DNA of 64,000 bases. It comes from Duganella sp. OV510. Lineage in GTDB: Bacteria > Pseudomonadota > Gammaproteobacteria > Burkholderiales > Burkholderiaceae_D. The DNA lies in assembly GCF_900100205.1 (NCBI RefSeq), contig NZ_FNEQ01000002.1:372001-436000 (forward strand), in the 5' to 3' direction. Positions 1 through 64,000 of the stretch are shown here, piece after piece. The notes under the pieces were generated by a model. It made no database searches. It was not told the DNA's origin and saw only the letters and a list, made by a program, of their open reading frames with translations. The position numbers and the translations under genes are program-made. The stretch's first letter is position 1; each line of letters opens with the position of its first letter.

Positions 1-1329
1 CTGTACGAGATCAACGCCAACAACCAGATCGTCCACTGGAGCCCTTACAACGGCGAGATCCTGCCCGGCTATATGTTTGCCGGCACCGGCTTCTGGGACA
101 CCTTCCGCGCGCTCTATCCCTTCCTCAACCTGATGTACCCGTCGATCAACAAGGAGATGCAGGAAGGCCTGGCCAATGACTTCAAGGAAGGCGGCTGGTT
201 GCCGGAATGGTCCAGTCCCGGCCTGGCCAATGTCATGATCGGCAATAACTCGGCCTCGGTGGTGGCGGAAGCCTACATCAAGGGCCTGCGCGGCTACGAT
301 ATCGACACCTTGTGGCAGGCGCTCAAGCACGGCGCCAACAACGAGGGGCCGATGGACGCCGTCGGCCGCAAGGGCGTCAGCTACTATAACGAGCTGGGTT
401 ACGTGCCCTACGACGTCAAGATCAACGAGAACGCTGCGCGCACGCTGGAATATGCCTACGACGATTTCGCCATCTGGCAGCTGGGCAAAGCGCTGGGCAA
501 GCCGGAATCGGAAATCGGCATCTACAAGCAGCGCGCCATGAACTACAAGAAGCTGTTCGATCCGGAGTCTGGCCTCATGCGCGGCAAGAACCAGGATGGC
601 AGCTTCCAGTCGCCATTCAATCCCTTCAAGTGGGGCGATGCTTTCACCGAGGGGAATAGCTGGCACTACACCTGGTCGGTCTTCCAGGACATCAACGGCC
701 TGATGGAGCTGATGGGCGGGCGCGAAAAGTTCGTCGCCAAGCTGGATCAGGTGTTCACGCTGCCGCCCATCTACGACGAGAGCTATTACGGACAGGTGAT
801 CCACGAAATCCGCGAAATGCAGATTGCGAACATGGGCCAGTACGCGCACGGCAACCAGCCTATCCAGCACATGATCTACCTGTATGGCTATGCCGGCGCG
901 CCGTGGAAGACGCAATACTGGGCGCGCGAAACCATGAACCGCATGTACAAGCCGACACCGGACGGCTACTGTGGTGATGAAGACAACGGCCAGACCTCGG
1001 CTTGGTATGTGTTCTCCGCGCTGGGCTTCTATCCGGTCACGCCGGCGGTGCCGCAGTATGTGGTGGGTGCACCGCTGTTCAAGAAAGCCACGCTGCATCT
1101 GGAGAACGGTAACACCATCACCATCAACGCGCCGTCCAACAGCGACGAACGCCGCTACGTGAACACACTGAAGGTGAATGGCAAACCGTATGCCCACAAC
1201 TGGCTCGATCACACCGCGCTGCAAAAAGGCGCGGTACTGGACTTCGACATGCGCGCACAGCCCAACCAGAAGCGCGGCACCGCGCCGGCAGATGCGCCTT
1301 ATTCGATGTCGGCACCATCAGGCGGGTGA
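1..1329 (+). CDS. GH92 alpha-1,2-mannosidase, 3' part (5' end outside window)
   Basis: The frame is open from base 1, so the gene begins to the left of the window; 442 C-terminal residues are visible. GH92 enzymes are calcium-dependent exo-alpha-mannosidases that trim mannose side chains of glycans, usually secreted. Seen directly: the family hallmark GTGFWDTFRALYP near visible residue 28, and GDEDNGQ near residue 325 followed by SAWYVFSALGFYPVTP. In GH92 this acidic stretch carries the calcium ligands and the catalytic base. The C-terminal beta-sandwich ends with a short Pro/Ala-rich tail. It could belong to a glycan locus extending left of the window. Family assignment is firm; exact linkage specificity is inferred. 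Confidence 0.93.
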   Translation: MYEINANNQIVHWSPYNGEILPGYMFAGTGFWDTFRALYPFLNLMYPSINKEMQEGLANDFKEGGWLPEWSSPGLANVMIGNNSASVVAEAYIKGLRGYDIDTLWQALKHGANNEGPMDAVGRKGVSYYNELGYVPYDVKINENAARTLEYAYDDFAIWQLGKALGKPESEIGIYKQRAMNYKKLFDPESGLMRGKNQDGSFQSPFNPFKWGDAFTEGNSWHYTWSVFQDINGLMELMGGREKFVAKLDQVFTLPPIYDESYYGQVIHEIREMQIANMGQYAHGNQPIQHMIYLYGYAGAPWKTQYWARETMNRMYKPTPDGYCGDEDNGQTSAWYVFSALGFYPVTPAVPQYVVGAPLFKKATLHLENGNTITINAPSNSDERRYVNTLKVNGKPYAHNWLDHTALQKGAVLDFDMRAQPNQKRGTAPADAPYSMSAPSGG

Positions 1330-1363
1330 CAAAGCTGTCGATTGTAAATTTTTATGAGCATGA

Positions 1364-1379
1364 TTGAAACTGGTTTCAA
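1364..1379. promoter_or_regulatory. LacI-type 16-bp operator-like palindrome
   Basis: TTGAAACTGGTTTCAA is palindromic except for the two central bases. It lies 35 bp after the mannosidase stop and about 145 bp before the EAL gene. Arms of the TGAAAC / GTTTCA type with an even centre are typical of LacI-family sugar-regulator operators. No regulator gene is adjacent. The surrounding 190 bases hold no other recognisable feature apart from an AT-rich stretch that could be a promoter. Confidence 0.45.
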
Positions 1380-1522
1380 GCGCGCAAATCCGTCTCGTGA
1401 TACCATGTGATTTCCTTGTGGAAATAAAGTTTATATTTTCACCATCCTGAGCCTTATCCCGCTCCCGATCCTCGACAGTGCCCCGCCCCGCATTGCGCCT
1501 GACCTGCTTTACGGACCCGCAT

Positions 1523-3346
1523 ATGCCGACTTCCTGTTTAACTGTCGAGGCACGCCGCCTCGACGCACTGTACAAACTGAATTTGCTGGACACACCCGCC
1601 AGCGAAGCTTTTGATCGCATCACGCGCATGGCAGCCAACCTGTTCAAGCTGCCAATTGCCGCCATCTCGCTGACCGATGCCGATCGCCAGTGGTTCAAGT
1701 CGCGCGTCGGTGTCGAACATGATTCGATTCCGCGCATGCGCGCACCGTGCGGCCAGGTGGCCGACAGCAGCGATGTATTGGTGATCCCCGACCTGGCGCA
1801 GGACGATTATTATCGCAACAGCGTGCTGGCGGAAAAAGGCATCCGCTACTACGCAGGTGCTCCGCTGACCACCACCGACGGCCATTGCCTCGGCGCCATG
1901 TGCGTGCTTGGCACCGAACCGCGCGACACCACGCCCGAGGAACTGACAGCGCTATGCGATCTGGCCGGCATGGTGATGGCGCAGATCGAATTGCAGCACG
2001 CGCTGGGCCGCGTCGACGCCGTCAGCGGCCTGCCCAACCGCCACCAGTTCATCGAGGACTTCGACGACCTGCAACTGGACGCCGGCGAAGGCGAACAGCG
2101 GCTGGCAGTGCTGCTCAACCTGGCCACGCCGGACCAGCTGACGCACGCCGCACGCGCCATGAAGTCGACCTACCTGGACGAGCTGGTGACCGAGGGCGCG
2201 CGCTGGCTGCGTGCGGAAATCGGTCCGGGCCACCGCATGTATCACGTCGCCACCGCGCAGTTCATGCTGCTGTCGTCACCCGGCGAAACGCTGGCAAGCT
2301 GGCTGCCGCGCGTGGAAGCACGCATGCAGAAGGCGCAGATCATCGCCCGCTCGCATCACATGGCCACGCCATCGGCCGGCGTGGTGCCGTTTGATGTCAA
2401 CCATGACGACGCCCTGTCGGTGTTGCGCAAGGCGCGCAGCGCCGCCTTTGACGCCATGGCCAGCCCCAATCACGTGGCGGTATATTCGCAGGAAGAGGAT
2501 GCGCTGTACCAGCGCCGATTCAGCCTGCTCAACGACTTTAGCGCGGCGCTGCAAAGTCGCGATCAGTTGCGTCTGGTGTTCCAGCCGCGTATCGATGTCG
2601 CCAGCGGCGAGTGCATCGGCGCAGAAGCGCTGCTGCGCTGGATTCATCCGACGTTGGGCGCCATCGGTCCGGCCGAATTCATTCCCATCGTCGAACGTTC
2701 GGGACTGGCACAGGCCACCACCGCCTGGGTGCTGGAAGAGGCGCTGCGCCACCAGCAGGCCTGGCGGCACGCCGGCCTGGCGTTGCAGGTGTCGGTGAAC
2801 GTATCGGCGGCCAACCTGACCGAGAACGGTTTTGCCGCCAGCGTGGCGGCCTGCCTGGCGCGTCATCATCTGCCGGCAGATTGTTTGGAACTGGAAATCA
2901 CCGAAAGCGCCATCATGGAACAACCGGTGAAAGCGCATGCGACGCTGGCGGAAATCGCCGCGCTGGGCGTCGGCCTGGCCATCGACGATTTCGGCACCGG
3001 CTACAGCAGCCTGTCCTATTTGCAGAAGATGCCGGCCGACGTGGTCAAGATCGACCAGTCCTTCATCCGCAACCTGGAGCGCGATACGCGCCAGCAGGCG
3101 CTGGTGACGGCGATGATTACGCTGTCGCAGGATCTCGGCCACCGCGTGGTGGCCGAAGGCGTGGAAAGCGATGCGGTGCTGGCGTTCCTGCGCCACGCCG
3201 GTTGCGAGGAGGCGCAGGGCTACCTGTTTGCCGCCCCGCTGGAAGCGGCGGATTTTGCCGCTTATTCCTGCCCGATCAGCACCAGCGCATTGCGCGTGCC
3301 GAAGTTGACGCTGTCGCCGCGTACCACGGCGGTCTTGCCGGAGTAG
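1523..3346 (+). CDS. GAF - degenerate GGDEF - EAL c-di-GMP phosphodiesterase
   Basis: Predicted soluble c-di-GMP phosphodiesterase of 607 residues. Residues about 20-155 form a GAF sensor domain. About 165-340 is a GGDEF-like domain that keeps SGLPNRH but lacks a GGDEF signature, so it is probably non-cyclising. The EAL domain follows with EALLR at residue 368, NVSAANL, ELEITES, DDFGTG near 488, KIDQSF and AEGVES; all the usual metal and catalytic residues are present, so hydrolysis of c-di-GMP to pGpG is expected. A GTG at 1478 is also in frame, but the ATG at 1523 has a weak ACGGA upstream and starts where homologous GAF proteins start. The last 27 codons run antisense through the 3' end of the amylase gene. 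Confidence 0.88.
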   Translation: MPTSCLTVEARRLDALYKLNLLDTPASEAFDRITRMAANLFKLPIAAISLTDADRQWFKSRVGVEHDSIPRMRAPCGQVADSSDVLVIPDLAQDDYYRNSVLAEKGIRYYAGAPLTTTDGHCLGAMCVLGTEPRDTTPEELTALCDLAGMVMAQIELQHALGRVDAVSGLPNRHQFIEDFDDLQLDAGEGEQRLAVLLNLATPDQLTHAARAMKSTYLDELVTEGARWLRAEIGPGHRMYHVATAQFMLLSSPGETLASWLPRVEARMQKAQIIARSHHMATPSAGVVPFDVNHDDALSVLRKARSAAFDAMASPNHVAVYSQEEDALYQRRFSLLNDFSAALQSRDQLRLVFQPRIDVASGECIGAEALLRWIHPTLGAIGPAEFIPIVERSGLAQATTAWVLEEALRHQQAWRHAGLALQVSVNVSAANLTENGFAASVAACLARHHLPADCLELEITESAIMEQPVKAHATLAEIAALGVGLAIDDFGTGYSSLSYLQKMPADVVKIDQSFIRNLERDTRQQALVTAMITLSQDLGHRVVAEGVESDAVLAFLRHAGCEEAQGYLFAAPLEAADFAAYSCPISTSALRVPKLTLSPRTTAVLPE

Positions 3347-4920
3347 TAGTCCTTCACCCGCTGGCCATTGGCGAATACGCCATGCAGCTTGATGGTGGTG
3401 GATTTGTTGGTTGGCAGGTCGAGCGCCACCACTACCTTGTCGCGCAGGCCGTCCTTGTCGTAGGTGCGCTTGAAAACATACGGTTTCGCTTGCAGCTGCT
3501 GGTGCACGCCGGCGCCGACTGAAACGTGCGCCTTGCGGAACTGCCCCAGCTTGGCCCAGTGTGCGCGCACATCGCCGATCCTGTAGCCATCGCGCACGAC
3601 GTTTTGCGCCAGTTCATTCCAGTTCATGAAGGAGCGCAGCTTGGCGTCGCCGCTGGCTTCCGCGATATCCAGCTTGCGTGCGGTTTCGTCGCCGTAGTAG
3701 ATCTGCGCGGCGCCCGGCGCCAGCAGCAGCTTGGTGGCGCTTTCAAACGGCTTCTTGCGCGACGGGTCAAATGGCGCACCGTCGTCATGCGAATCCAGAT
3801 AGTTCAGCACCGAATAGCCGTTCAGGCGTCCGCCGTGCAGCGCGTTCGAGTAGCTGCTGAAAATGCTTTCGTAGTCCTTCTCCGCATCCTTCACCAGCGA
3901 GAAATTGATCATGCTGTTGAAGTTGGCCTGATAGTAGTTGACGCTCTGGCCGCCGCCCAGGTCGTGATACAGACCGTCGCTGATCTTGTAGTTGTAGACT
4001 TCCGCTGTGGTGTAGAACTTGTCATCGCCCAGCTTCTTGTCCGGGTTGGCCTTCTTCCAGTCCTCGAAGGCGATGGCGGCTTCCTTCTGCAGTTCCTTCC
4101 ATACTTTCGCTTCCACGTGCTTGACGGTGTCCGCGCGGAAGCCATCGACGCCGTATTTGCGGATCCAGTCGGTGTGCCACTTGATCAGGTAGTAGCGCGG
4201 CGCGCGCGGGTAGCCGGTGCGGGCGAAGAATTCGTTGAGGCTCTTGATCTCCTGCTCGAAACGGCCTTCCTGCTGCCACTTGGCCATCAGTCGTTCCGGC
4301 AGTTCGACCGGCTGGTCGCTCTCGGTCAGGAAGTCCGGCAGGTTCTTCACCAGCGTGCATTCGATGGTGGTCCTGGCATCCTTGTAGGTGCATTGCGGCG
4401 CGGTGCGCACCCACTCTTTTGGCCATACCGGATCGACGTCGGTGACCGGGCCGGTGTGGTTCATCACCACATCCAGCAGCACGCGGATGCCGCGCGCGTG
4501 CGCCGCGTCGACCAGGTTGCGGAAGTCGTTCTCGGTGCCGAGGTTGGCGTCGACGGCGGTGAAGTCGGATGCCCAGTAACCGTGGAAGCCGTAGGATTTG
4601 CCGGTGCCTTCATCGGTGCCGGCATGGATCTGCTCCACCGGCGGCGTGATCCAGATGGCGTTCACGCCCAGGCTGTCGAAATAGCCTTCGTTGATCTTGT
4701 TGATGACGCCGGCCAGGTCGCCGCCCATGTAGCCGCGCAGCGGCGCAGCATCCTTCTGGCGGTCGTAGGCCAGGTCGTTGCCGGTGAAGGCATTGCTGAA
4801 ACGGTCGGTCAGCAAGAAATAGACGGTCGCATTCTCCCACAGGAATGGCTTCGGCTTTTCGGCGGCGTATGCCGAGGTCGTGGCCAGTGCCAGGGTCAAT
4901 GCGAGTGTCGTCAATTTCAT
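3262..4920 (-). CDS. MalS-like periplasmic alpha-amylase (GH13)
   Basis: Secreted GH13 alpha-amylase of 552 residues, expected to cut internal alpha-1,4 bonds of maltodextrins in the periplasm. A Sec signal peptide ends around residue 20 (AYAAEKP). The TIM barrel carries the nucleophile D264 in FRADTVKHV, the acid/base E307 in TTAEVYNY and the third acid D379 in LDSHDDG. The DTVKHVE context resembles the MalS type (GH13_19), though E. coli MalS is longer. Its start has AAGGA eight bases upstream. It is the last gene of a leftward operon, 11 bp after pgm. Its last 85 bases overlap the tail of the convergent EAL gene. Confidence 0.92.
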   Translation of the reverse strand: MKLTTLALTLALATTSAYAAEKPKPFLWENATVYFLLTDRFSNAFTGNDLAYDRQKDAAPLRGYMGGDLAGVINKINEGYFDSLGVNAIWITPPVEQIHAGTDEGTGKSYGFHGYWASDFTAVDANLGTENDFRNLVDAAHARGIRVLLDVVMNHTGPVTDVDPVWPKEWVRTAPQCTYKDARTTIECTLVKNLPDFLTESDQPVELPERLMAKWQQEGRFEQEIKSLNEFFARTGYPRAPRYYLIKWHTDWIRKYGVDGFRADTVKHVEAKVWKELQKEAAIAFEDWKKANPDKKLGDDKFYTTAEVYNYKISDGLYHDLGGGQSVNYYQANFNSMINFSLVKDAEKDYESIFSSYSNALHGGRLNGYSVLNYLDSHDDGAPFDPSRKKPFESATKLLLAPGAAQIYYGDETARKLDIAEASGDAKLRSFMNWNELAQNVVRDGYRIGDVRAHWAKLGQFRKAHVSVGAGVHQQLQAKPYVFKRTYDKDGLRDKVVVALDLPTNKSTTIKLHGVFANGQRVKDYYSGKTAVVRGDSVNFGTRNALVLIGQE

Positions 4921-4931
4921 GCTGTCGTCCT

Positions 4932-6608
<1,677 letters not shown>

Positions 6609-6613
6609 TTACA

Positions 6614-7936
6614 TCAGACAGGGTCCGCTTCGTCGCGCACTATGAGGGTCAACACACCGGCAATGACCATGCACACGCCGCCCAGCATCAGCGTCTTGAC
6701 GCTATGCCCCGCAAACCAGTGTTTGGTGACAAAGCCGAGCACCAGGCCGCTGACGATCTGCGGGATGACGATGAAGAAATTGAACACGCCCATGTAGTAG
6801 CCCATGCGGTCCGACGGCAGCGAGCCGGCCAGGATCGCGTACGGCATGGTCAGGATGCTGGCCCAGGCGATGCCGACGCCGATCATCGGGTAGAACAGCG
6901 TGTTCAGGTCGTGAATCGCATAGATGCTGAACAGGCTGACGCCACCGATGACCAGGCAGGCCAGGTGCACGAACTTGCGGCTGGTGTAGCGCGCGAACAC
7001 CGGCAGGATGAACGCCGCCAGCGCCGAGACGCCACCGTACACGGCAAACATCACGCCCACATGGTTGCCGGCTTCCTGGAAGGCGGTCGATTGCGCGTCG
7101 GCGGTGCCGAAGACGTTTTCGCTGACGGCGTTGGTGGTGTAGATCCACATCGCGAACAGGGCGATCCAGGTGAAGAACTGCACCACAGCCAGTTGCACCA
7201 TGGTCTTCGGCATTTTGGTGAAGCCGCTGAAGATTTCGGTCAGCGCCTTGCCCAGCCCCTTGTTGCGCTGCTGCGCGGCGCGGAACGCGGCCAGGTCTTG
7301 CGGTGGCAGTTCCTTGGCGGTCAGCACGGTCCACAACACCGCCAGGAAGTAGACGGCGCCGCCGGCGTAGAAGGAATAGCGCACGGTCTCTGGAATCGTG
7401 CCGTTGATGGCTTCATTGCTGACGCCAAAGTGGGTGAAGATGGTTGGCAGCAGCGAGGCGATCACCGCGCCCCAGCCAATGAAGAAGGTTTGCATCGCGA
7501 AGCCGGCGGTCTGCTGGCGTGGACCCAGCTTGTCGCCGACGAAGGCGCGGAACGGTTCCATCGAAACGTTGATGGCGCCATCCAGCAGCCACAGGACCAC
7601 CACCGCCATCCACAGCGACGTGGAATTCGGCATCAGGAACAGCGCGATCGACGCCAGCAAGGCGCCGATGAAGAAGAATGGGCGGCGGCGGCCCCAGGTC
7701 GGGTGCCAGGTGTTGTCGCTCAGGTGGCCGATGATCGGCTGCACCAGCAGGCCGGTGACCGGCGCGGCCAGCCAGAACAGCGAGAGCTCGTCGGGATTCG
7801 CGCCCAGCGTGGAGAAAATCCGGCTGACGTTGGCGTTTTGCAGCGCAAAGCCAAATTGAATGCCGAAGAAGCCGAGGCTCATATTCCACAGCTGCCAGAA
7901 CGACAGGATGGGCTTGTTGTGGCTGGAAGAATGCAT
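6614..7936 (-). CDS. MFS sugar porter, SLC45/MalY-like (probably maltose)
   Basis: A 440-residue, roughly 12-helix major facilitator. The N-terminus (FWQLWNMSLGFFGIQFGFAL) and the loop after helix 2 (GHLSDNTWHPTWGRRRPF) match the bacterial members related to sucrose/maltose SLC45 porters, which move di- or oligosaccharide across the inner membrane with protons. The frame is open to 8002, but the ATG at 7936 (MHSSSHNKP) fits the family start and leaves a normal divergent promoter region. It heads the operon MFS-pgm-amylase, opposite the GH31 gene. Substrate is inferred from context; glucose or sucrose remain possible. Confidence 0.88.
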   Translation of the reverse strand: MHSSSHNKPILSFWQLWNMSLGFFGIQFGFALQNANVSRIFSTLGANPDELSLFWLAAPVTGLLVQPIIGHLSDNTWHPTWGRRRPFFFIGALLASIALFLMPNSTSLWMAVVVLWLLDGAINVSMEPFRAFVGDKLGPRQQTAGFAMQTFFIGWGAVIASLLPTIFTHFGVSNEAINGTIPETVRYSFYAGGAVYFLAVLWTVLTAKELPPQDLAAFRAAQQRNKGLGKALTEIFSGFTKMPKTMVQLAVVQFFTWIALFAMWIYTTNAVSENVFGTADAQSTAFQEAGNHVGVMFAVYGGVSALAAFILPVFARYTSRKFVHLACLVIGGVSLFSIYAIHDLNTLFYPMIGVGIAWASILTMPYAILAGSLPSDRMGYYMGVFNFFIVIPQIVSGLVLGFVTKHWFAGHSVKTLMLGGVCMVIAGVLTLIVRDEADPV

Positions 7937-7961
7937 GCTGCGCGTCCCGATTTTAAAAATT

Positions 7962-7976
7962 TGTAGCAAAATAACA
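7962..7976. promoter_or_regulatory. putative maltodextrin operator, site 1
   Basis: TGTAGC-AAA-ATAACA matches the palindrome TGTAGT-N3-ACTACA at 9 of 12 arm positions. It sits 26 bp upstream of the MFS start and is the weakest of five related sites in the window, all in the two divergent control regions of the alpha-glucan genes. Confidence 0.4.
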
Positions 7977-8060
7977 CGCTGACCTATGCGTGTCAATCTC
8001 AAGAACTTCCTAGTAAAATAAAGGGAAAAGCCTGTTCAGAGGGCTGGCTATGGTGTCAAA

Positions 8061-8075
8061 TGTAGCCAAACAACA
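8061..8075. promoter_or_regulatory. putative maltodextrin operator, site 2
   Basis: TGTAGC-CAA-ACAACA matches TGTAGT-N3-ACTACA at 10 of 12 arm positions. It lies 31 bp before the GH31 start codon, in the same divergent control region as site 1, so either site could act on both directions of transcription. Confidence 0.5.
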
Positions 8076-8105
8076 AAACCCCAGACAACCACTGAGACCG
8101 AGTTC

Positions 8106-10547
8106 ATGACCATTAACTCCTTTGCAACAATGGCCGCCGTTACGCTGCTGGCCAGCCAGACCGCGCTGGCGCAAAACGCCGACCGCAAGTTCGACAGCGT
8201 CGCCCAGCGCGACGGCCACCTGGAAGTCCGCACCAGCGACGGCAGCTACCTGATCAAGCCCTACTCTGCCGGCATCATCGAAACCACCTTCGTGCCGAAC
8301 GGCGAAAGCGCCGATCCGGCGTCGCACGCCGTGGTGCTGGCGCCGCAAGCCGTCAAGACCTCGCTCAAGCAAAAAGCCGGCAGCATCGAATATGCCACAC
8401 CTGGGCTGGTGGTCACCATTACCAAGTCGCCCTTCCGCATCGCTTATGCATACAAGGGCAAGCCGCTGGTCGCCGAGAAGCGCGGCTACATCCGCGTCAA
8501 GGACGATGTGGCCACCGGCAGCAAGGATATCAACAAAGGCGAGGCGCGCGAACTGGAAGCCATCGAGTTCGCGCTGGACAAGAACGAGGCCTTGTACGGC
8601 GCTGGTTCGCGCGCGGTCGGCATGGACCGTCGCGGCCATCGCTTCACGCTGTATAACAAGGCGCACTACGGCTACGGCGACCGTTCGGAGCTGATGGGCT
8701 ATACGATGCCGGTCGCGCTGTCGTCGAAACTGTACGCGATCCACTTCGACAATCCGCAGATCGGCTACCTCGATTTCGACAGCAAGAAGAACAACAGCCT
8801 GACCTATGAAGCCATTGGCGGCCGCAAGACCTATCAGGTGATCGCTGGCGACACGTGGGAAGACGTAGTCGGCAACTACACCAGCCTGACCGGCAAGCAG
8901 CCATTGCCGCCGCGCTGGGCCTTCGGCAATTTCGCCATGCGCTTCGGCTATCACAACGAGAAGGAAGCGCGCGACACGGTCGACAAGTTCATCGCCGACG
9001 ATATCCCGCTGGATGCGATCGTGTTTGACCTGTACTGGTTCGGCAAGGAAGTCAAAGGCACGATGGGCAACCTGGCCTGGGACAAGGATAGCTTCCCGCA
9101 GCCGGAGGCGATGATTGCCGACTTCCGCAACAAAGGTGTGCAGACGGTGGTGATTACCGAGCCGTTTGTGGTCGACACCTCGAAGCGCTGGCAGGAAGCC
9201 GTCGACAAGAAAGTGCTGGGCACCGGCGCGGATGGCAAGCCACTGGCGTATGACTTCTTCTTCGGCCACACTGGGCTGATCGATATTTTCAGCCAGCCGG
9301 GCAAGGACTGGTTCTGGGATATCTACAAAGGCTTGCGCCAGCAGGGCGTGGCCGGCGTGTGGGGCGATCTCGGGGAGCCGGAAGTGCACCCGACCGAGCT
9401 GCGTCACGCCACCGGCACGGCCGACCAGCTGCACAACATCTACGGCCACCAGTGGGCTGGCCTGGTAGCGGAGGGCTATCAGAAAGACTTCCCGGCCGAG
9501 CGGCCATTCATCCTGATGCGCGCCGGTTACTCGGGCACGCAGCGCTACGGCATCCTGCCGTGGTCTGGCGATGTCAATCGCGGCTGGGATGGATTGCAAT
9601 CGCAGCCGGAGATCGCGCTGCAGATGGGCATGCAGGGCCTGGGCTATATGCACTCGGACCTGGGCGGCTTCGCCAATCCGGTGCGGGACGACGAGCTGTA
9701 TCAGCGCTGGTTGCAGTACGGCGTGTTCCAGCCGGTGTTCCGTCCGCACGCGCAGGAAGAAGTGCCGTCGGAGCCGGTGTATCGCGAAGAGAAGACCAAG
9801 GCGCTGGCGCGCGAAGCGATCCGCCTGCGCTATCGCCTGCTGCCGTATAACTACACGCTGGGCTTCGACAACAACCAGCAAGGCTTGCCGCTGATGCGTC
9901 CGATGCTGTACGAGGAACCGGGCAACGCCAAGGTACGCGCAATGTCATCGACCTACCTGTGGGGCAAGGACATGCTGGTGACGCCGGTGTTGAAGCGGGG
10001 TCAGAAGACGGCTGAGGTCTACTTCCCTGCCCGCAGCGCGTGGTTCGATTTCTACACCGGCGAGCAGCAGGCCGGTGGCGCCACGCGCGCCGTTACGCTG
10101 ACGCCGGACCATGTGCCGGTCTACGTCCGCGCCGGCGCATTCATCCCGATGGTGAAAGTAGTCCAGACCACGCGCGACTACAACACCCGCAATCTCGAAC
10201 TGCATTACTGGCACGACGCTTCCGTGCGCAGCGCTGCCGGCAAGCTGTATGACGACGATGGACTGACCGCGCAAGCCTACGAGCAAGGCAAGTACGAGCT
10301 GGTACGCTTCAGCAGCAAGCTGCAAGGCAAGGCGCTGTCACTGCGGGTAGCGTCGGAAGTCGGCAAGCAGTATCAGCGTCCGGAACGGGCGATCGCGCTG
10401 ACCGTGCACAATGTCACCTCGGCACCATCGTCGGTGCGCGTGGACGGCAAGGTCGTGGTCTTCGCCTGGAATGAAAATACCTTCCAGCTCACGGTGGAGC
10501 TTCCAGCCAGTGATGCCGCCAACCGCAGCATAAACATAGCGCTGTAA
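8106..10547 (+). CDS. GH31 alpha-glucosidase / alpha-transglucosidase, secreted
   Basis: A 813-residue GH31 enzyme with a Sec signal peptide (cleavage probably after TALAQ), acting on alpha-1,4-glucans in the periplasm or at the outer membrane. The nucleophile is D421 in VWGDLGEPEV and the acid/base is D489 in WSGDVNRGWDG; the conserved HSDLGGF lies downstream. The spacing of 68 residues equals that recalled for the Cellvibrio oligosaccharide 4-alpha-glucosyltransferase Agd31B, so transglucosylation is as likely as hydrolysis. It is transcribed divergently from the MFS-pgm-amylase operon. No strong Shine-Dalgarno is visible (only GAG about six bases upstream). Confidence 0.9.
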   Translation: MTINSFATMAAVTLLASQTALAQNADRKFDSVAQRDGHLEVRTSDGSYLIKPYSAGIIETTFVPNGESADPASHAVVLAPQAVKTSLKQKAGSIEYATPGLVVTITKSPFRIAYAYKGKPLVAEKRGYIRVKDDVATGSKDINKGEARELEAIEFALDKNEALYGAGSRAVGMDRRGHRFTLYNKAHYGYGDRSELMGYTMPVALSSKLYAIHFDNPQIGYLDFDSKKNNSLTYEAIGGRKTYQVIAGDTWEDVVGNYTSLTGKQPLPPRWAFGNFAMRFGYHNEKEARDTVDKFIADDIPLDAIVFDLYWFGKEVKGTMGNLAWDKDSFPQPEAMIADFRNKGVQTVVITEPFVVDTSKRWQEAVDKKVLGTGADGKPLAYDFFFGHTGLIDIFSQPGKDWFWDIYKGLRQQGVAGVWGDLGEPEVHPTELRHATGTADQLHNIYGHQWAGLVAEGYQKDFPAERPFILMRAGYSGTQRYGILPWSGDVNRGWDGLQSQPEIALQMGMQGLGYMHSDLGGFANPVRDDELYQRWLQYGVFQPVFRPHAQEEVPSEPVYREEKTKALAREAIRLRYRLLPYNYTLGFDNNQQGLPLMRPMLYEEPGNAKVRAMSSTYLWGKDMLVTPVLKRGQKTAEVYFPARSAWFDFYTGEQQAGGATRAVTLTPDHVPVYVRAGAFIPMVKVVQTTRDYNTRNLELHYWHDASVRSAAGKLYDDDGLTAQAYEQGKYELVRFSSKLQGKALSLRVASEVGKQYQRPERAIALTVHNVTSAPSSVRVDGKVVVFAWNENTFQLTVELPASDAANRSINIAL

Positions 10548-10552
10548 TCCAG

Positions 10553-10575
10553 TTCCCCGCTCACGAAACGGGGAA
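10553..10575 (+). terminator. stem-loop after the GH31 gene
   Basis: TTCCCCG (10553-10559) pairs perfectly with CGGGGAA (10569-10575) around a nine-base loop, six bases after the GH31 stop. There is no T-run, so it is a weak terminator or 3'-end stabilising hairpin. Confidence 0.45.
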
Positions 10576-10619
10576 GCTAGAATGTCGCCATTACCGAATC
10601 TTTTACGCAAGAGGGCGCT

Positions 10620-11531
10620 TTGGCGACATCAAAAAATTCACATCCAAATGCTTCGGACACGAGTCACCTGACTTGGATCGACTTTCTCAAGACCATTTTC
10701 GCGGTAGATAAAGTTCGCACGGCAAAACATCTGCACGCAAAATTCTCACTTGAACAACTGGCGAAGTGCGTATCTGCGATATCGGCTGTCTGCTTCGCCA
10801 TTGGACTACTGTGCACCTCCTTCTACTTTGCCTCCGTTTCGCTTCGCCCGTTCGAGCCTGTCAGCGTACAACAGATATTCCTTGGCGGACTTTATCTTGT
10901 ACTCACTGGACTGACCCTGCTTGTTCCAGCGCGACTGGGAGTGCGCTCAGTCATTGGCTGGTTGATTCAGTTGGCAGCAGCGATACTGCTAATCTTCGAT
11001 AAGCAGTTTCTCAATCAGCTGGCCTACCTCATGGGACACAATGGCACGCATATACCCAATAGTCATTTCTCCTTGATTGTCTTCGACAAAGGCGAAGGGC
11101 TATTTTTCTTTCTAGCGGCATCGATCGCTTTTCATTCGCTTTCAGCTCATCTGAAAGTAAAACAAGGCATCACCACTCTCAGCGTACTCGTCAGGCTATC
11201 AATTAGCGTCCTGGTGTCGCTCCTGGCTTTTAGTACAGCTGTCTACCCACGCATTCCTCTTGCATTGGGTGGCGGAGACTTCCCTGTCATGCGTATAGAA
11301 TTCGACAAGGACACCCCCTATGTGATCACGTCACGATTCGACATATCGAACAACGTTCCAAAATATCAGGGACACAAATACTATGCGCGTTTACTGCATA
11401 GCGAGAAGGATGTGCTGTACCTTACCTCCCTGTTCTGGTACAACAACACCGTAGTTGAGGTACCAAGCAAGCACATCATTGTTGCGGAGTATGGCGACTA
11501 CAATCCAACTACCTACATCCTTCCAGATTGA
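10620..11531 (+). CDS. hypothetical multi-pass membrane protein
   Basis: Unrecognised 303-residue protein. The start is a TTG preceded by AAGAGGG at about five bases. The first 40 residues are polar. Hydrophobic helices follow at roughly 50-75, 84-104, 108-128, 155-172 and 188-208. The C-terminal 90 residues are soluble and contain several Tyr-rich beta-like segments. Base composition is visibly more AT-rich than the flanking sugar genes (codons such as aaa, att and tct are frequent), which suggests separate acquisition. It lies between the GH31 gene and a convergent helicase gene, and no function can be assigned. Confidence 0.65.
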   Translation: MATSKNSHPNASDTSHLTWIDFLKTIFAVDKVRTAKHLHAKFSLEQLAKCVSAISAVCFAIGLLCTSFYFASVSLRPFEPVSVQQIFLGGLYLVLTGLTLLVPARLGVRSVIGWLIQLAAAILLIFDKQFLNQLAYLMGHNGTHIPNSHFSLIVFDKGEGLFFFLAASIAFHSLSAHLKVKQGITTLSVLVRLSISVLVSLLAFSTAVYPRIPLALGGGDFPVMRIEFDKDTPYVITSRFDISNNVPKYQGHKYYARLLHSEKDVLYLTSLFWYNNTVVEVPSKHIIVAEYGDYNPTTYILPD

Positions 11532-11593
11532 CGAGTTACCTCCCTGCCTCAGGATTGGGATTTTTCTGGCGATCTTACCAATCTTGCGCAAGC

Positions 11594-13228
11594 TCAAAGA
11601 CGGTCCAGCAGTTGCTGTTCGGCGCGGTCGCTCAACACCAGCACCAGTTTGAGGCGCGCGCGCGTCATGCCGACGAAGAGTTTGCGCAGCACCAGCTGGT
11701 TCATGTTTTCGAAATCGATTTCGGTAAAGATGATGGCGGGCGCGGACTGGCCCTTGAAGCGGTAGACCGATTCCGCCAGCAAGCCGCCATCGCGGTACTG
11801 CGGATTGCCGAACAAGTCGTATTCGCCGGTGAAGGACTTCAGCGTATGCACCTCGCTTAGCTGGTCGAGATGCAGGATCACCGACTTCTCGCGCCCGCGG
11901 AACGATGCGATCGCGATGTCATGCCGCGCGAAGCCGGCCGACAGGCATGAGGTGATGGCCTTGCGCGTCTGCGCCAGCATCGCTTCGGTATCGCCGTGCG
12001 GATACACCAGTTCTTCGATGTCCGCGCCTTTGAACGGGCTGCCCGCTTCCACCGGCGTTTGCGTTGCGCCGATTGAGGCCAGGATGTCGACGATCTGGCG
12101 CGGGCTGCGGTAGTTGGTGTCGGAGTGCATCGTGACCCAGCCGGGCAGCGCCACGCTGTCTTTGCCGTACAGGTTCTGGTTCGGGTCTTCCAGCCAGATC
12201 GCGCGGCCGTCCTCCTTCAACATGCGCAGCAGGATGTCGCGCCAGGTCTCGGAGAAGTCCTGGCCCTCGTCGACGATCAGCACGTCGTACCGCCAGTCTT
12301 CCGGCAGCTCGGAGGACGCCATCTGCGCTTCGATTTCGCTCCACACATCCGGCGCGGCGTAATTCGGGATCTGTCCGCGCTGGCGGGCAAAGGCGTCGCT
12401 CAGCGAATGGAAACTGGTTACCCGGCCGCCAGGCGGCATCAGGCTTTCGATATGATCGGCCAGCGGCCGGTTGTAGCACACGTATAGCGGACGCAGACCG
12501 GCGTCGATGGCGGCGCCGTATTCCGATAGCGCCAGCTGCGTCTTGCCGCTGCCGGCCGTGCCCACCACGCGCAGGCGGAACGGCTCGAACTCCAGCCGGT
12601 GTGCCCATGTCGCCAGGCCGCCCGACAGCCGCGCCACCATGCGCGCGGCATTACCGATCATCGCGCTGGGATCGGGACGCAGGCTAAGCATATTGCCAAG
12701 GAAGCGCGTTACCTTGTCGAACTGCGCGTCCGGCTTGGGATCGGTGACCGGCAAGATGTCGCGTACCATCTGCGCCAGGTTGTGCTTGCTGTTGGCGTCA
12801 ATGATGTGACGCGGGTCCAGCCCGGCCAGATGCGGCTCGCGCACGATGTAGTCAGGGCAGTACAGCACATAGTCGATCGACAGCTCGGCGCCGAAACGCT
12901 CGGTCAGCACGCTGATGGAACGCATGATGTGCTGCGCCACCCTGCGCGGCTTGCCGGCGTACTGCTTCACCAGGCCGTCCGGCGTCTCGTTGAGGAAGCC
13001 AGCGATCTGCTCGATCAGCAGCACGCGCCCATTCGGCGCCACGATGACGAAGTCCACCTGATCGAAGGCCGAGTAGCCCTTCTCCACATTGGTCCAGTGG
13101 ACGCCGTGGTAGATGTGATACGGCGCCTCCGCCAAGGTCGCATTCAGGTAGGCCAGCGTTTCAATCTCACGCGCCGCCGCGCCGGTTGCCGACATCTCTT
13201 GCCAGCCAGTAGGGTGAAGATGAGCCAT
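11594..13228 (-). CDS. NERD-domain UvrD-like DNA helicase
   Basis: A 544-residue fusion. Residues about 20-130 form a NERD (nuclease-related) domain, with FDQVDFVIVAPNGRVLLIEQ holding the D...E...Q-type core (usually ExK; here an EQ ending). Residues about 205-544 form a superfamily-1 ATPase: Walker A GTAGSGKTQ near 222, Walker B VLIVDEGQDF near 319, NYRSPRQIV (motif IV region), a Q-rich VYRFKGQSAPAI, and VGMTRARLKLVLV at the end. It is shorter than UvrD/Rep and lacks the large accessory subdomains. The roles of NERD helicases are poorly known, with DNA repair or defence suggested. It stands alone between unrelated genes. No clear ribosome site precedes the ATG. Confidence 0.85.
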   Translation of the reverse strand: MAHLHPTGWQEMSATGAAAREIETLAYLNATLAEAPYHIYHGVHWTNVEKGYSAFDQVDFVIVAPNGRVLLIEQIAGFLNETPDGLVKQYAGKPRRVAQHIMRSISVLTERFGAELSIDYVLYCPDYIVREPHLAGLDPRHIIDANSKHNLAQMVRDILPVTDPKPDAQFDKVTRFLGNMLSLRPDPSAMIGNAARMVARLSGGLATWAHRLEFEPFRLRVVGTAGSGKTQLALSEYGAAIDAGLRPLYVCYNRPLADHIESLMPPGGRVTSFHSLSDAFARQRGQIPNYAAPDVWSEIEAQMASSELPEDWRYDVLIVDEGQDFSETWRDILLRMLKEDGRAIWLEDPNQNLYGKDSVALPGWVTMHSDTNYRSPRQIVDILASIGATQTPVEAGSPFKGADIEELVYPHGDTEAMLAQTRKAITSCLSAGFARHDIAIASFRGREKSVILHLDQLSEVHTLKSFTGEYDLFGNPQYRDGGLLAESVYRFKGQSAPAIIFTEIDFENMNQLVLRKLFVGMTRARLKLVLVLSDRAEQQLLDRL

Positions 13229-13336
13229 ATGGTGAACGCCGTAATAAAAAGCCTATTGTAAAACCAACTCCGGGTATGATTGTGCGCTATCGAACAATCG
13301 GTTCGATGGCTTAGATAAAACCCCAGGGAGATGTCT

Positions 13337-15145
13337 GTGACACCAAAAATTATCAGCACGCTGCTGGCCACCGCCCTCGCAGCCGCCAGCGCCACCGCGC
13401 TGGCCGCCCCCACCGCCAAACCGACCGCCGCCGAAGCCGAACGCTTCCTCGCCGACACCGAAGCCAAACTCAATAAGCTGAACAATGAACAGGCCCGCGC
13501 CGCGTGGGTCGGCTCGAATTTCATCACCGACGATACCGAAGCGATCGCTTCCTACTTCGCCGAACGCTACCTCAGCGCTTCCGGCGAAGCCGCCATCGGC
13601 GCGCGCCGCTTCAATGGCCTGAAGCTGTCAACAGCATCGGCACGCAAGCTGATGCTGCTGCAACAGACCGTGGTATTTGCCGATCCGAAGGAACGCGAGC
13701 AGTTCGCCACGCTGCAAGCGGCGCTGAACGGCGCCTACGGCAAAGCCAAATACTGCCCGCAAACCGGCGACTGCATGGCGCTGGGCGAAATGGAAAAAGT
13801 GCTGGCCACCAGCCGCGATGAGGCCAAGCTGAAAGAGATGTGGCTGGGCTGGCACGCGCAGGCGCAAGACTACAAGCAGAAATACGCCGACTACATTGCC
13901 CTGTCCAACAAGGGCGCGCAACAGATGGGCTTTGCCGACACCGGCGCCCTGTGGCGCTCGCAGTACGACATGCCGCCTGAGGCTTTCTCGGCCGAGATGG
14001 AGCGCCTGTGGCAGCAGGTCAAACCGCTGTACGATTCGCTGCACACCTACACCCGCTACAAGCTGCGCGCCACCTACGGCGCCGACGTGGTGCCGCTGAC
14101 CGGCCCGATTCCGTCCCACCTGTTCGGCAATATGTGGAGCCAGAGCTGGAACAATCTGTACCCGATCCTGAAGCCGGCCAACAGCACCAGCAGCTACGAC
14201 CTGGGCAAAGTGCTGGAACAGCGCAAGACCGACGCCAAACAGATGACCAAGTATGCCGAGGGCTTCTACACTTCGCTGGGCATGCAAAAGCTGCCGGCGA
14301 CGTTCTGGGAGCGCTCGCTGCTGACCAAGCCGCGCGACCGTGACGTGGTGTGCCACGCCTCCGCCTGGCCGATGAACGAAAAGGATGATGTGCGCATCAA
14401 GATGTGCATCACGCCGACTGCGGAAGACTTCACCACCATTCACCACGAACTGGGCCACGTCTACTACTTCCTCGGCTACACCAGGCAGCCTTTCCTGTTC
14501 CGCAATGGCGCCAACGATGGCTTCCATGAAGCCATCGGCGACACCGTGGCGCTGTCGATCACGCCAGCCTATCTGAAGCAGGTCGGCCTGATGGACCAGG
14601 AGCCGGACGTCAACGCCGATATCCCGCAACTGCTGGAACGTGCGCTGTCCAAGGTGGCGATCCTGCCGTTTGCCTACACCATGGACAAATGGCGCTGGGA
14701 TGTCTACGCCGGCAAGACCAAGCCTGCTGATTACGACAAGCGCTGGTGGCAGCTGCGCGAGGAGTACATGGGCATGAAGCGCCCGGCGCCCGGTGATGAC
14801 GCCAAGGGCTTTGACGCCGGCGCCAAGTACCATGTGGCCGCTGACGTTTCGTACGCACGCTACTTCCTGGCCGACATGCTGCAATTCCAGTTCCACCGTG
14901 CGCTGTGCCGCGAGGCCGGCTATAGCGGCCCGCTGAACCGCTGCTCGGTCTACGGCAATGCCAAGGCTGGCGCCAAGCTGCAACAGCTGCTGGAACTGGG
15001 CGCGTCGAAGCCATGGCCGGAAGCGTTGAAAGCCATCTCGGGCGAAGACAAGATCGACGGCAACGCGCTGCTCGAATACTTCGCACCGCTGAAGACCTGG
15101 CTGGATCAGCAAAACGCTGCTTTCGCAGCGGCCGAGAAGAAGTAA
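13337..15145 (+). CDS. M2-family peptidyl-dipeptidase (ACE-like), secreted
   Basis: Zinc dicarboxypeptidase of the angiotensin-converting-enzyme family, releasing C-terminal dipeptides in the periplasm or outside. Counting from the chosen start, the zinc motif HHELGH puts ligands at H370 and H374, and the third ligand E398 lies in GFHEAIGD, 24 residues on, as in ACE. A signal peptide with the core IISTLLATALAAASATALAA ends near residue 24. AGGGAG at 13325-13330 abuts an ATG at 13331 with no spacing but lies six bases before the in-frame GTG at 13337, so GTG is preferred; the protein is then 602 residues. A strong hairpin follows the stop. Confidence 0.9.
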   Translation: MTPKIISTLLATALAAASATALAAPTAKPTAAEAERFLADTEAKLNKLNNEQARAAWVGSNFITDDTEAIASYFAERYLSASGEAAIGARRFNGLKLSTASARKLMLLQQTVVFADPKEREQFATLQAALNGAYGKAKYCPQTGDCMALGEMEKVLATSRDEAKLKEMWLGWHAQAQDYKQKYADYIALSNKGAQQMGFADTGALWRSQYDMPPEAFSAEMERLWQQVKPLYDSLHTYTRYKLRATYGADVVPLTGPIPSHLFGNMWSQSWNNLYPILKPANSTSSYDLGKVLEQRKTDAKQMTKYAEGFYTSLGMQKLPATFWERSLLTKPRDRDVVCHASAWPMNEKDDVRIKMCITPTAEDFTTIHHELGHVYYFLGYTRQPFLFRNGANDGFHEAIGDTVALSITPAYLKQVGLMDQEPDVNADIPQLLERALSKVAILPFAYTMDKWRWDVYAGKTKPADYDKRWWQLREEYMGMKRPAPGDDAKGFDAGAKYHVAADVSYARYFLADMLQFQFHRALCREAGYSGPLNRCSVYGNAKAGAKLQQLLELGASKPWPEALKAISGEDKIDGNALLEYFAPLKTWLDQQNAAFAAAEKK

Positions 15146-15153
15146 GCCTCCAC

Positions 15154-15177
15154 CAGGGCAGCAGCTCTGCTGCCCTG
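15154..15177. terminator. terminator hairpin between convergent genes
   Basis: CAGGGCAGCAG and CTGCTGCCCTG form an 11-bp perfect stem around two bases, eight bases after the peptidase stop. It is followed by TTCTGTTTATT, so it can end rightward transcription and probably insulates the convergent gene. Confidence 0.75.
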
Positions 15178-15183
15178 TTCTGT

Positions 15184-15798
15184 TTATTCAAAAGCGACGT
15201 CTTCAAGACGGAAGCGGAACTTGCGGCGCTCCGGCAGCGTCCAGCCTTCACCGGGAGACGTATCGCGCGGGGCGGCGGGAACCGGTGCCGCAGTTGATGT
15301 TACCGCTGTCACCGCGACCACGTCCTGCTGCGGCGCGATTGCCGCAGCAGGATGTGCTTTGCGCACTTCTTCCTGTTCACGGAAGATTTCTCTGCGCAGC
15401 ACACAAGCCAGCTTGAACTGCTTGTCGCCAGGCCGTCGGATATAGAGGTCGCTCCAGGCATTTCGATTCGAGCGCGCAAACGAGCGAGCGAATTGGTTTG
15501 GTGACATTACCTTGCCTTGGTGGACAAGCTGATCGCCCTCAACGCACGCGTAATTGTGCTCTCCGTAGCTCCATGAACGCACAACAGTGCCTTCCGGAAG
15601 AAACACGCTTTTCCATTGGTAGCCGTGTAGTCCATTCGGATCGGCAGTCTTGTGGCGTTGCGTCAGGTCGGCCAACCACAACTCTACCGCCGTAGTAATG
15701 GCCTCCGAGATGTCTTGCGTGCCCTGGCGGCGTTTCAGTTGTTCAACAAGACTGAGCAGGGTGTCCGTAGGTAGCTGCACACTCACTGTGGTAAACAT
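15184..15798 (-). CDS. RHH-like protein with a RAMA-type C-terminal domain
   Basis: A 204-residue protein not recognised as a named family. Residues 3-45 (SVQLPTDTLLSLVEQL...SEAITTAVELWL) look like a ribbon-helix-helix DNA-binding fold. Residues about 62-135 (LPEGTVVRSWSYGEHNYACVE...NRNAWSDLYIRRPGD) resemble the RAMA domain often linked to restriction-modification proteins: a small beta domain with a GT-hydrophobic start, a repeated 'V.G..LVHQGK' turn and an NAW/NGW motif. The tail after 140 is Ala/Pro-rich with a basic end. AGGAG sits about eight bases before the ATG, inside a purine tract that is mirrored upstream. DNA binding is inferred and the target unknown. Confidence 0.6.
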   Translation of the reverse strand: MFTTVSVQLPTDTLLSLVEQLKRRQGTQDISEAITTAVELWLADLTQRHKTADPNGLHGYQWKSVFLPEGTVVRSWSYGEHNYACVEGDQLVHQGKVMSPNQFARSFARSNRNAWSDLYIRRPGDKQFKLACVLRREIFREQEEVRKAHPAAAIAPQQDVVAVTAVTSTAAPVPAAPRDTSPGEGWTLPERRKFRFRLEDVAFE

Positions 15799-15915
15799 TC
15801 TTTTTTCTCCTCTCTTTTCTTCTCTTTTCTCCTATTTAGATCTGCAGAAGCGAAAAGAGTTCAAAAAAGAGGAAAAGAGAAGAAAAGAGAAGGCGAAGCA
15901 GAAGGTTTACCACAG
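15786..15915. repeat. long imperfect inverted repeat covering the RHH-RAMA start
   Basis: CTGTGGTAAAC at 15786-15796 is repeated inverted as GTTTACCACAG at 15905-15915. Inside these, a pyrimidine tract (about 15809-15832) mirrors a purine tract (about 15868-15893). The left arm contains the first codons and purine-rich leader of the leftward gene. In its mRNA the upstream pyrimidine arm could pair with the Shine-Dalgarno and start codon. The mirrored copy has AGG in place of ATG. Confidence 0.75.
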
Positions 15916-15951
15916 GGAGGCGGTACAGAGAGCCATACCTTGATACCCATG

Positions 15952-15980
15952 AAAAAAATGGCGTCCCCTGGGACGCCATT
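15952..15980 (-). terminator. rho-independent terminator of the TonB receptor gene
   Basis: AATGGCGTCCC / GGGACGCCATT is an 11-bp perfect stem with a minimal loop. Read leftward it is followed by seven consecutive T (complement of 15952-15958), 22 bp past the receptor stop. Confidence 0.88.
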
Positions 15981-16001
15981 CTTGTTTCCGGCTAAATCAG
16001 C

Positions 16002-18743
16002 TTAGAACTTGTAGTTCAGGCCGGCCAGCACGGTGCGGCCGTATTTCGCGTATTCCAGCTGTTGCGAACGGTCGCCGTTGTAGGTCTCGTAGGCGGCGTT
16101 GCGCAGGTTGTTAATCTGCAGCACCAGGCCGACACCCTTCATCGCGCCGCTGTTGAAGGTGTAACCAACCTGGAAGTCGATCACGTTTTCACCGACGACA
16201 TAACGCAGCGTGCGGTCGTTGGAGAAGTTGCCGATCTCACCGACGAAGTCCGAACGGCGACGCTGGCTGACACGGGTTTCGAAACCATCTTTCTCGTAGT
16301 AAGCGGTCAGGTTGGTCGTACGCTTCGACAGGCCTGGCAGCGGAATGTTCGAGCCGATATTGCTGCTCGGGTCCTGGATCGAGATCGCGCTTTCGGTGTA
16401 GGTGGTGCTGGCGCTGATGCCGAAGCCGTCCAGCGATTTGCTGATCATGTTCAGCGGCATCGAGCCCGACAGTTCAACACCCTTCAGGATACCGCCCTTG
16501 CCGTTGTACGCAGCGGTGTAGGTACCGATGTTGGTCAGCGGTGGCAGCGTGCCGGTTGGGTAGGTGGTTGGCAGATAGGCCGAGAAGTCATATGGACGGC
16601 CCTGGGTGAAGATGTAGGTATCCAGCTTCTTGAAGAAGCCCGCCACAGCGAAGTACGCCTTCTTGTCGAAGTATTTCTCGTACGAGATATCGAACGCCTT
16701 GGCGCGCCATGGATCCAGACGGGCGTTGCCGCCGCTGGCGCCAGGTTCACGCTTGGTGTTGTCGATGCCGATTTCCAGTGCCGAGCGCAGCTGATCGATA
16801 CGTGGGCGAGCCAGTTGCTTGGCCAGTGCCACACGTACGGTCTGCTGGTTCTCGAAGCCGAACGCCAGGTTCATGCTTGGCAGGTAGTCGGTATAGCTCT
16901 TGCCGTCATGCACAGGCTTGACCGGGTTGGTGCCGGCTGCCGCAGTATTGTCGTAGTAACGCGAATCCGACGACTGGTTGGTGTGCTGGATCTGCACGCC
17001 GATGTTGCCGCGCAGGCTGACCGATGGGCTCAGTTCAGCATCGATATTGGCCTTGGCGTAGGTGGTGGCGATCTTCTCGTTCACGACCCAGGTTTTCGGA
17101 ATCAGGTAGTTCAGGTCGTCGACCGGTGCAAACGACATATACTGGCTGACCATGGCTGGCACGTTCCAGGTTGGAATCGAACCGGCGCCGGCGAAGCCGA
17201 GGTCGGCCAGGCCGTATTGCAGGTTGCCCGGCACGGAAACGTCCGCGCCCACCAGATTGATCGAACCCTCAGGCTGGCGTTTGCTCTTGCTGCGGTCGGC
17301 GTAGTTGATGCCGAAGTCGACGCTGGAGAACGCCTTTTCCCACGAGCCGGTGATCGGCACGTTGATGGCCAGCTTGGCGCTCTTCAGTTCATCTTCGATG
17401 CTCGGCGTCTTGCCGTAGCCGGAACCATAGATCGTATTACCGATGTACAGGTTGCTGGCGTTGCCATAGTTCAGGCCTGGAGTCATCTGCGAGAAGCCGC
17501 CATTGCCGTACACCAGGTTGACCTTGTCCAGCAGGGCCGAGGCGCCGCCGTTGCTGTATTGCAGATTGTTTTCCAGGCTCAGCTCATCGCGCTTGGCCTT
17601 GGAGTAGCTCAGGTCGGCGACAACGCTGAAGTCCTGGGTCTTGAATTCATTGTTCCAGCCGATCGCGCGGATATCATCCTTGCGCTTGTTGTACATGCCG
17701 CGCACCAGCGGACGCACATTGTTCATCGTGCCGCTGGCGATGGTGCCGTCGGCGACGGTGACCGGATTGTAGCTGGACTCGCCCTGCGACAGCGAAATCT
17801 CCAGCTGGTTGGCGGTTTCTTCAGCCTTGAAGCGCGACGCGTAGACATCCAGAGTGCTGGTCCATTGCTTGTTCGGACGGTATTGCAGCACGCCCATCAG
17901 GCCATCACGTTCGTTGCGGCCGCTGCGCGCCACCGCCTTGATGCCGTTGGCGGAGAAGGTGTTGGCCGGCAGGCCGGTGCGCGAGTCCAGCGTCCATGGC
18001 TCATACAAGCCGGTTTCATTGGACAGGATAGGCGTTTCCAGGCGGGCGTAGCCCAGTGCGATACCGATCGTGCGGTTGGCGAACTGGTCGATGTAGCTGG
18101 CGCTGAAGCGGGTGCCGGTGTCCTTGGCGTTGGCGATCTTGCCCAGCGAGTTCTTCTCGCCACGGGCGTTCAGCGCCACGGTGCGGCCGCTGAAGTTCAG
18201 TGGGCGCACGGTTTGCATGTCGATGGTGCCGGACAGGCCCTGGCCAACCAGGCTGGCGTCCGGAGTTTTGTAGACGGTGACGCCAGCCATCAGTTCCGAT
18301 GGGTACTGGTCGAACTCGACGCTGCGGTTGTCGCCGGTCGAGACTTGCTCGCGGCCATTCAGCAGGGTGGTGGCGAAGTCCGGCGACAGGCCGCGCACCG
18401 AGATCACTTGCGCACGGCCGGCAACGCGCTGGGCGGCCAGGCCTGGCAGGCGCGAGATCGATTCAGCGATCGAGACGTCCGGCAGCTTGCCGATGTCTTC
18501 GGCCGAAATGGCTTCGACGATCGAGCTGGCGTCTTTCTTGACCGAGATCGCGTCTTCGATACCGCGGCGGATACCGGCCACGGTGACCGACATGACTTTC
18601 GGCTCTTCGGCGGCTGGCGCTTCGGCGGCGGTGGTTTGCGCATAGGCTGGCGCGGCGGCAGCAGCGATCAGCAGGGCGCAACCAGCGGCGACAGGTTTCA
18701 ATGGGAATGCGGTGTGGCTACGCTTATTTGCGAAGATGTTCAT
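16002..18743 (-). CDS. TonB-dependent receptor, probably for maltodextrins
   Basis: Outer-membrane receptor of 913 residues, importing a ligand into the periplasm with TonB energy. A signal peptide ends near AYAQ (residue 36). The plug domain spans about residues 60-180 (SIAESISRLPGLAAQRV, VISVRGLSPDF, TLLNGRE, GVTVYKTPDASLVGQGLSGTIDM). A 22-strand barrel follows and ends with the aromatic VLAGLNYKF required for outer-membrane assembly. No SusD partner is present, as in Caulobacter and Xanthomonas carbohydrate receptors (MalA type). GAGGGG lies eight bases before the ATG. It is divergent from a GH13 gene across 512 bp carrying three copies of the shared palindrome. The ligand is inferred from context. 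Confidence 0.9.
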   Translation of the reverse strand: MNIFANKRSHTAFPLKPVAAGCALLIAAAAAPAYAQTTAAEAPAAEEPKVMSVTVAGIRRGIEDAISVKKDASSIVEAISAEDIGKLPDVSIAESISRLPGLAAQRVAGRAQVISVRGLSPDFATTLLNGREQVSTGDNRSVEFDQYPSELMAGVTVYKTPDASLVGQGLSGTIDMQTVRPLNFSGRTVALNARGEKNSLGKIANAKDTGTRFSASYIDQFANRTIGIALGYARLETPILSNETGLYEPWTLDSRTGLPANTFSANGIKAVARSGRNERDGLMGVLQYRPNKQWTSTLDVYASRFKAEETANQLEISLSQGESSYNPVTVADGTIASGTMNNVRPLVRGMYNKRKDDIRAIGWNNEFKTQDFSVVADLSYSKAKRDELSLENNLQYSNGGASALLDKVNLVYGNGGFSQMTPGLNYGNASNLYIGNTIYGSGYGKTPSIEDELKSAKLAINVPITGSWEKAFSSVDFGINYADRSKSKRQPEGSINLVGADVSVPGNLQYGLADLGFAGAGSIPTWNVPAMVSQYMSFAPVDDLNYLIPKTWVVNEKIATTYAKANIDAELSPSVSLRGNIGVQIQHTNQSSDSRYYDNTAAAGTNPVKPVHDGKSYTDYLPSMNLAFGFENQQTVRVALAKQLARPRIDQLRSALEIGIDNTKREPGASGGNARLDPWRAKAFDISYEKYFDKKAYFAVAGFFKKLDTYIFTQGRPYDFSAYLPTTYPTGTLPPLTNIGTYTAAYNGKGGILKGVELSGSMPLNMISKSLDGFGISASTTYTESAISIQDPSSNIGSNIPLPGLSKRTTNLTAYYEKDGFETRVSQRRRSDFVGEIGNFSNDRTLRYVVGENVIDFQVGYTFNSGAMKGVGLVLQINNLRNAAYETYNGDRSQQLEYAKYGRTVLAGLNYKF

Positions 18744-18846
18744 TTAATGTCCCCTCTCATGACACAAAATTTAAGTCCCGCAAAGAGCTGCACTACACGG
18801 GAACCAAGGAATGACGACGTTCTAAAGACGTTCTGGGGAAGAATTC

Positions 18847-18861
18847 TGTACTAAAACTAGA
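18847..18861. promoter_or_regulatory. putative maltodextrin operator, site 3
   Basis: TGTACT-AAA-ACTAGA matches TGTAGT-N3-ACTACA at 10 of 12 arm positions, 103 bp before the receptor start codon and suitably placed for receptor control. Confidence 0.45.
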
Positions 18862-18977
18862 TTGTGTGTCAATCAAACTTCCCTGCCACTACGGATTACA
18901 AGCCTCGCACATCAAGGCTTGCCCTACGATAGCCGCATTGACGTTGTATTTCGGCTACAAGAGAATGATCGCCAACT

Positions 18978-18992
18978 TGTAGTAGAACTACA
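18978..18992. promoter_or_regulatory. putative maltodextrin operator, site 4 (perfect palindrome)
   Basis: TGTAGT-AGA-ACTACA is a perfect inverted repeat with a three-base spacer, in the middle of the 512-bp control region (18744-19255). Apart from sites 3-5 that region shows only AT-rich promoter-like DNA. Confidence 0.6.
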
Positions 18993-19225
18993 GGCCACAC
19001 ACCAAATAGCAGCTTTTATGAAAACAAAACTCACGCTACAACCAGGTTCAGGCAAGCAAATTGACAGGATTTTCCGACGTGAAACTAATTTTGAAGGAAA
19101 ATAACGAAGAATATGTATCTGGAGTAAATTTTATCGTCGTGAATGCGTTTGATATCGCAGCGATTTACGCGTATTCTCTCGAAAAATCAACGCACTAAGC
19201 CTGATCAAGCAAAAAAATACGGGCA

Positions 19226-19240
19226 TGTAGTACGACTACC
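19226..19240. promoter_or_regulatory. putative maltodextrin operator, site 5
   Basis: TGTAGT-ACG-ACTACC matches the palindrome at 11 of 12 arm positions, 15 bp before the GH13 start codon. It is close enough to overlap the transcription start, so repression is plausible. Confidence 0.58.
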
Positions 19241-19255
19241 TAAAACGGAGACCGC

Positions 19256-21115
19256 ATGAAAAAAGCCCTGCTGGCGACCTTATTCGCCGCCCTCACGCCC
19301 GCCATCGCCGGCGCCGCACCACACCCCTACCGCATCGATCACATGGATCCGCCGCTGTGGTGGACCGGCATGCACAACAGCAAGCTGCAACTGATGGTAC
19401 ACGGTCCGCAAATTGCGGATCTGGACCCGGCACTGAACTATCCGGGCGTGCGCATCGCCAGCGTATCGCGCGTGGCCAGCCGTAATTACCTGTTTATCGA
19501 TCTGGAGATCGCCCCCGAGGCCAGGCCTGGCAAGCTGGAGCTGGTATTCCAGCGCGGTACGCAAAGCATCCGCTACCCGTATGAACTGCTGGCGCGGGCA
19601 GCCGGCTCGGCGCAGCGCGCCGGCTTCAACAGCGCCGACGCCATTTATCAAGTGATGCCGGACCGCTTTGCCAACGGCGACCAGGGCAACGACAGCGTGG
19701 CCCGCTATGCCGACCAGCTGAATCGCGCCGATGGCTCGGGACGGCACGGCGGCGACATACAGGGCATCATCAATCATCTGGACTATGTGGCCGGCATGGG
19801 CTTCACCCAGCTGTGGCCGACGCCGCTGCTGGAATCGAATATGCCGCACGGCTCCTACCACGGCTACGCCTCCACCGACCATTACCGCATCGACCCGCGC
19901 TACGGCAGCAACCAAGGTTTCCGCCAGCTGGTGACGCAGGCGCGCGCCAAAGGCATCGGCGTGATACAGGACGTGGTGCTGAACCACATCGGCAACAAGC
20001 ACTGGTGGATGCAGGACATGCCGATGCCGGACTGGCTGACCTACCAGGGCAAGTATGTGCCGACTGCGCACCACCGCGTGGCGGTGCAGGACCCGTATGC
20101 ATCGGACGAGGACAAGCGCAACTTCACGCAGGGCTGGTTCGTGCAGGGCATGCCGGACCTGAACCAGGCCAATCCCTACGTGGCCAACTACCTGATCCAG
20201 AACAGCATCTGGTGGATCGAATACGCCGGCCTGTCCGGCCTGCGCGTGGATACCTACGGCTATTCGAATACCGACTTCCTCAGCCGCTGGTCCGGCGCGG
20301 TGATGGCCGAGTATCCGCAACTGAACCTGGTGGGCGAGGAATGGAGCCCGCTGATACCGGTGGTGGCGCACTGGCAGCGCGGCAAGCGGAATTTCGACGG
20401 CTACGTGTCGCACATGCCAAGCATGATGGACTTCCCCCTGAACGACGCCTTGCGCCGCGCGCTGGTGGCGCCGGACGGCGCCGAGCAAAGCCTGACCACG
20501 CTGTACGAAACGCTGTCACAGGATTATCTGTATCCGGATGCGGCCAATCTGGTCCTGTTTGAAGGCAACCATGACCTGTCGCGCATCTACAACGCGCTCG
20601 ACGAAGACCAGGATCTGTTCCGCATGGCGATGGCGGTGGTGGCGACGCTGCCGCGCATTCCGCAGTTCTACGCGGGCACCGAGATCCAGATGACCAGCAC
20701 CACCAAGGGCCGCGACGACGCTTCCTATCGCCGCGACTTCCCTGGCGGCTGGGCGGGCGACAAGGTGAACGCCTTCACCGGCGAGGGACTGACGCAGCAG
20801 CAGGCCAGCGCGCAGGCCTACATCCGCAAGCTGCTCAACTGGCGCAAAACCGCCGGCGTGATTCATCACGGGAAGCTGATGCACTATGGGCCGGAACAGA
20901 ACACCTATGTGTATTTCCGCTACGACGGTGCCAAAAAAGTGATGGTGGCGCTGAATAAGAACAAGACCGACACCACGCTGCCAACCGCGCGCTTCCATGA
21001 AATGCTGAATGGCGCGCGCGCAGGTGTGGATGTCATCAGCGGCCAGCGTGTATCGCTGGACGGACAAGTGACATTGCCGGCACGTTCCGCACTGATACTG
21101 GAGATCGAACAATGA
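19256..21115 (+). CDS. neopullulanase / cyclomaltodextrinase-like GH13 (SusA type)
   Basis: Secreted GH13 enzyme of 619 residues that should cleave cyclodextrins, pullulan or maltodextrins in the periplasm. A signal peptide ends near residue 20 (AGAAPHP). Residues about 21-105 form the N-terminal beta-sandwich (MDPPLWWTGMHNSKLQLMV) typical of cyclomaltodextrinases. The TIM barrel carries D332 in LRVDTYGYS, E361 in LVGEEWS and D440 in EGNHDLSR. The C-terminal beta domain ends ARSALILEIE. GGAG lies five bases before the ATG and operator site 5 just upstream. Its stop codon overlaps the next start (ATGA), so the two genes are translationally coupled. Confidence 0.92.
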   Translation: MKKALLATLFAALTPAIAGAAPHPYRIDHMDPPLWWTGMHNSKLQLMVHGPQIADLDPALNYPGVRIASVSRVASRNYLFIDLEIAPEARPGKLELVFQRGTQSIRYPYELLARAAGSAQRAGFNSADAIYQVMPDRFANGDQGNDSVARYADQLNRADGSGRHGGDIQGIINHLDYVAGMGFTQLWPTPLLESNMPHGSYHGYASTDHYRIDPRYGSNQGFRQLVTQARAKGIGVIQDVVLNHIGNKHWWMQDMPMPDWLTYQGKYVPTAHHRVAVQDPYASDEDKRNFTQGWFVQGMPDLNQANPYVANYLIQNSIWWIEYAGLSGLRVDTYGYSNTDFLSRWSGAVMAEYPQLNLVGEEWSPLIPVVAHWQRGKRNFDGYVSHMPSMMDFPLNDALRRALVAPDGAEQSLTTLYETLSQDYLYPDAANLVLFEGNHDLSRIYNALDEDQDLFRMAMAVVATLPRIPQFYAGTEIQMTSTTKGRDDASYRRDFPGGWAGDKVNAFTGEGLTQQQASAQAYIRKLLNWRKTAGVIHHGKLMHYGPEQNTYVYFRYDGAKKVMVALNKNKTDTTLPTARFHEMLNGARAGVDVISGQRVSLDGQVTLPARSALILEIEQ

Positions 21116-24100
21116 AGCAAACCACCGCGCGCACACAACGCCACCCTGCCCCGCTTGCCGCGCTCCGCCCGTCTGCCGTGATGCGCGCTGTGGCGCTGGC
21201 CATCGGCTCGCTCGCATTGACCGCACACGCCACACCGGGCACCGCCAATGCAAGCTATCCCACCTGGGACGGCAAGCAGGAAACCGTCCGCTACGCCACG
21301 CCGGATGACGGCGCCGCACTGCGCAGCTATACGCAATCCACCACCATGCGCGTGCGCGAAGGCGGCAAGCAGGAAATCAGCTACACGGAATCTGCCGCGC
21401 TGCCAACGGTCCGCAGCGGCAACCTGGCCTTTGATGCGCTGTTCGCGCTGGCCGGCGCCGAGATGAAACTGGACTCGGTCAGCGAAATCCGCGACGGCAG
21501 CTATAACGGCGGCAACGCCATCCCTTGCGAGTGCTTTGAAACCGGCGAGTTGTGGCACTACGTCTGGACGCGCGACCTGTCCTACGCTGCTTCGCTGGGC
21601 CTGGGCATGCTGGACCCGCAGCGCACCCGCAATTCACTGGAGTTCAAAATGGCCGGCTACCGCGACGGCGTGCAAGGCGGCCTGCACGCCGTCAACAACG
21701 ACAACGGCTATCAGATCGTGCAGGACACCGGCAGCGGCGGCAGCTGGCCAGTCAGCACCGACCGCGTCACCTGGGCCTTTGGCGCCGACGAAGCCTTGAA
21801 AGCGCTGCCGCCAGCAGAACGCAAAGTCTTCGCCGAAAAAGCCCTGCGCGCGCTGCGCAACACGCTGGAGAATGACCGCATTGCCATCTGGGACGCTGCC
21901 GACGGTTTGTACAACGGCGAAGAATCCTTCCTCGACTGGCGCGACCAGACTTATGCTGCGTGGATGCCGAACGAGCTGTCCTTCATGGCGACCTCGAAAG
22001 CGCTGTCCACCAATGCGGCGCACTACAAGGCGCTGACGCTGGCCGCGCAACTGGCCGCCGAACAGGGCGACCGCGCCGCCGCAGCACGTTATGGCGGCTG
22101 GGCGACTGCCTTGAAAGCCGCCATCAACAAACGCTTCTGGCAAGCCGACAGCGGCATGTACAGCAGCGTGACGGCCGGCCACTTCGACGGCGCGGCCATG
22201 TACAAGTACGACTGGCTGGGCCAGTCGCTGGCGATCGTTACCGGCATCGCCGATCAGCGACAGGCGCAGAGCATTCTTGCGCATTATCCGCATGGCCCGC
22301 TGGGCGCGCCGGTCATCTGGCCGCAGCAGTCGGATACCGCCGTATATCACAACCGCGCGATGTGGCCATTCGTTACCGCCTACGGCCTGAAGGCAGCGGC
22401 GCTTGGCGGCAACGTCGCCGTGGCCGATGCGGCTTACGATACGCTGATGCGCGGCGCCGCCACCAATCTGTCCAATATGGAAAACCTGGAATGGCTGTCC
22501 GGCCAGCCAATGCTGGATGATGGCAAGCTGAGTGGCCCGGTGGTCAACTCGCGTCGTCAGTTGTGGTCTGTCGGTGGCTATCTCGGCATGGTGGTCGGCA
22601 GCGTGTTTGGCGTGCAGACCACCAACGAAGGCATCGCGCTGCGGCCATTCATTACCGCCAAGCTGCGGCGCGAAGCGTTTGCCGGCAGCGATGCGATTAC
22701 ACTGAATAATCTGGCGCTGCGCGGCAAGCGCATCAGCGTGCGTATCGCGCTGCCGGCTGCGGCCAAGGGCAACGGCTACTACACGGTGGACCGCATCACG
22801 CTGAACGGCAAGCCGGCCGGCGCGTCGCTGGCGTGGGAAGCGCTCGGCGAGGACAACGTGGTCGAGATCCGTCTCGGCAAGCTGGCGGCCGGCCAGCAGA
22901 CCAAGCGCAGCGTCAGCGGCAAGCCGCTGGTGCAGGATGCGGCAGTCTACGCGCCGGCCGAGCCGCGCATCACCCAACTGGAACGCGGCAGCTACGGCTT
23001 GCCGACGCTGCATATCGCCAGCGGCAACGCAGGCGCCACCCCGGACGCGACGGCGGGGGCGGCAGCTGCGGGCACCGGCGGCATCGTGTACAACATTTAC
23101 CGCAACGGCCAACTGGTCGGCGCGCGCATTTCGGCGGCGACGTGGGCTGATCGCAACGCTGTCGCTGCAGACAATCTTTGCTACGCCGTCGAAGCAGTCT
23201 ACGTCCGCTCCGGCAACCGCAGCCACCACAGCATGCCGGTCTGCCTGAACAACGGCCAGGAAATCGCCGTCGAGCGCCCGGCCTGGGGCGCCCCTGCCGA
23301 CACCTTCGCACAAGAACTCAAGATCGACCGCGAAGGCAGCTACGCCATCCAGATCAAATACCGCAACACCGCCCACCAGATCAACCTGGGCGTCAGTGGC
23401 GGCGTCAAATGGGCAGCGCTGAAAGACAGCAGCGGCAACACCGTCGCCAACGCCGTCGTGCAACTGCCGCACTCACCGGCCGAAGAAGGCGCCAAGTATT
23501 CGACGCCGCTGCGCGCCAACCTGAAGCCAGGCAGCTACACGCTGCAACTGGACGACTTCTACAACATGAGCTACATGAAGAACAACGCCACCTACAGCGA
23601 TGCGGGCGGCGTCAAAGGCCCATCCAACAAGTTCGACATCCAGGGCGTGCGCATTATGCCCGTACCGAAAAGTGAGGCCGCAAACAAGGCCATCGGCACC
23701 GGCACGCTGCGCATCGTCGACAACTTCGCCTCGCCGCAACTGGGCAACAGCCGCAAGCTGCGCATCTACCTGCCGCCCGGCTACGACGCCAACCCGCAAC
23801 AGCGCTATCCGGTGCTCTACTTGCACGACGGCCAGAACCTGTTCGATCCCAAGACCGCCGCCTTCGGCGCCGCCTGGGAAATCGGCACCACCGTCGACAA
23901 GCTGATCGCCACCGGCGCCATCGAACCGATCATCGTGGTCGGCATCGACAACGCCGGCGAACAGCGCATCAACGAATACACGCCCTGCTGCGACAAGCAA
24001 TACGGCGGCGGCAAGATCGACGCCTACGCCGCCTTCATCGTCGACACGGTCAAGCCCTGGGCCGATACCCAACTGCGCACGCTGAAGGACCGCGAGCACA

Positions 24101-24432
24101 CCGCGATCATGGGCTCCTCACTGGGCGGCATCGCCTCGGTGTACATCGGCCAGAAATACCCGCAGGTATTCTCCAAGGCCGCCGGCGTATCCAGTTCGTT
24201 CTGGTGGAATGAGCAGATGTTCATCAAACAGCTGCCGCCGCGCTCACCGGTCAAGTTCTACCTCGACGCCGGCACCAACAACGACGGCATCGAAGACACC
24301 CGAAAAATGCGCGACGCCATGCAGGCCAAAGGCTATGACCTGTACTACCACGAAGCCGAAGGCGGCATCCACAATGAAAAATCGTGGGCCGCGCGCGTCG
24401 ACATTCCGCTGACCTGGTTCTTCAGGAAGTAA
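21112..24432 (+). CDS. six-hairpin glycosidase fused to an esterase-D-like hydrolase
   Basis: A 1106-residue secreted fusion. After a long signal region (core [17 protein letters not shown], residues 24-40), residues about 60-480 form an (alpha/alpha)6 barrel like GH15-type or related six-hairpin glycosidases ([56 protein letters not shown]). Beta-sandwich segments span about 490-860. Residues about 865-1106 are an esterase-D-type alpha/beta-hydrolase with GSSLG (nucleophile S1003), a YLDAGTNND acid region and the GGIHNEKSW histidine. I cannot place the glycosidase in a numbered family. GGAG lies eight bases before the ATG, which overlaps the GH13 stop. The last 11 bases overlap the convergent chemoreceptor gene. 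Confidence 0.82.
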
Positions 24433-26050
24433 GCTGCAAGGCGCGGCTGCGCGAGCGCGGCAAGGAAGCCGCGCCAGCCTGCTCATTCAGCTTGAAGATG
24501 CTGACCGCATCGCGCAGCCCCGCCGCCTGCTGCTCCAGCGAATCGGCGGCAGCCGCCGCCTCCTCCACCAGCGCGGCATTCTGCTGCGTCACGCTATCCA
24601 TCTGGCTGATGGCAATGCTGATCTGCTCGATGCCATCGCGCTGCTCCACGCTGGCCACCGAAATCTCGCCAATGATGGCCGTCACGCGCTGCACGCTGGC
24701 CACCACCTCGGTCATCGTCTCGCCAGCGCGACCCACCAGCCGGCTGCCCTCCTCCACCCGGCCCACCGACGTGCCGATCAGCTCCTTGATCTCCTTGGCT
24801 GCCGCAGCCGAGCGCTGCGCCAGATTGCGCACCTCGGACGCCACCACGGCAAAGCCGCGTCCCTGCTCACCGGCGCGCGCCGCCTCCACCGCCGCATTCA
24901 GCGCCAGGATATTGGTCTGAAAAGCGATGCCGTCGATAACGCCGATGATGTCGACAATCTTGCGTGAGCTGTCATTGATCTCGCCCATGGTCTGCACCAT
25001 CTGCGCCACCGCATCGCCGCCCTTGGCGGCAACCGAGGAAGCGGTATCGGCCAGCTTGCACGCCTCGCTGGCGTTGGCGTTATTCTGCTGCACAGTGGTG
25101 GTCAGTTCAACCATCGCAGCGGCGGTCTGCTCCAGCGAGCTGGCCTGTTCTTCGGTGCGGCCCGACAGATCCAGATTGCCGGCAGCGATTTCGGTCGCCG
25201 CCAGATGTATCGTCTCCGTCCCCGAGCGCACCTGGCCGACGATATTGCTCAAGTTGTGCTGCATGGCCTTCAAGGCGCCCAGCAAATCGCCAATCTCATC
25301 CCGGGTGCTGACCCGCACCTCGCTGCTCAAATCGCCGGATGCCACCGTCTGCGCCATGCTGACCGCCGCATCCAGCGGCCGCGTGATGCTGCGTATCAGC
25401 GACATCACGGTAACGCAGCCGACCACCAGCGTCACCAGCAGCGTCACGCCCATGGTGGCCAGCGTGCGGGCGTGGGCGGCAGCATTCTCCGCTTCCATGG
25501 CAGCGGTCAGGCGCACCGACTCCTTGCCGATGAAGTCGACGATATCATCGATTTTCCTGGTGGGTTCGCGGTCCATGCCCTTGACCAGCGCATCGACCAC
25601 CTGTGCGCTTTCCGGATTGGCGGGATCGTATTTCTTCAGCGCCTCCAGGTAGCGCGCGACCAGCTCGTTCTGGGTGCTGATGGCTTCGCCCACCAGTGGC
25701 GTTTTCAGATCCAGCTTGCCAAGCAGGCCATCCAGCTTCTGCAACTCGCTACGGGTGCTTGCGCCGCCCTTGACGAAGGCCTGGCTGTAGCGGTCCAGCT
25801 GCGCCGTATCATTGCCGCGTATCAGAATGTTCTTCCATTCCTGCACCTGGATCTTGAACTCGACCTGCGCGCTGCGCGCCGTATCGATCGCCTGGCTCAA
25901 GGCGATCGAGCGCGCCATCGCGTCGGCGCTGCGCACATTGCTGTTTTCCAGCGCGCGCCAGCCAGCGAAGGCCACAATCGCGAGTGCGACAAAGAAGAAT
26001 GCTCCTAGCAGCGCCAGGCGCACGCCTATCTTGAGATTGGCGAGTTTCAT
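24422..26050 (-). CDS. methyl-accepting chemotaxis protein
   Basis: Transmembrane chemoreceptor of 542 residues signalling through CheW/CheA. TM1 is about residues 10-32 and TM2 about 195-215, framing a ~160-residue helical periplasmic sensor of the four-helix-bundle type. A HAMP domain (about 215-268) is followed by the cytoplasmic coiled coil. The conserved hairpin tip [20 protein letters not shown] and [18 protein letters not shown] are intact. There is no C-terminal CheR-tethering pentapeptide. AGGAGG lies five bases before the ATG. Its position next to the alpha-glucan genes could mean sugar sensing, but that is only contextual. Confidence 0.95.
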
Positions 26051-26132
26051 CGTTTCCTCCTCGGCAAGGGATGTGATCCATCATGCACGTGTGGTGCACA
26101 AATGCCAAGGAGGACGCGGAAATTACAACAGC

Positions 26133-26645
26133 TTATTGCAAGTCAAGCTGGTAAATATTGGTAGGACGATCATCAGGCGGCATCGCTTTGTGTTCCATAA
26201 ACGTCAGGCCCAGCTTGCCAAGCAAGCTGATCGACACCGTGTTCGCCGGATTCGTAATGCCCATCAGCCGCTTCAGGCGCAGCACATCGCGCGCATACGC
26301 CACCACCGCCACCGCCGCCTCATAGGTGTAGCCCTGGCCGAAGTACGCCGGGCGGATGGCATAGCCGATATCGACGTCAGGCAAGGTGTCGCGCTTGATC
26401 AGGCCGCACAAGCCCAGCGGCTTGCCGTCGCTCTTGCGCTCCATCACATACAGCGAATGGCCGTGGCGCTCCTGCATTACACAGGGACCGTCGATGATGG
26501 CGGCACGCGCCCCCTCGACACTGCGGATGCCCTTGTCGCCGATATGTTCCAGCCAGGTGGGATCGTTGACCAGTTCGTAGTAAAAAGCCGCATCATCCGG
26601 CTGAATGGTGCGCAGCGTCAGGCGTTCGGTTTCCAGTATTTTCAT
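26133..26645 (-). CDS. GNAT acetyltransferase, RimJ/RimL-like
   Basis: Acetyl-CoA-dependent N-acetyltransferase of 170 residues, similar to RimJ/RimL enzymes that modify protein N-termini or small amines. It begins MKILETERLTLRTIQPDD; the acetyl-CoA loop is around PAYFGQGYTYEAAVAVV, followed by ITNPANTVSISLLGKLGL, the usual 'N..S....LGF' motif. The ATG at 26645 overlaps the upstream stop as ATGA, so this start is chosen over an in-frame ATG four codons earlier. It is the last gene of a three-gene leftward unit with another GNAT and a cytosine deaminase. Confidence 0.85.
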   Translation of the reverse strand: MKILETERLTLRTIQPDDAAFYYELVNDPTWLEHIGDKGIRSVEGARAAIIDGPCVMQERHGHSLYVMERKSDGKPLGLCGLIKRDTLPDVDIGYAIRPAYFGQGYTYEAAVAVVAYARDVLRLKRLMGITNPANTVSISLLGKLGLTFMEHKAMPPDDRPTNIYQLDLQ

Positions 26646-27163
26646 GCGTCCGGCCAATGGGTTGGATCTTCAAGCAGCTGATACATCACGTAAACGTCGA
26701 CGTAGCCCAGATATTGATGACGGTAAGCGCGCGGCAAGGTGCCGACGATGGAGAAGCCCAGCTTCTTCCACAGCAGCACCGCCGGCATATTCGAGCTGAC
26801 CACATAGTTGAACTGCATTGCCAGATAGCCCTGGGCGCGGGCGCGGTCCAGGCAATCAGCGCCGAGCAGCTTGCCGACACCGACGCCCTGCGCCGCAGGG
26901 CTCACCATGAAGGAGGCGTTGGCGACATGCGCGCCACGGTCGCGCTGATTGGGGATCAGGCGGTACATGCCGACCAGGCGCTCGCCGTTGAGCACGGCAA
27001 CAAAACTCTGGATGCCGGGGCCGAACCAGTAGGCGTGGCAATCTTCACGGCTGGTATCGGCGGCAAAATAATAGGTATCGCCGCTGGCGATCAGCGCCTG
27101 AAATATTTCCCACATGGCGGCAAAGTCGGCTTCCGTTGCGGGTCGGATGGCGATTTCTTTCAA
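26642..27163 (-). CDS. GNAT acetyltransferase
   Basis: N-acetyltransferase of 173 residues. The frame is open far upstream into the deaminase gene, but family homology begins at IAIRPATEADFAAMWEIFQ. A TTG at 27163 with GGAG five bases upstream fits as the start (MKEIAIRP). Seen: FMVSPAAQGVGVGKLLGADCLDRA (pyrophosphate-binding loop, V.P..QG.GVG type) and NMPAVLLWKKLGF. The substrate is unknown. It follows the deaminase by 68 bp and shares ATGA with the next acetyltransferase, so all three are probably cotranscribed. Confidence 0.85.
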   Translation of the reverse strand: MKEIAIRPATEADFAAMWEIFQALIASGDTYYFAADTSREDCHAYWFGPGIQSFVAVLNGERLVGMYRLIPNQRDRGAHVANASFMVSPAAQGVGVGKLLGADCLDRARAQGYLAMQFNYVVSSNMPAVLLWKKLGFSIVGTLPRAYRHQYLGYVDVYVMYQLLEDPTHWPDA

Positions 27164-27231
27164 GGCAACTCCGGGCGGATTTAACAGTGTCCAATTGTCA
27201 TGTATTTCCGCAAGCAAGTCCAGCTTGAGGC

Positions 27232-28506
27232 TTAGCGCCCGAGACGGAAATTCACCTGCTCCGGCCGTCCCGGCAGCGCCAGGCGTGCATGTGCGCGTGG
27301 CGATTCCGCAATAATTTTTCCTCGACGCATCACCATTCGGCGTGCGGCGCGCAACCGGATCGCTTCCACCGGATCGCCGGCGTCCAGCAGCACCAGGTCG
27401 GCGTGGCAGCCGGGCGCGATGCCATAGCCCTCCAGGCCGAGGATGGCGGCCGGCGTGCTGGTGACGGCGCGGAAGCAATCACGCATGGCGTCCTGGCCGG
27501 TCATCTGCGCCACATGCAGGCCCATCTGCGCCACTTCCAGCATATCGCCCGAACCCAGGCTGTACCACGGGTCCATCACGCAATCGTGGCCGAAGGCGAC
27601 CGGGATGCCGGCTGCCAGCAGTTCCGGCACGCGCGTCATGCCGCGCCGCTTCGGATAGGTATCGTGCCGGCCCTGCAAGGTGATGTTAATCAGCGGATTG
27701 GCGATGGCGTTGACGCCGGCCTCGCGTATCAGCGGCAGCAGCTTGCTGACGTAATAATTGTCCATCGAATGCATCGAAGTCAGGTGCGAGCCGGTGACGC
27801 GGCCGTGCAGGCCCAGGCGGTTGCTCTGATAGGCCAGCGTTTCGATGTGGCGCGACAACGGATCATCGGACTCGTCGCAATGCATGTCGACCATCAGGCC
27901 CTGGTCGGCGGCGTACTCGCACAGGATGCGCACCGACTCGGTGCCCTCCGCCATGGTGCGCTCGAAGTGCGGAATCCCGCCCACCACATCGACGCCCATG
28001 GCGATGGCGCGCTTCAGGTTCAGCAGCGCATTCGGCGCACGCAGCACGCCGTCCTGCGGGAAGGCCACCAGTTGCAGGTCCAGGTAAGGCGCGACCAGGC
28101 GCTTCACCTCCAGCAGCGCCTCCACTGCCAGCAAGCGGTCGTCGCAGACATCGACGTGGGAGCGGATGGCCAGCAGGCCGCGCGCCACCGCCCAGTCGCA
28201 ATACTGCAAGGCACGGTCGATCAGCGCCTGCTGGGTCAGCTGCGGCTTCAGCTCGCCCCATAGCGCGATGCCCTCCAGCAGCGTGCCGGAGGCGTTGACG
28301 CGCGGCAGACCGTAGCTCAGGGTGGCGTCCATGTGAAAGTGCGCATCGACAAAAGGCGTACTCAGCAGATCACCGGTGGCGTCGATCTCCTGCGCCGCCT
28401 GCAGTGGCAAATGCGGGCCGACGGCAGCGATACGGCCGTGCTGGATGGCGACGTCCACGCCCTGCTGCCCATCCGCCAGATTGGCGTTGCGTATCACGAC
28501 ATCCAT
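27232..28506 (-). CDS. codA: cytosine deaminase-like amidohydrolase
   Basis: Metal-dependent amidohydrolase of 424 residues that closely follows the E. coli CodA pattern and should deaminate cytosine to uracil (pyrimidine salvage). Seen: VDAHFHMDATLS (ligands H56 and H58), GTLLEGIALW, IRSHVDVCDDRLLAVEALLEVK, DLQLVAFPQDG, DMHCDESDDP, RVTGSHLTSMHS, INITLQGRHDTYPKRRG and FGHDCVMDPWYSLG (metal Asp). The ATG at 28506 with GGGAG five bases upstream is preferred to one 20 codons earlier. No codB permease is adjacent; two GNAT genes follow instead. Confidence 0.88.
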   Translation of the reverse strand: MDVVIRNANLADGQQGVDVAIQHGRIAAVGPHLPLQAAQEIDATGDLLSTPFVDAHFHMDATLSYGLPRVNASGTLLEGIALWGELKPQLTQQALIDRALQYCDWAVARGLLAIRSHVDVCDDRLLAVEALLEVKRLVAPYLDLQLVAFPQDGVLRAPNALLNLKRAIAMGVDVVGGIPHFERTMAEGTESVRILCEYAADQGLMVDMHCDESDDPLSRHIETLAYQSNRLGLHGRVTGSHLTSMHSMDNYYVSKLLPLIREAGVNAIANPLINITLQGRHDTYPKRRGMTRVPELLAAGIPVAFGHDCVMDPWYSLGSGDMLEVAQMGLHVAQMTGQDAMRDCFRAVTSTPAAILGLEGYGIAPGCHADLVLLDAGDPVEAIRLRAARRMVMRRGKIIAESPRAHARLALPGRPEQVNFRLGR

Positions 28507-28690
28507 CTGCGCTCCCGTTGATTTGAAGTAAGGCTCATTGTAGGCACATTCAATAAAATTCACCAATTATTGCGCTGCACTAAGTGATATGCCGTTCCCG
28601 CATGCGCATGGTAGAAAAAATAACTTTCCTTCACCGTCAATGGTGGCTAGAATGGTCTTATTGCGTTGCATCATAATCTCAGGAGAAATT

Positions 28691-29275
28691 ATGTCATCGA
28701 TTACTGAACAGTTTTCCGCAGCCACGAAATCGCAACTGGAAGTGCAGTTCCAGATCTTCAACACCTTGGCCAGCACGGCTGTCGACAGCGCCGAAAAATT
28801 CATCGCGCTCAACATCAACACCACCAAGGCTTCGGTCGAGAAATCGTCGGCCGCCGCCAGGCAGTTGCTGGCGATCAAGGACCCGCAAGAATTCTTCAGC
28901 CTGAGCGCCTCCCAGCCGCCCAGCTTTGACGCGCTGCTGGCCTACGGACGCGAACTGTTCAGCATCGCCTCCAGTGCCCAGAGCGAGCTGGTCAAGAGTG
29001 CCCAGAGCAGCTTCAAGAATGTCAGCGAGCCGGCCGTCACCAAGGTCAAAGCCACACCGCCAGCGCTGGCCGCCGCAGTCAGCGCCGCCGTTACTGCCGC
29101 CAACGAACCGTTAGCCGTCGTCGCGCCAGCCGCGCCCAAGGTGCCGAAAGCCAAGCCGCTGGCCGCACCGATCCCCGATCAGCAAGACTTCATCGAAGTC
29201 AAAGCCGACCTCAAGCCCTCGTTCCCGGCCCCGCCACCCAAGCCAGAAAAATCCGCCCCCAAAGCCAAGAAATAA
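28691..29275 (+). CDS. phaP: phasin (polyhydroxyalkanoate granule protein)
   Basis: Phasin of 194 residues that coats PHA storage granules and limits their size. Residues 1-115 have the Phasin_2 pattern (FSAATKSQLEVQFQIFNTLA, SAEKFIALNINTTKASVEKS, PQEFFSLSASQPPSFDALLAYGREL without membrane segments). The tail from about 135 is Ala/Pro/Lys-rich (APAAPKVPKAKPLA, ending SAPKAKK), a common low-complexity linker. AGGAGA lies just before the ATG; an upstream in-frame ATG at 28589 lacks a ribosome site. It stands alone, divergent from codA, and is followed by a very large palindrome. Confidence 0.92.
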   Translation: MSSITEQFSAATKSQLEVQFQIFNTLASTAVDSAEKFIALNINTTKASVEKSSAAARQLLAIKDPQEFFSLSASQPPSFDALLAYGRELFSIASSAQSELVKSAQSSFKNVSEPAVTKVKATPPALAAAVSAAVTAANEPLAVVAPAAPKVPKAKPLAAPIPDQQDFIEVKADLKPSFPAPPPKPEKSAPKAKK

Positions 29276-29348
29276 ACTTCAGGGTCAGTGCCGACATTCG
29301 GACATTTCGCGCGCGAAATGTCCGAATGTCGGCACTGAACCCGAAGTT
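29275..29348. repeat. 74-nt near-perfect palindrome after the phasin gene
   Basis: Arms of 37 bases centred between 29311 and 29312 match at 35 of 37 positions. The core is TTTCGCG/CGCGAAA and the arms contain CAGTGCCGACATTCGGACA. A run of T follows on the + strand (29347-29351). It would form a very stable hairpin, acting as phaP terminator, or be a dispersed extragenic palindrome. Confidence 0.85.
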
Positions 29349-29398
29349 TTTGTGCATGCTGTATCCTAGCGGGCTACACGCTTTTCGAGGCAACATGC

Positions 29399-31142
<1,744 letters not shown>

Positions 31143-31153
<11 letters not shown>

Positions 31154-32921
31154 AGAGAAATCCACCGGCGGCCAGATGCGGCAGGCATTCGCGCTGCTGC
31201 ATCGCGCCGCCCTGCCCGACCGCCACCACCTGTCCTGGGCGGTTCTGTGGCTGATCGTCGCCGCGCTGCTGGAAGTGATGGGTCCCATCATGGGCAAGGC
31301 GCTGATCGACGAGCACCTGCTGCCGCACCACCTGGACTGGCCGCGCATGGCCGGTCTGCTGGCCGGCCTGGTGCTGACCGGCTGGATCGCCAGCGGCCTG
31401 CGCTACCTGCAACTGGTGCGCCTGTCCGGCCTGGCCATGCGCTCGGTGATGCGGCTGCGCGAAATGGTCTACAGCCACGTGCTGCTGCTGCCGATGTCCT
31501 TCTTCGACCGCGCCATCACCGGCCAGCTGGTATCGCGCGTCACCAACGACACCGAAGCGGTCAAGAGCCTGTACATCCAGGTATTGTTCGTGATGCTCGA
31601 TTCGACCATCGTACTGGTCGGCACCGTGTGCGCCATGGCCTTCCTCGACTGGCGTCTGATGCTGATCGTGCTGGCGCTGCTGCCGGCGGTGCTGCTGATC
31701 GTCTGGCTGTACCAGCGCTGGAGCGCGCCGGCGGTGACGCGCGCGCGCGCGCTGCGCAGCGAGATCAATGGCCAGATGGCGGAATCGATCGGCGGCATGA
31801 GCGTGCTCCAGGCCAGCAACGCCGAGCAGCGCTTCGGCCAGCGCTTCGCCACCACCAACGACAACCACTACACGGCGCGCCTGGCCGAGCTGCGCGCCAA
31901 CGCCTGGCTGCTGCGTCCCGCGCTGGACCTGTTCAACATCGTGCTGCTGGCAGCGGTGATCTTCCTGTTCGGCCAGCGCGAAATGACCGCCACCGAGGTC
32001 GGCGTGCTGTATGCCTTCATCAGCTACCTGGCGCGCGTGATCGAGCCGCTGATCCAGATCACCATGCAGTTCAGCCAGTTGCAGCAATCGGTAGTGGCCA
32101 CCGCGCGCGTGGCGACGCTGCTGGATGAAGGCCCTGCCAAGGAACATAGCGGCGCTGGCACACGCGCCACGACGGCAGACGATGTCCACGCCCCGGCAGT
32201 CGCCATCCGCCATCTCAACTTCGCCTACAACGAAGGCCAGCCGGTGCTGCACGACCTGTCGCTGGAGATCCCGCAGGGCGATTTTGTCGGCATCGTCGGC
32301 CACACCGGCAGCGGCAAGTCGACGCTGCTGTCGCTGCTGCTGCGCTTCTATCCGGCGCCGCACGGCAGCATCCTGATGCACGGCGTGCCGCTGGACGACA
32401 TCGACAATGAACGCTTCCGCGCCGAAGTGGGCCTGGTGCCGCAGGACCCGTTCCTGCTGGCCGCGTCCGCGCGCGAGAATATCGACATGGGCCGCGGCCT
32501 GACGCAGCAGCAGATCGAAGCGGCTGCCCGCGCCGCTCACGCGCACGACTTCATCACGGCGCTGGAGCAGGGCTACGACACGCCGCTGGGCGAAGGCGGC
32601 TCGCGCCTGTCGGTCGGCCAGAAACAGCTGATCGCCATCGCCCGCGCGCTGGCCGGCTCGCCACGCATCCTGCTGCTGGATGAAGCCACGTCGCACATCG
32701 ATTCGCAAACAGAGCAGATCGTGCAGACCGCGCTGGATGAGCTGCGCGGCAAGGTGACGGTGATCGCCATCGCCCACCGCCTGTCGACCATCCGCGATGC
32801 CGACCGCATCATCGTGCTCAATCACGGCCGCATCACCGAAACCGGTCCGCACGAGCAGTTGATGCAGATCGATGGCGGCTTGTATCAACGCCTATATCTT
32901 TTGCAGCAACTAGCAAGTTAA
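31143..32921 (+). CDS. mdlB: ABC exporter half-transporter, MdlB-like
   Basis: A 592-residue partner of MdlA: six-helix membrane domain (LEVMGPIMGKALIDEHLLPHH, DRAITGQLVSRVTNDTEAVK) and a C-terminal ATPase with GHTGSGKSTLLS, VPQDPFLLAASARENI, LSVGQKQLIAIARAL (LSVGQ instead of LSGGQ, as in E. coli MdlB) and ILLLDEATSHID, which keeps the catalytic Glu. The dimer therefore should have one competent and one degenerate ATP site. The start at 31143 (MKPEEKSTGG) lies within the end of mdlA and has GGAAG upstream, so the pair is translationally coupled. Confidence 0.88.
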
Positions 32922-33044
32922 TGTAGTTGTAAAGCGCCCGGAAACTGTGCGATTTTGAGGAAAAATCACGCGCTCCGGGGCTTTCTCGCCTGCAACAGGC
33001 ATATAATTGTCTGGACATTGCATGGCAATAGCGAGGGCGTCAAG

Positions 33045-35150
33045 TTGGCAGGATCAAGAAACAACAGCTGGTGGCACACGCAGCGGCGCGCCATGATGGC
33101 AGCTGTTGCGTTGACGCTGGCGCCCGCCTGGGCGCTGGGCCAGGCGACGCTGGATGAACGCATCCTCGACGTCCGCGAACAAAGCCGCTTCGTCCCCGAC
33201 AAGGCGCTGGTGCAACTGCTGAAACTGCAGCCCGAGCTGGCCGCCGCCTCTTCCTACACCCGCGCCGAATTCCTCATCCAGATGAGCGCCGCGCGCATGC
33301 GCCTGGGGCAGAACGACGTGGCGCTGGAAGCGGCCGAACAGGTGATCGCCTTCGGCAAATCGCTGCACGATAACGCCATCATCGCCAAGGGCATGCTGGC
33401 CAAGACTTATGTGCTGTTCGCCCAGGCTGAAGTGGATGCCGCCCACCGCCTGGCCTTCGAGGCGGAAAAGCTGGCGCTGACCACCAGCGACAATCCGCTC
33501 AAGGTACAGGCCACCATCACCGCCGGCCAGACCTATGCCGAGCAAGGCAACTTCCCTTCAGCGCTGTCGACGCTGCAACGCGCGGTCGACATGGCGCGGC
33601 CGCCAGCCGGCGACAGTCTCAGCCTGGTGGCCGCACTGAACGCGCTGGCCAAGCTGCACACGCAGATGAAGGAATACGAGAACGCCGCCGAAACGCTGGC
33701 CGAACTGCTGAGCGAAACCGAAAAACTCGATTCGCCCGGCCGCATGGCAATGGCCAAGAACACCGAGTACGGCCTGGCGATCGATTCCGGCCAGCCGAAG
33801 CGCGCCTTGCGCGTGCTGCAGGAAAGCCTGGCGCTAGAGCGCCGCATGGGCGCAGAACGCATGGTCGGCATCACACTGGTCAACCTGTCCGACAGCTACC
33901 TGAAGCAGCACGACTTTGCGCGCGCGGTGCAGTACGCGCAGGAGTCGCTGCAGTCAGCGCAGAAGACCAACGACAAGTCCACCGAAGCCACCGGCCGCCT
34001 CAATCTGGGCCAGGCCTACCTCGGCATGGGCCGGCTGGCCGAAGGCAAGAAGCAGTACGAGCTGGGACTGGCGCGCTACCAGCAGGAGAACAACAAGCCG
34101 GACCTGCAAGTGGCGCTGCGCGAATACGGCGAAGCGCTGGAGCGCGCCGGCGACCTGGCTGGCGCGGTGGAAGCCTATCACCGCGAGCGCGACATCTCCA
34201 ACGAGCTGTTCGAGAAACGCCGCCAGCAAGCGATGCTGGAATTACAGGAAAAGTACGAGGGCGAGAAGAAGCAGCGCCAGATCGAACTGCTCAGCCACGA
34301 GAACCAGGCCAAGGGCGCGGAGATCGACAACCGCCGCCTGCAACAGCGCGTGTGGTGGCTGCTGGCCCTGGTGTTCGCGCTGGCTGCCGCCGTGGTCGGC
34401 CTGTTGTACCGCAAGGTGCGCCATACCAACGCGCAGCTGGAGGTGAAGAACCTGGAGCTGAAGGCACAGTCGACGCTCGATCCGCTGACATCGCTGTACA
34501 ACCGCCGCCACTTCCAGGACTTCATGCGCTGCCTGAATACGCAGGAACGCCAGGACGATATGGTCGGCGCGCTGTTCTTGCTGGACGTCGACCACTTCAA
34601 GCATATCAACGACAACTACGGCCATGCCGCCGGTGATGCGGTGCTGAAGATGATCGCCGAAAGCCTGCGCGTGGCGCTGCGCGAAACCGACATGATCGTG
34701 CGCTGGGGCGGCGAGGAATTCCTCGCCTTCCTGCCGGCGATACCGCGCCAGGGCGTCGACGAAGTGGCGCGGCGCATCCTGCTTGGCATTTCGTCGCAGA
34801 CGCTGACCTATCAGGAGCAGCAGATCTCGGTGAATGTGTCGGTGGGCTTCTCGCCCTTCCCGCTGGCGCCCGGCAGCGAGCCGCTGCCGTGGGAGCGCGC
34901 GGTCAACCTGGTCGACATGGCGCTATATCTGGCCAAGGCGCATGGCCGCAACCGCGCCTACGGCGTGCGCGGCTTCGAGAACTTCCACCTGACCACGATG
35001 GAGGCGATCGAGCAGGACCTGGAACGCGCCTGGCGTGCCGGCTTCGTCGACCTCAGCGTGGTGCTGGGTGGCGATCCGGAAGTGCATCCGCCAACGCCCG
35101 ATGAACACACCAATGTGGTGTCGATCAAGCAGGCGGCGCACCAGCACTGA
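33045..35150 (+). CDS. TPR-sensor diguanylate cyclase (GGDEF)
   Basis: A 701-residue, probably periplasm-facing sensor that makes c-di-GMP from GTP. A Sec-type leader (MMAAVALTLAPAWALGQ) is followed by about 300 residues of TPR repeats, a short coiled coil (QEKYEGEKKQRQIE), one membrane helix (VWWLLALVFALAAAVVGLLY) and a GGDEF domain with GGEEF at 555-559. RETD (546-549) five residues earlier is an intact product-inhibition site. The chosen start is a TTG with GAGGG seven bases upstream; another in-frame TTG at 32955 lacks a site. Its distance from mdlB (123 bp) suggests its own promoter. Confidence 0.9.
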   Translation: MAGSRNNSWWHTQRRAMMAAVALTLAPAWALGQATLDERILDVREQSRFVPDKALVQLLKLQPELAAASSYTRAEFLIQMSAARMRLGQNDVALEAAEQVIAFGKSLHDNAIIAKGMLAKTYVLFAQAEVDAAHRLAFEAEKLALTTSDNPLKVQATITAGQTYAEQGNFPSALSTLQRAVDMARPPAGDSLSLVAALNALAKLHTQMKEYENAAETLAELLSETEKLDSPGRMAMAKNTEYGLAIDSGQPKRALRVLQESLALERRMGAERMVGITLVNLSDSYLKQHDFARAVQYAQESLQSAQKTNDKSTEATGRLNLGQAYLGMGRLAEGKKQYELGLARYQQENNKPDLQVALREYGEALERAGDLAGAVEAYHRERDISNELFEKRRQQAMLELQEKYEGEKKQRQIELLSHENQAKGAEIDNRRLQQRVWWLLALVFALAAAVVGLLYRKVRHTNAQLEVKNLELKAQSTLDPLTSLYNRRHFQDFMRCLNTQERQDDMVGALFLLDVDHFKHINDNYGHAAGDAVLKMIAESLRVALRETDMIVRWGGEEFLAFLPAIPRQGVDEVARRILLGISSQTLTYQEQQISVNVSVGFSPFPLAPGSEPLPWERAVNLVDMALYLAKAHGRNRAYGVRGFENFHLTTMEAIEQDLERAWRAGFVDLSVVLGGDPEVHPPTPDEHTNVVSIKQAAHQH

Positions 35151-35153
35151 GGC

Positions 35154-35489
35154 TTACTTCCGGGACTCGCGCTCCTCGGCCGAGGTCTGCATTTTCTCGC
35201 CGGCCTGTTCCAGCTTGCGGCCGGCTTCCCTGGTGGCGTTGTTCAACGTTTCGCCGGCCTTGTCGGCCGCCTTGTCCAGACGCTGGCTGGTTTCCTTGGC
35301 GGCGTCGCTCAACTGTTCATTGGCCTGCTTGGCGGCGCTGTCCAGACGCGCGCCGGCCTGCTCGGTCGCCTGATCCACCTTGCGTCCGGCGCGTTCAGCC
35401 GGACCGGCTTCGCTAGGATCTTCCTTCTTCTGGCAGCCGCCCAGCAGCGCCAGCGCCGTCAACGTCACTACGATATAACGCATCATCAT
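35154..35489 (-). CDS. small helical lipoprotein
   Basis: A 111-residue predicted lipoprotein. The signal ends LALLGGC (lipobox) and the next residues are QKKED. The rest is one long amphipathic helix of 11-residue-like repeats (AGRKVDQATEQ, AGARLDSAAKQ, ANEQLSDAAKE, TSQRLDKAADK, AGETLNNATRE, AGRKLEQAGEK), comparable in character to LEA-type or YtxH/YjfN-like stress proteins. AGGAG directly abuts an ATG at 35495 but is six bases from the ATG at 35489, which is therefore chosen. It is convergent with the GGDEF gene and divergent from the beta-lactamase-like gene. Role unknown; cell-envelope stress is a guess. Confidence 0.72.
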   Translation of the reverse strand: MMMRYIVVTLTALALLGGCQKKEDPSEAGPAERAGRKVDQATEQAGARLDSAAKQANEQLSDAAKETSQRLDKAADKAGETLNNATREAGRKLEQAGEKMQTSAEERESRK

Positions 35490-35573
35490 GTTCATCTCCT
35501 GAAGAATGAGTTGTTTCCAACAGCATACATAAGTCCGTATCGCCGCAGCGCACGTTTTGCTAGACTATCTGAC

Positions 35574-36647
35574 ATGATGATAAAAACCACTACGCTATTC
35601 GCACTGCTGCTGGGCCTATGCGCCAGCGCCAGCGCCGCCACCACGCTGGAAGACGCCAACCGCGAAACGCGGCAATGGGTGCAGCAGACCATGCAGGAAC
35701 AGCATATTCCGGGCGTGCAGCTCGCGATCATCAAGGACGGCAAGGTGGTGCTGTCCGAAACCTACGGCCTGGCCAACGTCGAGAACCAGGTGGCGGCGAC
35801 GCCGGCCACGCGCTTCCCGATCAACTCCGCCACCAAGTCCTTCACCGGTGTGGCGATAATGCAGCTGGCCGAAGCGGGCCTGGTGGACCTGGACGCACCG
35901 GTCTCACGCTACCTGGACGATCTGCCGTCAGCCTGGCGCACCATCCGCGTGCGCCAGCTGTTGGGTCACACCTCCGGTCTGCCGGACATCATCGACCAGC
36001 ACGGCACCGAGGCCGAGACCTGGAAAGCGGTCAAGGCGCAGCCGCTGGTCGCGCCAGCCGGCGAACGCTTCGCCTATAACCAGACCAACTACGGCCTGCT
36101 GTCGCAGATCATCACAAAACAGAGCAAGCTGCCGTATGAGCGTTTCATTGCCGAGCGCCAGTTCCAGCCGGTCGGCATGCCGCTATCAACCTTTGGCGAC
36201 AGCTACGACCTGGTGCCGAACGCCGCCACCATCTACGCCCGCACACCGCGCGGCACGCTGGCGCCGGACGACAACAACCGCCTGTCGCACTGGTACTACG
36301 ATATGCCCTACAGCCTGTGGGCCGGCGGCGGCATGCAAACCACCGCCAGCGAAGTGGCGCGCTGGCTGATTGCCTTGTCGGAAGGGCGCCTGATCCAGCC
36401 TGCCTCGCTGCGCCGCATGTGGACAGTGGAAAAGCTCAACAACGGCAGTGATGGCGAATGGGCGGCCGGCTGGCCGGTGTTGCAAACGACGCCCGAGCTG
36501 CGCGTGGCCGGCATCGGCGGCGCCCGCGCCGCCTTCATCGTCTATCCGGAGCAGAAGCTGGCGATCGTCATGCTGACCAATCTGGCCGGCGCCAATCCGC
36601 AACGCTTCATCCCGAAGATCGCCGACTTCTACCGCCCGATAAAATGA
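35574..36647 (+). CDS. serine beta-lactamase-like hydrolase, secreted
   Basis: A 357-residue member of the class C beta-lactamase / penicillin-binding superfamily. A signal peptide ends near CASASA (residue 21). The catalytic tetrad SATK is at S85-K88. The second motif reads FAYNQTNYGLL, with YNQ where YxN is normal. The third, usually KTG or HxG, appears as GIGG in RVAGIGGARAAF. Such variants are mostly esterases or peptidases rather than lactamases. No ribosome site is evident, and two tandem ATGs (35574 and 35577) are possible starts. A hairpin follows the stop. Confidence 0.85.
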   Translation: MMIKTTTLFALLLGLCASASAATTLEDANRETRQWVQQTMQEQHIPGVQLAIIKDGKVVLSETYGLANVENQVAATPATRFPINSATKSFTGVAIMQLAEAGLVDLDAPVSRYLDDLPSAWRTIRVRQLLGHTSGLPDIIDQHGTEAETWKAVKAQPLVAPAGERFAYNQTNYGLLSQIITKQSKLPYERFIAERQFQPVGMPLSTFGDSYDLVPNAATIYARTPRGTLAPDDNNRLSHWYYDMPYSLWAGGGMQTTASEVARWLIALSEGRLIQPASLRRMWTVEKLNNGSDGEWAAGWPVLQTTPELRVAGIGGARAAFIVYPEQKLAIVMLTNLAGANPQRFIPKIADFYRPIK

Positions 36648-36672
36648 AGCAGCGCATCCAGTTGGCGCTGCT
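36648..36672. terminator. hairpin between convergent genes
   Basis: AGCAGCGC (36648-36655) pairs with GCGCTGCT (36665-36672) around nine bases, directly after the hydrolase stop and touching the stop codon of the convergent gene. There is no T-run. Confidence 0.45.
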
Positions 36673-37124
36673 TACTCGGCGACGATTTTCTTGGGTGGTG
36701 GTGGGGGCGCGAAGTCGACGGTTTCGGAAGCCGGTCCGCTATCGAGCATGTCGGATTGTGCCAGCCAGTCCTGCAACTTCTCCATGCGGCGGATCAGGAT
36801 GCCCTTGTTGCTGATGTAACCGACCTGCTCGAAGTTTTCCGGCTTGCTGACCATCTTGGACACGGTCGGCAAATTCTCCGCCAGCCGTTCAAACGCCTTG
36901 CGCGCCTTCTGCTCCCATTTGTTCAGGTGGGCTTCGTTGAAGCGATTACTTTCGTAATAAATGGTGAGCGTTCGGTCATGATTGCCATAACCGACAATTG
37001 CCGCGCCCATGCGCACCGTTTCCAGCACGTCGCCCTTGATCGCCGACGTCGGCACAAACAATGCTGCGCGGCCGGTCGTATCCGGTCGCTCCAGCGGCAA
37101 ATCCTGTCCCATCACTCTGCTCAT
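36672..37124 (-). CDS. conserved-looking hypothetical protein
   Basis: Unrecognised 150-residue soluble protein. It has no signal or membrane segment. An ordered region of about 110 residues contains GAAIVGYGNHDRTLTIYYESN and a basic helical stretch (KWEQKARKAFERLAENL), and ends in an acidic/proline-rich tail with PPPPPKK. The ATG at 37124 with AGGA about seven bases upstream is preferred over an in-frame ATG eight codons earlier. It is convergent with the hydrolase gene and divergent from an M29-like gene. Confidence 0.6.
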   Translation of the reverse strand: MSRVMGQDLPLERPDTTGRAALFVPTSAIKGDVLETVRMGAAIVGYGNHDRTLTIYYESNRFNEAHLNKWEQKARKAFERLAENLPTVSKMVSKPENFEQVGYISNKGILIRRMEKLQDWLAQSDMLDSGPASETVDFAPPPPPKKIVAE

Positions 37125-37276
37125 CACGCTTCCTGTCGTTGTCGCCACGGAGTTGCTGCTAGGCTATTTTTTTAATTCTATATCGCCAACTTGTCCATTA
37201 CAAGGAGAATGCGCAGCGGCGTGGCGCACCCGGCAACTGCCTTATAATGCGGGCTGATCCCATAAAATGCCTCACC

Positions 37277-38332
37277 ATGATGTCCTCCCCCTCCCGTTTC
37301 GGCGACATTCCCGAAACCGCAGTCGACCTGGCCGAACGCAACTTGCGCGACACGCTGACCATCGCACTTGAGCACCGCGCGCCACACGCGGCGCTGATCG
37401 TCTACGACACCCGCACCGACCTGAATCGCGCGCTGACCGAAGCCTATCGCCGCGCCGCGCCGGACGCCGGGTTCATCGATTTCGACAGCACCACACCGGA
37501 CGTCATCCTGGCCACCTTCGACCGCATGCAGGCCGGCGACCTGGTGGTACTGGTGCAATCGACCAGCTTCCGCATGGACGCCTACCGCATCCGCATCGAA
37601 CTGTTCAAGCGCGGGCTGAAAGTGATCGAGCACGTGCACCTGTCGCGCATGCCGGGCGAGCAGGGACTGCACTACATCGCCTCGCTGGCCTACGACCCGT
37701 CCTACTATCGCGGCGTCGGCCACGCGCTGAAGGCGCGCATCGACCGCGCCCAACGTGGCGTGGTGGATAGCGGCGACGGCGCACAGCTGGTGTTCGAGTC
37801 GCCGTTCGAATCGGCCAAGCTGAATATCGGCGACTACAGCGGCATGACCAATATCGGTGGCCAGTTCCCGCTGGGAGAGGTGTTCACCGAAGCGCAGGAC
37901 CTGGAAGCAGTCAGCGGCCGTGCGCGCATCTTCGTGTTTGGCGACACCAAATTCCTGGTCAACAAGCCGGCCACGCCGATCACCATCATCGTCGACCAAG
38001 GCCGCGTGGTCGGCACAGAAAACAGCACGCCGGAGTTTGAGCAGATGCTATCGATCATCCGCGAGCACGAAGGTGAAGTATGGCTGCGCGAACTCGGCTT
38101 CGGCATGAACCGCGCCTTCTCGCGCGATTGCATGGTGGACGACATCGGCACCTATGAACGCATGTGCGGCATCCACCTGTCGCTGGGCGCCAAGCACGGC
38201 GTCTACAGCAAGCCGCAACTGAAGCGCAAGGACGCCCGCTACCACATCGACGTCTTCGCCCTCACCGACGGCGTCTATCTGGACGACGAGCGCATTTATC
38301 GCGACGGCGCCTGGGACCTACCCATCCAATAA
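37277..38332 (+). CDS. M29-aminopeptidase-like metalloprotein
   Basis: A 351-residue cytoplasmic protein. The C-terminal half carries a pattern like M29 aminopeptidases / NicX-type dioxygenases: FPLGEVFTEAQDLEAVSG, an E in WLRELGFGMNRA, the H in GIHLSLGAKHGVY and the HIDVFALTD metal motif, i.e. Glu, Glu, His, Tyr/His and Asp spaced as in that fold. The N-terminal half (ALIVYDTRTDLNRALTEAYRRAAP) resembles the M29 N-domain. Aminopeptidase activity is an inference and a diverged enzyme is possible. MM at 37277 fits better than an upstream in-frame ATG. Confidence 0.68.
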   Translation: MMSSPSRFGDIPETAVDLAERNLRDTLTIALEHRAPHAALIVYDTRTDLNRALTEAYRRAAPDAGFIDFDSTTPDVILATFDRMQAGDLVVLVQSTSFRMDAYRIRIELFKRGLKVIEHVHLSRMPGEQGLHYIASLAYDPSYYRGVGHALKARIDRAQRGVVDSGDGAQLVFESPFESAKLNIGDYSGMTNIGGQFPLGEVFTEAQDLEAVSGRARIFVFGDTKFLVNKPATPITIIVDQGRVVGTENSTPEFEQMLSIIREHEGEVWLRELGFGMNRAFSRDCMVDDIGTYERMCGIHLSLGAKHGVYSKPQLKRKDARYHIDVFALTDGVYLDDERIYRDGAWDLPIQ

Positions 38333-38409
38333 ACTGATGCACCGCAAAAGTGCGGCGAAAACCGCTTAAACGGACTTGTGAGACGTAGCTGATTTAATAC
38401 ACTGAGCGC

Positions 38410-38739
38410 ATGCCGTCGACCACGCTCAGTGTCCACTTTTACGTGACGAATGCCGGTACCGAACCAGTTCGGGACTGGCTAAAATCGCTAGAAGTAAGCG
38501 ACAGAAAGCGCATCGGCGACGATATCAAAACCGTCCAATACGGTTGGCCCTTGGGAATGCCACTTGTACGAAAAATGGACCAGCGCTTATGGGAAGTACG
38601 AACTTCGCTACAGGGCCGCACAGCAAGAGTACTATTTACGATCGAAGGTGGAGACATGGTGCTACTCCACGGTTTTATCAAAAAGTCTCAACAAACACCG
38701 TTGGCAGACATCCGTATCGCAAAGCAACGCATGAAATAA
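38410..38739 (+). CDS. HigB / Gp49-like toxin
   Basis: A 109-residue protein of the phage Gp49-like / HigB family (RelE superfamily mRNA interferases). Seen: VRDWLKSLEVSDRKRIGDDIKTVQYGWPLGMP, LWEVRTSLQGRTARVLFTIEGGDMVLLHGFIKKSQQTP and a C-terminal DIRIAKQRMK; the LWE(L/V)R and HGFIKKSQ motifs are characteristic. In such pairs the toxin cuts ribosome-bound mRNA. It precedes an XRE-type antitoxin by 14 bp, the toxin-first order of higBA. AT content is raised relative to neighbours. Confidence 0.87.
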   Translation: MPSTTLSVHFYVTNAGTEPVRDWLKSLEVSDRKRIGDDIKTVQYGWPLGMPLVRKMDQRLWEVRTSLQGRTARVLFTIEGGDMVLLHGFIKKSQQTPLADIRIAKQRMK

Positions 38740-38753
38740 TTGTGGAGTCCTAT

Positions 38754-39041
38754 ATGAAAACGAAGAATATCGGTAGCAATTTTGACGACTTCCTCAAGGA
38801 AGAAGGCATGCTTGAAGAAGCGGAAGCCGTGGCTGTAAAACGCGTCATCGCATGGCAGATTGCCGAAGAGATGAAAGGCCAAAACCTGACCAAGACCAGC
38901 TTGGCCGAAAAAATGCGTACGAGCAGGGCCTCACTGAACCGCCTCCTGGACGAAAACGATGCGAGCCTCACACTCACTACCCTGACGAGCGCAGCGGCAG
39001 CATTGGGAAAGAAAATTAAAATCGAACTTGTTCCTGCATAG
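38754..39041 (+). CDS. HigA-like XRE-family antitoxin
   Basis: A 95-residue protein with a helix-turn-helix in the C-terminal half (LTKTSLAEKMRTSRASLNRLLDENDASLTLTTLTSAAAALGKKIKIELV), typical of antitoxins that neutralise HigB-type toxins and repress their own operon. The N-terminal 40 residues are acidic (DDFLKEEGMLEEAEAVAV), probably the toxin-binding arm. GGAG lies six bases before the ATG. Bases 39042-39129 after it hold no recognisable feature. Confidence 0.85.
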   Translation: MKTKNIGSNFDDFLKEEGMLEEAEAVAVKRVIAWQIAEEMKGQNLTKTSLAEKMRTSRASLNRLLDENDASLTLTTLTSAAAALGKKIKIELVPA

Positions 39042-39129
39042 CTTGGCAGTCATAAATCTCGCGAGGCGCGCTTCGACAACCGCCGCTTTTTCGAATTCTA
39101 TGTAGGCGGCCTGACCCGGCCAGTGCCGG

Positions 39130-40053
39130 TTACACCAGGCCCGCCAGCGCGCGGTCCCATGGCGGGACAGGATGGTATTCAGCGACCAGGAAATCGATCA
39201 ACGCACGAACTTTCGGCGATGGCTGGCGGCTGGCGGGATACAGCGCGCTGAGATGGTTCAGCGGCAGTTCCCAGTCGCCCAGCACCGGCACCAGCGTGCC
39301 TTCCATCAGGCTGCGCCAGGCAAGGAAGGTGGTGTTGTAGACGATGCCCAGGCCTTGCTGCGCCGCCTGTTGCAGCACCAGGCCGTTGTTGGCGGTGAAG
39401 GCAGCCGGCACGCGCACCGATTGCTGCGCGTCGCCGCGCGTGAAGTGCCATTGGGTGCCGTCGGTCAGGTGGCTGAAATGCAGGCAGCGGTGCTGCTGCA
39501 ATTCCTGCGGCGTGGCCGGCATGCCGTGCCGCGCGATATACGATGGCGATGCGCACAGCACGGCGCGGCATGGCGCCAGCGGACGCATGGCCAGCGCATG
39601 GACATCCGGGATGCCGCCCACCCGTATCGTCAGGTCGAAGCCATGCTGGATCGGATCGAGCAGCGCGTCATCGACAAACAGCATCGGTTCCAGCAGTGGA
39701 TGCTGCAAGGCGAAGCGCGCCAGCGCGCCAGCCAGCCACTCGCTGCCGAAACTCGACGGCGCCTGTATCCGCAGCGGCCCGGCCAGGTCGTCGCCGGCCT
39801 GCGCCACCACCCTTGCCGCTTCCTGCGCCTGCGACACGGTCGCCATGCACGGCGCCAGATAAGCCTGGCCGACATCAGTCAGGCTAACCTCGCGCGTCGA
39901 GCGGTGCAGCAGCCGGGCGCCCAGCTTTTCTTCCAGTTGCAGGATATGCTTGCTGACCATGGCGCGCGTCAGGCCCAGGCGCCGTCCGGCCTCGCTAAAA
40001 CTGCGCAGCCTTGCCACTTCCACAAAGATTTCCATCGCCCGTAACTGATCCAT
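39130..40053 (-). CDS. LysR-family transcriptional regulator
   Basis: A 307-residue LysR-type regulator. The N-terminal winged helix (MDQLRAMEIFVEVARLRSFSEAGRRLGLTRAMVS..., residues 1-60) belongs to the subgroup that starts MD(Q/R)L..M..FV.V. The effector-binding domain covers about 90-300. It is divergent from a PhyH-oxygenase / isomerase pair, the classic arrangement for a LysR regulator and its target. A candidate binding site lies just upstream. Confidence 0.93.
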   Translation of the reverse strand: MDQLRAMEIFVEVARLRSFSEAGRRLGLTRAMVSKHILQLEEKLGARLLHRSTREVSLTDVGQAYLAPCMATVSQAQEAARVVAQAGDDLAGPLRIQAPSSFGSEWLAGALARFALQHPLLEPMLFVDDALLDPIQHGFDLTIRVGGIPDVHALAMRPLAPCRAVLCASPSYIARHGMPATPQELQQHRCLHFSHLTDGTQWHFTRGDAQQSVRVPAAFTANNGLVLQQAAQQGLGIVYNTTFLAWRSLMEGTLVPVLGDWELPLNHLSALYPASRQPSPKVRALIDFLVAEYHPVPPWDRALAGLV

Positions 40054-40059
40054 ACGATG

Positions 40060-40082
40060 ATTGTCTCCATTTCAGCGACAAT
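40060..40082. promoter_or_regulatory. candidate LysR binding site
   Basis: ATTGTC and GACAAT form a perfect 6-bp inverted repeat separated by 11 bases, so it contains T-N11-A as in LysR boxes. It begins seven bases before the lysR start and about 80 bases before the divergent oxygenase gene. Confidence 0.5.
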
Positions 40083-40163
40083 GTGTCAACCTTTTGCGGA
40101 TTGTGACGCCCCGGCGCGGCCCGTAAAATGCGATAGATCAAATATCCCGCCATGGAGCCAGAA

Positions 40164-41003
40164 ATGCTGACAGACGCACAAAAACAACAATATCAACGTG
40201 ATGGTTTTATTGTGATCCCCGGTTTCAAGTCCGCCGACGAAATCGCCAGGCTGCGCGCCCGCGCTGCCGAGATTGTCAACGATTTCGACCCGAGCGCCCA
40301 ATCCGGCATCTTCAGCACCATCGAGCAGGAAAAGACCACCGACGATTACTTCCTTGGCTCCGACAACACCGTCCGCTGCTTCTTTGAAGAAGAAGCCTTC
40401 GGCCCGGACGGCAAACTGAAACAGGCCAAGCAACTGTCGATCAACAAGATCGGCCACGCCATGCACGACCTGGAACCAGCCTTCCGCGCCTTCACCGCCG
40501 ACGCCCGCCTCGAAGAACTGGCGCGTGAACTGGGCCTGAGCGATCCACAAGTCTGGCAATCGATGTACATCTTCAAGCAGCCTGGCATCGGCGGCGAAGT
40601 GCGCTGGCACCAGGACGCCACCTATTTCGACACCGATCCAGTCAGCGTCACCACCTTCTGGTTTGCGCTGGAAGACGCGACGCTGGACAACGGCTGCATG
40701 TGGGCAGAACCGGGCGGCCATCGCGGCCCGATGCGCGAGCGCTTCCTGCGCAACGGTGACGACGTGCGCATGGAAAAACTGAGCGAGATGCCATGGCCGG
40801 ACAACAGCACCGCCGTGCCGCTGGAATGCAAGGCCGGCAGCCTGGTATGCTTCCACGGCCTGCTGCCACACTACAGCGCGCCGAACCGCTCTGCGGTATC
40901 GCGCCACGCCTACACGCTGCACGTCACCGACGGTGCGACAAAATACTCGCCACAGAACTGGATACAGCGCGACGACAAGCTGCCGGTGCGAGGCTTCCTG
41001 TAA
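40164..41003 (+). CDS. PhyH-family Fe(II)/2-oxoglutarate dioxygenase
   Basis: A 279-residue non-haem iron oxygenase related to phytanoyl-CoA dioxygenase. The iron motif is HxD in RWHQDATYF with a distal His in FHGLLPHYSAPNRS, and SRHAYTLHV supplies the 2-oxoglutarate Arg. The ATG at 40152 is in frame, but the GGAG at 40154-40157 sits six bases before the ATG at 40164, so that start is preferred. Its stop overlaps the next start (TAATG), implying a two-gene operon with a sugar-isomerase-like gene. The substrate is unknown. Confidence 0.85.
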   Translation: MLTDAQKQQYQRDGFIVIPGFKSADEIARLRARAAEIVNDFDPSAQSGIFSTIEQEKTTDDYFLGSDNTVRCFFEEEAFGPDGKLKQAKQLSINKIGHAMHDLEPAFRAFTADARLEELARELGLSDPQVWQSMYIFKQPGIGGEVRWHQDATYFDTDPVSVTTFWFALEDATLDNGCMWAEPGGHRGPMRERFLRNGDDVRMEKLSEMPWPDNSTAVPLECKAGSLVCFHGLLPHYSAPNRSAVSRHAYTLHVTDGATKYSPQNWIQRDDKLPVRGFL

Positions 41004-41818
41004 TGCGCATTCAGATTTTCGCCGCCCAGTGGGGCAATAACGAGCTGCCGGCGCCGGTGTTCATCGAGCGCGTGAAGGCCGCCGGTTTCGATGGCATCGA
41101 GATGTCGCTGCCGCTGGACGCCGCCGAGCGCGACGCCTGGACGCGGCAGATCGCCGACGCCGGCCTGGGCCTGATCGTCGCCCAATGGGAGACGGTATTC
41201 CATCCGACGTTCGCGCCGCACAAGGCTGCGCTGGCCGAACTGCTGCACAACGCCTGCGCCGCCAAGCCGCTGCACGTGAACTCGCACACCGGCAAGGACT
41301 ACTTCACGCCGGAGCAGAACCGCGAACTGCTGGAACTCGCCGACGACATCGCGCGCCAGCACGGCGTGCCGATTTATCACGAGATCCACCGCAGCCGCTT
41401 CAGCGGCCACCCGATGCTGCTGCTGCCCTACTTGCAGCAGATGCCGCAACTGCAACTGACCGCCGACCTGTCGCACTGGTGCTGCGCCTGCGAATCGCTG
41501 CTGGAAGACCAGCCGGACACGCTGGCCCAAACGCTGCCGCACGTGCGCCACATCCATGCCCGCGTCGGTCACGCGCAAGGCCCGCAGGTGGCCGACTTCC
41601 GCGCGCCGGAATCGCAAGCGGCGCTGGAAGCGCACCTGTCGTGGTGGGATGAAGTGATACGCCTGCGCCGTGCCGCCGGCGCGCAGTTGATGACGCTGAC
41701 GCCGGAATTCGGCCCGGTGCCCTACACGCAAACGCTGCCCTACACGCAGAAGGAAGTGTCGAACGCGTGGGAACTCAACGTCGCCATGTTGCAGCTGCTG
41801 CGCCAGCGCTACGCCTGA
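41003..41818 (+). CDS. sugar phosphate isomerase / epimerase (AP-endonuclease-2 TIM barrel)
   Basis: A 271-residue TIM-barrel protein of the xylose-isomerase-like superfamily. Likely metal and catalytic residues are visible: E in IYHEIHRSR, D/H in LTADLSHW, H/R in HIHARVGHAQGPQ and E in LTPEFGP. It should isomerise or epimerise a sugar or cyclitol. The start overlaps the oxygenase stop as TAATG. The pairing with a PhyH oxygenase suggests a small catabolic module under the divergent LysR regulator. The last 10 bases overlap the convergent kinase gene. Confidence 0.85.
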   Translation: MRIQIFAAQWGNNELPAPVFIERVKAAGFDGIEMSLPLDAAERDAWTRQIADAGLGLIVAQWETVFHPTFAPHKAALAELLHNACAAKPLHVNSHTGKDYFTPEQNRELLELADDIARQHGVPIYHEIHRSRFSGHPMLLLPYLQQMPQLQLTADLSHWCCACESLLEDQPDTLAQTLPHVRHIHARVGHAQGPQVADFRAPESQAALEAHLSWWDEVIRLRRAAGAQLMTLTPEFGPVPYTQTLPYTQKEVSNAWELNVAMLQLLRQRYA

Positions 41819-43719
41819 GCCGTCTGCTCTTCCTGTGCCGGCGACAAGGGCAGCACCAGCAGCACGCTGGTGCCTGTCGCCGGCACCGACTCCACGCGTA
41901 TCGTCCCTTTCAGCACACCGGTCACAATGTTATAAACGATATTCATTCCCAGCCCGGAACCGCCCTGCCCCATCTTGGTGGTGAAGAACGGATCGAATAT
42001 CTTGTGCAGCACCACGTCGGTCATGCCGATGCCGTTATCCTTCATTTGCAGCACCACCAGATCACGTCCCTCGCGCCGCGCGCTGATGGTCAGCACACCG
42101 CTCTCGCGACCATCGAAGCCATGCAGCAGCGCATTGCCTATCAGGTTGCTGAGCACCTGGCTCAAGCTGCCCGGATAGGAATCGAATACCAGGTCGGCCG
42201 GCACATCCACCGTCACCGTGCAGGAAGCACGCCGCAGTTGCGCCGCATACGTGGCCAGCGTATCGTGCAGCACTTCGTCGAGGCGGAAGCGGCGCCGCTG
42301 GCCACTGGCCTGGTCCACTGCCACCTGCTTGAACGAGGTAATCAGGTCGGCCGCGCGCGTCAGCGAACTGGCCATGATGTCGCATGCCTTGCGGCCATCG
42401 GTCAGCAGCGCTTCCAGCGCCGAGCGTTTCAGGCCGCCGTCGTCCTTCAGGCGGCGCTCGAAGTCGCGCACCATGTCACCCAGCGCGGTTGCCGTCAACA
42501 GGCTGTTGCCGATCGGTGTGTTTAATTCATGCGCGACGCCGGCCACCAGCGCGCCCAGCGACGCCATCTTCTCCGACGTTTGCAGATTGGTCTGTGCCTG
42601 TTTCAGCGTCGCCACCACGCGCGACAAATCGTTGCGCGCCTGCTCCGCCTGACTCTTCTGCCGCTCCAGCTCTTTCAGGCTGCTTTCCAGTCCATGGCGC
42701 GCATCCGACTCACGGCGGTTGGTCACCAGCAGCGCGGCGATCAGCGCGCTGATGATGACACCGGCGATACCGATCAACACCACCGGCAGTTGCGAGCGGC
42801 CATAGCGTGCACCGGAGCGCCCTTCGAACTTGATGATCCAGTTGCGCTGTCCCACCGGCAGCACGGTTTGCCCGCTCAGCCCCGGCACGGCGTCGGCGCG
42901 TTGCTGGTGCGTCTCCACCTTGCCATCGCTGTCGAACAGCAGCGTGTCGGTGCCCGGCGGCGGCGCCTTGCCACCCTGGAAGCCGCCGTCCTCGATACGC
43001 ACGTGCAGATGTTCCAGCAGCGCCGGATCGATCACTTCGCGCATCAGCGCATTGACGCGGAAGACGATGGCCACGAAACCCACCAGCGCCTCGCGCCGCT
43101 GCGCCGTGGTCTCCAGCGGCTCGCCATTGCGGTACACCGGCGCGCGCGCCACAAATCCTGGTTCGCCACTGGCGTCCTGCGCCAGCGTGATGCGCTCGGT
43201 GGCGACGATTTCGCCGCTGTCGCGCCCCAGTTCCAGCGCCTTCAGGTGCGGCGGCAGCGCCGCCAGGTTCAGGCCGAAGGCATTCTCGTTACCCTTCATC
43301 GGTTCGGTGTATTCGATGATGTAATGCAGCGGACGGCGACTGGCCGGATGCACATGAAACTCCGGATAGCCTTCACGCCTGACGCCTTCCACAAACGCCG
43401 GCAATCCGTCTTCCGGCACCATGCGCACAAACTGCAAGGCCTGGTAGCCCGGATAGCGTTTTTCGATCTTCAGCGCATTGACGAAACGGTGGAATTGCTG
43501 CCGGCTGATATGGTCGTTGATGGCATACATACCCTTCATGCCATGCAGTGAATCGGCGTAGATCTGCAAGCGGGTTTGCGTGTCGCGTGCCACCTTCTCG
43601 GTGTCGCGCTGGAAGCCGGCGCGGATTTGCAGCTTCTGCTGCTCTTCCATCACAAAATAGCAGGTCCAGGCCGTCAGGCATATCCCGACAAAGAAAGCCA
43701 GGTAGCCGCGCCCGCGCAT
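41809..43719 (-). CDS. CHASE-domain sensor histidine kinase
   Basis: A 636-residue inner-membrane kinase. TM1 is residues 7-25, then a periplasmic CHASE domain (about 35-290; DSLHGMKGMYAINDHISRQQFHRFV is the CHASE signature), TM2 about 310-332, a coiled coil, HisKA with VAGVAHELNTPIGNSLL (phospho-His) and HATPase_c with DNGIGM, FDPFFTTK and GSGLGMNIV. There is no receiver domain. It lies two bases after the HD-GYP response regulator, so the two form one signalling unit that probably controls c-di-GMP breakdown. Ligand unknown. Confidence 0.9.
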   Translation of the reverse strand: MRGRGYLAFFVGICLTAWTCYFVMEEQQKLQIRAGFQRDTEKVARDTQTRLQIYADSLHGMKGMYAINDHISRQQFHRFVNALKIEKRYPGYQALQFVRMVPEDGLPAFVEGVRREGYPEFHVHPASRRPLHYIIEYTEPMKGNENAFGLNLAALPPHLKALELGRDSGEIVATERITLAQDASGEPGFVARAPVYRNGEPLETTAQRREALVGFVAIVFRVNALMREVIDPALLEHLHVRIEDGGFQGGKAPPPGTDTLLFDSDGKVETHQQRADAVPGLSGQTVLPVGQRNWIIKFEGRSGARYGRSQLPVVLIGIAGVIISALIAALLVTNRRESDARHGLESSLKELERQKSQAEQARNDLSRVVATLKQAQTNLQTSEKMASLGALVAGVAHELNTPIGNSLLTATALGDMVRDFERRLKDDGGLKRSALEALLTDGRKACDIMASSLTRAADLITSFKQVAVDQASGQRRRFRLDEVLHDTLATYAAQLRRASCTVTVDVPADLVFDSYPGSLSQVLSNLIGNALLHGFDGRESGVLTISARREGRDLVVLQMKDNGIGMTDVVLHKIFDPFFTTKMGQGGSGLGMNIVYNIVTGVLKGTIRVESVPATGTSVLLVLPLSPAQEEQTAQA

Positions 43720-43721
43720 GA

Positions 43722-44807
43722 TTAGCCGGCAGCGTCGCTGTAACGGTTGGCGATGGCCATGAACTCCTCCTCCACCGTCAGCATCGCATCGACCACGTCG
43801 GGATCGAAGTGCTCCCCGCTGCCCTGCCGTATCATCTCCATTGCGGTTTCGTGGGTAAACGCTGGCTTGTAGACGCGCCTGGAAATCAGCGCGTCGTACA
43901 CATCGGCCACTGCCATCAGCCGTGCCGACATCGGAATCGCGTCGCCGGCCAGTCCTTGCGGATAGCCGGAGCCGTCGAACTTCTCCTGGTGCGAGTAGGC
44001 GATTTCGCGCGCGTAGCGCAGGAAGGCATTGGTGTAGCCCAGCGCGTTCTCGACGTTGGCGATGGCGTCGCGGCCATACACCGTGTGCATCTTCATGACG
44101 TCGAATTCGGCGTCGGTCAGGCGGTCGGGCTTCAACAGGATCGCATCCGGTATCGACACCTTGCCGATATCGTGCAGCGGCGCCGCCTTGAACAGCGCCT
44201 TGATATTCGCCTCGCTCAGTTCTTCCTCGAAGCGCTTGTGCGATTGCAGCTGGCGCGCCAGCGCGGACACATAATGCTGCACGCGGCGCAGGTGGTTGGC
44301 GGTTTCGTATTCGCGCGTCTCGGCCAGCGAGGCCAGCGCCCAGATCATCGCGTCGAGCATCTGGCTCAATTCCAGCGTGACCTCTTCCACCACATGTTCC
44401 AGCAAGTTGCGCTGCTGCTTCAGCAGCTCGCGCGAGTGGCGCAGTTGCAGGTGGGTGTCGACGCGCGCGCGCAATACCTCGGCAAGCACCGGCTTGGCCA
44501 CAACGTCGGCGGCGCCATGTTCAAAGGCACGCTGCTCGTCCAGCGTGCGTTGTAAAAAGATGACGGGAATTTCAGCCGTGTCGGGGCTGGACTTGAGTTG
44601 CTGGCAAACGCTATAGCCATCGACGATCGGCAAATCCGCATCCAGCACCACCAGGTGCGGGCGCGGCACATGCTGCATGATGTCCAGCGCGGCGCGGCCA
44701 CTGTTGGCCAGCCGGACTTCGTACTGCTCCTCCAGCATGCTGTTCATCTGGATCAGGTTGTCCGAAGCATCATCGACGATCAGTACGATGGCTTTTTTGA
44801 CATTCAT
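43722..44807 (-). CDS. HD-GYP response regulator (c-di-GMP phosphodiesterase)
   Basis: A 361-residue protein: a receiver domain (about 1-120) with VLIVDDASDN, the phosphoacceptor in VVLDADLPIVDGYS and the VVAKPVL lysine, then an HD-GYP domain (about 160-340) with PLHDIGKVSIPD, MHTVYGRD, SHQEKFDGSGYPQGLAGDAIP and RLMAVADVYDAL. All metal ligands of active HD-GYP enzymes appear present. The start at 44807 (MNVKKAIVL) has GGGAG nine bases upstream; a longer frame to 44843 lacks one. It precedes the CHASE kinase in one operon and is divergent from ohrR. Confidence 0.93.
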   Translation of the reverse strand: MNVKKAIVLIVDDASDNLIQMNSMLEEQYEVRLANSGRAALDIMQHVPRPHLVVLDADLPIVDGYSVCQQLKSSPDTAEIPVIFLQRTLDEQRAFEHGAADVVAKPVLAEVLRARVDTHLQLRHSRELLKQQRNLLEHVVEEVTLELSQMLDAMIWALASLAETREYETANHLRRVQHYVSALARQLQSHKRFEEELSEANIKALFKAAPLHDIGKVSIPDAILLKPDRLTDAEFDVMKMHTVYGRDAIANVENALGYTNAFLRYAREIAYSHQEKFDGSGYPQGLAGDAIPMSARLMAVADVYDALISRRVYKPAFTHETAMEMIRQGSGEHFDPDVVDAMLTVEEEFMAIANRYSDAAG

Positions 44808-44883
44808 GCGCCGCTGCTCCCTGTAGGTTCTTACCATCATCATAACCGAGCGGATTTGCCTGCCAAAACTATTTTCGCCGCCC

Positions 44884-44922
44884 TAGCTTGCAATTATATA
44901 GCACGCTACCTATACTAGGTAC
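44884..44922 (+). promoter_or_regulatory. ohrR promoter with overlapping operator
   Basis: TTGCAA (44888-44893), a 17-base spacer and TATACT (44911-44916) make a good sigma-70 promoter. TAGCTTGC (44884-44891) and GCACGCTA (44901-44908) form an inverted repeat (7 of 8 pairs, 9-base spacer) over the -35 and spacer, suitable for OhrR autorepression. The predicted transcription start coincides with the ATG at 44923, implying a leaderless mRNA. Confidence 0.55.
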
Positions 44923-45378
44923 ATGGAAACGCAAACTCAACCCAACGCTGGCGTCCCGCAACTGGACGCCCAACTCTGCTTCGCCCTGTATTCGACTTCA
45001 CTGGCGATGAGCAAGCTCTACCGCAAACTATTGCGCGGCCTGGGGCTGACCTACTCCCAATACCTCGTCATGATGGTGCTGTGGGAGAAGAACGAACTGA
45101 CCGTCTCGGAAGTGGGCGAACGCCTGTTCCTCGACTCCGCCACGCTGACGCCGCTGCTGAAGCGCATGGAAGCGGCCGAGCTGCTGACCCGCACCCGCGC
45201 CGCCGCCGACGAACGCCAGGTCATCATCAAGCTGACGCCGCACGGCGACGCGCTGCGCCACGAAGCGGCCAAGCTGCCACCTTCAATCCTGCAAGCGACG
45301 CAATGCACGCTGGACCAGGTGGTCGGCATGAAGCAGCAGCTGGACGAACTGCGCGCCAGCCTGATGGCCTCCGCATGA
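44923..45378 (+). CDS. ohrR: OhrR-type MarR-family peroxide-sensing repressor
   Basis: A 151-residue MarR-family regulator. The N-terminal pattern [38 protein letters not shown] with Cys19 is that of OhrR, whose single reactive cysteine senses organic hydroperoxides. The winged helix ([40 protein letters not shown]) follows. The usual partner gene ohr is not adjacent; instead a 2OG-Fe oxygenase gene overlaps its stop (ATGA). Its promoter appears autoregulated. Confidence 0.88.
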
Positions 45379-46115
45379 CGACGCCGATCTACACGCCGCT
45401 GGCCGACGCCGCCAGCGCGCTGCGGGAACAGGGCTACGCGCTGCTGCAACCACAGGACGTGGCGGCGCTGGCCGGACTGCCACTGGACACGCTCGATGCG
45501 CTGATTCCAGGCTGGGACCAGCTGGAGCTGGACAACTATCTGAAGGACGGCGGCCGCTATCGCCGTCGCCGCCATTCCTGCTTCGTGCAGCAGGGCCGCG
45601 AGCTGGCGCAGACGCCGCACCGCGCGCACTGGCAGCCGCTTGAATACAACGCGCTGCACGGCGGCATGAACCGGCTGTTCGAGCCGGTGCAGCCAGCCAC
45701 CGTGGCGCAGCCGGCCTGGCCGGCGCTGATCACCGCCGTCGGCCAGCTGTGCAGCGCGGCGCGTCAAAACAACGCGCCATGGTATGTTGAGGCGCACCAG
45801 TTCCGCATCGACACCACCGACGGCATCGGCCGGCCGACGCCGGAAGGCGCGCACCGCGACGGCGTTGATTTCGTCGCCGTGATCCTGATCGCGCGCGACG
45901 GCATCAAGGGCGGCGAAACACGCGTGTTCGAAGCCGATGGACCGAACGGCAAGCGCTTCACCATGACCGCGCCATGGACCATGTTGTTGCTCGACGACGC
46001 GACTGTCATACATGAATCCACGCCGATTCAGCCACTGGCGCGGCATGGCCACCGCGACACGCTGGTGCTGACCTGGCGCGCGGGCGGATTCCAGGGTCAG
46101 GAAACTTCCCCTTGA
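45375..46115 (+). CDS. 2OG-Fe(II) oxygenase family protein (PF10014-like)
   Basis: A 246-residue cytoplasmic protein. Seen: [16 protein letters not shown] (HxD iron motif), [28 protein letters not shown] (distal His) and RDTLVLTWR (2-oxoglutarate-binding Arg), the layout of the PF10014 2OG-Fe dioxygenases, some of which hydroxylate amino acids. The start overlaps the ohrR stop as ATGA, so it is in the OhrR operon and probably induced by peroxides. The link between an OhrR regulator and this oxygenase type is unusual. Confidence 0.78.
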
Positions 46116-46168
46116 GGGGGTAATCCGATATAGTTTGTGCTGCTAACTATGCACCAGGAGGGTGGTCT

Positions 46169-47524
46169 GTGGACACCAGCTACGAAATACAGCCCGATGA
46201 AATAGAAATCCTGATCGTCGAAGACAGCCCCACCCAGGCCGAACGTCTGCGCCGGCTGATCCAGTCGATGCGCTACAACGCCCGCGTGGCGCCGAACGGC
46301 CGCCTGGCGCTGGAAGCGATCCGCGAGCGCAAGCCGCACCTGGTGCTGTCCGACATCGTCATGCCGGAGATGGACGGCTACACGCTGTGCCGCGCCATCA
46401 AGGCCGACCCGGAACTGCGCGACATCCCGGTAATCCTGGTGACGTCGCTGATGGATCCGAAGGACATCATCCGCGGCATCGAATGCGGCGCCGATAACTT
46501 CATCCGCAAGCCGTACGCGGAAGACTATCTGCTGAACCGCATCGGCCACATGCTGATGAACCAGAAGCTGCGCAAGAACCAGAACATGGAGATCGGCATC
46601 GCTCTCTACCTGGGCGAGCAGAAGCACTTCATCAACGCCGACCGCCAGCAGATCCTTGACTTGCTGATCTCCACCTACGAACAGGCGGTGCAGGTCAACA
46701 GCGAACTGCAGGCGCGCGAGCGCCAGGTGATCGAGCTGAATATGCGGCTGGCGCACCACGCCGGCGAGCTGGAAACCATCAACCGTGAAATCGCGCTGAA
46801 GAACCTGGAGCTGGCGGAAGCCAGCCGCATGAAGTCGGCCTTCATCGCCAATATGTCGCACGAGCTGCGCACGCCGCTGAACGCCATCATCGGCTTCACC
46901 GGCGCGCTGCTGATGAAACTTCCCGGACCGCTGACGCCGGAACAGGACAAGCAGCTGAACACCATCCGCACCAGCGCGCGCCACCTGCTCTCGCTGATCA
47001 ACGACATCCTCGACGTCGCCAAGATCGAAGCCGGCAAGGTCACGCTGGAGCTGGAATCGGTGCAGTGCCAGGATCTGGTCAAGGATGTGGTGGATACGCT
47101 GCGCCCTCTCGCAGTGCAAAAGAATCTGACGCTGGAGATGGAACTGGCCAATCCGGCCATCGTGCTGGAAACCGACCGCCGTGCGCTGACGCAGATTCTG
47201 CTCAACCTCGGCAACAACGCCATCAAATTTACCGAAACCGGCACCGTGCGCGTGACGCTGGCGGAAAAGCCGGGCGAGAACGGCGGCAAGAACGTCATCG
47301 AATTCTCGGTGGCCGACAGCGGTGCCGGCATTCGCGAGGAAGACCAGGCCAAGCTGTTCCAGGCCTTCTCGCAACTGGACTCGACGTCGACCCGCCACGC
47401 TGAAGGCGCCGGCCTCGGCCTGTACCTGTGCCAGAACCTGGCCAACCTGATCGGCGGCACGCTGTTCTTCAAGAGCGACTTCGGCCACGGCAGTACCTTC
47501 ACGCTGGCGCTGACGGCGAAATGA
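46169..47524 (+). CDS. receiver - histidine kinase hybrid
   Basis: A 451-residue soluble signalling protein: an N-terminal receiver (residues 10-130) with ILIVEDSPTQ, VLSDIVMPEMDGY and FIRKPY, a coiled coil (about 160-220), then HisKA with NMSHELRTPLNAIIGF and HATPase with NNAIKFTE, DSGAGI, FQAFSQLDS and GAGLGLYL. There is no membrane segment, so the input must come from phosphotransfer or a partner. The GTG start at 46169 has AGGAGG about seven bases upstream. It is probably monocistronic. Confidence 0.92.
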   Translation: MDTSYEIQPDEIEILIVEDSPTQAERLRRLIQSMRYNARVAPNGRLALEAIRERKPHLVLSDIVMPEMDGYTLCRAIKADPELRDIPVILVTSLMDPKDIIRGIECGADNFIRKPYAEDYLLNRIGHMLMNQKLRKNQNMEIGIALYLGEQKHFINADRQQILDLLISTYEQAVQVNSELQARERQVIELNMRLAHHAGELETINREIALKNLELAEASRMKSAFIANMSHELRTPLNAIIGFTGALLMKLPGPLTPEQDKQLNTIRTSARHLLSLINDILDVAKIEAGKVTLELESVQCQDLVKDVVDTLRPLAVQKNLTLEMELANPAIVLETDRRALTQILLNLGNNAIKFTETGTVRVTLAEKPGENGGKNVIEFSVADSGAGIREEDQAKLFQAFSQLDSTSTRHAEGAGLGLYLCQNLANLIGGTLFFKSDFGHGSTFTLALTAK

Positions 47525-47549
47525 CGCTTTTATCATTTCCAAAGATGAC

Positions 47550-47679
47550 TATAATAACAACGTAATTCTACGGTATTGCAGTGCAACATAAAGAGAGGTA
47601 TAGTTGGAACTGTCTCCTCCAACCGTTCGCTGAACATTGGAATTCAACCCGCCACCTTCGAGGTCGCGGGTTTTTTTTT
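47550..47679 (+). ncRNA. candidate small RNA with CU-rich loop
   Basis: The gap 47525-47812 is not empty. A perfect TATAAT at 47550-47555 (poor -35) is followed by about 118 transcribed bases without a plausible ORF. These include GTTGGA/TCCAAC (47603-47608 and 47618-47623), a hairpin whose loop ACTGTCTCC runs into TCCTCC and so mimics an anti-Shine-Dalgarno, and the small palindromes TTGCAGTGCAA and GTTCGCTGAAC. It ends in a strong terminator. Not matched to a known family by eye. Confidence 0.42.
47646..47679 (+). terminator. strong rho-independent terminator
   Basis: AACCCGCCACCT pairs with AGGTCGCGGGTT (11 of 12 pairs, TCG loop) and runs into nine T (47671-47679). It ends the kinase transcript and/or the candidate small RNA. 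Confidence 0.88.
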
Positions 47680-47756
47680 GCCTGAAATTTTCAACCGCGC
47701 TGCAATATTTTCAAACGGCTAACGTCTACACCGCTGAACCACAACCCAGCAATAAG

Positions 47757-47790
47757 TTAAACAAACGATTTAGTTATATCATTTGTTTAA
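47757..47790. promoter_or_regulatory. operator for the TetR regulator
   Basis: TTAAACAAACGAT and ATCATTTGTTTAA form an inverted repeat (12 of 13 pairs) with an eight-base spacer, 22 bases before the tetR start. Size and position suit autorepression of the whole RND operon. Confidence 0.62.
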
Positions 47791-47812
47791 ATTATGTGAT
47801 GTAATCGCCGCC

Positions 47813-48511
47813 ATGAACGCTAAACCTACCCAACACGATGCCAGCCAGCCAGCCGACGACGGCCGCAAGTCCCGTTCGGACGGCGAGCAGTCACGCGAGC
47901 GGCTGCTGCATGCGGCCATGCGCCTGTTCGGCGAACAGGGCTTCTCCAAGACCTCGACGCGTGAGATCGCCCAGGCAGCCGGCGCCAACGTGGCCGCCAT
48001 CAGCTACTACTTCGGCGACAAGGCCGGCTTGTACCAGGCCTGCTTCAGCGCCATCTGCACGCCGGTGGAAAACAACATCGCCATGTTCGACCAGCCGCAC
48101 TTCACGCTGCGCGAATCGCTACGCGGTTTCTACCAGCAGATGACGGCGCCGTTGATGGCCGGCGCGGACGCCGAAGTGCTGCTCAAGCTGTTCTACCGCG
48201 AGATGCTGGAGCCGACCGGCTTCTGGCAGCAGGAAATCCAGACCAACATCAAGCCGGAACACATGGCGCTGGCGGGTGTGCTGTGCCGCCACCTCGGCTT
48301 GCAGGAGCCGGACGAACGCGTACACCTGCTGGCGTATGCGGTGGCCGCGATGTGCGTGCAGATGCTGATCGGGCGCGACGTGGTCAATGCGATCACGCCC
48401 AACCTGATGTCCAGCCCGGAGGCGATTGCGGCATGGGTTGAGCAGTTGAGCGGCTTTGCGGAGACGCTGGTCGTGGCAGAAAAAATCAAACTTCAACAAG
48501 GGAAAGCATGA
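47813..48511 (+). CDS. TetR-family repressor (CecR-like) of the RND pump
   Basis: A 232-residue TetR regulator. The helix-turn-helix (RERLLHAAMRLFGEQGFSKTSTREIAQAAGANVAAISYYFGDKAGLY) lies at about 27-75, after a polar N-terminal arm; the C-domain (LRGFYQQMTAPLM..EVLLKLFYREMLEPTGFW) has the DUF1956/CecR character. An in-frame ATG ten codons upstream lies inside the operator region, so 47813 is chosen, although no good ribosome site is seen. Its stop overlaps the outer-membrane factor start (ATGA), tying it to the efflux operon. Confidence 0.9.
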   Translation: MNAKPTQHDASQPADDGRKSRSDGEQSRERLLHAAMRLFGEQGFSKTSTREIAQAAGANVAAISYYFGDKAGLYQACFSAICTPVENNIAMFDQPHFTLRESLRGFYQQMTAPLMAGADAEVLLKLFYREMLEPTGFWQQEIQTNIKPEHMALAGVLCRHLGLQEPDERVHLLAYAVAAMCVQMLIGRDVVNAITPNLMSSPEAIAAWVEQLSGFAETLVVAEKIKLQQGKA

Positions 48512-49962
48512 GACTCTTTTTACGCGCGATGGCGTTGGCCGTTGCGGCGACGCTGGGCGGCTGCGCTGTGCAGGGGCCGGCAAAGCAGGTGGATGCGCTG
48601 GCGCCCCAGCAATGGCAGGCACCGTTGCCGCATAACGGCAGCCAGGCCGATCTCGCCACATGGTGGCGCGGCCAGTCGGATGGCTTGCTGGCGCAACTGA
48701 TCGAATCGGCGCAGGCAGTCAGCCCGACCGTGGCCTCGGCGGCGTCGCGCATTGCGCAGTCGCGTGCGGAACGCGTGGCGGCCGGTGCGGCGCTGGCGCC
48801 GAATGTGGATGCGGCGGCGTCGGTGAACCGCTCCAACCAGCAATCAGCGCTGCCGATGGGGACCACGTCGCAGGCGGCTTTCAACGCTTCGTGGGAGCTC
48901 GATATTTTCGGCGCCAACCGCGCGGCGCGCGATGCGGCGCAGGCACGCCTGGAAAGCGCGCACGCCGGCTGGCATGATGCACGTGTGTCGGTGGCGGCGG
49001 AAGTGGCCAATCAGTATTACGGCTTGCGCGCCTGTGAGCAGTTGCTGGCCGTGGCGCAGCAGGATGCATCGTCACGCGCCGATACCGCGCGGCTGACGGA
49101 GCTGAGCGCCACTGCGGGCTTCCAGTCGCCCGCCAGCCTGGCCCTGGCCCGCGCCAGCGCCGCCGATGGCAACAGCCGCTACATCTCGCAACGCGCGGCG
49201 TGCGACATCGACGTCAAAGTGCTGTCCGCGCTGACTGCCATCGCCGAACCGGAATTGCGCCGCCAGCTTGCCGCCGCGTCGCCACAAGGCGTCTATGCTT
49301 CGTTCGCACCGCCAGCCATGGCGATCGCAGAACTGCCAGCGCGCACCATCAGCCAGCGGCCGGACGTGTTCACCGCTGAACGCGAAGTCGCTGCGGCCAG
49401 CGCCGATGTCGGCAACGCCGAGGCGCAGCGCTATCCGCGCCTTTCGCTGTCTGGCTCCGTCGGCATCGCCAACTTCCGTGCTGGCGGCGAAAACACCAAG
49501 ACCGATACCTGGACCATCGGCCCGGTATCGCTGTCGGTGCCGGTGTTCGACGCCGGCCGCCGCCGCGCCAACGTGGATTCCGCCAAGGTCCGCTACGACA
49601 CTGCCGTCATCAGCTACCGAGCCACTGTGCGCCAGGCGGTCAGCGAAACCGAACAGGCGCTGGTGAACCTGGACAGCACGGCCGCGCGCGCCAACGACGC
49701 GCAAACCTCGCTGGAAGGCTACCGCGCCAACTACACCGCTGTCGACGAGCGCTACAAGAACGGCATGGCCAGCCTGTTCGAGCTGGAAGACGCGCGCCGC
49801 ACCCGCCTGGCCGCCGAACAAACCGTCATCAACCTGCAACGCGAACGCAGCGCCGCCTGGGTCGCGCTATACCGCGCCGCCGGCGGCGGCTTCACGCCGC
49901 CAACCACAGACGCCACCGCGCCATCGCAGTCCACCGTGCACGCCGCGCCGGCCGCCAACTAA
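48508..49962 (+). CDS. RND-pump outer-membrane lipoprotein (NodT/OprM family)
   Basis: A 484-residue TolC-like channel. The signal ends TLGGC (lipobox) near residue 19. Two repeats of the outer-membrane-efflux fold follow, with ASWELDIFGANRAARDAAQARLE and IGPVSLSVPVFDAGRRRANVDSAK as the conserved segments. The C-terminal tail is Thr/Ala/Pro-rich. It forms the outer-membrane exit duct for the pump encoded downstream. The ATGA overlap with tetR and the 14-bp gap to the adaptor gene show one operon. Confidence 0.92.
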   Translation: MRLFLRAMALAVAATLGGCAVQGPAKQVDALAPQQWQAPLPHNGSQADLATWWRGQSDGLLAQLIESAQAVSPTVASAASRIAQSRAERVAAGAALAPNVDAAASVNRSNQQSALPMGTTSQAAFNASWELDIFGANRAARDAAQARLESAHAGWHDARVSVAAEVANQYYGLRACEQLLAVAQQDASSRADTARLTELSATAGFQSPASLALARASAADGNSRYISQRAACDIDVKVLSALTAIAEPELRRQLAAASPQGVYASFAPPAMAIAELPARTISQRPDVFTAEREVAAASADVGNAEAQRYPRLSLSGSVGIANFRAGGENTKTDTWTIGPVSLSVPVFDAGRRRANVDSAKVRYDTAVISYRATVRQAVSETEQALVNLDSTAARANDAQTSLEGYRANYTAVDERYKNGMASLFELEDARRTRLAAEQTVINLQRERSAAWVALYRAAGGGFTPPTTDATAPSQSTVHAAPAAN

Positions 49963-49976
49963 ACCATCCGCCCATC

Positions 49977-51089
49977 ATGAACGCAAAACTGAAACCACTC
50001 GCCTATATCCTGGCCGCCGCTTTTGCAGTGAGCGCCGCCAGCATCGCCGCCTACTCGCAGGCCGCCGACGAAAAGAAACCTGAAGCGACCGCCAAGGCAG
50101 CATTGACCGTCACCATCACCAAGCCAAGCAACGCCAGCCTGCCGATCAAGCTAGCCGCAAATGGCAACGTCGCCGCCTGGCAGGAAGCCAGCGTCTCCAG
50201 CGAATCGAACGGTCTGCGGCTGACCGAAGTGCGCGTCAACGTTGGCGATGTGGTCAAGGCCGGCGAAGTGCTGGCCGTGTTCTCCGCCGACACCGTCAAC
50301 GCCGATCTGGCGCAGGCGCAAGCCGCACTGCACGAAGCCGAAGCCAATGCCGCCGATGCTGCCGCCAACGCCGCCCGCGCCCGCACGCTGCAAAACTCCG
50401 GCGCCCTGAGCGTCCAGCAGATCAGCCAGTACAACACCGCCGAACAGACCGCCAACGCCCGCATTGCCTCGGCCAAGGCCGCACTGGCCAGCCAGCAGCT
50501 GCGCCTCAAGTACACCAAAGTGGTGGCGCCGGACAGCGGCGTCATCTCCGCACGCAGCGCCACCGTCGGCGCCGTGTCGGGCGCCGGCACGGAACTGTTC
50601 CGCATGATTCGCCAGGGCCGCCTGGAATGGCGCGCCGAAGTCGTCGCCGCCGACCTGCGCCACCTCAAGCCCGGCATCAGCGCCGTGGTGAAAGCGGCCA
50701 ACGGCAGCGAAACCACCGGCAAGGTGCGCATGATCGCACCGACTGTCGATCCGCAAACCCGCTCCGCACTGGTCTACGTCGACCTGCCGCAAAGCGCCAG
50801 TACCAAGGACGCGCCGTTCAAAGCCGGCATGTTCGCCAGCGGCCAGTTCCAGCTGGGCGCATCGGACGCCATGACCGTGCCGCAGCAAGCCATCGTCGTG
50901 CGCGACGGCTTCAGCTTCGTGTTCCGCCTTAACGGCGACAAGCATGTCAGCCAGCTGAAAGTGCAGCCGGGCCGCCGCCTGGGCGACCGCATCGAAGTGC
51001 TGGGCGGCCTGGACGCCAACACGCAGATCGTGGTGCGCGGCGCCGGCTTCCTCAACGACGGCGACCTGGTTAATGTCGTCGCCAAATAA
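49977..51089 (+). CDS. RND efflux periplasmic adaptor (membrane fusion protein)
   Basis: A 370-residue adaptor linking the RND permease to the outer-membrane channel. The N-terminal signal anchor (PLAYILAAAFAVSAASIAAYS) has no lipobox. Residues about 60-105 and 160-205 are the lipoyl halves (GNVAAWQEASVSSESNGLRL, VGDVVKAGEVLAVFSADTV; VVAPDSGVISARSATVGAVS), flanking an alpha-helical hairpin rich in Ala; beta-barrel and proximal domains follow. No clear Shine-Dalgarno is visible; translation probably depends on the upstream gene. Confidence 0.92.
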   Translation: MNAKLKPLAYILAAAFAVSAASIAAYSQAADEKKPEATAKAALTVTITKPSNASLPIKLAANGNVAAWQEASVSSESNGLRLTEVRVNVGDVVKAGEVLAVFSADTVNADLAQAQAALHEAEANAADAAANAARARTLQNSGALSVQQISQYNTAEQTANARIASAKAALASQQLRLKYTKVVAPDSGVISARSATVGAVSGAGTELFRMIRQGRLEWRAEVVAADLRHLKPGISAVVKAANGSETTGKVRMIAPTVDPQTRSALVYVDLPQSASTKDAPFKAGMFASGQFQLGASDAMTVPQQAIVVRDGFSFVFRLNGDKHVSQLKVQPGRRLGDRIEVLGGLDANTQIVVRGAGFLNDGDLVNVVAK

Positions 51090-51098
51090 GGACAGTCC

Positions 51099-54000
51099 AT
51101 GAATTTCTCCGCCCTCTCTATCAGGAACCCGATCCCGGCGATCATGCTGTTTGTATTGCTGTCGCTGGCGGGCTTCATGGCCTACAAGGCCAATCCGGTG
51201 CAGGACTTTCCGGACATCGAACTGCCGATCGTGACCGTCACCGCCACGCTGGACGGCAGCGCGCCGGCGCAGCTGGAAACCGAAGTCTCGCGCAAGATCG
51301 AAGACTCGGTCGCTACGCTGCAAGGTGTGAAGAACATCTACACCACCGTGCTCGATGGCGTCTCCACCACCACTGTCGAATTCATCCTGGAGAAGAACAT
51401 CTCCGACGCGGTGAACGATGTGCGCGACGCCGTGGCCCGCGTCAAGGCCGACATGCCGGCCGAGCTGCGCGACCCAAGCGTCACCAAGGCTTCCACCGCT
51501 GGCCGCGTGGTGCTGACCTTCACTGCTGCCGCCTCGCAGGCGCCGGGCGAAAAGCTGGATAGCCAGGAAATCAGCTGGTTCGTCGACAACACCGTTGCCA
51601 AGCGCCTGCTGGCGGTGCCCGGCGTCGGCGCGGTCAAGCGTGTCGGCGGCGTGTATCGCGAAATCCGCGTGGAGCTGGACGAAGCGCGCATGGCCGCCTT
51701 GCGTGTCTCCGCGCTGGACGTGTCGCGCCAACTGCGCCTGGTGCAAAAGGAAGCGCCGGGCGGACGCGGTGATGTCAGCGGCGCCGAGCAATCGGTGCGC
51801 ACCATCGCCACCGTGCAGACGGCCGCCGAACTGGCAGCCATGGATCTGCCGCTGCTGGACGGCCGTCACGTGCGCCTCGATCAGGTAGCGACCGTGACCG
51901 ATACCGTATCCGAACCACGCGCCGTGGCACTACAGGACGGCGTACCGGTGATCGGCTTCGAAATCTTCCGCACCAAGGGCGCCAGCGAAACCGCCGTCGC
52001 CAAGGGTGCGCGCGATGCGGTCGCCGAACTGCAAAAAGCCAATCCGCGCGTGGATCTGAAACAGGTAATCGACAACGCCCATCCGGTCGAAGAAAACTTT
52101 GAAGGTTCAATGGAGCTGCTGTATGAAGGCGCCATCCTCGCCGTGCTGGTGGTGTGGTGGTTCCTGCGCGACTGGCGCGCCACCCTGGTGGCCGCCGCCG
52201 CGCTGCCGCTGTCGGTGCTGCCGGCCTTCCTCGGCATCTACCTGTTCGGCTATACGCTGAACACCGTAACGCTGCTGTCGCTGGCCCTGGTGGTTGGCGT
52301 GCTGGTGGATGACGCCATCGTTGAAATCGAAAACATCGAGCGCCACCTAAGAATGGGCAAAACGCCGATGGAAGCGGCGCTGGAAGCGGCCGACGAAATC
52401 GGCATGGCGGTCATCGCCACCACTTTCGCGCTGGTGGCCGTGTTCCTGCCGACCGCCTTCATGAGCGGTATCCCCGGCTTGTTCTTCAAGCAGTTCGGCT
52501 GGACCGCCGTGATCGCGGTGCTGGCTTCGCTGGTGGTGGCACGCCTGCTGACGCCGATGATGGCCGCCTACCTGCTCAAGCCCGCGATTCACCGCGAAGA
52601 GCAGGACGGCTGGCTGATGTCGCGCTACATGCGGGTGATGAAATGGTGCCTGCGCCATCGCCTGGTGACCGCGCTGGCGGCTGGCGCCTTCTTCATCAGC
52701 TCCATCATGCTCACCGGCCTGCTGCCGACCGGCTTCGTACCGGCCGCCGACCGCGCGCAAACGCAGATCAACCTCGAACTGCCGCCAGGTTCCACGCTGG
52801 CTGAAACCAGCGTCATCGCCGAGCAGGCACGCAAGGCGGCGATGGAAGTCAAGGGCATCACATCGGTGTTCAGTTCCATCGGCGGCGGTTCCAGTGGCGA
52901 TGCCTTTGCACCCGGCGCCGCAGCCGAAGCGCGCAGCGCCGTGCTGACGCTGACCACTGTGCACCGCACCGACCGCAAGGAATCGATGGCCGACCTGGAA
53001 TCGGAAATCCGTCACAAGCTGGACGCCATCGCCGGCGCCCGCTTCAAGGTCGGCCCGCCGGACAACGGCGTCAAGATGCAGCTGGTGTTACGCAGCGAAG
53101 ATCCGGTAGCACTGAAGGAAGCGGCGCAGAAAGCCGAACGCGAACTGCGCACGCTGCAAGGCGTCGGCAACGTACGCTCGACCGCTTCGCTGGTGCGTCC
53201 GGAGATCATCGTCAAGCCGGACTTCGCCAAGGCGGCGGACCTGGGCGTCACGGCCTCCGCGATCGGCCAGACGGTACGCGTGGCAACCGCTGGCGACTAC
53301 GACACCGACCTGACCAAGATGAATCTGCCGGAGCGCCAGGTGCCGATCCGCGTCAAGCTGCCGGACGCCGTCCGCGCTGACCTGGACGCCATCGGCCGCC
53401 TCACCGTGCCAGGCAAGAACGGCCCGGTACTGCTGGCCACCGTGGCCGACATCACGATGGAAAGCGGTCCGGCACAGATCAATCGCTTGAACCGTAGCCG
53501 CAACGTTACGCTGGAGGTGGAACTGGGCAAGCGCACGCTGGGTGAAGTCAACGCCGAAGCACGCGCGCTGCCCTCGCTGAAAAACCTGCCGCCATCGGTG
53601 AAGATTGCGGAACTGGGCGACACGCAGGAGATGGCCGCGCTGTTCGCCAGCTTCGGCATCGCCATGCTGATCGGCGTGCTGTGCATCTACTGCGTGCTGG
53701 TGCTGCTATTCAAGGACTTCATGCAGCCAGCGACGATTCTGGCAGCGCTGCCGCTGTCGATTGGCGGCGCGTTTGTAGCGCTGCTGATTACCAACAGCGC
53801 GCTGTCGATGCCGTCGATGATCGGCCTGATCATGCTGATGGGGATCGTCACCAAGAACTCAATCCTGCTGGTTGATTATGCTATTCTGGCGCGCCAGGCG
53901 GGCATGGGGCGTTTCGAAGCGCTGGTCGATGCCTGCCACAAACGTAGCCGTCCGATCCTGATGACCACCATCGCGATGGGCGCGGGCATGATGCCGCTGG

Positions 54001-54221
54001 CCCTGGGCTGGGGCGCCGACCCGAGCTTCCGTTCACCGATGGCGATCACCGTGATTGGCGGCCTGATTACCTCAACGCTATTGAGCTTGTTGGTGGTGCC
54101 GGCGGTGTTCACCTATGTCGACGACTTTGAACACTGGCTGAAGCGCATGATGCGCAAGCTGCGCCGCCAACCGGTGGAACAAGGAGACACGCATGCACTA
54201 CGAGATAAAAGAACTGCCTGA
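51099..54221 (+). CDS. RND multidrug efflux permease (HAE1 family)
   Basis: A 1040-residue proton-driven inner-membrane exporter with 12 helices and two large periplasmic loops. The N-terminus NFSALSIRNPIPAIMLFVLL starts TM1. TM4 carries the proton-relay aspartates in GVLVDDAIVEIENIERHL, with the matching TM10 lysine region in LMGIVTKNSILLVDYA. Length and motifs match HAE1 drug pumps (MexB/AcrB/MdtB-like). It is the main transporter of the TetR-controlled operon. Substrates are not predictable. Confidence 0.94.
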   Translation: MNFSALSIRNPIPAIMLFVLLSLAGFMAYKANPVQDFPDIELPIVTVTATLDGSAPAQLETEVSRKIEDSVATLQGVKNIYTTVLDGVSTTTVEFILEKNISDAVNDVRDAVARVKADMPAELRDPSVTKASTAGRVVLTFTAAASQAPGEKLDSQEISWFVDNTVAKRLLAVPGVGAVKRVGGVYREIRVELDEARMAALRVSALDVSRQLRLVQKEAPGGRGDVSGAEQSVRTIATVQTAAELAAMDLPLLDGRHVRLDQVATVTDTVSEPRAVALQDGVPVIGFEIFRTKGASETAVAKGARDAVAELQKANPRVDLKQVIDNAHPVEENFEGSMELLYEGAILAVLVVWWFLRDWRATLVAAAALPLSVLPAFLGIYLFGYTLNTVTLLSLALVVGVLVDDAIVEIENIERHLRMGKTPMEAALEAADEIGMAVIATTFALVAVFLPTAFMSGIPGLFFKQFGWTAVIAVLASLVVARLLTPMMAAYLLKPAIHREEQDGWLMSRYMRVMKWCLRHRLVTALAAGAFFISSIMLTGLLPTGFVPAADRAQTQINLELPPGSTLAETSVIAEQARKAAMEVKGITSVFSSIGGGSSGDAFAPGAAAEARSAVLTLTTVHRTDRKESMADLESEIRHKLDAIAGARFKVGPPDNGVKMQLVLRSEDPVALKEAAQKAERELRTLQGVGNVRSTASLVRPEIIVKPDFAKAADLGVTASAIGQTVRVATAGDYDTDLTKMNLPERQVPIRVKLPDAVRADLDAIGRLTVPGKNGPVLLATVADITMESGPAQINRLNRSRNVTLEVELGKRTLGEVNAEARALPSLKNLPPSVKIAELGDTQEMAALFASFGIAMLIGVLCIYCVLVLLFKDFMQPATILAALPLSIGGAFVALLITNSALSMPSMIGLIMLMGIVTKNSILLVDYAILARQAGMGRFEALVDACHKRSRPILMTTIAMGAGMMPLALGWGADPSFRSPMAITVIGGLITSTLLSLLVVPAVFTYVDDFEHWLKRMMRKLRRQPVEQGDTHALRDKRTA

Positions 54222-54654
54222 AGTCCGTGTGGCCTACCTGCGTTACAAAGGCCCGTTCGGGCCTGCGCTGGGCGAGTTCTGGAAGGAAGTGTTCACGCCA
54301 TGGCAGCAGGCTTTTGGCCTGACCGGCAAGGTGACCTATGGCGTGGCGCAGGATGATCCGGCCAGCACGCCGCCATCGGAATGCCGCTACGATGCCTGCG
54401 TCGAGATCGCGCCGGACTACGTGCTCAAGCCGCCGGCAAAGGAAACCCACCTGCCGGCGGGCCGCTATGCAGTGGCGCCATTCAAAGGGACTGCCGGCGA
54501 TGTGCCCAAGGCTTGGGGTGCGTTCTTTGGCCAGTTGTCGGCCGAAGGCAAGGTCGACGAAGGCTTGTGCTTCGAGCGCTACCCTGCCGACTATGCGATG
54601 GATCCCGCTACCGGGATCTTCACCGCAGAGCTCTGCATTCCGGTCAAGGCCTAG
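54193..54654 (+). CDS. GyrI-like small-molecule-binding protein
   Basis: A 153-residue stand-alone GyrI-like (SbmC / AraC effector-binding) domain: YEIKELPEVRVAYLRYKGPFG at the N-terminus, CRYDACVEIAPDYV in the middle and ETHLPAGRYAVAPFKGT, with FERYPADYAMDP near the end. Such domains bind drugs or gyrase inhibitors. The ATG lies inside the permease gene (29-bp overlap) with AAGGAG upstream, so it is co-translated with the pump and may bind or sense its substrates. Its last 11 bases overlap the convergent efflux gene. Confidence 0.87.
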   Translation: MHYEIKELPEVRVAYLRYKGPFGPALGEFWKEVFTPWQQAFGLTGKVTYGVAQDDPASTPPSECRYDACVEIAPDYVLKPPAKETHLPAGRYAVAPFKGTAGDVPKAWGAFFGQLSAEGKVDEGLCFERYPADYAMDPATGIFTAELCIPVKA

Positions 54655-56044
54655 TCCAGCCACCACCCATGACGCGATACAGGTCGACCGAGGCGACCAG
54701 GATGCGCGTCTTCAATTGCAGGCGCCCGACGTCCGCGCTGTACAGTGTGCGTTGGGCGTCCAGTTCTTCCAGATACGAGGCGTAACCATTGCGATAGCGG
54801 TTGTGCGCGATGCGCAGCGTTTCGGCTGCGGTGGCGCGGCGCGCGTCGTTCTGGATCGCCTGCTCTCTCAGCCGCACGATGGCGCCAAGGCCATTCTCGG
54901 TTTCCGAAAACGCGCTGCGTACAGCGCTCTCGTAAGCGAAGATGGTCTGGTCGCGCTGCGCCGCCAGCGCGTCGGTCTGGCTTTGCACGCGGCCTCCTTC
55001 AAATACTGGTGCGGCAACGATGCCGCTCAGGCGCCACAACGCTGTCGGGGCGTTGACGAAGTCGTGCCATTTCAGGTTTTGTATGCCACCGGTTGCCGTC
55101 AGCTTGAACGAAGGCAGCAACTGGTCGCGCGTGGCTTGCAGGTTGGCGTTGATGGCGACCAGGTTGTATTCGGCGCGGGCGATGTCGGGACGACGGCGCA
55201 GCAGTTCGGAGGGCAGGCCTTCCGGCACTGCCGGCGCTTGCAGGTCCGCGAGTTCGGTGCCGCGCGCGATCGGGCCAGGATTGCCACCGGTGAGGATCGA
55301 TAGCGCGTTTTCCTGTTCGAATATCTGGCGTTTCAGTTGCGGCACCTGTTCGGCGGTTGTCTGGTATTCAGCTTGCGCCTGCAGCCATTCGAGGCGGGAG
55401 CTGTAGCCCACTTCGAACTGCCGCTGCGCCAGCCGGGCGGATTCTTCACGCAGCTTGAGCGTGGCTTCGGTCAGCGCCAGTTGGGCGTCGAGGCCGCGCA
55501 GGTTGAGATAGCCCGAGGCGACTGTGGCGGCGATGGACAGTGCAGCAGCATCGGCGTTGGCTTGTTCCGCCTGGTAGCTGGCGGTGGCGGCGTCGGTCAG
55601 CGCGGCCAGGCGGCCCCACACGTCGATCTCGTAGCTGGCCTGGAATTCGGCCTGGTAGATGTTGGTCACGTACGGGGCGCCGGTGTAGGCCAGCTGGCGC
55701 GCGCGCGAGGGTGCGCTGTCGACGCTGACCGTGGGTTTCTGGCCCGCTTCGGCCACGCCGATCTGCGCGCGGTACTGGGCAACGCGGGCGCGGGCGACGC
55801 GCAGGTCGCCGTTGTTTTGCAATGCTTTGTTGACCAGCGCGGTCAGCGCGGGATCGCCGAAGCTTTGCCACCACTGCTGCGCCACCGGGCCGCTGCCCTG
55901 CCCTTCAACGGCAGTGCGCCAGGCAGTCGGCACCTGAACAGTCGATGCCGGTGGCGGTGCGACGGTCGCAGCGCAGCCGGCCAGCAGCAGAGCCGCCGCC
56001 ACAGCGCCAGCCGTCGCGCGTCCAGATACGACGCCGCTGCTCAT
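54644..56044 (-). CDS. outer-membrane efflux lipoprotein (NodT family) of the MFS pump
   Basis: A 466-residue TolC-like channel with a lipobox LLLAGC (Cys near 24). Conserved segments: WWQSFGDPALTALVNKAL, ASYEIDVWGRLAALTDAA and GIVAAPVFEGGRVQSQTDA. It is the third gene of a leftward operon with a MFS exporter and an adaptor, and shares ATGA with the adaptor stop. It should supply the exit duct of an EmrAB-TolC-like tripartite pump. Convergent to the RND operon, with an 11-bp overlap. Confidence 0.92.
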   Translation of the reverse strand: MSSGVVSGRATAGAVAAALLLAGCAATVAPPPASTVQVPTAWRTAVEGQGSGPVAQQWWQSFGDPALTALVNKALQNNGDLRVARARVAQYRAQIGVAEAGQKPTVSVDSAPSRARQLAYTGAPYVTNIYQAEFQASYEIDVWGRLAALTDAATASYQAEQANADAAALSIAATVASGYLNLRGLDAQLALTEATLKLREESARLAQRQFEVGYSSRLEWLQAQAEYQTTAEQVPQLKRQIFEQENALSILTGGNPGPIARGTELADLQAPAVPEGLPSELLRRRPDIARAEYNLVAINANLQATRDQLLPSFKLTATGGIQNLKWHDFVNAPTALWRLSGIVAAPVFEGGRVQSQTDALAAQRDQTIFAYESAVRSAFSETENGLGAIVRLREQAIQNDARRATAAETLRIAHNRYRNGYASYLEELDAQRTLYSADVGRLQLKTRILVASVDLYRVMGGGWTRP

Positions 56045-57366
56045 GGCTTGGCCCCGATGGCGACCGGTGCGGAAGCCGGCGCAGCGGCGCGAGCGGCCGG
56101 TGCGGCAACAGGCACCGGTGGCGCGATGGTGCGAGCGGCCGATGCGGCAGTGGGTGACGTTGGCGCGACGGCGGTTGCTCCGGCGGTCGGGGCGTTGGTG
56201 TGGCTGGTTTCGCGCACCTTCACCGAGGTATCGATGCTGACGATGACTGACATGCCCGGCGCCAGGCGACGCGCGTTGGCCTGGCCCTGGTCGATGCGGA
56301 TGCGCACCGGAATACGCTGCGCGATCTTGACGAAATTGCCAGTCGCATTATCCGCCGGCAGCACACTGAACTCCGAGCCGGTGGCAGGCGAAATCTGCTC
56401 CACCACGCCAGTCAGCTTGGCGCCGTCCAGTGCATCGACCTTGAAGGTCGCCGGCTGTCCCACCTGCACATGGTTCATCTGCGTCTCTTTCAGATTGGCG
56501 ATCACCCACAACTGCTTCGGCACCAATCCCATCAACTGCGCGCCAGTGTTCACATAGGCGCCCTTGCGCACCGTTACCTGCCCCAGCTGACCATCCTCCG
56601 GCGCCGTGATGCGCGTGTTATCCAGATCCACCCTGGCCGCCTTCAGCGCCGCTTCCGCATTCGCCACCGCCGCCTCCAGCGACAGCTTGTTGACGGTCAC
56701 CGTGCGTACCTGCTGTTTCGAAATCTCCAGGTTTGCGCGCGCCTGCTCGACCGCCGCCACCGTCTGCGTGCGCGCCGCCCTGGTTGCATCCTGCTCGCGC
56801 TGCGACAATGAGCCATCCGCCGCCAGCGCGTCCACGCGCTTCAGGTCCGCCAGCGACTTGGCCGCCTGCGCCTGCGCATTGGCCAGCGTAGCTTCGTTCA
56901 GCAGCACGCCCGCCTGCGCCGACCGATGGGACTGCGCCCAGTTCTCCAGCGCCGCCTTCTGCGCCGCCACTTGCGCCTGCGCCTGTTCATAACGCTGCTG
57001 ATAAATACGGTCATCGATCAGCGCCAGCAACTCGCCCTGTTTCACGTACTGGAAGTCCTGCACCCTCACCTCCACCACATAGCCAGGCAATTGCGTGCCG
57101 ATCAGCGTCACCTGTCCACGCACCAGCGCATTCTCGGTGGAGACGATGGCGCTGCTGAACGGCGGCAGCCGCCACGCGTACAGCACAATCAGCACGCCGA
57201 TCAGCGCCACCAGTGCGAAGATAATCGACGAAATGATCTGTGCCCGCCGGTCCGGCACCGGCGCTGCGGGCGCCGATGCGGCGACTGCGGCCGCCGCTGC
57301 CGCAGCGGCGACTGCCGCGACACGGCTGTCTGAAGAGGATGCGTTGTCTGGCGTATTGTTATCCAT
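56041..57366 (-). CDS. EmrA/HlyD-type efflux adaptor
   Basis: A 441-residue adaptor anchored by one N-terminal helix (IISSIIFALVALIGVLIVLYAW, about 45-66) after an Ala-rich cytoplasmic tail. Lipoyl halves are VEVRVQDFQYVKQGELLALIDD and ITAPEDGQLGQVTVRKGAYVN, flanking a long coiled coil. The C-terminal 50 residues are Ala/Pro-rich and low-complexity. It starts three bases after the MFS exporter stop and overlaps the next gene (ATGA), so it connects the exporter to the outer-membrane channel. Confidence 0.92.
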   Translation of the reverse strand: MDNNTPDNASSSDSRVAAVAAAAAAAAVAASAPAAPVPDRRAQIISSIIFALVALIGVLIVLYAWRLPPFSSAIVSTENALVRGQVTLIGTQLPGYVVEVRVQDFQYVKQGELLALIDDRIYQQRYEQAQAQVAAQKAALENWAQSHRSAQAGVLLNEATLANAQAQAAKSLADLKRVDALAADGSLSQREQDATRAARTQTVAAVEQARANLEISKQQVRTVTVNKLSLEAAVANAEAALKAARVDLDNTRITAPEDGQLGQVTVRKGAYVNTGAQLMGLVPKQLWVIANLKETQMNHVQVGQPATFKVDALDGAKLTGVVEQISPATGSEFSVLPADNATGNFVKIAQRIPVRIRIDQGQANARRLAPGMSVIVSIDTSVKVRETSHTNAPTAGATAVAPTSPTAASAARTIAPPVPVAAPAARAAAPASAPVAIGAKP

Positions 57367-57369
57367 GTT

Positions 57370-58992
57370 TTAGCGAGATCCAGAATTATTAAGAGAGACA
57401 TTGGCGATACCCGTCTGCGCATTCGGCCCGGCTTTACCCTGACACACCACACACTCGGTCCACAGCCAGCGTGCCAGCAGCCACGCCATCGTCACCAGCG
57501 CCAGCACGGTGATGGCGAAGAACAGATCGTTATACGCAAGGATATTGGCCTCACGCGTGGCCGCGCCGCTGAGCGACGCCAGGCCGCCGGACTGGATGCG
57601 CGCCGCCACCTGCGGATCGAGCAGCGTCAGATGCTCGACCAGAATGCTGGAGTGGTACTTCTCGCGCCACACCTGGAAGGTGCCGGTCAGCGCGGTGCCC
57701 AGCAAACTGCCCAGCGTCTGCGTGATGCTGAACATCACCGAGAAGCTGATCAGGTTATTCGGCGCGGCGATCACCGCACCAAATCCGGAAATGAAGGTCG
57801 GGCCGACAAACATCGCACCGCCAAACGCCAGCAGGAACTGGCTCAGATACAGCTCATGCGGCCGCGTCAGATTGCTGGCATGCGAATCCATGAAGGCGCC
57901 GATGGCCATCACCGCCAGCGAAAACAGTAGCTGCGCCGTGCCGCGCGCCGGCGTGATCGTCAGCGCGCTGATCACCATACCAGCCACTGCGCCGAACATC
58001 ACGATCCACCACAACAGCATCATCTGATCATTGTTCAAGCCCAGCGCCTGCATGAAACCCACCGTGCCGCTGGCCTCCGACTGCACCACGCGGATCAGCA
58101 GCACCGACAGCGCCAGCCGCGCCATATTGGCGTTCGATAGCCAGCGCGTATTGATCAGCGGCCGCGCGCGGTTATGCTCCACCGCCAACGCGGCGGCGAT
58201 CAGCACGATCGAACCGGCCAGCGCATAGCCGACCCACGGCGCTTCCAGCCACCATACGGTGCGGCCCAGCGCCAGCACCGCCGACAGCAGCGCCACGCCC
58301 GGTGCGAACAGCCCGAAAGTGAGGAAGTCCATTTTCTCGAACACCTTGATGCGGTCGCCCGGCGGCAGCTTAAGCCACAGCACGCAGGCCAGCGACACCA
58401 GCGCCAGGCCGAGTTCAAAGAAGTACAGGCCGCGCCACTCGCCGATCTCCATCAGGTCCGACGAGAACAGCCGCGCCATCGGAATCGCCAGTTGCGAAAA
58501 GCCGATGCCCAGCACCGCGCCTTTCAGCCGGTGCTGCGCAGGGAATGCCTGCAGCGTGTAGTACAGGCCCAGTGTGGTCAGCGCCGCGCCGCTCATGCCG
58601 TGTGCCGCCCGCACCGCGATGGCTGAACCCAGGCCGTGTACGAACAAGTGCGCCACCGTGACCAGCGCATACAGCACTAGGAACAACTCGGTGAACAGCC
58701 GCAGCCCGTACTGCTGGCGGAACTTCACCAGCAACAGGTTCATCGTCACATTGGTCATCACATAGGCGGCCGGCAGCCACTGGATCTCGGTCAGGTAGAC
58801 ACCCAGCGATCCCTGTGCGTACAGCAGGTTGACCGACACCAGCGCATTCCCCAGGCCACCGGTGATGGCGACGATGAAGCCGACCACCAGGAACGCGATC
58901 CGTTTCGGAAAAGAGTGATGCGGATTGGACGGCGATCCAGGCAAGGTGGGACGCTCGTGCGGTTGCCAGGCTTGAGGGGCGTAAACGTCCAT
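57370..58992 (-). CDS. EmrB-like DHA2-family MFS drug exporter
   Basis: A 540-residue, 14-helix major facilitator of the DHA2 group. Seen: FLVVGFIVAITGGLGNALVSVNLLYAQGSLG (TM1 region), WLPAAYVMTNVTMNLLLVKFRQQYG, and RAAHGMSGAALTTLGLYYTLQA with the R..HG element of motif B/C. The sequence deviates from classic EmrB (for example in the first loop), so it is a divergent member exporting drugs or aromatic acids. It is the first gene of the three-gene pump operon. Confidence 0.88.
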   Translation of the reverse strand: MDVYAPQAWQPHERPTLPGSPSNPHHSFPKRIAFLVVGFIVAITGGLGNALVSVNLLYAQGSLGVYLTEIQWLPAAYVMTNVTMNLLLVKFRQQYGLRLFTELFLVLYALVTVAHLFVHGLGSAIAVRAAHGMSGAALTTLGLYYTLQAFPAQHRLKGAVLGIGFSQLAIPMARLFSSDLMEIGEWRGLYFFELGLALVSLACVLWLKLPPGDRIKVFEKMDFLTFGLFAPGVALLSAVLALGRTVWWLEAPWVGYALAGSIVLIAAALAVEHNRARPLINTRWLSNANMARLALSVLLIRVVQSEASGTVGFMQALGLNNDQMMLLWWIVMFGAVAGMVISALTITPARGTAQLLFSLAVMAIGAFMDSHASNLTRPHELYLSQFLLAFGGAMFVGPTFISGFGAVIAAPNNLISFSVMFSITQTLGSLLGTALTGTFQVWREKYHSSILVEHLTLLDPQVAARIQSGGLASLSGAATREANILAYNDLFFAITVLALVTMAWLLARWLWTECVVCQGKAGPNAQTGIANVSLNNSGSR

Positions 58993-59016
58993 GCGTCAAA
59001 GGTCCTAAAATGCATT

Positions 59017-59044
59017 ATGGCGAGCATATCACTATGCTCGCCAT
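59017..59044. promoter_or_regulatory. 28-bp perfect palindrome before the MFS pump operon
   Basis: ATGGCGAGCATA and TATGCTCGCCAT are perfect 12-bp arms with a TCAC centre, 24 bp before the exporter start and 30 bp after the catalase stop. Read leftward no T-run follows, so a repressor operator (MarR/TetR-type) is at least as likely as a katE terminator. Confidence 0.6.
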
Positions 59045-59074
59045 CGTTGCATACTTCGATGGTGATAGGAGCTC

Positions 59075-61495
59075 TTACACCGGCAAGGCGTCGTTTTCCC
59101 GCTGGAAGTTGCGATGGTCGCCCAGCGCCTGCTTGAACGTGGCCAGCGTACCAGCCAGCGCGCTGGCCTCCACCGTCCACAGCGCCAGGTCAGGCGAGCC
59201 GTCCGGCCGGGTCGCAGGAATGCCCACCGCCAGCAGCAGCTCCTTGCCGGCGCCTACCGCCAGTATCGGTTTGCAATGGCGGTATTGATGACGCACGAAC
59301 TCGCGCGCATCGGCATCCTCCACCAGCATCTTGACGCTGGCTGCGCCATCGGCAATCACCACTGCGTCGTACAGCACGCCCGGTCCGGCGTCGATGGAGA
59401 TCTCGACATCCAGGCGGCTGCGGTCGGCGGCCACCAGTTGCCCCAGTTGCGGCGCCACCACACGCGGCGCGGCGCCGGCGGCCAGCAGGTCGGCATAGAT
59501 GGCTTTCAGGCTGTCCGCCTCGACACCATGGCCGGCCAGGATGGCGACCTTGCGCGTCTTCGGCCCGATGGCGCCGGGACGCGACAGCAGCGACAGCGCC
59601 GACGAAGGCTGGTAATGCGGCGCCGGCACATCCAGCGCCAGCGGCATCGGAGCCGGCACTTCCACGCCCAGGCCCTGCGCCACGCCTTCGACCAGGATAG
59701 GATCGACATTCGCCAGCATCGACAGCAGCCGTTCGCGTACCGCCGGCGTCTGCACCCGCGTCAGCTCGAAGCGGAAAGCGTTGACGATGTGCGCCTGCTC
59801 GGCCGGGCTCTGGCTGATCCAGAACAGGCGCGCCTGCGCGTAGTGTTCGGCAAACAGCTCCGGCTTGCCGCGCACCTTGTCTTCCGGTGGCTGCGCTTGC
59901 TGGCGGAAGGCGGTGGTGAAGCCGGCCATGCCAGCCTGGAACGGGCAGCCGCCACCCAGCGAATTCGGCTCATACGATACGCGGCCGCGATGCACGGCCT
60001 GGCGATGCATGCCGTCGCGCTGGTTGTTGTGCACCGGCGCCAGCGGCGCGTTGACCGGGATCTCGTGGAAGTTCGGCCCGCCGAGACGGCTGATCTGCGT
60101 ATCCAGGTAGGAGTGGATACGGCCTTGCAGCAGCGGGTCGTTGGTGAAGTCGATGCCCGGCACAATGTGCGCGGTGCAGAACGCCACCTGCTCGGTCTCG
60201 GCGAAGAAGTTGTCCGGGTTGCGGTTCAGCGTCATCTTGCCGACGATGCGCAGCGGGATCAGTTCTTCCGGCACGATCTTGGTCGGATCAAGCACGTCGA
60301 ACGGGAATTCGTCGGCCTGTTCTTCGGTGAAGATCTGCAGGCCCAGTTCCCACTCGGGATAGGCGCCGGCTTCAATCGCTTCCCACAAATCGCGGCGATG
60401 GAAGTCCGGATCGGCGCCGACAATCTTGGCTGCTTCATCCCACACCAGCGAGTGCGTGCCACCGACGGGGTTCCAATGGAATTTGACGAACACCGACTCG
60501 CCCTGCGCATTCACCAGGCGGAAGGTATGCACGCCGAAGCCCTGCATGGTGCGGTAGCTGCGCGGGATGGCGCGGTCGGACATCTGCCACATCAGCATGT
60601 GGGTCGATTCCGGCATCAGCGAGACGAAGTCCCAGAAGGTGTCGTGCGCGCTGGATGCCTGTGGCATGGCGTGATGCGGCTCCGGCTTCACGGCGTGCAC
60701 CAGGTCCGGGAACTTCATCGCATCCTGGATGAAGAATACCGGCATATTGTTGCCGACCAGGTCCCAGTTGCCTTCGTCGGTGTAGAACTTGACGGCGAAG
60801 CCGCGCACATCGCGCACGGTATCGGCCGAGCCGCGCTCGCCGGCGACGGTGGAGAAGCGCACAAACACCGGCGTGCGCTTGCCGGCGGCGGCAAACGGCG
60901 CGGCGCGGGTGATCGCGCTCAGGTCTTCATAAGCTTCGAAATAGCCGTGTGCGGCCGAACCACGCGCGTGCACCACGCGTTCAGGAATGCGCTCATGGTC
61001 GAAGTGCGTGAGCTTTTCGCGCAGGATGAAGTCTTCCATCGCGGTCGGCCCGCGCAGGCCGACTTTCAACGAATTCTGGTTGTCCGCAACAGGCACGCCC
61101 TGGTTGGTGGTCAGGCGCTGATCGCTGCCGTCGGCGCGCACGCGGTCCAGATGGCCGGCCGGGCACACGCCCAGCGGCGGTACGCCGCTGCCGACTTTCG
61201 GCGAGGCGTTGGTTTCAGCAGCAGTGCTGGCGCTGGCGACGGGATGCGGCAGCGGGCAGGTCTTGCCTGGCTGCGGCGTGCGTGCGGCGTCGCCATGCTC
61301 GCCTTCCTTGTTGGCGTTGAATGGCATGCCGGCTGCGGTTTGCTGGCCGCCGGCGACTTTGTCGATCAGGGTTTGCTCATGCGGGCTGGCGCCGCCCAGG
61401 GTGTCCGGGGTGGAGGCCGTCGATGGTCCGGAGACGGTGCTGAGTACAGAACCGGCCCCCATGACGGAGGCCGGCGATTGCTTGCTGTTTGCCAT
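59075..61495 (-). CDS. katE: large-subunit monofunctional catalase (HPII type)
   Basis: Haem catalase of 806 residues that dismutates hydrogen peroxide. Seen: essential H176 in [13 protein letters not shown]249 in [13 protein letters not shown] and proximal Y463 in [11 protein letters not shown], with spacing identical to E. coli HPII. The C-terminal flavodoxin/DJ-1-like domain of large catalases covers about 650-806 ([22 protein letters not shown]). The N-terminal 140 residues are longer than in HPII and contain low-complexity Ser/Thr/Ala/Gly segments. GAGGA lies about six bases before the ATG. It is followed by the palindrome upstream of the MFS pump. Confidence 0.95.
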
Positions 61496-61579
61496 GGATA
61501 TCCTCTAAAGAGACGAACGGAGCCCGGTACGGGACACTGCCGGTCGTCCCGGCTGCGATACCGGCCGGGCGAAACAGAT

Positions 61580-61933
61580 TTATTTGCTGCTGCGCGAGCC
61601 CAGCAGCTTGGAGATACCGTAGCCTGCGGCAGCCGCCACCAGCACCGAGATCAGCGGATTGGCGCTGACGTGGCTGCGGCTCGATTCGGTGAGGTTTTTG
61701 TAGGTTTCCACCGCTTGCTTGCCGCGCGCGGCCAAGCGCTCGGAGGTGCTTTCTGCGGTGTCGGCTACTTTGTCGACGCCGGTGTGGGCTTGGGCTGCCA
61801 GGCGCTCGGTCGCTGGCGGAATTTTTTCAGCGACTTTGTCGATCGTGGCGTGCGCGTCAGCGCGCAGGTCCTTGCCGATTTGGGTGACGCCGTCGCGGGT
61901 GTTGTTGATTTTGCTGTCGATGCTGTTTTCCAT
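61580..61933 (-). CDS. DUF883/YqjD-ElaB-like membrane-anchored protein
   Basis: A 117-residue protein: about 85 residues of charged amphipathic helix (DKVAEKIPPATERLAAQAHTG, ESTSERLAARGKQAVETYKN) and a C-terminal membrane anchor (NPLISVLVAAAAGYGISKLLGSR). This is the layout of the YqjD/ElaB family, which binds stationary-phase ribosomes in E. coli, and of general-stress CsbD/DUF883 relatives. GAGGA lies about seven bases before the ATG. It follows the same direction as katE, 84 bp upstream of it, consistent with co-regulation in stress. Confidence 0.82.
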   Translation of the reverse strand: MENSIDSKINNTRDGVTQIGKDLRADAHATIDKVAEKIPPATERLAAQAHTGVDKVADTAESTSERLAARGKQAVETYKNLTESSRSHVSANPLISVLVAAAAGYGISKLLGSRSSK

Positions 61934-61998
61934 GATGCGATCCTCTCGTTTGGGTTTGCGGTGCAGGAACTGTCACGATAAGCGCTTCGGCCACGGCT

Positions 61999-62020
61999 GA
62001 CCGTGCGGAAGCGCACGGTC
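61999..62020. repeat. perfect hairpin in the divergent control region
   Basis: GACCGTGCG and CGCACGGTC are perfect nine-base arms around GAAG, midway between the DUF883-like gene and the divergent Ala/Gln-rich frame. It could be an operator or an RNA hairpin. The remaining part of 61934-62114 shows no other clear element. Confidence 0.5.
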
Positions 62021-62114
62021 GCGAAAAAGCCCGCTTATGTGAAGTGACACACGGACGCGGCCGTCTCTGCGGCGCATGCTATGAGTGACGCATAGACTAT
62101 TTCTGGAGAGCGGC

Positions 62115-64000
62115 ATGTTCCCTATCTCATCCCTGACACCGTCGTCGACGACGGAATTGCAACCGGTTAATCGCGCTGCGGAGGCGGCGGCAGTTAATAG
62201 CGCTACCGTGAATGCGGTGGGCTCGGCGCTGGATGCGCCGCCTGCGGCCTCTGTGCAGGTAGATTTGTCGCCGGTAGCGAGTTTCCTGCTGTCAGTAACC
62301 AATGCACAGCAGCAGATTGCTCAGGCGCAAGGGACGCAGGCGCAGCGGTCGGATACGGTGAACTCGGCGGTGCAGAATGTGGTCAACGCGTTTAATCTGC
62401 TGCCAACCGTGGATTTCGATCAGGGTCAGCCGCTGGAGGCTTCGCTGCTGAATAATCTGGTCAACAACCTGAACCAGCAGCCCAATGATGGGGCGAATAC
62501 GCAGGCGCAGAATCTGGCGCGGCTGGGGCTGACCTTGCAACCGCCGTTGCTGTCGGATCTGACTGGCGGGCTGTCGCTGGAGCCGGAGTTACTGCGGGCG
62601 GCGCTGAATGTCGACGATCAGCAAACCACGCAGACGTTGCAGAATACTTTAGGCAATTTCCGTGATCAGGCGACGCAGTTTGCCGAGCGGCTGAGCGCAT
62701 CGGGCAGTTCACAGATTCCGGGCTTGAACAGCAATCCATTCCAGACGCTGAGTGCGTTCCAGCAGCCGGCGCTGACGCCGGCCGACCTGGCGGCCAACGC
62801 TCGGCTGGACCTGGCGCGCGCGGCGATCGATAACCTGTCGCAGAATCCGCTGCCGGAAACCGCCGCCGACCGCCTCGCGGCGCAGCGCGCGCAGCTGGAA
62901 CAAGCCACCAACACTCAGCAACCGGAGACGCCGTCACCTATCGTCAACCAACAACAACTGGCAGCCCAGCAGGCGCAAGACGCGCAGCAGGCCAATGCGC
63001 AGCAGCTGCAAGCCAATCAGACCGCTGCGCAACAGGCCCAGGCCGCACAGCAGACCAACGCGCAGCAGCTGCAAGCACAGAGCGATCAATTGCAAGCGGC
63101 ACAGCTGGCGCAAGCCGACCAGGCGGCCGATGCGCAACGCGCCCAGCTCTTGCAGGGCGCCACGCAGCAAGCCAATCTGACGCAGACGCAGCAAACACAG
63201 GCCGCGCTGGATCGCCAGACGCAGCTCGAACAGGCGCAGGCCGCGCAACAAACGCAGCTTCAGCAAGCCGCCATCCAGCAGCAGAACTTCCAGCAGGCGC
63301 AAGCCGCCGGCGTTTCTTCGCTGCTGCAAACGCAAGCCCTGAACCAGGCCGCTGCCGAGCGCGCGCAACAGGCTGCCGACGCCCGAGAAGCGCAGCAACA
63401 GCTCAGCGGCACGCAATCCGCGCAACAGACTGCCAACGCACAGGCCACCGCACAGACGGCAGCCCAAGTGCAAGCAGCAAACCAAGCTCAGGCTGACCAA
63501 ACGCAGGCCGCGAATCAGACGCAGGCGGCTAATGAAGCGCAGGCTGCTGAACAGGCGCAAGCAGAAGAAGCTGCGACACAGAGCGCTGCCGAACAAGCGC
63601 AAGCCACCGCCCAGGCCCAGACCGCGCGCCAACAAGCCACCACCACAGTGAACAGCGCCAACTCGGCCGCACAGCTGGCGCAGCAGCAGGCAGTCGCAGC
63701 ACAGAACGCCGCGCAAAGCGTCACGCTGCCTGCCAACGCCACGCAGGCGCAGCAGGCACAAGCCACGGAAAATGCCACCGCCCAGGTGGCGATCGCCAAC
63801 GCTGCGGCACAGGCGGCCTCGGTACAGGCTCAAGCGGCGCAAAATGCGGCGGACGCCATGGCTGCGCAGAACGCCGCTGCCAATGCCGCCGTCGCCCAGG
63901 CGCGCGCCGCCCAGAACAACGCTGGCACCGCCGATGCCGCCGCCACGGCGGCCAGCGTCGCTGCGCAACAGGCGGCCGCCGCGCAGCAAACCGCGACCAG
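62115..64000 (+). CDS. long Ala/Gln-rich protein, 3' end outside window
   Basis: An open frame from ATG 62115 (GGAG six bases upstream) that meets no stop before the window ends; at least 628 residues. It has no signal peptide or membrane segment. Residues 1-270 are mixed, with VDLSPVASFLLSVTNAQQQ, NVVNAFNLLPTVDFD and LLNNLVNNLNQQPND. From about 275 onward it is almost wholly Ala, Gln, Thr and Asn with occasional charges (AQQTNAQQLQAQ, AANQTQAANEAQAAEQAQ), predicting a very long helical or coiled region. Function unknown; flagellar, surface or granule-associated roles are all possible. The antisense Leu/Gly/Arg frame is a shadow. Confidence 0.72.
   Translation, partial: MFPISSLTPSSTTELQPVNRAAEAAAVNSATVNAVGSALDAPPAASVQVDLSPVASFLLSVTNAQQQIAQAQGTQAQRSDTVNSAVQNVVNAFNLLPTVDFDQGQPLEASLLNNLVNNLNQQPNDGANTQAQNLARLGLTLQPPLLSDLTGGLSLEPELLRAALNVDDQQTTQTLQNTLGNFRDQATQFAERLSASGSSQIPGLNSNPFQTLSAFQQPALTPADLAANARLDLARAAIDNLSQNPLPETAADRLAAQRAQLEQATNTQQPETPSPIVNQQQLAAQQAQDAQQANAQQLQANQTAAQQAQAAQQTNAQQLQAQSDQLQAAQLAQADQAADAQRAQLLQGATQQANLTQTQQTQAALDRQTQLEQAQAAQQTQLQQAAIQQQNFQQAQAAGVSSLLQTQALNQAAAERAQQAADAREAQQQLSGTQSAQQTANAQATAQTAAQVQAANQAQADQTQAANQTQAANEAQAAEQAQAEEAATQSAAEQAQATAQAQTARQQATTTVNSANSAAQLAQQQAVAAQNAAQSVTLPANATQAQQAQATENATAQVAIANAAAQAASVQAQAAQNAADAMAAQNAAANAAVAQARAAQNNAGTADAAATAASVAAQQAAAAQQTAT

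Follow-up and report, generated by a model that had tools for sequence, protein, structure and literature searches.

Genes of the alpha-glucan locus

The window, the whole 64,000-nucleotide stretch of Duganella DNA analysed here, carries an alpha-glucan locus organised around two divergent control regions. The first (7934–8105) separates the minus-strand gene of an MFS sugar transporter resembling the GPH sucrose symporters (6614–7933; PF07690, 2.1e-26; TIGR01301, 2.5e-32, under its cut-off) from the plus-strand gene of a GH31 alpha-glucosidase-type enzyme (8106–10547; PF01055, 2.9e-82). The transporter gene is probably the first of an MFS–PGM–GH13 operon, followed on the same strand by an alpha-D-glucose phosphate-specific phosphoglucomutase (4932–6563; NF005737, 953 bits against a cut-off of 378) and a GH13 alpha-amylase-type enzyme (3262–4920; PF00128, 1.1e-32). 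The second region (18744–19255) lies between a minus-strand TonB-dependent receptor (16002–18743; TIGR01782, 1.7e-185, above cut-off) and a plus-strand GH13 cyclomaltodextrinase-type enzyme (19256–21115; PF09087, PF00128, and PF10438). The latter gene shares 4 bp with the next one on the plus strand, which encodes a hairpin glycosidase/amylo-alpha-1,6-glucosidase-like plus esterase protein (21112–24432; PF00756, 4.4e-32; PF17389, 4.7e-7; PF06202, 4.9e-4, below cut-off); the two probably form one operon.

A palindromic box in both control regions

Both control regions, 684 bp together, carry a 15-bp palindrome, TGTAGT-N3-ACTACA, which has an odd centre, bears no strand and occurs there at six sites. 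The original prediction listed five of them, and a rescan reproduced their coordinates and their arm matches of 9, 10, 10, 12, and 11 of 12 positions; the list was incomplete, however, as a sixth site at 18945–18959 had been overlooked.

The box at 7962–7976 (TGTAGCAAAATAACA, 9/12), the weakest of the five first listed, lies over the predicted −10 element of the MFS operon promoter—a promoter-like minus-strand TTGACA-17-TATTTT with a TG ahead of the −10, covering 7996–7968. A 3-mismatch match recurs at this position ahead of MFS in 20 of 21 same-genus genomes, part of which conservation may be that of the promoter because of the overlap. The box at 8061–8075 (TGTAGCCAAACAACA, 10/12) is followed 30 bp on by the GH31 start codon and is found with up to two mismatches before MFS in 21/21 genomes and before GH31 in 16/21. 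In the second region, the box at 18847–18861 (TGTACTAAAACTAGA, 10/12) stands directly past the −35-like TTGACA of the TonB receptor promoter, and its counterparts lie at −115 to −151 relative to the receptor in 18/18 genomes. The main box at 18978–18992 (TGTAGTAGAACTACA) is perfect and the sole exact match across the 6.43-Mb genome; before the receptor it is exact in 17 of 18 genomes and carries one mismatch in G005. The overlooked box at 18945–18959 (TGTATTTCGGCTACA, 10/12) lies 33 bp off this perfect box, a distance kept in 16/18 genomes (absent in G003 and G020). The box at 19226–19240 (TGTAGTACGACTACC, 11/12) has the cyclomaltodextrinase start codon 15 bp on, and a box with up to two mismatches lies within 100 bp of this start in 15/15 genomes, in three of which (G002, G016, and G022) all cyclomaltodextrinase-proximal boxes come from the receptor-side group. 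The spacings between boxes are 33, 63–64, 99–100, and 131 bp, with 74–76 in place of 99 in some relatives, and are not all whole helical turns.

With up to three mismatches, the window holds 23 sites—against a mean of 6.28 and a maximum of 12 in 100 shuffles—and six of these fall inside the 684 bp. Lowering the threshold to two mismatches leaves six sites, five of them within the 684 bp (binomial 1e-9, for regions picked after the fact) and the remaining one at 9841 inside the GH31 gene; at one mismatch, both sites lie within the 684 bp. Across the genome, nine sites have up to one mismatch: five in regulon control regions and four inside reading frames. At two mismatches, the genome count (106 sites, listed in part) is uninformative, since a reversed-pattern control yields 448.

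Conservation across relatives

The sites are kept upstream of orthologues, as judged by comparison with same-genus and family genomes, and the prediction that they mark a co-regulated regulon of alpha-glucan uptake and degradation is borne out to the extent that the same genes carry the box across relatives. In 21 same-genus genomes, the box again precedes the same genes. The target upstream regions of these genomes (138 × 315 bases) contain 96 matches to the true arm with up to one mismatch, against at most 2 for each of 59 permuted arms. A control set of upstream regions gave 10 matches, against at most 1 for any permuted arm. Five of the 10 come from kilobase-long upstream pieces (PepM2 in G024 and MCP in G023), which leave the target set unaffected; the other five precede GDE/esterase genes in G003, G015, and G023. 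In these three genomes, no cyclomaltodextrinase gene lies between GDE/esterase and receptor, so that the GDE/esterase upstream region is the divergent region of the receptor itself. Allowing two mismatches adds one further PepM2 match to the control set, in G007.

In the family, 20 of 116 genomes carry the exact box, with 24 exact sites in all; 20 of the 24 stand before a gene for a TonB receptor, a cyclomaltodextrinase, or a pullulanase. The other four are found elsewhere, and two of these precede priA, in two genomes, outside the regulon. These four sites and the four own-genome matches inside reading frames are what could be expected if the palindromes were chance or structural repeats with no regulatory role. 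This reading is contradicted by conservation—by the 96 sites of the true arm, where no permuted arm exceeds 2 in these upstream regions, and by box spacings preserved across genera—and its probability is negligible. The palindrome is a genuine, widely conserved control site.

Family of the regulator

The factor had been proposed to be of the LacI type and to be encoded outside the window. LacI operators are even, CG-centred palindromes; the box here is odd-centred. The genome holds 14 LacI-family matches, and none of them lies on the 620-kb contig of the window. Family searches over the whole genome place no LacI- or RpiR-family gene in the window, and Pfam searches on 17 ORFs of its first 31 kb found no regulator there. 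The expectation of an outside factor probably holds: a candidate, a glucokinase–HexR fusion (glkHexR), is encoded in this alpha-glucan cluster 7.9 kb before the window begins, as the second gene of a GH13–glkHexR operon.

The LacI assignment, in turn, gives way to the HexR/RccR group, whose odd-centred 15-bp boxes with TGTA/TACA ends have the form seen here. Excerpts of PMC5489143 describe for RccR of Pseudomonas fluorescens, a regulator of the HexR/RpiR kind, a 15-bp box TGTAGT-N3-ACTACA and the sites TGTAGTTTTACTACT and TGTAGTAAAACTACA; TGTAGTTTTACTACT is the reverse complement of the box before the pullulanase gene of the present genome (L016:14108). For Vibrio HexR, the box TGTAATTAAATTACA is predicted in excerpts of PMC11906056. 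Judged by its letters, the site belongs with the RpiR-family HexR/RccR boxes and is not LacI-like. A LacI-family maltose regulator encoded elsewhere could still draw on the 14 matches in the genome and on maltose genes known to be under LacI-family control (PMC4052901, in part); with none of these matches on the contig, an odd-centred box that fits HexR/RccR, and a HexR-type gene in the cluster itself, this origin of the boxes is very improbable. A third RpiR gene of the genome (C16), which adjoins a GH92 gene, was considered and set aside, having no link to the boxes.

The glucokinase–HexR fusion

The fusion combines a Glucokinase domain (1.8e-105) with the RpiR-type HTH plus SIS make-up of the HexR/RccR group (HTH_6, 1.3e-17, and SIS, 2.8e-18, each scoring above its cut-off). 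Among solved structures, its regulator part is matched by the RpiR-type proteins 8ju9 and 8k3b (1e-58; 202 bits for 8ju9). If the numbering of 8ju9 is that of RccR, the fusion has Arg and Ser at the RccR contact positions (Arg-53/-56 for DNA and Ser-139/-183 for the effector); 8ju9 may indeed be RccR, given this fitting numbering. Among 52 fusion loci, R53, R56, and S183 are present in all 52 and S139 in 43, the other nine having A or C. The glucokinase part matches the solved structures 1q18/1sz2 at 1.7e-76, the latter of which we take to be E. coli Glk. It retains the NDF aspartate in 50/52 loci and the SEGGH and TER residues in 52/52, presumably the glucokinase active-site residues. Against NF010701, the fusion scores 834.6 bits over residues 23–608, below the curated equivalog cut-off of 920; it has the NF010701/PRK14101 architecture, yet stands outside the curated group.

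The GH13–glkHexR operon bears the box in 21/21 same-genus genomes. This GH13 gene was examined at 66 loci of named organisms: a box with up to one mismatch lies within 300 bp at 61 of them, and glkHexR follows on the same strand at 64, within 300 bp at 63. Of the 27 family genomes whose fusion is at least 72% identical, 18 carry the exact box and nine are without it; among the remaining 89 genomes, 2 carry it. This co-occurrence is confounded by kinship. Where a cyclomaltodextrinase gene is present, a box lies within 600 bp in 15 of 19 genomes with a close fusion and in none of the four whose only fusion is 53–56% identical. In G006, an 83% complete genome, the fusion was not found, yet weaker boxes precede glk. 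Literature searches limited to open-licence PMC papers turned up no title or abstract in which a Glk–HexR fusion controls alpha-glucan genes.

The stand-alone HexR

Besides the fusion, the genome has a stand-alone HexR, encoded next to zwf and 39% identical to the regulator part of the fusion. It might itself bind the boxes in a single central-carbon regulon, the fusion then being mainly a glucokinase. Its sites share the TGTAGT half, it is nearer to 8ju9 (230 bits) than the regulator part of the fusion is, and HexR regulons expand in some lineages (excerpts of PMC5343134). This reading is unlikely in view of the zwf genes of relatives. In six relatives with both proteins, the box lies 59–70 bp before the start of the zwf that shares an operon with the related fusion (6/6 cases), whereas the zwf paired with the stand-alone HexR has it in 0/7 (those six plus G061; other genera). 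Beside the stand-alone HexR, zwf carries a different, AT-rich site in 13/16 same-genus and 2/2 further genomes, and across the family the box tracks the fusion.

The zwf and edd of the present genome bear a related but different site of the TGTAGTAAATTTACA type, as does zwf beside the stand-alone HexR in G092 and G058, where a close fusion is present. The own sites are 2–3 mismatches from the box, so that the stand-alone HexR could bind these boxes too. The boxes may then be common to both proteins, the fusion repressing locally and the stand-alone HexR globally. Related recognition helices and overlapping half-sites speak for such sharing, and the distinct site types kept at distinct operons against it; it is possible, if on the unlikely side, and its odds overlap with those of the fusion as repressor, with which it is compatible. 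The recognition helix reads VSQPT in the fusion and VSEPT in the stand-alone HexR and 8ju9. This difference was rejected as decisive, since 8ju9 has the E form and may be RccR, a binder of TGTAGT/ACTACA.

Proposed circuit

Site form, conservation, neighbourhood, domain make-up, and box–fusion association are the observations from which we infer binding, repression, and effector. They suggest, with a probability of roughly 75%, that the boxes are operators of a HexR-type regulator and that this regulator is the glucokinase–HexR fusion, acting as dedicated repressor of the alpha-glucan regulon. When alpha-glucan is absent, the fusion would occupy boxes located in or close to the core promoters, repressing seven promoters or operons: GH13–glkHexR, a POT-type transporter, pullulanase, MFS–PGM–GH13, GH31, the TonB receptor, and the cyclomaltodextrinase operon. 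A free glucokinase gene elsewhere in the genome would also be repressed. Imported maltodextrin would yield glucose, which would be phosphorylated by Glk and pass via zwf/edd to KDPG; KDPG, or another sugar phosphate, would then act on the SIS domain and release the boxes. HexR of Gammaproteobacteria responds to KDPG (excerpts of PMC11906056, PMC5343134, and PMC5489143). A speculative extension, distinctly improbable at present, is that the fusion senses flux as a single protein: its glucokinase part would phosphorylate the glucose set free from alpha-glucan, and the state of that part (glucose or glucose-6-phosphate bound) would directly gate DNA binding by the HexR part. The alpha-glucan genes would then follow glucose flux without awaiting KDPG—a difference from the HexR proteins in the excerpts of the papers cited here.

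If the fusion binds the boxes, starch and maltodextrin uptake would be tied to glucose metabolism. A candidate regulator is thereby named for the use of starch and maltodextrin by Duganella, Massilia, and their kin, and its family is moved from LacI to RpiR/HexR. The system would show a central glucose regulator, fused to a pathway enzyme, placed in a polysaccharide cluster as a dedicated switch.

Relation to known systems

RccR of P. fluorescens resembles the present system by its box, by paired boxes per promoter, and by an RpiR HTH plus SIS protein whose key residues are matched in the fusion. As described in excerpts of PMC5489143, however, it is an HTH–SIS protein without glucokinase and controls pyruvate metabolism, the glyoxylate shunt, and gluconeogenesis, whereas alpha-glucan uptake and degradation are concerned here. 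HexR of Vibrio, Shewanella, and Pseudomonas shares the RpiR family and the control of glucose metabolism, and in Vibrio the odd-centred 15-bp TGTA..TACA palindrome; excerpts of PMC11906056, PMC5343134, and PMC5489143 name as targets zwf, edd, eda, glk, pgi, glgX, and genes of that kind, but neither a TonB receptor nor GH31 or pullulanase. The bifunctional glucokinase–HexR of Paraburkholderia/Burkholderia (NF010701; PMC12568896, in part) has the same domain make-up but belongs to a zwf–pgl–glk cluster; the fusion here lies in an alpha-glucan cluster, with no zwf found adjoining.

Related fusions, approximately 55% identical, occur in zwf operons whose promoter bears a 1-mismatch box. The parallel modules of relatives—zwf with HexR and zwf with Glk–HexR—offer a natural test of separate operators for the two HexR-type proteins. 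In the surroundings of ten related fusions, four (G088, G041, G134, and G082) are without an adjoining zwf. A box with one mismatch lies 141 bp upstream of the fusion in G134; G088, G041, and G082 have none with up to one mismatch. The G082 fusion nonetheless lies inside an alpha-glucan cluster.

Boxes and genes of the alpha-glucan cluster

The window occupies positions 372001–436000 of contig C27 of its own genome. The original prediction listed five palindromes of the form TGTAGT-N3-ACTACA in two divergent control regions. These regions span 7934–8105 (MFS operon/GH31) and 18744–19255 (TonB receptor/cyclomaltodextrinase). The positions and match counts of the palindromes are confirmed, and a further box, 18945–18959, is also located in a control region. 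With mismatches counted over the 12 arm positions, the 64,000-bp window contains 23 boxes with up to three mismatches—100 shuffles give a mean of 6.28 and a maximum of 12. Six of these 23, and five of the six boxes with up to two mismatches, fall into the 684 bp of the two control regions; hence, the equal density in coding DNA that would have refuted the original prediction is not observed. The whole 6.43-Mb genome features nine boxes with up to one mismatch: five in control regions (two in the window, two just left of it, and one before a glucokinase gene) and four within reading frames.

The remainder of the cluster is found in the DNA left of the window. On the minus strand, a GH13 alpha-glucosidase-type gene is followed after 62 bp by glkHexR, which encodes a 635-aa fusion of a glucokinase, an RpiR-type HTH, and a SIS domain; a POT-type transporter gene and a pullulanase gene lie on the plus strand. 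One-mismatch boxes occur upstream of the pullulanase gene and between the divergent GH13 and transporter genes. The separate glucokinase gene on contig C6 (locus L017:6093–7248) has two boxes at a distance of 52 bp from each other. Of the 23 loci returned from 37 genomes, own included, 22 keep both with up to two mismatches, and the gene is likely a further member of the regulon. Inside the window, at 11594–15145, the cluster also encodes an M2 peptidase and a protein resembling helicases (UvrD_C_2, AAA_19); the peptidase is present in the cluster of all 20 relatives examined.

Conservation in the genus and family

The fusion is detected in 24 of 25 genomes of the genus, including the window's own. 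The exception, G006, carries boxes before glk, yet the fusion was not found in this 83% complete genome, perhaps because of its incompleteness. Up to 40 kb beside the fusion were compared in 20 of the 24 same-genus relatives: GH13, transporter, pullulanase, phosphoglucomutase, MFS, and GH31 are kept in 20/20, with rearrangements; a countable receptor match occurs in 17/20, at an identity of often only 38–47%, and the cyclomaltodextrinase in 14/20. As judged by boxes with up to two mismatches within 300 bp upstream, counted per genome and including our own, conservation upstream of orthologues is borne out: MFS (21/21), TonB receptor (18/18), cyclomaltodextrinase (15/15), and GH13–glkHexR and the transporter (21/21 each, sharing one region). 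GH31 has a box in 16/21 genomes, with the box retained at MFS in the other five, and pullulanase in 12/21. The same scan yields no box for the control genes glkHexR itself, inner GH13, and phosphoglucomutase (each 0/21), GH92 (0/9), EAL (0/8), and UvrD (0/2). Matches for M2 peptidase (2/20), GDE/esterase (3/15), and MCP (1/13) are accounted for in five of six cases—the three of GDE/esterase (21112–24432, plus strand) by the receptor's divergent region, one each of M2 peptidase and MCP by over-long upstream pieces. The true arm gives 96 sites with up to one mismatch in the target set and the best of 59 other letter permutations two, divergent regions entering these counts from both sides. Upstream of the receptor (16002–18743, minus strand), the main box is kept, together with a second box 33 bp away in 16/18 genomes and a third, about 131 bp from the main box, in 18/18; this set recurs in other genera.

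Across the family, the exact box is present in 20 of 116 genomes, at 24 sites. Twenty of these stand in front of a gene related to one in the window cluster, for a TonB receptor, cyclomaltodextrinase, or pullulanase. Of the remaining four, two are upstream of priA, a third is close to an ABC-transporter gene, and the last is on a contig of 3.5 kb for which no match was found. The priA sites (L288:6823 and L291:6418; hemE precedes in L288) belong to two genomes of one genus and have no sugar link. The fusion occurs in named Duganella, Massilia, Pseudoduganella, and Rugamonas, among others. The best 80 of 192 named relatives gave 74 loci, 66 of them with a GH13 gene and enough upstream DNA; here, the upstream box is found in 61 with up to one mismatch and in 63 with up to two, and glkHexR follows GH13 in 64. 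Several relatives, mostly Massilia, have two fusions per fetched cluster (L229, L232, L234, L239, L242, L246, L247, L250, L253, and L254). In G092, the interval between cyclomaltodextrinase and receptor (L292:2303–6504) contains a solute-binding protein along with other frames; an additional route of uptake, of the ABC type, may thereby be governed by the same box.

Candidate regulator

The LacI-type factor envisaged originally is set aside since the box is not LacI-like and RccR/HexR sites are of the same 15-bp kind: TGTAGTTTTACTACT and TGTAGTAAAACTACA for Pseudomonas RccR (PMC5489143) and TGTAATTAAATTACA as the predicted Vibrio HexR site (PMC11906056). Three RpiR-family matches occur in the own genome: besides the fusion, these are a stand-alone HexR next to zwf and a further match adjacent to a GH92 gene. 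The box distribution follows the fusion: the exact box is found in 18 of 27 family genomes whose fusion has an identity of at least 72%, versus 2 of 89 others, figures confounded by kinship, and is absent from nine of the 27. Among 23 genomes with cyclomaltodextrinase, a box lies within 600 bp of this gene in 15 of 19 with a close fusion and in 0 of 4 with a fusion only 53–56% identical; in G092 and G147, both with a close fusion, it is farther off, by the receptor. The stand-alone HexR may use the boxes as well.

Glk-HexR fusions have been named in Burkholderia and Paraburkholderia (PMC12568896) and have a known entry, NF010701; the box is known from Pseudomonas (PMC5489143). No Glk-HexR fusion regulating an alpha-glucan regulon was found in print among open-licence PMC papers. 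In the window's genome, the fusion is a candidate for that role.

Proposed mechanism

As judged by consensus match only, box 7962 overlaps the predicted −10 element of the MFS promoter and box 18847 directly follows the −35-like TTGACA of the receptor promoter; box 19226 ends 15 bp upstream of a start codon. These positions would fit repression. Residues named for DNA and effector contact in RccR are present in the own fusion, which points to a likely KDPG-like effector; S139, however, is not invariant, with 9 of 52 fusions differing at this position. The glucokinase part retains its motif residues, suggesting that the fusion is probably both enzyme and regulator. If the fusion binds the box, as we infer, the glucan's own glucose would, via a metabolite, derepress the circuit.

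zwf modules

The gene neighborhoods of ten related fusions with about 49–56% identity were compared. Six adjoin zwf, and this zwf has the box TGTAGTAATGCTACA in 6/6; the other four lack a neighboring zwf, one of them (G134) having a one-mismatch box before the fusion. The six genomes also carry a stand-alone HexR beside another zwf. Of nine such stand-alone regions, seven (from those six genomes and G061) show no site of either type with up to two mismatches before zwf, and two (G092 and G058) carry TGTAGTAAATTTACA. G082 features a 54% identical Glk-HexR within a glk–glkHexR–pullulanase–GH13–GH31 cluster (L294) that contains no box with up to one mismatch; this fusion may use another operator. 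In the genus of the window, a TGTAGTAAATTTACA-type site precedes zwf in 13 of 16 regions. The own stand-alone HexR beside zwf (L068:3335–8005) is on the same contig as the window, C27, about 265 kb ahead of it; this zwf has two AT-rich TGTAGTAAATTTACA-type sites 32 bp apart, and the edd/pgi region has TGTAGTAAAATTTCA. The TGTAGTAAATTTACA-type zwf and edd/pgi sites differ from the box by two to four mismatches and represent another type of HexR-like operator within the same genome.
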